This document shows, piece by piece, positions 1 to 26,056 of a stretch of 26,056 nt of DNA. Under the pieces are notes generated by a model. That model worked only from the letters and a program-made list of their open reading frames with translations. It made no database searches and was not told where the DNA came from. Within the stretch, counting starts at the first letter, position 1; the number at the start of each line of letters is the position of its first letter. The stretch spans positions 665,742 through 691,797 of the forward strand of contig JADLKH010000004.1 of NCBI GenBank assembly GCA_015657435.1, written 5' to 3'. The position numbers and the translations under genes were made by a program. Source of the DNA: Synergistales bacterium (lineage in GTDB: Bacteria > Synergistota > Synergistia > Synergistales > 79-D21).

Positions 1-237
1 GGGGTTCCCGCGATGCCGGGGTCGAACCTCATGCTGGCCAAAAGTGGGGCCGGCTGGGTCATCGGGGCGCCGGCCTGCGCGGCCCATGACGAACGGACGG
101 CCCTGGACCGTCTCCTGATCGCGCTGTTCGCGGGACTTGGGGAAGAGCTCGACGTGAAAGCCTGGGGAGTGGGGGGCCTGTGCTCCCGTTGCCGGGTTTG
201 CATCTTTCCTGACTGCGATTTCGCAAGGCTACCATGA
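1..237 (+). CDS. Molybdopterin-binding protein, C-terminal fragment (cut by left edge)
   Basis: The frame is open from base 1 and stops at 235-237, so only the last 78 codons are present. The visible protein reads G-V-P-A-M-P-G-S, then a GGWVIGAPAC-like stretch (here AGWVIGAPACAAHD), then a Cys-rich tail with CSRCRVCIFPDCDF. From memory, a VP-MPGS segment, a GAPAC-x2-HD segment and a terminal CxxC-x-FP-C cluster occur at the C-terminus of MoeA/MogA-fold molybdopterin-binding proteins of anaerobes. The role would be molybdenum or tungsten cofactor handling in the cytoplasm. The N-terminal catalytic part lies outside the window, so the exact subfamily is uncertain. No terminator was recognised directly after the stop. 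Confidence 0.6.
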   Translation, partial: GVPAMPGSNLMLAKSGAGWVIGAPACAAHDERTALDRLLIALFAGLGEELDVKAWGVGGLCSRCRVCIFPDCDFARLP

Positions 238-529
238 TCTTCCGTCTTTGAGGGCGTAAACAGTCTATCGGAGTGGGAGTGTCTGTTTCGGCCAATACTG
301 AAGAGTGATCAGGATTTCTCTAACCTGTGATGCCTTCAGGAGTGGGAAAGTCGGAGCAGCAACTCTTGCTAAGGATAATAAAAAGCGATTACTGCAGATA
401 ATTTGTAATCCAATTCGTTGGAGAGCTTCGCAAATCCAACCTGCTATGGAGGATAATTTTTTAAACGCCGTCGTTGTAAGGATTTAGGGATAGAGGCATG
501 GTTCTTCGACTAAAAATCAACCGGGCCAC
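238..529. other. Gene-poor stretch before the tRNA remnant
   Basis: No convincing gene was found. A 60-codon frame at 305-487 has no good ribosome binding site, no recognisable motif and more AT-rich codons than its neighbours. The base composition is clearly lower in GC than the flanking genes. With the tRNA fragment just downstream, this could be leftover DNA from an integrated element, but no integrase or transposase piece is recognisable. Confidence 0.4.
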
Positions 530-564
530 GGGTCTATGGGGGTCGAGTCCCTCCTCCGGCACCA
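530..564 (+). pseudogene. 3' tRNA fragment (T arm, acceptor strand, CCA), tRNA-Leu-like
   Basis: Bases 537-564 resemble the last third of a tRNA: a G-rich strand at 538-542, loop bases GTCGAGT, a CCCTC strand, a 3' acceptor strand CTCCGGC at 554-560, discriminator A561 and CCA at 562-564. The T loop is one T short of the normal TTCRANY form. A matching 5' acceptor strand (GCCGGAG) with D and anticodon arms is not found at the proper distance upstream. A GCCGGAG/CTCCGGC acceptor is typical of some bacterial tRNA-Leu genes, so that identity is a guess. The piece and its terminator look like the 3' end left at an integration site or by gene decay. Confidence 0.45.
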
Positions 565-579
565 TGGGACCCTTTTCAA

Positions 580-620
580 GGGAATCCTCGATTGTTAAAT
601 CGAGGATTCCCTAATTTTTT
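580..620 (+). terminator. Strong intrinsic terminator after the tRNA fragment
   Basis: A perfect 13-bp inverted repeat has its left arm at 580-592 (GGGAATCCTCGAT) and right arm at 599-611, with a 6-base loop and the T-rich run TAATTTTTT after it. The placement 16 bases after a CCA end is what a tRNA gene terminator would show. Confidence 0.85.
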
Positions 621-750
621 GCATGAATAGTCGCCGAGCGCATGTCGGGGGCATAGGCTAAAGCAATGAAAGACCGTAAAAAACCAGGCGATCTCACGTT
701 AAAGTGGAGGTTGGTCTGGATAGGTCGACGAAATAGATAAAAAGAGCACG

Positions 751-882
751 ATGGCGAATATAAAGATTAATGAAGATGAGGCTCGACATTCATTCCGCTT
801 GTCGCCTAAGATAAGAAGTAATTCAATAATCCTGCAGCGTGATGATCAATCCAACTCGAAGAGGGAAGGTGTTGCCGGATGA
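751..882 (+). CDS. Possible 43-residue ORF overlapping the beta-helix gene start
   Basis: This frame opens with ATG at 751 (protein begins MANIKINEDEARHSF) and closes with TGA at 880-882. The stop shares bases with the ATG at 879 of the beta-helix gene in an ATGA arrangement that often couples translation. Only a weak purine run (AAAAGAG) precedes the start, and the protein is charged with no recognised domain. It may be a leader ORF or the start of a decayed gene, and chance is a real alternative. Confidence 0.22.
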   Translation: MANIKINEDEARHSFRLSPKIRSNSIILQRDDQSNSKREGVAG

Positions 883-2198
883 AGGGTCTTTATTGCAGGA
901 ATGCGGCCTTGTTTGTCTTGCTGGTGTTTGGCCTGGTCCTGGTTTTTGGCGGGGTTTCGATGGCAGCCACGATTACGGTCGACCCTACGACAGACGCCGC
1001 TGCAATCAGCAGCGTGATCAATGCCGCGACCGATGGCGACACGATTGTCTTCAACGATGGTGATTATTATCTGGACGGTGTCATATCCGTCCAGAAAAGC
1101 GGCCTGACCCTGCAGTCACAGACCAGGGGCGGGGCGAAGCTGTACCGCGACAGCGATTGTGTCTTCAGGATCGAAGTGGACTGCGCAATCACGATAGACG
1201 GTTTTTACTTGGAAAGCGTAGATGGCAATGCGGAAGAGGGGATCTGGCATGAGGGGGATGCCCCTTCCGGCCCTGTGACGATAACAAACAACGTGTTCGT
1301 CGGATTTTATCAGTATGCAATTGATGCCCTTTTCGGTACAGCATCCCAGGTTCTTACGATCACGGGCAACACGTTCAGGAATTGTTACGAAGGCCCTTAC
1401 CTGGGGATAGAGGGATGGACGGTCAACATCTCCGATAACGAGTTCGAGGACTGCGCGTACGGGATAGAAATCGGATCCTTCACTCCCTGTGGTTCGGAAA
1501 ACGTGAAAATAACGGGCAATACGATCACCGCTTCGGCTGGCTCGGGATGTTCTTACGGGATTTACCTTGAGGATGCAGGCGGCGGGGCAACCGTGGAAAT
1601 TTCGGGAAACACGATCGAGGGAGATTACGAACACGGGATTTTTTTCAGTACAATCGGGGACGATGGGACAAACCGTTCGACGACCCTCGTTGAAAAAAAC
1701 CGGGTTTCGGTGACGGGTACCGGCCTTCACTTCGGGGAGTTGTTCGCAAATGCTCCCGGTGACCTGACGGTCCGCTACAACACGATCGAGACGAATGCCG
1801 ACGACAACGAAGTCAGCGGGATCTACATCGATGCCTTTAACAATGCGGATTCGACGGTCTCCTTCAGGGACAACAACATCATCGGAGACACGGACGCGGC
1901 ATCCTGGGGATTTGCCACGATGGCCACTGTGCTGATCGACGCGCAGGGAAACTGGTGGGGCGATGCCAGCGGCCCCTATGACGACAAAGCTTTGCCCGGA
2001 ACTCCGGATTACAGCAATCCGGAAGGGCGGGGCAAGAAGGTCACTTCCTATATCGACTACGCGAACTGGCGAACGACGGCCTGGGAGGAAGAGGATGATG
2101 CGTCCGATTCCAGCAGCGGCTGCAACACCGGCATTCCGAACCTGATGTTCCTGCTGTTGCTGGCCCCGATGGGACTGCTGCTGAGGAAGTTCAGGTAG
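879..2198 (+). CDS. Exported right-handed beta-helix protein with Synergist-CTERM sorting signal
   Basis: The 439-residue protein has an N-terminal signal peptide (basic start, hydrophobic residues about 9-25, likely cut near VSMA-A at 29). About residues 60-340 hold repeated Gly-Asn-x-[IF] turns such as ITGNTF, ISDNEF and VEISGNTIEG, typical of parallel beta-helix (PbH1/NosD-like) folds. A GNWWGDASGPYDD motif near 363 is common at the end of such domains. The last 27 residues are SSSGCNTG, a hydrophobic span and LLRKFR, matching the Synergist-CTERM surface-anchoring layout. A GAGGGAAGG ribosome site at 861-869 supports the ATG at 879. The likely role is a surface or carbohydrate-binding protein; the ligand is unknown. 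A terminator follows, so the gene is probably transcribed alone. Confidence 0.85.
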   Translation: MKGLYCRNAALFVLLVFGLVLVFGGVSMAATITVDPTTDAAAISSVINAATDGDTIVFNDGDYYLDGVISVQKSGLTLQSQTRGGAKLYRDSDCVFRIEVDCAITIDGFYLESVDGNAEEGIWHEGDAPSGPVTITNNVFVGFYQYAIDALFGTASQVLTITGNTFRNCYEGPYLGIEGWTVNISDNEFEDCAYGIEIGSFTPCGSENVKITGNTITASAGSGCSYGIYLEDAGGGATVEISGNTIEGDYEHGIFFSTIGDDGTNRSTTLVEKNRVSVTGTGLHFGELFANAPGDLTVRYNTIETNADDNEVSGIYIDAFNNADSTVSFRDNNIIGDTDAASWGFATMATVLIDAQGNWWGDASGPYDDKALPGTPDYSNPEGRGKKVTSYIDYANWRTTAWEEEDDASDSSSGCNTGIPNLMFLLLLAPMGLLLRKFR

Positions 2199-2230
2199 AA
2201 AAGGCTGAGAAAAAGGTCATAGATGCGGCC

Positions 2231-2260
2231 AGGGGGGCCTCTCTTGGGGGGTCCCTTTTT
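2231..2260 (+). terminator. Intrinsic terminator after the beta-helix gene
   Basis: An AGGG(G)..CCTC left arm and GGGG..TCCCT right arm pair around a TCTT loop with a small internal mismatch, followed by TTTTT at 2256-2260. It lies about 30 bases after the stop. Its loop region resembles that of the terminator at 4853. Confidence 0.7.
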
Positions 2261-2365
2261 CATCTCTTAGGAGAGTGGTAAATGTTCGGATTTGTCGACG
2301 GAAGAAACAGGGCGGGTGAAGATTAATGAGAGTGAATTTGGAAGTGGCGAGGGGGCGGAAGGATC

Positions 2366-3247
2366 TCATGACATCTTGAAAGCGTTTCCGATTCTCCTCG
2401 CAATCTCTGCCGTGGCGGGACTCAACAGTTTTTGCCGGTGCGCAACGAGCATTGCGCGAGGAAGGGGTTCGTTATCGGGAAAATCCCAGGGGCGCAAGTC
2501 CAATTTTCCTTCACTATTTTCCCGTCGAATTGCACTCAAGGGTAGAAGAGAAACGCCCAGTCCCGAAATGACGAGTTCCTTCACTGCGGAGATGCTTCCG
2601 GCCTCGATAACCTTTGGTGTGATTCCCCAATCCCGGAAACGGTGTTCTGCCAGTCTTAAGTAAAGCTTCCCCCTGACATGGGCGATAAAATTTTCCCTGC
2701 CTAAAATTTCCTTGAAGGAGAGGTCGGCCAAAAGCCCTTTTTTGCCGATGAGATAGGTGGGTTCCTTTTTCGAAGCCAGGATTCTAAGGGGAGAGAGGTC
2801 TTGTCCTTCCATTCCGATGAAGACGCCAAGGTCGGCTTCCCCTTCACGGACCATGGCGGGGATTTCCGGGCATGAATGAACTTTGATGTTCAAACCGACT
2901 TCGGGGTAGTCTCCGGAAAATCTTTTTAGTTCGTTTGCCATCAGGATTGCCTCTGAAGCCGCGATGACGACGGTGGATTCCATGCGGCCCGAGAATCGAT
3001 ACATTGCGTTGGTGATGTTCTCCTGGGTCCTCAGCAGTTCTTTTGCATAGGGGAGCAATTCTAACGCGGCGGATGTCGGGACGTTCTGCCTGGAAAGCCT
3101 CTCGAATAGCTTGACCGAGAGGGCTTCCTCAAGGGCATGAATATGCGCGGTTATGCTGGATTGAGTGTAACCCAGGCATTCCGCGGCTTTGGTAAAGCTC
3201 CCTTCTTTCATGATGGTCAGGAATGTCCGTATGTGCTTGATCTCCAC
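2366..3247 (-). CDS. LysR-family transcriptional regulator
   Basis: The N-terminal 65 residues form a LysR winged helix-turn-helix: EIKHIRTFLTIMKEGSFTKA, then AECLGYTQSSITAHIHALEE. A periplasmic-binding-like effector domain fills the rest (about residues 85-290), giving a family-typical length of 293. I chose the GTG at 3247 because GAGGTGGGA lies 8 bases upstream and the protein then begins VEIKHIRTF as in relatives. The ATG at 3271 adds eight residues but has no ribosome site. It is divergent from the PLP decarboxylase at 3405, the usual position for a LysR protein controlling its neighbour, so it probably responds to an amino acid or amine. The effector cannot be read from the sequence. 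Confidence 0.9.
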   Translation of the reverse strand: MEIKHIRTFLTIMKEGSFTKAAECLGYTQSSITAHIHALEEALSVKLFERLSRQNVPTSAALELLPYAKELLRTQENITNAMYRFSGRMESTVVIAASEAILMANELKRFSGDYPEVGLNIKVHSCPEIPAMVREGEADLGVFIGMEGQDLSPLRILASKKEPTYLIGKKGLLADLSFKEILGRENFIAHVRGKLYLRLAEHRFRDWGITPKVIEAGSISAVKELVISGLGVSLLPLSAIRRENSEGKLDLRPWDFPDNEPLPRAMLVAHRQKLLSPATAEIARRIGNAFKMS

Positions 3248-3271
3248 GCCGCTTTTCCCACCTCGAGACAT

Positions 3272-3404
3272 ACTTCAAAAAAAATGAAATAAGAATCCAG
3301 ACATAGCAATTTTACAACACCATGCCCGGCAGGTAAGCTCCCCCTTGGGGTGGGTCGAGTGGTCGATAGGCTCTTTTTACCTTATTCGACAGGGGAGGAT
3401 AAGC
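3272..3404. promoter_or_regulatory. Divergent control region between LysR gene and decarboxylase
   Basis: An AT-rich spacer holds a dyad TTCA-N7-TGAA at 3274-3288. The dyad contains a T-N11-A core of the kind bound by LysR proteins and lies just upstream of the regulator's start. The decarboxylase has a clear ribosome site AGGGGAGGA at 3391-3399. No confident -35/-10 pair was assigned. Confidence 0.4.
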
Positions 3405-4823
3405 ATGCCGCAGGCAAAAATGGAAGGGAGCAGTGTTTCAGAAATTCTTCGAGCGCATTCAAAAGATTGGGGTTTGTTCGAGAGGGCCAAGGACTATGCC
3501 TTGGATTATATGGGCAGGGTTTCGGATCGCCCTGTCTACCCCGCAAAGGAAGCGATTGAAGCGCTCCGGGTTTTTAAGGAGAAACTCCCCGACAATCCGT
3601 CCGATCCTTATGAGCTTTTGGAAAAGCTGCATCGGTTCGGGTCGCCTGCCACGGTTGCGCAAACGGGCGGGCGCTATTTCGGGTTCGTCAATGGCGGGGT
3701 GATCCCGGGGGCCCTGGCCGCAAGGTGGCTGACGGATTCCTGGGACCAGAACCCGGCGCTTTATGTGATGTCTCCGGTTGTGTCTGTACTTGAAGAAGTG
3801 TGCGAGGAATGGCTGGTGGAGTTACTGGGATTACCCGGGGGCACGGCCGCGGGCTTTGTTGGCGGATCGTCCACCGCGACACTCTGCGGATTGGTTGCAG
3901 GGCGTAATTTTCTCCTCCAGCAGGAGGGGTGGGATGTGTCTTCGAAGGGGCTTTTCGGTGCTCCGGAGATTCGTGTGGTCGTCGGAGGAGGCGCTCACTC
4001 GACCGTCTATAAGGCCCTATCGATACTGGGTTTAGGAAAAGACCGCCTGCACAGGGTTCCGACAGATGAGCAGGGACGCATCAAACCTGAAGAAATGCCG
4101 GAGTTTGATCATGCAACTTTGTTGATCCTTCAGGCAGGCAACGTCAATTCGGGTTCATTCGATCCGTACAGCGAGATCTGCCATAAGGCGAAAAAGGCAG
4201 GGGCATGGACCCATGTTGACGGCGCGTTCGGACTCTGGGCGGGAGCTTCCGACAAGTTGAAATATTTGACTCGCGGGATGGAACTCGCGGATTCCTGGTC
4301 CGTGGATGCGCATAAGACCCTGAATGCTCCCTATGACAACGGGATTGTCTTGTGCCGCAACAGGGAGGCTTTGATCAACGCCTTGCACATGTCAGGGTCC
4401 TACATCATCTACAGCGAAAGCAGGGACGGCATGCTGTACACGCCGGATATGTCGAGACGGGCAAGGGCAGTGGAATTGTGGGCTTCCCTTGCCGCTCTGG
4501 GCCGATCAGGGGTATCGGAACTGGTTGAGGATTTGCATGGAAAGGCGGCCTATTTTGCAGACAAATTGCGGCAAGCGGGTTTCGAAATTTTAAATGACGT
4601 GTGTTTCAATCAGGTTCTTGTTTCCTGCGGTGACCAGGGGCTGACAAAGAGAACGCTGGGGTACATTCAGGAAACGGGAGAATGTTGGTGCGGCGGGGCA
4701 GAATGGAATCAAAGACCCATTATCCGGATAAGCGTATGTTCTTATAGAACGACCTTCCAGGATATCGACCGATCTGTCGACGCTTTCGTTCGTGCGAGAG
4801 ATAGGGCCGGGATGGAAAGTTGA
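3405..4823 (+). CDS. PLP-dependent group II amino acid decarboxylase
   Basis: The 472-residue protein belongs to the fold-type I glutamate/aromatic/diaminobutyrate decarboxylase family, which removes CO2 from an amino acid to give an amine. Visible PLP elements are GGSSTATLCG (153-162), His198 in GGGAHST for ring stacking, Asp272 in HVDGAFGLWAG for the pyridine nitrogen, and Lys304 in SVDAHKTLNAPY for the Schiff base. The start at 3405 has AGGGGAGGA five bases upstream; an in-frame ATG at 3345 lacks one. The LysR gene is divergent and a terminator follows, so the gene is likely monocistronic and LysR-controlled. Substrate is not predictable by eye; aromatic amino acids, glutamate or diaminobutyrate are possible. 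It might supply amines or acid resistance in an amino acid fermenter. Confidence 0.88.
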   Translation: MPQAKMEGSSVSEILRAHSKDWGLFERAKDYALDYMGRVSDRPVYPAKEAIEALRVFKEKLPDNPSDPYELLEKLHRFGSPATVAQTGGRYFGFVNGGVIPGALAARWLTDSWDQNPALYVMSPVVSVLEEVCEEWLVELLGLPGGTAAGFVGGSSTATLCGLVAGRNFLLQQEGWDVSSKGLFGAPEIRVVVGGGAHSTVYKALSILGLGKDRLHRVPTDEQGRIKPEEMPEFDHATLLILQAGNVNSGSFDPYSEICHKAKKAGAWTHVDGAFGLWAGASDKLKYLTRGMELADSWSVDAHKTLNAPYDNGIVLCRNREALINALHMSGSYIIYSESRDGMLYTPDMSRRARAVELWASLAALGRSGVSELVEDLHGKAAYFADKLRQAGFEILNDVCFNQVLVSCGDQGLTKRTLGYIQETGECWCGGAEWNQRPIIRISVCSYRTTFQDIDRSVDAFVRARDRAGMES

Positions 4824-4852
4824 CCTTACGGGCCAAGCGTTTGCCGGTACAG

Positions 4853-4884
4853 GGGGACCCTCTCTTGAGGGGTCTCCTTTTTTT
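4853..4884 (+). terminator. Intrinsic terminator after the decarboxylase
   Basis: The stem GGGGACCCT (4853-4861) pairs with GGGGTCTCC (4869-4877, with G-T pairs) around a CTCTTGA loop and is followed by seven T bases. It begins 30 bases after the decarboxylase stop. Confidence 0.8.
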
Positions 4885-5040
4885 GATGGCTCCTCTCACT
4901 CGGCGGGTGAATGTGTGGGCAAGAAGGATTGTGATGATCAATGGGGGGAGCCCTGGGGAAGAAGGGCTGGAAGAATAGGTGGAATGAAACGCGTCAGCTG
5001 TATCAGGCTGGAGTGGGTTGAGAGGGGGAGCGGGAGAATT

Positions 5041-5433
5041 TCAGTCGTCAGGACCACCCTGAACGCTTAGGAAAAACCATTTTCCTCCTTTCTTTACGTG
5101 GATTTCAGTCCAGCGCCCGGTGACCTTCTTTTCCAGCCCGGTTCTGTCCATGACAAGGGCGGAATAGGTGTAATGCACGATACCGATCGATTCCTCGGTC
5201 ACGATCACTTTCAGCGGCTTCAGTGAGAACTCAAGGATGGCCTCGTCCGAGGCCGCGGCTTCAAGTGCAAAAGCCGGATCATGAGGTTCGGGAACGTTTG
5301 TTACCCAGCCGGAATACTTCGGGTGAAAGGCGGATTTGATCTCGTCGATTTTTCTATCCCTTGTCAACCTCCACAGTTCATTCACGCGTTCCCACAACTC
5401 GACTTCTTCAGTTGAGAAAGATAAGCCTGCCAC
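5041..5433 (-). CDS. SnoaL/NTF2-like small protein
   Basis: This 130-residue soluble protein has the pattern of the SnoaL/DUF4440 cone fold: an N-terminal helix (ELWERVNELWRLTRDRKIDE), a FHPKYSGWVTN strand segment, then strands including IGIVHYTYSALVMD, GRWTEIHVKKGGKWFFLSVQ. Such proteins bind small hydrophobic ligands or act as isomerases or cyclases; no specific reaction can be assigned. I chose the GTG at 5433 because AAAGGAGG (5441-5448) sits 7 bases upstream. The longer frame from 5475 begins with an ATG lacking such a site. It shares strand with the methyltransferase at 5669-6508, but a 235-base gap makes a common transcript uncertain. Confidence 0.7.
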   Translation of the reverse strand: MAGLSFSTEEVELWERVNELWRLTRDRKIDEIKSAFHPKYSGWVTNVPEPHDPAFALEAAASDEAILEFSLKPLKVIVTEESIGIVHYTYSALVMDRTGLEKKVTGRWTEIHVKKGGKWFFLSVQGGPDD

Positions 5434-5668
5434 CTTGTGTCCTCCTTTCCGGGAATCACCGTTAAAGTACATCAAAATCTTTGAAAAAAGGATCCTTTCT
5501 TCCGGATCCGGAGTCCCGACTCATTGAAGCCTGTTGAAGGGAGAATGGCCTTGTTGGGTGAGGACGAGTTCGCGGAGAGACGGCTGGCGCGATGTCTGAC
5601 TGACGGGGAAAGTGAAGGGGACGGACGGAGCGGGTGTTTGGGCGGAGCGGATAGGGGGGAAGCCTTAT

Positions 5669-6508
5669 TCAACTCCTCTTTGCCACGATGGCAAACTCTT
5701 TTTTGTCTGGTTTGTAGATTGAACCTGTGACGTCTCCCAGGATTTCCTCAACGAGCAAACCGTTCTCGTTAAATTCTTTTTCCAGGCTTTCCGGGTTGAA
5801 GTATTGCAGCCAATTATAGATCGTCCGGCTACGATCGGCTTCGACGATCGTATATTTGTCGAGAACGATTTTTTCCTCCGAGTACTTGAAGGTGTTCAGG
5901 AATCCGTAATATTTTTCAGGAGACCAAAACCCATCTAGCAGGTTCATGGAGTAGGTGGCCGTTTCCTCGCGGCTGTTGAATGCGGTTATCGAATAAACGT
6001 CAAGGAGAACCTTCCCCTCGGGCTGGAGCAAGGCGTGGAACTTTCTTAACAGGTTCTTTCTTTGAGAGGGGCTGAGAGCACAAAAATCACACATGATCAT
6101 GATGATCAGATCGAACCGGTCTTCGGTTGTGAAATCGAGGTAATTGCGGTTAACGTAGTTGATTTTGAGTCCTTCTTTTTGTGCAGCTTCTTTTCCGTGG
6201 CGAATGGATCTTTCTGAAAAGTCGATCCCCGTAACAATGGCTTTTTCTCTTGCCAGCCGATTCGCATACAGGCCCGGCCCGCAACCGAAATCGGCGATCT
6301 TGGTGAACTCATTGACCTGGAAACGCCGGACGATCCATTCAACAGACCGGTCGATGAATGCAGCCTTCCTTGACGAAACATCAATCGCTTCGTTCAAGTG
6401 GAAAGCCAGCATCCTTTCCGAAGTGTGTTCATCGTTCCACAAGTCTAGTGCGGTATAGACCTCGAAAGGGTTTGGGCGTCTGTTTATCTCTTCAAGTTTT
6501 TTGAACAT
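5669..6508 (-). CDS. Class I SAM-dependent methyltransferase
   Basis: The 279-residue protein has a Rossmann methyltransferase core. Motif I is IADFGCGPGLY at 71-81, the acidic residue binding SAM ribose is in VTGIDFSERS (Asp96), and a DLIIMIMCDFCAL strand and LQPEGKVLLDVYS motif follow. The chosen ATG at 6508 has GGAGG 9 bases upstream; the frame stays open to 6556 without a better signal. The substrate is unknown. The C-terminal part (WSPEKYYGFLNTFKYSEE, then RTIYNWLQYFNPESLEKEF) resembles small-molecule methyltransferases. It is divergent from the alcohol dehydrogenase gene, with about 280 bases between them that must hold promoters for both; no clear hexamers were identified. Confidence 0.85.
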   Translation of the reverse strand: MFKKLEEINRRPNPFEVYTALDLWNDEHTSERMLAFHLNEAIDVSSRKAAFIDRSVEWIVRRFQVNEFTKIADFGCGPGLYANRLAREKAIVTGIDFSERSIRHGKEAAQKEGLKINYVNRNYLDFTTEDRFDLIIMIMCDFCALSPSQRKNLLRKFHALLQPEGKVLLDVYSITAFNSREETATYSMNLLDGFWSPEKYYGFLNTFKYSEEKIVLDKYTIVEADRSRTIYNWLQYFNPESLEKEFNENGLLVEEILGDVTGSIYKPDKKEFAIVAKRS

Positions 6509-6788
6509 CGTGATAATCCTCCATTGATAGGCCCGTTCATATGATTGAAGCATCAAGGAAAAAGCGTGGCAATTCTCTAGAAGGCCTCACTAAAAACTGT
6601 CCTGTTTACCCCCGCGCCTCACACGCCCTCTCTCGATGCACCTGAACCCGCTCAAGGACAAAGTAGGGGAGTGTCAAAACCCTGGAATCGGGAACATAAG
6701 GGGAGGAGCTATACTCGAATGGGATGCAACGACTAATGTTTTGGCCTATATTTGCATCAAGGCTTTTTTATTTGAGGGGGGAATTTAT

Positions 6789-7940
6789 TTGAGTCTCACG
6801 AAGCCGTTCAGTTTCGAGCTTCCTACCCGGATTGAATTCGGGGCCGGAGTGTCTTGTGCCGTCGTAGACGTCCTGAAAGAGATGGGCAAGGAACGTCCGT
6901 TGGTTGTAACGGATCGAGGCCTGATCGCTGCGGGTATTTTCGACAAGATAAGAGCGCAGCTTGAAGGAAGCGGCGTGCAGTTCGCCGTTTTCAGCTCGGT
7001 AGAGGCGAATCCCAAGGATGGCAACGTGATGGAAGGCGCAGCCGCGGCGAGCTCGTTCGGGGCCGATTGCCTCCTTGCGATCGGCGGGGGAAGCCCCATC
7101 GATTGCGCCAAGGGAATCGGGATCATCGCCACGCACGGAGGGAAAATCAGGGATTACGAGGGAAGAACCTCCGTGGTGAAGGACATCCTCCCGATCGTTG
7201 CCATCCCGACCACCTCCGGAACGGGCAGCGAGGTCACGTTCAGCTCGGTGATCACCGATACCGCGAACAAGTTCAAGTTCAGCATACGGCACCCAAGGCT
7301 TGCGGCAAGAGTCGCCCTCTGCGACCCGGAACTGACGGCGTCGATGCCCCCGATGCTGACCGCCGCGACGGGTATGGATGCGCTTACCCACGCGATTGAA
7401 GGGTTTACCGCCATTCCGAGTGAGCCCATTGCCGATGCCTGCGCCCTTCAGGCGATCGAGTTGATCGTCCGGTACCTGCCCCGGGCAGTTCGCTCCGGAA
7501 GCGACATGGAGGCCAGAACGGGCATGCTCATGGGAAGCGTCCTGGCCGGGATCTCCTTTTCACATTCCGACGTGGCGGCGGTTCATTGCATAGCCGAGGC
7601 GCTCGGAGGGATGTACGATGCACCCCACGGGATGTGCAATGCCGTGGCTCTAGCCCCCGTCATGGACTTCAACATGCCGTATTGCCAGGAGCGGTACGCG
7701 AAGATCGCTGCGGCCATGGGGTACGGCTACGCAACGGACCAGGAGGGCGCCAGGAAGGCAGTGACGCATGTGGAGAGGCTGGCTGCCGAAGTGGGGCTTC
7801 CGTCGTTCCGTTCTCTTGGCGTGAGGGACGAAGACATGGAAACGATTGCGGAGAAATCCGTGAAAAACGGCAGCAACGCCAGCAATCCCAGGCCTATGGG
7901 GAAAAACGAGTACATGGAGCTGCTGAGGTCGATGAAATAG
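6789..7940 (+). CDS. Iron-type alcohol dehydrogenase (group III)
   Basis: The protein is an NAD(P)-dependent, metal-containing alcohol dehydrogenase of 383 residues, the usual family length. The nucleotide loop is GGGSPID (99-105), with PTTSGTGSEVT at 140-150. The metal ligands are all present: Asp197 and His201 in MDALTHAIEGF, His266, and His280 in YDAPHGMCNAV. I chose TTG at 6789 because GAGGGGGGA ends about 6 bases upstream and homologues begin near this FELPTRIEFG segment. The in-frame ATG far upstream (6636) would add 51 unlike residues. It is first in a likely three-gene unit with the cyclodeaminase homologue and the M20 homologue (gaps 105 and 74 bases). The reaction is probably reduction or oxidation of an aldehyde/alcohol from amino acid breakdown. 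Confidence 0.9.
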   Translation: MSLTKPFSFELPTRIEFGAGVSCAVVDVLKEMGKERPLVVTDRGLIAAGIFDKIRAQLEGSGVQFAVFSSVEANPKDGNVMEGAAAASSFGADCLLAIGGGSPIDCAKGIGIIATHGGKIRDYEGRTSVVKDILPIVAIPTTSGTGSEVTFSSVITDTANKFKFSIRHPRLAARVALCDPELTASMPPMLTAATGMDALTHAIEGFTAIPSEPIADACALQAIELIVRYLPRAVRSGSDMEARTGMLMGSVLAGISFSHSDVAAVHCIAEALGGMYDAPHGMCNAVALAPVMDFNMPYCQERYAKIAAAMGYGYATDQEGARKAVTHVERLAAEVGLPSFRSLGVRDEDMETIAEKSVKNGSNASNPRPMGKNEYMELLRSMK

Positions 7941-8045
7941 AAACAAAAAAGAGCCCAAGATGAGAGGTTCATGATCAAGGATGAACCGGAAAATCGCTTC
8001 GGGCTTTTTGGGAAGATAGCCATCGTTGAAAAGGAGGCGTTTGGC

Positions 8046-9092
8046 ATGGCGAACAAGGAAAACAAAGTCTTGTGGCTATCCCAGGAAGATTGCATTGCAT
8101 GTGGTGCCCAGGACATGAAGTTTATCCTGCGAAACGTAACGCGGGCGAACACCATGCTGGGACTCGGAGAGACAAGGGAAATCGGTCTTGTTCACATGAT
8201 GTGGGAAGAGGGGAAGCATTCGGGGAAAAGGGTGGGCCTCCACGGATGCATCATCAACAGCGGAGATGGAGACATTCATGTGGCTTCCATCAAGAGTATC
8301 CCGAGCAATCCAACCAACCCGCAAAGGCTGCAGAAGCCCCGTTCCAACGGACTTTTGATCCTTTACGATGAAGACACGGGATTCCCCCTGGCCGTCATGG
8401 ACGACACGGTTGTCAGCAGCATGAGGACCGGCGCGGGCAGCGCGCTGGGAGCGAAATGCTGCGCAAATCCGGACTCCGAGGTGATGGGGCTTTTGGGTTC
8501 GGGTGTGATTGCTTCGAGGTGCCTTGAAGCGACAAGCCTTGTTTTGGACAACATCAAGGTCGTCAAAGTTTACGACTGGAAAAGAGAAAACGCGGAAAAG
8601 TTCGTAAGGCGTTGGGAACATCTGGGGTACGAATTTGAAATCGTGGATAGCGCCCGGGAAGCCGTTAGCGGTTCCGATGTCGTGCATTGCTGTACTCTTG
8701 TCGATGTCGGCGAAGAATACATTCCGGCGGACTGGCTGAAGGCCGGTTCATTCCAGTCGTTTATTTCCTGCTATGACTACAGGGAGGAGTGCTACCTCCT
8801 TCCGCAGGCGAAATATTGCATGGATTGGAAAGACCGCCTGAATGATGTGAATGCCTGCACATTAACCGATATGGTCCTTGCAGGAAAGATTGACTCCGAA
8901 AGAGTGGTTCAGGTCAGCGATATCCTGCTGGGCCGGAGACAATGCAGGGTGAGGCATGATGACATCGTGTTTTTCGGCTCGCTCGGGTTGTGCATTACGG
9001 ATACTCTCAATGGTTTTGAGATCTATCGACAGGCCCTGGAAAAGGGGCTTGGGACGTGGGTTTACCAATGGAAGGAACCAGCGATGTATTGA
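8046..9092 (+). CDS. Ornithine cyclodeaminase / mu-crystallin family protein
   Basis: The 348-residue protein has the family layout: an N-terminal substrate domain with HVASIKSIPSNP (Lys83), then DDTVVSSMRTGAGSALGA (Arg127 region) and a Rossmann NAD site GLLGSGVIASRC at 148-159. Family members deaminate ornithine to proline, reduce cyclic imines, or act as alanine/amino acid dehydrogenases. The ATG at 8046 has AAGGAGG about 9 bases upstream; the frame is open from 7971 without a ribosome site. It lies between an alcohol dehydrogenase and an M20 homologue on one strand. The unit may handle a diamino acid or N-acyl amino acid, but the substrate is not known. Confidence 0.85.
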   Translation: MANKENKVLWLSQEDCIACGAQDMKFILRNVTRANTMLGLGETREIGLVHMMWEEGKHSGKRVGLHGCIINSGDGDIHVASIKSIPSNPTNPQRLQKPRSNGLLILYDEDTGFPLAVMDDTVVSSMRTGAGSALGAKCCANPDSEVMGLLGSGVIASRCLEATSLVLDNIKVVKVYDWKRENAEKFVRRWEHLGYEFEIVDSAREAVSGSDVVHCCTLVDVGEEYIPADWLKAGSFQSFISCYDYREECYLLPQAKYCMDWKDRLNDVNACTLTDMVLAGKIDSERVVQVSDILLGRRQCRVRHDDIVFFGSLGLCITDTLNGFEIYRQALEKGLGTWVYQWKEPAMY

Positions 9093-9166
9093 CGAACCCG
9101 GGACGGGAACGGGGATAGAGGCCGGTTTTCGCAAAGAGGAAATGCCGCTTTGGGGAGGTCGATCCC

Positions 9167-10318
9167 ATGGTGAGTGGCCAGGACATTAAAAAAGCGGTAA
9201 GAGCCCGCGGTCGGGAAATCGTGGGTTTCCTGGCGAGGGTCCTTCAGACACCGAGCGTGACGGGCGATGAAGCCGCGTTGGCGGGAGTGATCGCCGGGGA
9301 AATTGAACGGATGGGTCTCAAGCCGCAAATCGAGGAAGCCGAAAAAGGAAGGCCCAATGTCCTGGCAGAGTGGAAGGGGTTCCCCGGGCCTCGGTTTGTC
9401 TTCAACGGCCATATGGACGTGTTTCCCCCTACCGCGGGAGAGCAGGGAAAGTACGGACCCTGGTCGGGTCAGGTGGAAGGGGACTGGATCTATGGCAGGG
9501 GCGCCAGCGACATGAAATCCGGGCTTTGCGGCTCGATCATGGCGGTTCGGGTCCTCAGGGGAATGGGACTCCTGCCGAAGGGGAGCGTCCTGCTGACGTG
9601 TACCTGTGACGAGGAGGTCGGCGGCAGGCTGGGCGTGAAACACCTGCTCCAAAAAGGCCTGATTACGGGCGATTTCGGACTGAACATGGAACCAACGGAC
9701 CTGAAGCTTCTGCTCAGCCATAGCGGCATTTACAGGGCGCGTTTCACCTTCGAAGGCAAAGCCGCTTCTTCCAGCAAACCCGGTGACGGTGTCGACGCTC
9801 TCGAAAAATCCATAAGGGCTGTCCAGGCCCTTTATGAGCTTGGGGAAAGGATCAAAGAACGTTCTGTCCAAGGTTGGGGAAGCCCGACTCTCAGTGTGAC
9901 CACGCTTCATGCCGGGACAGCGACGAACGTGCTGGCTGACCGCAGCACGTTCTCCATAGACAGGAGGCTGGTCCCGGGAGAGAGCCACGAAGCGGTGGAA
10001 GCGGAGATCCTGGATGTCCTTGAAATGCAGAAAAATAAGGATCCGGATTTTCGCTATATTCGCGAAATCATCTCTGACCGTCCGGCGCTGGATGTCCCGC
10101 CCGATTCGGGTATCGTGAAGGTCATCGAGAAGGTCTACGAGGATCTCCAGGGCAAGCCGGTAGAAAAGATGACCGCACGCTGGGGATCCGATGCCGCGAA
10201 CATCATGAAAGCCACCGGAATGCCGATGCCTGTCCTCGGTCCCGGCAGGGGGGAAGAAGCCGCGACGGCGAACGAGAAAGTAAGCATCGAGAATTATCTT
10301 GCCTCCGTGGAGATATAG
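9167..10318 (+). CDS. M20 peptidase/deacylase homologue (ArgE/DapE-like) lacking two conserved histidines
   Basis: The 383-residue protein matches the ArgE/DapE/CPG2 group throughout: GHMDVFPP (His82, Asp84), GRGASDMKSG (bridging Asp115), CDEEVGG (general-base Glu149, Glu150), MEPTD (Glu175). Two expected histidines are absent. In the lid domain, FEGKAASSSKPGDGV has Ser201 where relatives have AAHSSKP. Near the C-terminus, GPGRGEEAATANE has Ala366 where relatives have His (AHxxNE), the second zinc ligand. Family enzymes hydrolyse amides of N-acyl amino acids; this one may be inactive, use one metal or do other chemistry. It is last in the apparent operon after the cyclodeaminase homologue. 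The frame is intact, so this is not simple decay. Confidence 0.85.
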   Translation: MVSGQDIKKAVRARGREIVGFLARVLQTPSVTGDEAALAGVIAGEIERMGLKPQIEEAEKGRPNVLAEWKGFPGPRFVFNGHMDVFPPTAGEQGKYGPWSGQVEGDWIYGRGASDMKSGLCGSIMAVRVLRGMGLLPKGSVLLTCTCDEEVGGRLGVKHLLQKGLITGDFGLNMEPTDLKLLLSHSGIYRARFTFEGKAASSSKPGDGVDALEKSIRAVQALYELGERIKERSVQGWGSPTLSVTTLHAGTATNVLADRSTFSIDRRLVPGESHEAVEAEILDVLEMQKNKDPDFRYIREIISDRPALDVPPDSGIVKVIEKVYEDLQGKPVEKMTARWGSDAANIMKATGMPMPVLGPGRGEEAATANEKVSIENYLASVEI

Positions 10319-10441
10319 GCCCTCACGGCGGCAAGGATGCTGGCCTGATTTCGCCGGGGACGGCCTGTTCATCTTGAGGCAACTCGAGCTTTCTGCGCTT
10401 GCTCGAGGGAACCCTCCCTCAATGGGAGAAAAGCGTTTCGT

Positions 10442-10960
10442 CTATTCCAGGAGGAGCAGTCCGTAATAGTTTCCTTCGCAGGACTCGTCGCTTAGAACGT
10501 CAATAGGGAATCCGTTGTTTCTCGCGGTCGCGTAGACGTCGATGCCGCAGGCTTCCATGGCAGGTCGCGCTTTCTCGCGGTGGACGCACTCCTCGGTATT
10601 GCAGGTCGTGCAAAGGTGGCACGGGCCGGCCCCAAAGCCGAACGCCCTGTAATAACCGGCAAGAAAAGCGGAGCGTTCGAGTTCCACGATGACCCGGGTC
10701 GGGCTGGTCTTGCCGTCGAAACGGACGAGCAGCGCCGAGGTGTAGCAGTCGAGGATTTCCTGCGTTTCTTTCGGGGTCGGAGTCTTGGGAGGGCAGCAGT
10801 GCGACGTTCCAAACCTGTCGCAGCCATAGATGCATTTCAACCGAACCCAGGGTGCCGTCACAACGCTTTTTGCGGAAATGGTTTTTGCTTCCAGCGCCCC
10901 GTGTCTCGTGGCTTCATCGACCAGGAGGGGCACCCGTTTCTTATCGTTGGTTAAAGACAT
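10442..10960 (-). CDS. DUF2284 cysteine-rich putative metal-binding protein
   Basis: This 172-residue protein has two cysteine groups: C43, C47, C55, C56 (CIYGCDRFGTSHCCPP) and C114, C117, C120, C125 (CHLCTTCNTEEC). This is the DUF2284 arrangement, predicted to bind iron-sulfur clusters or zinc. It ends in GNYYGLLLLE, as in relatives. Cellular role is unknown; an electron-transfer or corrinoid-linked function is possible in anaerobes. The ATG at 10960 has GGAGG 7 bases upstream. The same frame stays open to 11152, but that extension covers the remnant of a nitroreductase C-terminus and is not part of this gene. The gene converges with the M20 homologue. Confidence 0.8.
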   Translation of the reverse strand: MSLTNDKKRVPLLVDEATRHGALEAKTISAKSVVTAPWVRLKCIYGCDRFGTSHCCPPKTPTPKETQEILDCYTSALLVRFDGKTSPTRVIVELERSAFLAGYYRAFGFGAGPCHLCTTCNTEECVHREKARPAMEACGIDVYATARNNGFPIDVLSDESCEGNYYGLLLLE

Positions 10961-10977
10961 TTTCAGTCCTCCGTTTC

Positions 10978-11166
10978 CGCGGTAGCGTTCGTACGTGACC
11001 GTACCCTCGAGGGGTTTCCGATCGGCCCGGACGATGGCGGGGTCGAACAGGCCCACCCGTTTCGGGCGGTCGGAGCCACACGTTCCGCCTCCAGGATCCG
11101 ATCGAGATCCTCCGGGGCGATCTTTTTGTCCGTAAATCCTCTCGTCGTGCACCTGCTTTTTGCCAA
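10978..11166 (-). pseudogene. Nitroreductase remnant with internal deletion
   Basis: On the minus strand, 11166-11059 encodes a nitroreductase-like N-terminus: a TRGFTDKKIAPEDL segment, then LDRILEAERVAPTARN, the flavin-binding start of the family. About 40 bases later and in another frame (11020-10978) is RKPLEGTVTYERYR, which matches the RKPLEEIVHYERW-like end of these enzymes. Full-length members have roughly 170-200 residues, so the middle (over 100 residues) is gone and the frame has shifted. The remaining DNA sits directly upstream of the DUF2284 gene, and its C-terminal piece is in frame with it. The N-terminal match is stronger than the C-terminal one. Confidence 0.65.
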
Positions 11167-11209
11167 CGCCTGGAAACTTGCCCCCGACGAATCCCTGAAT
11201 GCCGTTGGG

Positions 11210-12763
11210 TCAGTTCAGCTTCTTCATCGCCGCCACCAGCAGGTCCACGGTTGGCGCGATGCTGTCGAGGGCGAGCGTCTCGTTGGGCGAGTGGACGTTA
11301 TGCAGCTCGGGTCCGATGGAGATCAGCGACAGCCCGGGGTTTTTCTGTGCCCAATACGCGCACTCAAGCCCGGCATGGATGGCCAGGACTTCTGCGGGTT
11401 TGCCGCTCAGCGATTGGTACTCGGTGGCGAGGGTTTCCGCCAGCTTGTTTTCCTTCACCGCCGGCCAGGGCGGGCCCATGAAAATGGTCTCGAGCTTGTA
11501 ATCGGTCAGAGCCGCGAGCGCATTGTAGTTCTGCGTGTATCGCTCGAGGTGGTAGTCCTCCGAGCTCCTTGCGAAGATGGTGACCGAGGCCGAATCGCCG
11601 CCAAGGGCGACGATCCCGGTATTAGAGGAACTCTCCACGAGATCCTTGACGACCTGGCTCATGGTGCCGACTCCCGTCTGGATCGATGCGAGCAGGCTGA
11701 TAAACCTGTAGCCCGTCTTGGGTTCCGCCACATCCTTCGGCAAGGCGGTTTTCGAAAAGGCCAGTTTGCCGTTCTTTTCGATGCCGCCGTACGAACGCTC
11801 GAATTTCCCCTTGTAGCTGTTGAAGACCTTTTCGAAGCTTGTCCTGTCCCTTGAGTCGAGGACCAGGAGGGTGGCCGACTTGGCCGGGATCGCGTTGGCT
11901 GCGGTGCCGCCTTCGAAGGACGCCAGTTCGAATTCGATGCCGGCGGCATGAACGGCATTCAGGAGGTTCGCCAGGATGCTGACGGCGTTGGCGTGCCCCT
12001 TGTTGATCTCCATGCCCGAATGGCCCCCGAGCAGTCCGGCCAGGGAAATTTCCAGCGCAAGGTCTTTTTTCGGGGCGACCCGCTCCACCTTGTCGGTGAA
12101 GATGTATTTGTACCCGCCCGCGCAGGAGTTGATGAACTGCCCGACGACCTCGTTGTCCAGGTTCACGAGGTACTTCCCTTCGAGGTGCCTGGTGTCGAGG
12201 TTCGCCGCACCGGTCATTCCGTCCTCCTCGTTGGTGGTGATGATCAGCCTCAGGGGGCCGTGGTCGATCTTGTTCTCCGGGTTGGCGACAAAAAGAGCCA
12301 TGGCGACGCCGATTCCGTCGTCCGCTCCGAGGCTTGTTCCGTCCGCCTTCAGCGTGCGCGCCTTGTCGTCACGGAGTACCTTGATCGGGTCGGCCAGGGG
12401 GTCGAACCGGACTCCGTCGGCAGCGACGCAGACCATGTCGCTGTGCGCCTGGAGGATGACGAGGGGCTTGTTCTCCATTCCCCTGGTTGCCGGGACCTCG
12501 ATGACGACGTTATTGGACTTGTCCTTCAAGAACTTGAGTCTGAACTTCTCGGCCCAGGAGACGAGGTACGCGCTTATCTTCTCTTCGTGGTGGGACTTGC
12601 GGGGGATGTTCGCCAGGGGATAAAACTCCGCGAGCACCCGTTCCAGGACATCCTGCCCGTTCGCGGCGGCAGCTTCCGCGGGGCTCGCAAAACCTTCATG
12701 AACCATACCGGGCAGGCTGAGCAGCAAGCCGACCGCCAGAACCAACGAGACTTCACTTTTCAT
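11210..12763 (-). CDS. pepD: Aminoacyl-histidine dipeptidase (PepD, M20C), exported form
   Basis: The mature part matches PepD zinc dipeptidases, which cut Xaa-His and other dipeptides. Metal and catalytic elements are in order: LQAHSDMVC, SLGADDGIGVAMAL, TTNEEDGMTGA, LLGGHSGMEINKGHAN, and the C-terminal GPELHNVHSPNE. At 517 residues it is about 30 longer than cytoplasmic PepD because of an N-terminal signal sequence, MKSEVSLVLAVGLLLSL to about GFASPAEA. I chose the ATG at 12763, which has GGGAG 8 bases upstream; the ATG at 12769 is only 2 bases from that site. An exported dipeptidase would feed peptide-derived amino acids to a fermenter. It has all the histidines that the M20 homologue at 9167 lacks. 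Confidence 0.9.
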   Translation of the reverse strand: MKSEVSLVLAVGLLLSLPGMVHEGFASPAEAAAANGQDVLERVLAEFYPLANIPRKSHHEEKISAYLVSWAEKFRLKFLKDKSNNVVIEVPATRGMENKPLVILQAHSDMVCVAADGVRFDPLADPIKVLRDDKARTLKADGTSLGADDGIGVAMALFVANPENKIDHGPLRLIITTNEEDGMTGAANLDTRHLEGKYLVNLDNEVVGQFINSCAGGYKYIFTDKVERVAPKKDLALEISLAGLLGGHSGMEINKGHANAVSILANLLNAVHAAGIEFELASFEGGTAANAIPAKSATLLVLDSRDRTSFEKVFNSYKGKFERSYGGIEKNGKLAFSKTALPKDVAEPKTGYRFISLLASIQTGVGTMSQVVKDLVESSSNTGIVALGGDSASVTIFARSSEDYHLERYTQNYNALAALTDYKLETIFMGPPWPAVKENKLAETLATEYQSLSGKPAEVLAIHAGLECAYWAQKNPGLSLISIGPELHNVHSPNETLALDSIAPTVDLLVAAMKKLN

Positions 12764-12861
12764 CTTCATCACTCCCGGTTTTCGATTATTCGAAAAAACA
12801 GGACTGCAGGATCTGGGATTGTCCCATCTCACCATTTACATTTTATCTCTTGCGTAATGCA

Positions 12862-13128
12862 GTGAGAAAAAAGGAAATAAACAGCGATGCGAGGCAGAAG
12901 CAGGCGGTCGAATCGCGATCGCTTCGGATGCCCGGATTGACAAGAGAAGAGGAAGGCGGCGAGTGCTCCGACGGGGCGCAGATCGTCGCGGAGAGCTTCG
13001 ACGTCGTTTTCATCTGCCTGTCCCTGAACTCCCGGCAGCTCGAAGAGGAGAAGATCAACCGGATGTTCGGGGGCAAGGGAGAAATGAAACGTCTGATGCA
13101 GGCAGCGAAGGACAGGAAAGGCAGATGA
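12862..13128 (+). CDS. Hypothetical protein, possibly a C-terminal remnant
   Basis: The frame encodes 88 residues from a GTG at 12862. The second half looks genuinely coding, with GC-rich third positions and the stretch DVVFICLSLNSRQLEEEKIN followed by RMFGGKGEMKRLMQAAKDRK. The first half is less convincing and no ribosome site marks a start. I do not recognise the family. It may be the tail of a gene whose front has been lost, consistent with the nearby nitroreductase remnant. Confidence 0.35.
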   Translation: MRKKEINSDARQKQAVESRSLRMPGLTREEEGGECSDGAQIVAESFDVVFICLSLNSRQLEEEKINRMFGGKGEMKRLMQAAKDRKGR

Positions 13129-13509
13129 CCTCCGTTTTTCCAGCGCGGGGCTATTGGCGGGTAATGTTCCCCATGGACGACTGACGCCTGCCGGTCGTCT
13201 CGAAATTCAACTCCCCTCCGGATAATTTCTTCCCGATTCCAGGACGGGTTTCGTCCTGTTCTACTCTGTTCTTTTGGCAGCCTTTCGGCTGCGGTCTCCC
13301 GTTTGGTGACTTGTCCTTCGGGTTGTGTCGCTGTTGCCCATTCCCCTCCGTGGAATCACGCGGAACCAGTCAACGAAAGGTCAATAGAAGAAAAAGCAGG
13401 AGGATAACGATGCGTCAAGGGAAAATTCTGAACAGATTTTGCAATCAAGAATTCCATGGTAGAATAAATGTGCTACAAGATTTTAATCTTTGTTTGTTGG
13501 GGGGTTCAC
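13129..13509 (+). promoter_or_regulatory. Leader region of the RiPP locus with short hairpins
   Basis: This 380-base stretch upstream of the first precursor holds no convincing gene. Two clear hairpins occur: CAGGACG (13240-13246) with CGTCCTG (13252-13258), and GCAGCC (13277-13282) with GGCTGC (13287-13292). A weaker one has a TTCG loop near 13317. A near-ideal ribosome site GCAGGAGG (13396-13403) precedes an ATG at 13410 whose frame runs through the precursor gene out of phase. TTTAAT at 13482-13487 may be a -10 box, at the same distance from the start codon as TATAAT before precursor 3. No known riboswitch consensus was recognised. Confidence 0.4.
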
Positions 13510-13549
13510 ATGTCAATTGCAAGCGCAAAGGCCTTTTTGGAGAAGATGA
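13484..13549 (+). repeat. 66-base direct repeat, copy 1 (precursor 1 start region)
   Basis: This block, from the probable -10 region through the ribosome site (six G bases) and the first 13 codons of precursor 1, is identical to 18042-18107 except for one base in the untranslated part (TTTGTT versus TTTCTT). Identity of the untranslated bases shows recent duplication or gene conversion of the expression signal with the leader. Confidence 0.9.
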
Positions 13550-13818
13550 AGGAGGACTCGGCCTTCAAGACGAAGGTCCTGTCCCTTCCTTCGACGGGGG
13601 ACGAGAGGAAGAAGTTCGTGATGGGCTCCGGGTTCGACTTCACCTTTGCCGAACTCCAGCAGGCAACGACTACCGTGACTCTCAAGAAGGACGACGAGAT
13701 CAGCCCCGAGGACCTGGACCAGATCGCGGCGGCCTGCATCGGGATGGCAACGGTAACCGTGGCTGCGGCTACGGGAGGTGCGGTTGTCGGGACGATCGTT
13801 TCGGATTCGGTGAGCTAG
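13510..13818 (+). CDS. RiPP precursor P1 with Nif11-type leader
   Basis: This 102-residue peptide precursor opens with the Nif11-like pattern MSIASAKAFLEKMKEDSAFK and continues through KKFVMGSGFDFTFAELQQA to SPEDLDQIAAA. By alignment with the usual ELEGVAGG junction, the cut site is expected after Ala75, leaving a 27-residue core. The core starts CIGMATVTV, passes through AAATGGAVVG and ends in TIVSDSVS. The core has no aromatic residue and only its first residue is Cys, so lanthionine chemistry is unlikely. GGGGGG lies 6 bases before the ATG; the open frame upstream to 13468 has no ribosome site. A 19-bp hairpin and a radical SAM gene follow, suggesting this is the substrate of rSAM1. A C39 exporter is encoded downstream. 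Confidence 0.88.
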   Translation: MSIASAKAFLEKMKEDSAFKTKVLSLPSTGDERKKFVMGSGFDFTFAELQQATTTVTLKKDDEISPEDLDQIAAACIGMATVTVAAATGGAVVGTIVSDSVS

Positions 13819-13861
13819 GGGAGAGGTTCCATTCGTTAAAAACAAAACATGCGATCGTGAT

Positions 13862-13908
13862 CAACGGACGGCCATGCTCAATCGGTTTCTGAGCATGGTC
13901 GTCTGTTG
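13862..13908 (+). promoter_or_regulatory. 19-bp RNA hairpin between P1 and rSAM1
   Basis: Bases 13862-13880 pair without a gap with 13890-13908 (two G-U pairs), leaving a 9-base loop ATCGGTTTC. No T run follows, so it is more likely an RNA-stability or processing element, or a partial attenuator, than a full terminator. It would let the precursor message outnumber the enzyme message. The core GGCCATGCTC / GAGCATGG is also present in the hairpin after P3. Confidence 0.75.
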
Positions 13909-13938
13909 GAGGTTGCAGGGGAGGAGACGGCCTATCCC

Positions 13939-15831
13939 ATGAGGAACAAAAAATGCCTGATGATGCTGTCGCCCTTGGAAATGCCTACACATCCTTATGC
14001 GAGCGTGCCGCAGCTTGTGACCTGGCTGAGAGCCAATGGCCGGCCCACGGATGCACTGGATTTGAATCTTGAGTTTTTCTGGTGGCTTATTGAGAAAAAT
14101 GAGGAGAAGAGCCTCTTTGCCGCAGCATGGGAAGAGTTGAAGGACCTGAACGCCAGGGAGAAGCTTGCCGGGGAGGAAGCCTGGAGGTTCGCGTCATTGT
14201 ACCGGATATTCCAGTTCCTGGACTACCTCTCGCTGGTCCCCGACAAGGCTTTTTTCGAAAAAGGAAAGTACAGGTCCCTTTACCTCATGACTGCGAACAT
14301 GTTCCCTCCCCTTGCCGTGCCGTTGAAGAAGGACGGCGCGAACGAGAGCATCTCGTACGAATATGCCACCGTGAAATACAGGGGTGACGCGAATTACGCC
14401 TCCAGTGCCAGCCTCGTTGCATCGATAGAGAAGGGGTCCATCCTGGACGAATTTTTCGAGGACTTTTTAAGTAAGCGGATTTTGCATGAGGATTACCTGT
14501 TTGTGGGGATATCCGTGCCCTTCTTCTCTCAATGCGAACCTGCGATGAGGCTTGCCCGTGCAATCAAGAGGATGAACCCGGGGGTCCATATATGCCTCGG
14601 GGGAAATTATGTCGGGCTCCACCTTTCTCATACGGAGAATCCGGATGTCTTCAAATATATCGATTCGCTGTCGGTAGGGGACGGCGAGATTCCGCTCCTG
14701 GAGCTGGGCGGTGAACTCGAGTCGCCATGCCCGGACATGGGCAGGGTATCGGGGTTGGTGTACCTGGAGGGCGGCAAGGTGAGAAGGAATCCGCGGGGGT
14801 CTTTCGTGCCGCTTGACCAGATACCGGTCCCTGATGAAATTTTCGACAGGAGCCGGTATTTCAACCCGGCCGGCGACTCCTTCATCCGCATCAGGTTTTC
14901 GGAAGGCTGCTCGTGGGGCCGGTGCGCCTTCTGCAACCTGGCCGGCTGCGGCTTGTTCCCGCTGCAGAGGCCGGACGAGAACAAGATGTTCGAGAAGATC
15001 AGGACCCTCGTGAACCGCGGCGAAAAAATCCTCTACCTGGGTGATGACGAGTCGGATATCGACGCGCTCGAACGTTTTGCGAAACGTGTCATCGCAGAAG
15101 GTCTTGTCTTTAAGTGGGAAACGAATATCCGTTTCAGCCCGGGGGTTACCCTCGAATGGGCCATGCTGATGCGGCAGGCCGGGTGCAATGGTTTGGCGAT
15201 CGGCCTTGAAAACTATGATGACCGGTTGCTGCGGCATATCGAAAAAGGAACGAGTGTCGCCCTGATCGACCAGTGCCTGGAAAATCTCGCGTGGGCGGGG
15301 GTTCCCGTAATGGCTTACATGATGGTGGGACTTCCCACGGAGTCGGAGGAGGAGGCCAGGAGGTCCTTCGGAAGGCTTATCGAAAAGGTGCGGGGAGGGT
15401 ACATCAAGAGTGTTTTCTACAGCCTTTATGCGGTTTCGAGGGACTCGCCGATCGACAGGAATCCGGGCAAGTACGGGGTCACACTCCCTCCGCAGGATCC
15501 CGAACTCGACCTTCGCCCTGGTTATGGGGTTTTTGAACATTCAGGGATGTCTCATAAAAAGGCCGTTGAACTGCAGCTCGAGTTCACGGAAAAAATCGCC
15601 GAAGTGAACGCAACGCTGCATTTTACGGAAAAGCAGGGCCAATACCTGTTCGTGAAGGAGGGTTCGCCTCGTTCCGCGGAAAACGCTCCGGTTCCCGGAA
15701 TGATTTCCTGGCAGGGAGAAAGTCTTACCCTGCGTGGAGATGCCGAGGGCATTTCCTTGAAGACTTACGATCCGGGGGCGTTGACCAAATTGAGAATCAT
15801 AAAGGACCAGGAAATCAGTCTTGACGGATAA
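13939..15831 (+). CDS. Cobalamin-binding-type radical SAM maturase rSAM1
   Basis: This 630-residue enzyme has an N-terminal B12-binding-like domain (about 1-290): a CLMMLSPLEMPTHPYASVPQ start, YLFVGISVPFFSQCEPAM, then CLGGNYVGLH and DSLSVGDGEIP. The radical SAM barrel follows, with cluster cysteines C324, C329 and C332 in GCSWGRCAFCNLAGC, a CX4CX2C spacing instead of CX3CX2C, then LGDDESD and VGLPTESEEEA. Such enzymes methylate or rearrange unactivated carbons using SAM and often cobalamin. The usual cobalamin DxHxxG motif is not seen. It likely modifies P1. ATG 13939 is chosen because rSAM3 begins at the same point; an upstream TTG lies inside the hairpin. Its end overlaps rSAM2 by 11 bases. 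Confidence 0.88.
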   Translation: MRNKKCLMMLSPLEMPTHPYASVPQLVTWLRANGRPTDALDLNLEFFWWLIEKNEEKSLFAAAWEELKDLNAREKLAGEEAWRFASLYRIFQFLDYLSLVPDKAFFEKGKYRSLYLMTANMFPPLAVPLKKDGANESISYEYATVKYRGDANYASSASLVASIEKGSILDEFFEDFLSKRILHEDYLFVGISVPFFSQCEPAMRLARAIKRMNPGVHICLGGNYVGLHLSHTENPDVFKYIDSLSVGDGEIPLLELGGELESPCPDMGRVSGLVYLEGGKVRRNPRGSFVPLDQIPVPDEIFDRSRYFNPAGDSFIRIRFSEGCSWGRCAFCNLAGCGLFPLQRPDENKMFEKIRTLVNRGEKILYLGDDESDIDALERFAKRVIAEGLVFKWETNIRFSPGVTLEWAMLMRQAGCNGLAIGLENYDDRLLRHIEKGTSVALIDQCLENLAWAGVPVMAYMMVGLPTESEEEARRSFGRLIEKVRGGYIKSVFYSLYAVSRDSPIDRNPGKYGVTLPPQDPELDLRPGYGVFEHSGMSHKKAVELQLEFTEKIAEVNATLHFTEKQGQYLFVKEGSPRSAENAPVPGMISWQGESLTLRGDAEGISLKTYDPGALTKLRIIKDQEISLDG

Positions 15832-17485
15832 ATCGCTGCTGATCCTCTCTCCCCTGGAAATGCCCACACACCCCTATGCCAGCGTGCCTCAGCTGATTGC
15901 TGCGGCCGAGGCCTCGGGTTGCCTGGTCGAGGGGCTGGATATGAACCTGGAGTTTCACCACTGGCTCTTCGCACGAGAGCGAATGGAAGAGACTCTCCGG
16001 AAGGCCCGCCTTTTGCTGGAGGCAGAAGGTGGAGCGTCTTCCCATGATTCCCTTGAGGCCGGGAAGGCGAGAGAAATCCTGTCCGCGATCGATGGCATGG
16101 GGGAGGGCTTTTTTTTCGCCCTCGATGTCACGGACCGAAGAGGGAGAGGTCTTAGGCTCCAAGCGGTGAAGCTCGCTGTCTCTCTTGCCTTTTGTGTCAA
16201 CGATGAAGAGACCGTCTCGGGGGTGTTCGGGAATGTCTCTCCAGGCGGAGCGGATCCCTATTCGAGCAGGAGCCTGTGCAATTCTCTCAAAAACAGAACA
16301 GGGCTTCTCGACGATTTTTATGACAGTTTCCTGCCCGGGTTCTTCGCCGGTAAAACGTTCTTGTTCGCCGGCATTTCCATCCCTTTCGCGTGGCAGGCAG
16401 AACCTGCGTTGCGCCTTGCCGCGTCGATCAGGAGGATTGTTCCCGGGCTTCCGGTTGTCCTCGGGGGAAGTTATGTCGGTATGCACCTGGCGGAGACCCG
16501 GGCACCCGAGCTCTTTGATTATTTTGACGCGATGTTCGTCGGGCGTGGAGAGCGCCAGGTCATCGAGCTGCACAAAGCAGCCCTGTCGGGACGGATCGAC
16601 TTTTCGACGATCGACGGTTCGGTCTACATGAAGAACGGCAAGGTCTGCAGGACTCCATTGGGAAACATCCTGCCCCTGGATGAGGTTCCCGCGCCGAAGC
16701 TGACGTTCGACCGGTCGAGGTATTTTTGCACGGAAGCCGATCATTTCCTTCGGTTGCAGCTTTCGATGGGGTGCAGCTGGGCCCGCTGCGCGTTCTGCAA
16801 CCTTTCCGGGTGCAAGCTGTTTCCGAGGCAGCAGGCTTCTGTAGACGAAGCGGTCAGGAAGGTCCGTTCGCTGCTCGACCTGGGCATCAAGAGGATTTTT
16901 TTCGGCGACGACGAGGCTGACCCCGGCATGTTGGCAGAGTTTGCAGGCGCTGTCATAAAAGAAGGCCTGCACTTCGAATGGAGCATCAATCTTCGATTTC
17001 ATCCCTTGATGGACATGGAATGGGCGCTTCTTCTGAAACAGGCGGGGTGTTCCCGGATTTTCGTCGGTCTCGAGCATTTTGACGAAAGAATCCTTGGAAG
17101 CCTGAATAAAGGAACGACCGTCAAACTTATCGACGAATGCCTGAATAATCTTGCATGGGCGGGAATCGCGGTAACGGCCTACATGATGGTCGGGCTTCCG
17201 GGGGAAAGCCGCGAGGATGCGGAAAAATCCTTTGGAGAACTGGTTGGGCGGATTCGCGAAGGCCTTATCGAAAACGCTATCTACAGCGTTTTTTCGATAA
17301 CCCCCGGTTCACCTATCGCTGAAGACCCACAAAAATACGGCATCACGAAAGTCTATCCCCAGGAATGTGACCTGAAACCTGCGATTGGGGATTTTGAACA
17401 TGACGGAATAAGCAGGCGGGAAGCCTCCGCCCTTGCCGCGAGGTTTGAGAGGATCATCGCGGAGCATCGCAGGAAAGAGGGGTAA
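15821..17485 (+). CDS. Cobalamin-binding-type radical SAM maturase rSAM2
   Basis: This 554-residue paralogue of rSAM1 starts at a TTG inside the end of rSAM1 (11-base overlap, AGGAA 8 bases upstream), so the two are translationally coupled. It keeps LSPLEMPTHPYASVPQL, FAGISIPFAWQAEPALR, VLGGSYVGMHL and a cluster motif GCSWARCAFCNLSGC (C318, C323, C326; CX4CX2C). FGDDEADPG and MMVGLPGESREDA follow. It lacks the roughly 70-residue C-terminal tail of rSAM1 and rSAM3 and is clearly more divergent. Precursor P2 follows 74 bases later, so P2 is its likely substrate, although action on all three precursors is possible. The reaction is unknown; C-methylation or another radical change at Val, Thr, Ser or Ala carbons is the best guess. 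Confidence 0.87.
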   Translation: MTDKSLLILSPLEMPTHPYASVPQLIAAAEASGCLVEGLDMNLEFHHWLFARERMEETLRKARLLLEAEGGASSHDSLEAGKAREILSAIDGMGEGFFFALDVTDRRGRGLRLQAVKLAVSLAFCVNDEETVSGVFGNVSPGGADPYSSRSLCNSLKNRTGLLDDFYDSFLPGFFAGKTFLFAGISIPFAWQAEPALRLAASIRRIVPGLPVVLGGSYVGMHLAETRAPELFDYFDAMFVGRGERQVIELHKAALSGRIDFSTIDGSVYMKNGKVCRTPLGNILPLDEVPAPKLTFDRSRYFCTEADHFLRLQLSMGCSWARCAFCNLSGCKLFPRQQASVDEAVRKVRSLLDLGIKRIFFGDDEADPGMLAEFAGAVIKEGLHFEWSINLRFHPLMDMEWALLLKQAGCSRIFVGLEHFDERILGSLNKGTTVKLIDECLNNLAWAGIAVTAYMMVGLPGESREDAEKSFGELVGRIREGLIENAIYSVFSITPGSPIAEDPQKYGITKVYPQECDLKPAIGDFEHDGISRREASALAARFERIIAEHRRKEG

Positions 17486-17559
17486 GGCGGGCAGGAAGTC
17501 GGGCCTCTTTCCGGGTCGGGAGTTCATGCTTCTAATTTTTACTTTTTGGAGGGATCGGA

Positions 17560-17874
17560 ATGTCAATTGAAAGCGCAAAGAGTTTTCTGGAGAGAATGAA
17601 GACTGACGCGGACTTCAAGACGAAAGTCCTGTCTCTTCCTTCGACGGGAGATGCCAGGAAGAAGTACGTGACGGGCGCCGGGTTTGACTTCACCTTTGCC
17701 GATCTTCAGCAGGCGTCGACCACCCTGGTTCTCGAAGAAGACGACCAGATCAGCCCCGAGGACCTTGACCAGATCGCCGCAGCCTGCATCGGGCTGGCAA
17801 CAGTGGGGGTCAGCGTGGCTGCAGCTACTGGAGGTGCGATTATCGGATCGGTTGTTTCCGACTCGGTGAGTTAG
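17560..17874 (+). CDS. RiPP precursor P2 with Nif11-type leader
   Basis: This 104-residue precursor has the same Nif11 pattern as P1, with changes throughout (MSIESAKSFLERMKTDADF, then KKYVTGAGFDFTFADLQQA), and again 75 residues to SPEDLDQIAAA. The predicted core has 29 residues: CIGLATVGVSV, then AAATGGAIIG, then SVVSDSVS. It matches the P1 core except for two extra residues and conservative changes. The ribosome site GGAGGG lies 6 bases before the ATG. The gene follows rSAM2 rather than preceding its enzyme, the reverse of the P1 and P3 order. A strong terminator lies 47 bases after the stop. Confidence 0.88.
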   Translation: MSIESAKSFLERMKTDADFKTKVLSLPSTGDARKKYVTGAGFDFTFADLQQASTTLVLEEDDQISPEDLDQIAAACIGLATVGVSVAAATGGAIIGSVVSDSVS

Positions 17875-17920
17875 GCCAAGGTATTTTATTTATCCCGGGA
17901 GAAGCCTCGGGGTGTTGGTC

Positions 17921-17964
17921 AAAACAGACCTTTCTCTTTTCGGCAGGGGCAAGGTCTGTTTTTT
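17921..17964 (+). terminator. Intrinsic terminator after P2
   Basis: AAAACAGACCTT (17921-17932) pairs perfectly over 12 bp with AAGGTCTGTTTT (17951-17962) and a run of T bases ends at 17964. It would end the P1 to P2 transcript and separates it from the P3 unit. Confidence 0.85.
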
Positions 17965-17992
17965 AAATAATTCCGGCATAAAGGAAAGGCGC

Positions 17993-18060
17993 TAGCACGT
18001 TAATCTAAATATTAATCTTTGTGCTAAAATATTCATGCGTATAATCTTTGTTTCTTGGGG
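17993..18060 (+). promoter_or_regulatory. Promoter and inverted repeat before P3
   Basis: A perfect -10 box TATAAT lies at 18040-18045; the -35 is weak (TTGTGC at 18019-18024, 15-base spacer). Just upstream is an interrupted inverted repeat: TAGCAC (17993-17998) with GTGCTA (18021-18026), and inside it TTAAT (18000-18004) with ATTAA (18011-18015). This could be an operator. A GTGCTA half-site also lies upstream of P1 at 13470-13475. The ribosome site is six G bases near 18057-18062. Confidence 0.5.
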
Positions 18061-18107
18061 GGTTCACATGTCAATTGCAAGCGCAAAGGCCTTTTTGGAG
18101 AAGATGA
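18042..18107 (+). repeat. 66-base direct repeat, copy 2 (precursor 3 start region)
   Basis: This is the second copy of the block at 13484-13549, covering the end of the -10 region, the ribosome site and the first 13 codons of P3, with one mismatch. Confidence 0.9.
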
Positions 18108-18361
18108 GGGCTGACGCGGGCTTCAAGACGAAAGTCCTCTCCCTTCCTTCGACGGGCGACGAGAGGAAAAAGTTCGTGATGGGTTCGGGGTTCGACTTTA
18201 CCTTTGCCGAACTCCAGCAGGCAACGGCTGCCGTGACGCTCAATAAAGACGATCAGATCGGCCCCGAAGACCTGGACCAGATCGCCGCGGCCTGTATCGG
18301 GCTCTCTTCGGTGTCGGTTGTCAACGTGGTCGGTGCTCCCATAACCTCACCTATGGCCTGA
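18068..18361 (+). CDS. RiPP precursor P3 with Nif11-type leader and divergent core
   Basis: This 97-residue precursor has a leader almost identical to that of P1 (MSIASAKAFLEKMRADAGF, KKFVMGSGFDFTFAELQQA), 75 residues to the same DLDQIAAA junction. The 22-residue core shares only CIG with the other two; it continues LSSVSVVNVVGAPITSPMA, with two Pro and one Asn and no GG. The pattern of constant leader and variable core fits a substrate-tolerant maturation enzyme. The ATG is preceded by the same GGGGGGTTCAC site as P1. Two hairpins and rSAM3 follow on the same strand. Confidence 0.88.
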   Translation: MSIASAKAFLEKMRADAGFKTKVLSLPSTGDERKKFVMGSGFDFTFAELQQATAAVTLNKDDQIGPEDLDQIAAACIGLSSVSVVNVVGAPITSPMA

Positions 18362-18364
18362 CCT

Positions 18365-18392
18365 GGACTCCGGAACGACCGTTTCGGAGTCC
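18365..18392 (+). promoter_or_regulatory. 12-bp hairpin directly after P3
   Basis: GGACTCCGGAAC pairs with GTTTCGGAGTCC (one G-T pair) around a GACC loop, three bases after the P3 stop. No T run follows. It probably protects the 3' end of the precursor message or weakens read-through. Confidence 0.65.
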
Positions 18393-18420
18393 CCGGGAAC
18401 GCGTCATACGGTTGTAGCGG

Positions 18421-18466
18421 AAGAAAGGCCATGCTCTTGCGGTTGTCGAGCATGGCCTTTCTTTAG
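18421..18466 (+). terminator. 16-bp hairpin between P3 and rSAM3 (likely partial terminator)
   Basis: AAGAAAGGCCATGCTC (18421-18436) pairs perfectly with GAGCATGGCCTTTCTT (18448-18463) over an 11-base loop TTGCGGTTGTC. The pyrimidine end CTTTCTTT gives it terminator character, yet rSAM3 follows 36 bases later and has no clear promoter of its own. Partial read-through would set a high precursor to enzyme ratio. The stem core and the loop CGGTT are shared with the hairpin at 13862. Confidence 0.65.
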
Positions 18467-18501
18467 AAATAAAACACGTCGAATTGGGGGCGACCCGTTC
18501 C

Positions 18502-20367
18502 ATGGGGAAGAAGAAATGCCTGATGATCCTGTCGCCTTTGGAGATGCCGACCCACCCGTACGCGAGCGTGCCGCAGCTTGTGACCTGGCTGAGGGCAAAC
18601 GGGCGGCCCGCGGATGCGCTGGATTTGAACCTTGAGTTTTTCTGGTGGCTGATAGAGAAAAACGAGAAGGAGGACCTCTTTTCCTCCGCCTGGCGAGAGC
18701 TGAAAGTCCTGAACTCCAGGGAGAGACTCATTGGTGAGGAAGCCCGCAGGTTCGCGTCGTTGTACCGGGTTTTCCAGTTCCTGGACTACCTGCCGCTGGT
18801 GCCCGGCAAGTCGTTTTTCCAGGATATCAGGTACCGGCCGCTTTACCTGATGATCGCGAACATGTTCCCTGCCGTTGCCGTGCCGTTGAGGAAGGGCAAG
18901 GCGAACGAGAGCGTTTCGTACGAATATGCCTCGATAAAGTACAAGGGAGAGGCAAATTACGCTTCCAGTGCCAGCCTCGTGGAGTCGATAGAGAAGTGGT
19001 CTATCCTGGACGACTTTTTCGGGGAGTTCCTTGAACGTCGAATTCTGGATGAGGATTACCTGTTCGTGGGGGTATCCGTGCCCTTCTTCTCACAATGCGA
19101 GCCCGCCATGAGGATCGCCCGCGCGATCAAGAAGATCAGGCCGACTCTCCATATGTGCCTCGGGGGCAATTATGTCGGGCTCCACCTTTCCCATACCGAG
19201 AACCCGGATGTCTTCAAATACATCGATTCTCTGTCGGTGGGGGATGGCGAGATCCCGCTTTTGGAGTTGGGGGAAGAACTGGAGTCTCCCTCACCCTGCC
19301 TGGGCAGGGTGTCCGGGCTGGTGTACCAGGAGGGGGGCAGGGTGAGGAGGAACCCGCGCGGGTCTTTCGTGCCCCTTGACCGGATACCGGTTCCTGATGA
19401 AATTTTCGACAGGAGCCGGTATTTCAACCCGGCCGGTGACTCCTTCATTCGCATCAGGCTTTCGGAGGGCTGTTCATGGGGTCGGTGCGCATTCTGCAAC
19501 CTGTCCGGCTGCGGGCTGTACCCGTTGCAGAGGCCGGATGAGAGCAAAATGTTCGAGAAGATCAGGACCCTCGTGGGCCGCGGTGAAAAAATCGTCTATT
19601 TCGGGGACGACGAGTCGGACATAGACGCTCTGGAGCGTTTTGCGAAGCGGGTGGTTAAGGAGGGACTCGTCTTCAACTGGGCGACCAACATCCGTTTTAG
19701 CGAGGGCATCACCCTCGAGTGGGCCATGCTGATGCGGCAGGCGGGGTGCAGCGGGCTTGCGATAGGGCTGGAGAGTTACCATAACCGGATATTGGGGCAC
19801 ATCCGGAAGGGAACGAGCGCAGAGTTGATCGACCAGTGCCTGGAGAACCTGGCATGGGCCGGCGTTCCCGTCACGGCGTACATGATGGTGGGGCTTCCTA
19901 CGGAGACGGAAAAGGAGGCGCGGGAGTCCTTCGAGCGGCTGATGGGAAAAATAAGGGGAGGATATATCAAGGGAGTCCTTTACAGCCTTTATGCGGTTTC
20001 AAGGGACTCGCCGATAGACAGGAACCCTGGGAAGTACGGGGTCGTGCTCCCGGCTCAGGATCCGGAGCTCGACCTTCGTCCAGGGTATGCAGTTTTCGAA
20101 CACTCGGGCATGTCCCATGAAAAGGCCGTCGAGCTGCAGCTCGAATTCTCGGGAAAAATAGCCGAAGCGGCCACGACGATAGATTTCGTGGAAAAGGCGG
20201 CTTCTGCCCTGTCGGGAAAGGGAAAAATGCCGGACTCGAAGGAGAAGGCTCCGGAGTCCTTGTTGTGGAAAAGGGACAGTCTTCTCCCGCGCGCGGATGC
20301 CGAGGAAATTTCCCAAAAGGCTTACGATGTTGGGTCGCTGGCGAAATACAGGGTAAGAAAAGGTTAG
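18502..20367 (+). CDS. Cobalamin-binding-type radical SAM maturase rSAM3
   Basis: This 621-residue enzyme is a close paralogue of rSAM1 along its whole length. It shares LSPLEMPTHPYASVPQL, ALDLNLEFFWWLIEKNE, VSVPFFSQCEPAM, CLGGNYVGLHLSHTENPDVF and the cluster motif GCSWGRCAFCNLSGC, with cysteines at 324, 329 and 332 exactly as in rSAM1. FGDDESDID, AIGLES and MMVGLPTETEKEA continue the barrel. The C-terminal tail (about 550-621) is the most variable part. ATG 18502 is chosen because it aligns with rSAM1 and has GGGGG about 10 bases upstream; the frame opens at a TTG at 18484. Its nearest precursor is P3, so it is the likely P3 enzyme. The gene converges with rSAM4. Confidence 0.88.
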   Translation: MGKKKCLMILSPLEMPTHPYASVPQLVTWLRANGRPADALDLNLEFFWWLIEKNEKEDLFSSAWRELKVLNSRERLIGEEARRFASLYRVFQFLDYLPLVPGKSFFQDIRYRPLYLMIANMFPAVAVPLRKGKANESVSYEYASIKYKGEANYASSASLVESIEKWSILDDFFGEFLERRILDEDYLFVGVSVPFFSQCEPAMRIARAIKKIRPTLHMCLGGNYVGLHLSHTENPDVFKYIDSLSVGDGEIPLLELGEELESPSPCLGRVSGLVYQEGGRVRRNPRGSFVPLDRIPVPDEIFDRSRYFNPAGDSFIRIRLSEGCSWGRCAFCNLSGCGLYPLQRPDESKMFEKIRTLVGRGEKIVYFGDDESDIDALERFAKRVVKEGLVFNWATNIRFSEGITLEWAMLMRQAGCSGLAIGLESYHNRILGHIRKGTSAELIDQCLENLAWAGVPVTAYMMVGLPTETEKEARESFERLMGKIRGGYIKGVLYSLYAVSRDSPIDRNPGKYGVVLPAQDPELDLRPGYAVFEHSGMSHEKAVELQLEFSGKIAEAATTIDFVEKAASALSGKGKMPDSKEKAPESLLWKRDSLLPRADAEEISQKAYDVGSLAKYRVRKG

Positions 20368-20409
20368 GCAAAACGCTGCCACGTCCGGGGAGCGGCGAAG
20401 GGGGACTTC

Positions 20410-22077
20410 CTATTTCGTTTTCGCGACGTGCAGGTCGATGAGGTCCTGAAACTCGATCTGCAGTTCGACCGCCCGCTTTCGCGAGATCCCCGGGGCCTTA
20501 AAATCAATGATAAGCGGGTTGAGGTCGTCCTTTTTCTGCCTGACCATGTCATGGATTCCATATTTCCCGGGCTCCCTGGCAATAGGAGAAAACGGCTCTA
20601 TGACGAAAAGATTGTAGTAGGCAGAACTTATTTTCCCGTTTTCGAGATGTTCCATCAGCGCGGCGAATGAAGCTCTCGCCTCCTCTTCGGTTTCACTTGG
20701 GTAGCCGATGATCAGGTATGCCGTGACGGGCAGTCCCCCCCACGCGAGCTCCGAGAGGACTTTCTCGATCAGGTCCCGGTTCAGGGCCTTGTTCATTAGA
20801 CGAAGGATCCTGTCGCTGAAGGACTCGATCCCCGTATACAGCCTGCGACATCCGGAGCGTTTGAGCATGGCAGCCCATTCCATCGTCATCCTCGGGTGCA
20901 GCCTGCTTTGGAGGCTCCAGTTGAAGGGGCGGCCTTCCCCAATCGAGCGCCTGGCTATTGCCGCAGCGACCTCAGGATCCGCCTCGTCGTCGCTGAGTGC
21001 GATCCCCCTCTCACCCTTGTCGAGGAGCGCCTTGATTTTTTCGAAAGCTTCCTCCGGGCCGATCCTCTGGGACGGGAATATCCCGCTGCCGTTTACGTTG
21101 CAGAAACTGCAGCGGCCCCAGGTGCAGCCTCGAGAGAGCGAGAGGCGGTAGAGCGGTTCCCCCGGCCAGGAGAGGTAATCCTTCCTGTCGAAGAGTTCGG
21201 TGTGCGGAATGGGGATATCGCTCAAGGGAGTTGGCCTCGAAGGCGGGTTTTCCACGATGGTGCCGTTTTCTCGCCAGATCATGCCGGGAATTTCTTTAGG
21301 CTCGATGGACCCGGCCTGGTAGGAAAGGATCAGTTTTTCGAGAGGCTCTTCCCCGTCGCCGACGACCATTCCGTCAAAAAGATCGAAGAGGTCGCCGTTT
21401 TTGGCGCCGCGGACATGCACGCCGACTGCGGCTCCGCCGAGATACACCGGAAGGGACGGGTAGAATCGCCGAATGGCCCTGCACAGGCGAAGCGCCGGCT
21501 CGATCTGCTTGATGAAGGGGATGGAGATGCCGACAAAGTCATAGCGGCCAAGGTCGAGCGTCGGGAGAACCTCCGCGAAAAAATCGTCGAAAAGGCTCGT
21601 TTTCTCTTTTATCGACCTTAAGAGCGATTCGCTCGAAAACATGTTGCCATGCCCCGCGTATTGGAGTGAGACCACGGTAAAAAGCCTTTCGGGGAAAGTC
21701 GGGGCGAATGCGAAGTTCAGGGCCGACTCGATTGCAAGAAGGGCCGAACTGAGTGTCTCGTTCTTGCTGTAATCCAGGAGGTTTTCGGCTTCGACACCGT
21801 AGCGTTCCAGGATTTCCGCACACTTTTCGAGGAATTTGAGATGATAGGCTTCTGGTCGAGACAAGGCTTTATCGGCGTGGCGAAGTTGCTCCAGGATCAC
21901 CCTGCCCTTTTGGATTTTTTCTTTCCTGAGCGCCCAGTGGAAAAACCTGATGTTGAGGTCGACCCTGTCTACGGCATGTCCCCGTTCTCTCAGCCACGAA
22001 ACCAGTTGCGGCACCGCGGGATAGGGGTGTGTAGGAAGGTCCAGCGGAGGAAGGATAAGAATAAATTTTTTGCTCAT
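20410..22077 (-). CDS. Cobalamin-binding-type radical SAM maturase rSAM4 (opposite strand)
   Basis: This 555-residue protein belongs to the same family but is more distant. It has ILILPPLDLPTHPYPAVPQ, an N-terminal half with YDFVGISIPFIKQIEPALRL and VYLGGAAVGVHV, then GCTWGRCSFCNVNG (C318, C323, C326; again CX4CX2C), LSDDEADPE and LIIGYPSETEEEA. It lacks the Cys after NLSG that the other three have. The start at 22077 is chosen by alignment with its paralogues and GGGGAA upstream; the frame is open to 22155. No precursor lies next to it on its own strand. It may act in trans on P1-P3 or on a precursor outside the window. It is divergent from the export genes. Confidence 0.87.
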   Translation of the reverse strand: MSKKFILILPPLDLPTHPYPAVPQLVSWLRERGHAVDRVDLNIRFFHWALRKEKIQKGRVILEQLRHADKALSRPEAYHLKFLEKCAEILERYGVEAENLLDYSKNETLSSALLAIESALNFAFAPTFPERLFTVVSLQYAGHGNMFSSESLLRSIKEKTSLFDDFFAEVLPTLDLGRYDFVGISIPFIKQIEPALRLCRAIRRFYPSLPVYLGGAAVGVHVRGAKNGDLFDLFDGMVVGDGEEPLEKLILSYQAGSIEPKEIPGMIWRENGTIVENPPSRPTPLSDIPIPHTELFDRKDYLSWPGEPLYRLSLSRGCTWGRCSFCNVNGSGIFPSQRIGPEEAFEKIKALLDKGERGIALSDDEADPEVAAAIARRSIGEGRPFNWSLQSRLHPRMTMEWAAMLKRSGCRRLYTGIESFSDRILRLMNKALNRDLIEKVLSELAWGGLPVTAYLIIGYPSETEEEARASFAALMEHLENGKISSAYYNLFVIEPFSPIAREPGKYGIHDMVRQKKDDLNPLIIDFKAPGISRKRAVELQIEFQDLIDLHVAKTK

Positions 22078-22243
22078 GCTGTTCCCCGAATCATCGGCAT
22101 TTCGCCTTGAGCTCCCCATAAATTCCATTCTACACGAGTTTAAGAGAACGACCATTCAGAGATCATCCATAAAATGAACCTCTTTCGTCGGCCGGAGAGG
22201 AGACATCTGGAGCTTTCCGCACGACAGTGAAGAAAGTCATCAA

Positions 22244-22272
22244 TTGCGCTTCCATTGGGAGCGCAATATACT
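22244..22272 (+). promoter_or_regulatory. Promoter with inverted-repeat operator before the export genes
   Basis: TTGCGCT (22244-22250) and AGCGCAA (22260-22266) form a perfect 7-bp inverted repeat. TTGCGC can serve as a -35 box and TATACT (22267-22272) as a -10 box with an ideal 17-base spacer. The dyad therefore covers the -35 and the spacer, as a repressor site would. The rest of the 390-base gap 22078-22470 holds no convincing gene; the frame of the HlyD-like gene is open back to 22255, but that part does not look like the protein family. A transcript from here would have a long leader of about 190 bases. Confidence 0.5.
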
Positions 22273-22470
22273 TATAACGAAGTGAAAAGTCCCTGTACTG
22301 CACAAAAAACGAAAGCTTTTATTATCGTGCCGGCGTTCTACCTCGATAGCCAATACAGCGCTTTGAAAAAGCACCAGACACCTGCATCGGAGCCGCAAAG
22401 TCTGGAAGGGTACCCTGGAATCGGGAAAGCAGGTTTTGCCGGTGAGGACGAGGAAGGGGAGGGACATTCC

Positions 22471-23823
22471 TTGATCGTTTTGAACGACGACGATTCAAAG
22501 AAAAAAGACAAGAGTATTTCCTCCATCGAGGAATTGGAAAAAGACCTGATCCGGATACCCAGGAGCTGGGCGCTGGCCTTTATCGCGGCGCTTGTGCTCG
22601 TCGGGACCCTCTTCGTCTGGGGATTCTCGGGATCGATACCCGAGTATTCCCGCGGTCGAGGCGTCATTATTCTTGGCCAGAGATTCTGGCTGATCGAGTC
22701 GGAAACTGCCGGGACCATGGCCCAAATTTATTGCTTTAACGGGATGGCGGTGAAGAAAGGAGCCTTGCTTGCGGATATCAAGCAGCAGGACCTGGAAATG
22801 CAGATCGATGCGAAACGCAAGGAGGCAGAAGATACCCGGAACCTGCTCGAACTCAAGCGGCGCTGGGATAGGGAAAAAACGCTGGTCGAAGACAACTCTT
22901 CAGGGAATCGGCGTAAAAACCTGATGAAAACGATCGAATTGTCGGAAAAGCGCCTCGCGGAAATGAGCCTGCAACTGAAGGATTATGAGGAGTTGCTTGC
23001 AAAACGCTACATCAGCGTTACGCAGTACTCGTCCCTCAAGGGGCAGTACAACCAGCTTCTTGAAAGCATAACCAATCTTCGTACGCAGCTTGATTCGCTT
23101 CCCATCGACAGGTTGCACAACAGGTCTGCCCGAGCCGAAGACATCGAGGAAACAAGGGCACGCCTTGTCCAGGTCGAGAAGGAGCTTGGCAGGCTGGAGG
23201 CGGAGTACCGGACAAAGAGCAAGGTTTATTCGCCGATTGACGCGGTCATCACGCAGACTATGGCTGTCAACGGCATGACCATAACCGAGGGAGCCCCGCT
23301 CTTCCAGCTTGAATTCAACGCCGGGAACAAGGATGTCATGGAAATCGTCAAGGAGCTGAACCGCATCGCCTTTTCCCATAGCGAGGAAGGACAGGACCTC
23401 AAGAATGTCTACCAGGACCTCGAAGTTGTCGCCTACCTTGAAGCCGGGATGGGAGCAAACGTGAGGAAAGGCATGTCCGTAACGGTCATGCCGGATAACA
23501 TGAAAAAAGAAGAGAGCGGTTCGTTGAAAGGGAAAGTCATCTATGCGGAAGAACGGCCCACGACCAGGCTGGAAGCGGACCGGATATTGAAAAACAGGGA
23601 TATCCTGGCCTCGATCTGGCAGGAGAACATGGATTACTACTTTGTTGCGATAAGGCTGGACAGGGACGAGAGCGGCGGTTATCTCTGGACTTCGAAAAGG
23701 GGGTTGAATCGCTCCGTCAACGTCGGGACTCTCGCATCCGTCGAGGTGAGCCTCTACGATAGAAGACCCATCGATTTGCTGATCCCGTACCTGAAAAAGA
23801 TGTTGTTGGGGGTTGGCGAATAA
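22471..23823 (+). CDS. HlyD-type membrane fusion protein, NHLM bacteriocin export type
   Basis: From TTG 22471 the protein has 450 residues: a short acidic/basic cytoplasmic part (LNDDDSKKKDKSISSIEELE), one membrane span at about 32-51 (WALAFIAALVLVGTLFVWGF), a biotinyl-lipoyl-like segment, then a long coiled coil at about 100-225 (QQDLEMQIDAKRKEAEDTRN and following). A second lipoyl half (YSPIDAVITQTMAVNGMTIT) and a beta-barrel end follow. This is the adaptor that links an ABC exporter to the outer envelope; NHLM-system adaptors have this form. AAGGGGAGGG 7 bases upstream supports the TTG; no ATG lies near. It overlaps the ABC gene by one base (TAATG), so both are coupled. It probably exports the P1-P3 products. 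Confidence 0.85.
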   Translation: MIVLNDDDSKKKDKSISSIEELEKDLIRIPRSWALAFIAALVLVGTLFVWGFSGSIPEYSRGRGVIILGQRFWLIESETAGTMAQIYCFNGMAVKKGALLADIKQQDLEMQIDAKRKEAEDTRNLLELKRRWDREKTLVEDNSSGNRRKNLMKTIELSEKRLAEMSLQLKDYEELLAKRYISVTQYSSLKGQYNQLLESITNLRTQLDSLPIDRLHNRSARAEDIEETRARLVQVEKELGRLEAEYRTKSKVYSPIDAVITQTMAVNGMTITEGAPLFQLEFNAGNKDVMEIVKELNRIAFSHSEEGQDLKNVYQDLEVVAYLEAGMGANVRKGMSVTVMPDNMKKEESGSLKGKVIYAEERPTTRLEADRILKNRDILASIWQENMDYYFVAIRLDRDESGGYLWTSKRGLNRSVNVGTLASVEVSLYDRRPIDLLIPYLKKMLLGVGE

Positions 23824-26056
23824 TGGGATTCTTCAAGCTGAAGAAGATTCCGGACCCTCTTGACTGGGGTGGAGGCGACAAGAGAGTCAAGACCCCCATT
23901 CTGATACAGATGCAGGCGACAGAATGCGGGGCTGCGTCCCTCGGTATCGTTATGTCGTATTACGGGCGTTTCGTGCCCCTCGAACAGCTCCGCGAGGATT
24001 GTGCGGTCACCCGTGACGGGAGCAAGGCCAGCAACATCATCAAAGCTTCGAGCCTGTACGGCATGGCCGGGGCAGGCTATGCCAAGCCGGTCGAAAAACT
24101 TGGGGACCTTGCGCTGCCGCTCATCCTGTTCTGGGAGGCCAAGCATTTCCTGGTCCTCGAAGGGAAAAAGGGCTCCCAGTATTATCTGAACGACCCCATT
24201 TCGGGGCATCGCAAGATTACCGAGGAAGAACTCAGGAAAAGTTATTCCGGGATCGTCCTGTCGTTGAAACCGGGCCCCTCGTTCGAGCAGGGCGGCAGCC
24301 CCAAGCGCATTGCCCCCATCCTGTTGTCGACCCTCAGGCCGGTCAGAAATTCTTTCCTGTTTGCGACGTTTGCAGGGCTTTTCCTCGCGCTGATCGCCTT
24401 CTTCCTTGCCGGGTACAACCAGATTTTTATCGATAAGGTGCTTGTAGCCCTGAGTTTCAATTGGACCAAGGCGATCCTCCTGCTTATGGGGCTGACCGTT
24501 TCTGCCCAGGCGATCCTGACCCTCGTCGAGGGATTCGCGCAGATCCGGCAGGAGACGAAACTGTCCATTTCGATGACGTCCCGTTTTGTCATACACATCC
24601 TCCGGCTGCCCATGAGCTTTTTCTCCCAGCGCTTTTCGGGAGAAATCGCAAGCAGGACGTTCTACAACGATCAGGTCGCGAGCATGGTTACGAGAAACAT
24701 TGAAACGACCATCATCTCGGTCATTACCATTCCGCTGTTCTTGTCGATCATCCTTCTCTACGACCCGGTCATTTTGTTGCTCGTCATTCTGGCGATCATC
24801 CTGAATCTGTCTTTTGTCGCCATTACGGGTCCGCTGAAATCGGATTTAAGCGAACGTCTCGTCACCGAGCGCAGCAAGTATATCGGGATGTCCCTCAACG
24901 GGATCAACCTGATTGAATCCCTGAAATCGGCGGGGATGGAGCAGGATTTCTTCTCCCAGATTTCAGGCTACCTTACAAAAAACATGAACATGCAGATCCG
25001 CATGGGGTTTCTCGAGGCGGGCAACGCACCGATCAGCGCGTTCCTGCTATCGCTGACATCCGCGGCGCTCCTCTGTTTCGGGGGGATGCGGTCCATCAGC
25101 GGTTTCATAACGGTCGGCATGCTGATCGCGCTGCAGTCGCTCCTCAATCATGTGATGACACCGGTGGGGCAGCTTGCGGGGGATGTTTCCGTCTTCCAGC
25201 AGGCCGTCGGGACAATCAACAGGATCGACGATGTGCTGAACGCGAAGGCGACCTCCGGATGGCGGCCTTCAACAAGGCTGATGCCGGTTAAAAGAGGCAA
25301 CGAGGCCGAGGCTGGCGAAGAAGACCTTCCAGAAAAGTCGTGGAGACTTTCAGGCAGGCTGGAACTTCGCGATATTACCTTCGGCTACAGCAAGCTTTCG
25401 CCCCCCCTGATCGAAAATTTCTCGCTTGTCCTGAACCCGGGGCAGAGAATCGCCCTTGTCGGAGGGTCCGGCTCAGGCAAAAGCACCGTTGCAAAGCTGA
25501 TTTGCGGTCTTTTGACCCCTTGGTCCGGGGAAGTCCTGTTTGACGGAGCCCCCCTTTCGGAGATCCCGAGAGAGACGCTGGCCTTCTCTTTCTCGTTCGT
25601 AGACCAGGATATCGTCATTTACGAAGGAAGCGTTCTGGACAACCTCACGCTGTGGGACAAGGGGATCCCTTTCGAGGATGTTCTTTCCGCTGCCAGGGAT
25701 GCGGCCATCTATAACGACATCATCGGACGCCCTGACGGATTCGGCACGGCATTGTCGGAAAACGGGCGCAACTTCAGCGGAGGTCAAAGGCAGAGAATCG
25801 ACATCGCACGGGCGCTGTGCAGGAATCCGTCGGTGATTGTCCTCGATGAAGCCACAAGCGCCCTGGACGCGATAACCGAGGTCGAAGTGGACACTGCCCT
25901 GAGAAGGCGTGGGGTCTCTTCGGTGGTCGTGGCCCACCGGCTTTCCACCATCAGGGACAGTGACGAGATCATCGTCCTCGACAAAGGAAAAATATGCGAA
26001 CGGGGAACGCATGACGAATTAATGGCGCTGAAGGGCAAGTATGCCCTTCTCGTGGA
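23823..26056 (+). CDS. C39 peptidase / ABC exporter (NHLM type), cut by right edge
   Basis: About 744 codons are present and the end lies outside the window. The N-terminal C39 peptidase has Gln31, Cys35 (QMQATECGAASLG), His108 (EAKHFLVLEG) and Asp124 (YLNDPISG), the full catalytic set for cutting leader peptides. The membrane domain spans about 160-450 with several hydrophobic helices. The ATPase has Walker A GGSGSGKST (from 547), signature FSGGQRQR (from 651), Walker B VIVLDEATSALD (from 671) and H-loop VVAHRLST. Its start at 23823 overlaps the stop of the HlyD-like gene. This is a one-chain protease-exporter; cutting after the Ala-Ala-Ala junction of P1-P3 during export is inferred. A second NHLM ABC protein, common in such systems, would have to lie to the right. 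Confidence 0.92.
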   Translation, partial: MGFFKLKKIPDPLDWGGGDKRVKTPILIQMQATECGAASLGIVMSYYGRFVPLEQLREDCAVTRDGSKASNIIKASSLYGMAGAGYAKPVEKLGDLALPLILFWEAKHFLVLEGKKGSQYYLNDPISGHRKITEEELRKSYSGIVLSLKPGPSFEQGGSPKRIAPILLSTLRPVRNSFLFATFAGLFLALIAFFLAGYNQIFIDKVLVALSFNWTKAILLLMGLTVSAQAILTLVEGFAQIRQETKLSISMTSRFVIHILRLPMSFFSQRFSGEIASRTFYNDQVASMVTRNIETTIISVITIPLFLSIILLYDPVILLLVILAIILNLSFVAITGPLKSDLSERLVTERSKYIGMSLNGINLIESLKSAGMEQDFFSQISGYLTKNMNMQIRMGFLEAGNAPISAFLLSLTSAALLCFGGMRSISGFITVGMLIALQSLLNHVMTPVGQLAGDVSVFQQAVGTINRIDDVLNAKATSGWRPSTRLMPVKRGNEAEAGEEDLPEKSWRLSGRLELRDITFGYSKLSPPLIENFSLVLNPGQRIALVGGSGSGKSTVAKLICGLLTPWSGEVLFDGAPLSEIPRETLAFSFSFVDQDIVIYEGSVLDNLTLWDKGIPFEDVLSAARDAAIYNDIIGRPDGFGTALSENGRNFSGGQRQRIDIARALCRNPSVIVLDEATSALDAITEVEVDTALRRRGVSSVVVAHRLSTIRDSDEIIVLDKGKICERGTHDELMALKGKYALLV

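Follow-up and report, generated by a model that had tools for sequence, protein, structure and literature searches.

A putative RiPP locus with Nif11-leader precursors and five paralogous cobalamin-type radical SAM enzymes in a Synergistales bacterium

Gene content of the locus

The stretch of DNA analyzed here (the window, 26,056 nucleotides) is located at G000:C2:665742-691797 in the 2.68 Mb assembly of a Synergistales bacterium. Genes for three small precursors, five radical SAM enzymes and an export system follow each other in the order P1, A, B, P2, P3, C, D (minus strand), HlyD, ABC1, ABC2, OEP and E:

13510..13818, plus strand: precursor P1 (scores for the longer form starting at 13468: PF07862 42.6 bits, TIGR03798 60.6 bits)
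13906..15831, plus strand: radical SAM enzyme A (PF04055 E 7.9e-16; CX4CX2C)
15821..17485, plus strand: radical SAM enzyme B (PF04055 E 2.7e-19; 43% identical to A)
17560..17874, plus strand: precursor P2 (PF07862 43.7 bits, TIGR03798 62.1 bits)
18068..18361, plus strand: precursor P3 (scores for the longer form starting at 18035: PF07862 39.5 bits, TIGR03798 53.5 bits)
18484..20367, plus strand: radical SAM enzyme C (ATG 18502 taken for the structure model)
20410..22155, minus strand: radical SAM enzyme D (PF04055 E 7.6e-17; alternative start 22077)
22255..23823, plus strand: NHLM HlyD-type adaptor (TIGR03794 189.7 bits, cut-off 156.2)
23823..26054, plus strand: ABC1, NHLM C39 peptidase/ABC exporter (TIGR03796 878.5 bits, cut-off 853.3; PF03412 E 8.5e-29)
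3' of the window, after ABC1: ABC2 (TIGR03797 725.5 bits, cut-off 709.4)
L004:5294-6772, 3' of the window, after ABC2: OEP-family protein (outer-membrane efflux)
L004:6843-8750 (equal to G000:C2:695842-697749), 3' of the window: radical SAM enzyme E (63% identical to A)

The genes of A and B overlap by 11 bases at the 3' end of A, and the ABC1 gene extends past the window end. Alignment makes ATG 13939 a likelier start of enzyme A than TTG 13906; in P1 and P3, in-frame starts occur as early as 13468 and 18035, and the start that aligns in both, MSI[AE]SAK, comes later. The start of ABC2 was chosen by hand, and with an unread base in the sequence ABC1 and ABC2 may be one gene or two. P1-A and P3-C represent one cassette in duplicate, matching over 260 bases at 91% in the precursors and 1700 bases at 81% in the enzymes. 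A pattern scan found 14 intergenic terminators compared to 13.9 in shuffled sequences, and two promoters compared to 4.4; since these counts are no higher than in the shuffles, we make no claim about transcription units.

An earlier note on this DNA had read it as a RiPP locus of a Synergistota genome, with three homologous Nif11-leader precursors, four paralogous radical SAM proteins, an HlyD-like adaptor and a C39/ABC exporter. The RiPP assignment is supported. All three precursors score above the Pfam and NCBIfam cut-offs, and the whole NHLM trio (TIGR03794, TIGR03796 and TIGR03797, matched by HlyD, ABC1 and ABC2, respectively) is above cut-off as well, including the two models that cover the adaptor and the exporter of the note. 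Relatives from the same order and a Synerg-CTERM domain beside the cluster agree with a Synergistota host. The four radical SAM proteins of the window all pass the PF04055 cut-off and belong to one family; their number has to be raised by enzyme E, 3' of the window, and D lies on the minus strand.

Two repeat-like proteins with near-identical C-terminal tails flank the cluster (window 879-2198 and L004:11625-12680); the latter scores 27.1 bits with the Synerg-CTERM sorting model (cut-off 22.5), and the former gives no hit at E <= 1e-5. Genes resembling a PLP decarboxylase, an iron alcohol dehydrogenase, SbnB/ornithine cyclodeaminase and an ArgE/DapE deacylase stand in a row at window 3345-10318, the first two being separated by a methyltransferase-like gene on the minus strand. 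This is possibly an island of diamino-acid metabolism; the best NCBIfam matches are mostly below cut-off.

Precursor peptides

The precursors are the sole Nif11 matches in the assembly (E <= 0.001), scoring 39.5-43.7 bits with PF07862 (cut-off 23.8) and 53.5-62.1 bits with TIGR03798 (cut-off 32.3). TIGR03798 alone matched them at E <= 0.01; there was no match to TIGR03793, the model of the nitrile-hydratase-type (proteusin) leader. The leader of polytheonamide is of this latter type.

P1-P3 share a conserved leader, followed by short hydrophobic cores of Val, Ala, Thr, Ser, Gly and Ile. A Gly-Gly leader end, which is usual but not universal for Nif11 precursors, is absent from all three; instead, each has IAAA followed by Cys in the double-Gly register. 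We used this register (L at -7, I/V at -4) to predict the cores: the P1 leader ends with EDLDQIAAA, giving the core CIGMATVTVAAATGGAVVGTIVSDSVS, and the predicted cores of P2 and P3 are CIGLATVGVSVAAATGGAIIGSVVSDSVS and CIGLSSVSVVNVVGAPITSPMA, respectively. Those of P1 and P2 are near-identical long variants of 27 and 29 residues, while the P3 type has 22. None of the three cores contains a second Cys or an aromatic residue, and none has more than one charged residue. The lack of a second Cys leaves little for internal Cys-Cys thioether crosslinks.

A profile built from P1-P3 retrieved 117 proteins at E up to 1e-6, the best 28 of which were aligned with P1-P3 (31 rows, one of them, P0101, being P2 again). 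All 31 rows have the leader end [IV]AA[AV] followed by C[IV]G, so that Ala-Ala or Ala-Val precedes the presumed cut and the core begins with Cys; a second Cys after the leader-end Cys occurs in none of them. Other core types in the alignment contain MMIIPAVG or VVVIPAVG, or are short and end with VDSVR. We also considered AAAC as a lipoprotein signal and rejected this on reading the sequence, since the Cys is preceded by a charged Nif11 domain and not by a hydrophobic signal segment.

Radical SAM enzymes

Identity to A is 78% for C, 63% for E, 43% for B and 39% for D. The dN/dS ratio between A and C is 0.16, so selection keeps both. The motif CX4CX2C is present in all five enzymes, with one unread residue inside the motif of E.

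None of A-D reaches a cut-off among the NCBIfam families listed. The best match of D and the second-best match of A, B and C is TIGR03975, the family of PoyB/PoyC-type C-methyltransferases, with 73.8-104.2 bits for A-D and 71.2 bits for E at a cut-off of 281.85; two control proteins from a related genome (G092) score 486 and 476 bits. The PhpK P-methyltransferase model TIGR04479 gives 66.8-95.1 bits for A-D at a cut-off of 600. Both controls and the database protein P0050 have CX7CX2C. We built a tree of 46 rows: 24 of 98 enzyme proteins (P0001-P0098), 12 proteins from the window, strain L-13, MAG3 and G092, eight from the loci and the two TIGR03975 controls. The branch of the window enzymes separates from the controls at 100/100. 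Assignment to TIGR03975 or PhpK was rejected by the curated cut-offs together with the tree, and the motif points the same way, even if it is not an exclusive divider, as P0041 and P0045 have CX4CX2C on the TIGR03975 side. Score, motif and tree thus speak against ordinary membership in TIGR03975.

In the tree, the partner of each of A, B, C and E is a different database protein, hence the paralogs seem to predate the separation from those relatives; the partner of D is a protein from Acidobacteria (100/99). We found no paper on this enzyme clade among open-licence PMC papers.

The B12-binding-like N-termini described in the earlier note are supported by profile and fold matches. With PF02310, A, C and D score 18.8-27.4 bits, below the cut-off of 32.1, and B gives no match; on the other hand, profile searches of the enzymes match cobalamin enzymes, and the modelled fold of enzyme C supports a cobalamin-type N-terminus (VIA-align 2 of Foldseek's top 1000). 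As modelled for enzyme C, this is the class-1 cobalamin radical SAM architecture with an N-terminal Rossmann domain and a radical SAM barrel. CobS was not found in the genome of the window and was present in four others tested; a cobalamin riboswitch (91 bits) precedes a gene that we read by eye as a TonB-dependent receptor, and three other places in the genome pass the B12-binding cut-off. Taken together, this makes it very likely that the cell imports B12.

Other modifying enzymes were sought with YcaO, LanC-like and MNIO models. None of the three had a match in the genome of the window (an 86% complete assembly), no dehydratase or epimerase was recognized at the locus, and three SPASM matches in the genome all lie outside it. 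For the three enzyme types covered by these models, this is in line with the earlier remark that no such modifying enzymes are visible.

Related clusters in other genomes

Of 185 Synergistota genomes, 37 have a Nif11 match and six match the enzymes (E up to 1e-30). For the four genomes with strong matches, namely G020 (strain L-13; complete genome CP074691.1, Synergistota bacterium), G021, G022 (MAG3) and G092, the distance calculated between a Nif11 gene and the enzymes is 0.4-4.7 kb. The sixth genome, G003, which has a weak and partial enzyme match (115 bits over 287 positions) and no listed Nif11 match, was left out. The linkage extends to genomes from two other families of the same order.

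The sister cluster of G022 (L054:5703-17220; counterpart L051 in strain L-13) consists of Nif11, YcaO (PF02624 E 2.7e-73), TfuA (PF07812 E 2.3e-32) and three enzymes of the window family, followed by HlyD, ABC1 and a second ABC gene, these last three found with home-made profiles. The same Nif11, YcaO, TfuA, enzyme, HlyD and ABC1 matches occur in G020 and G021. The YcaO and TfuA of G022 are nearest to McrA-thioamidation models, at 203 vs 365 and 164 vs 235 bits; since both scores are below cut-off, thioamidation can be proposed only conditionally. The clusters of L-13 and G022 are predicted to combine thioamide and B12-radical chemistry on one peptide, the predicted product of L-13 being GAASWVSATGSAAAGAIGAAAAAI. 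G092 has a 9.3 kb contig on which four Nif11 genes are followed by a single enzyme and an OEP gene. The precursors of L-13, G022 and G092 have VAGG or IAGG without a following Cys. Another contig of G092 carries two true TIGR03975 C-methyltransferases in tandem (L141:3518-7304).

A contig scan with the five cluster enzymes gave 20 pattern matches, none of which was confirmed. In a second scan, with 13 diverse members as queries, three loci among the best 80 of 421 relatives had Nif11 (home-made profile), all from Synergistota; many of the loci are short or cut by a contig end. Six genomes with the nearest named enzyme relatives outside Synergistota were tested for Nif11. Two have it, though on contigs other than those of the enzymes: one from Acidobacteria (enzyme relative L062, 39%) and one from Nitrospirae (L064, 31%, with two copies in tandem). 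Those of Scalindua, Nitrospira, Aminicenantes and Alistipes have none. In the Nitrospirae MAG, two YcaO genes and a TfuA gene adjoin a Nif11 precursor (L151:3019-7464, home-made profiles). The core of this precursor, SSASWASVGVGAAVGAAG, resembles that of L-13; the radical SAM relatives are located on another contig (L064). A second Nif11-leader peptide of this MAG (L147:1465-1764) has a Cys/His-rich tail, CQCGHGHGHGNGHGHDHGHGHTHH, and looks metal-binding.

Proposed pathway and alternatives

We consider it reasonably probable that this is a RiPP cluster in which Nif11 precursors are C-methylated by five paralogous class-1 cobalamin radical SAM enzymes, the only modifying enzymes visible, and exported after C39 cleavage. 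The five B12-type enzymes probably add methyl groups to the precursors. Each enzyme would bind the precursor leader, form methylcobalamin from SAM and generate a 5'-deoxyadenosyl radical at the CX4CX2C-bound [4Fe-4S] cluster. An unactivated sp3 carbon, probably the C-beta of a Val, Ile, Thr or Ala residue, would lose a hydrogen to this radical and receive a methyl group (+14 Da per event). Different paralogs may serve different positions or cores. By analogy with its family, the C39 peptidase of ABC1 would cleave behind the Ala-Ala(-Ala) that closes the leader and release a core starting with the invariant Cys, for export by HlyD, ABC1, ABC2 and the outer-membrane system.

Alternatively, each precursor might have a dedicated enzyme (P1-A, P3-C, P2-B) and yield a separate product. 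The duplicated cassette P1-A/P3-C fits such pairing, as does the close database relative that A and C each have in the tree. However, five enzymes face three precursors at this locus (3:5), the ratio is 1:3 in L-13, G021 and G022 and 4:1 on the G092 contig, and the cores of P1 and P2 hardly differ, so we regard dedicated pairs as possible but unlikely. The same counts speak against the near one-to-one pairing that the earlier note had claimed, an impression that the duplicated cassette could explain.

It is rather improbable that cobalamin-type enzymes act here on the precursors by another reaction, such as oxidation or a thioether or C-C crosslink via the core Cys. Non-methylating cobalamin radical SAM enzymes are described (OxsB/AlsB, ThnL, which forms a thioether, and BchE; PMC13331322), and the invariant position of the Cys in the 31 aligned rows, P2 being counted twice, would suit a crosslink; but this Cys falls precisely on the predicted border between leader and core, where it may serve cleavage or recognition, and the VAGG/IAGG precursors without it are linked to the same enzyme family.

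That the enzymes are ordinary TIGR03975 C-methyltransferases of the PoyB/PoyC type is very doubtful: this family ranks first or second among the NCBIfam matches of A-D, and CX4CX2C also occurs in two proteins that fall on the TIGR03975 side of the tree, yet 71-104 bits are far from both the cut-off and the scores of true members in a related genome, which have CX7CX2C and split off with full support. Housekeeping or lipid/cofactor enzymes lying there by chance, a reading to which distant homologs in the Nif11-free Nitrospira, Scalindua, Aminicenantes and Alistipes genomes lend something, are hardly to be expected as five paralogs interspersed among precursors and an exporter, with the same linkage in two other families of the order.

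Comparison with known systems

The C-methylation assumed in the reading we prefer has precedents. In polytheonamide biosynthesis, two cobalamin-type radical SAM enzymes, PoyB and PoyC, carry out C-beta methylation, including that of Val and Ile (PMC5682303, PMC11285071), and methylation is described for PoyC on valine (PMC5682303) and for TmoD and ApyD (PMC11002830). PoyB and PoyC resemble the window enzymes in being of the cobalamin type and in acting on a precursor peptide, the predicted substrate here. They differ in the reported motif (Cx7Cx2C vs CX4CX2C); the window enzymes, moreover, lie off the TIGR03975 branch (100/100, in a tree that does not contain PoyB and PoyC themselves), the leader in the window is Nif11, and in contrast to polytheonamide the genome has no LanC-like match and the locus no recognized dehydratase or epimerase. 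GenD1, the gentamicin C-methyltransferase, is by description also cobalamin-type with Cx4Cx2C and methylates an sp3 carbon, but its substrate is an aminoglycoside rather than a peptide (PMC4340712).

Nif11 precursors and the exporter families were defined by Haft et al. in 2010 (PMC2887384). A 2014 survey listed putative clusters of anaerobes, including Desulfotomaculum, Desulfitobacterium, Eggerthella and Desulfarculus, in which NHLP/Nif11 precursors are accompanied by several radical SAM genes and a peptidase-transporter, with no cyclodehydratase or dehydrogenase reported for several of them (PMC4289311). Compared by description, these clusters share with the window the long-leader precursors, the peptidase-transporter and the multiple radical SAM genes; they differ in their VAGG/VSGG borders and in being reported only from Actinobacteria, delta-Proteobacteria and Firmicutes, though three Synergistetes genomes were surveyed (PMC4289311). 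In 2021, B12-type radical SAM genes were described in TfuA clusters with Nif11-like precursors (PMC8120280). The Desulforegula TfuA-YcaO clusters of that account have a Nif11-like precursor and a B12-type radical SAM gene, and their transporters are likewise said to be peptide-family-specific (PMC8120280); by description, their make-up resembles that of G020-G022, which have YcaO, unlike the genome of the window, which has no YcaO match.

In view of these 2014 and 2021 descriptions, the general kind of cluster is already known, and the earlier suggestion that it belongs to no described RiPP class holds only for the enzymes: A-D reach no cut-off among the NCBIfam families listed, and we found no paper on the clade among open-licence PMC papers. 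What varies is the enzyme clade, the expansion to five, the Ala-Ala border with an invariant Cys and the YcaO-TfuA sister clusters.

Implications

The locus is real, clean and testable, and both its general kind and its likely chemistry have precedents. More tentatively, and with less than even confidence, it may represent a RiPP subclass whose enzymes form an undescribed CX4CX2C clade of cobalamin radical SAM proteins. As many as five paralogs would act in turn on one short hydrophobic core with Cys at its start, converting a plain Val/Ala/Thr peptide into a membrane-active one that is densely C-methylated and rich in tert-leucine, with no dehydration or epimerization involved. In L-13 and MAG3, the same enzyme family would act on thioamidated peptides. 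If the thioamide part is true, backbone thioamides would be combined with multiple C-methylations in these two organisms. As strain L-13 carries its sister cluster in a complete genome, it may be feasible to reach the product of the YcaO form, provided that the strain can be obtained.

Methylation of unactivated carbons is a hard peptide modification and, to our knowledge, few cobalamin radical SAM enzymes acting on peptides have been characterized. Several natural paralogs, each near a small co-expressible substrate, would offer a route to how leader and sequence set the site of methylation.
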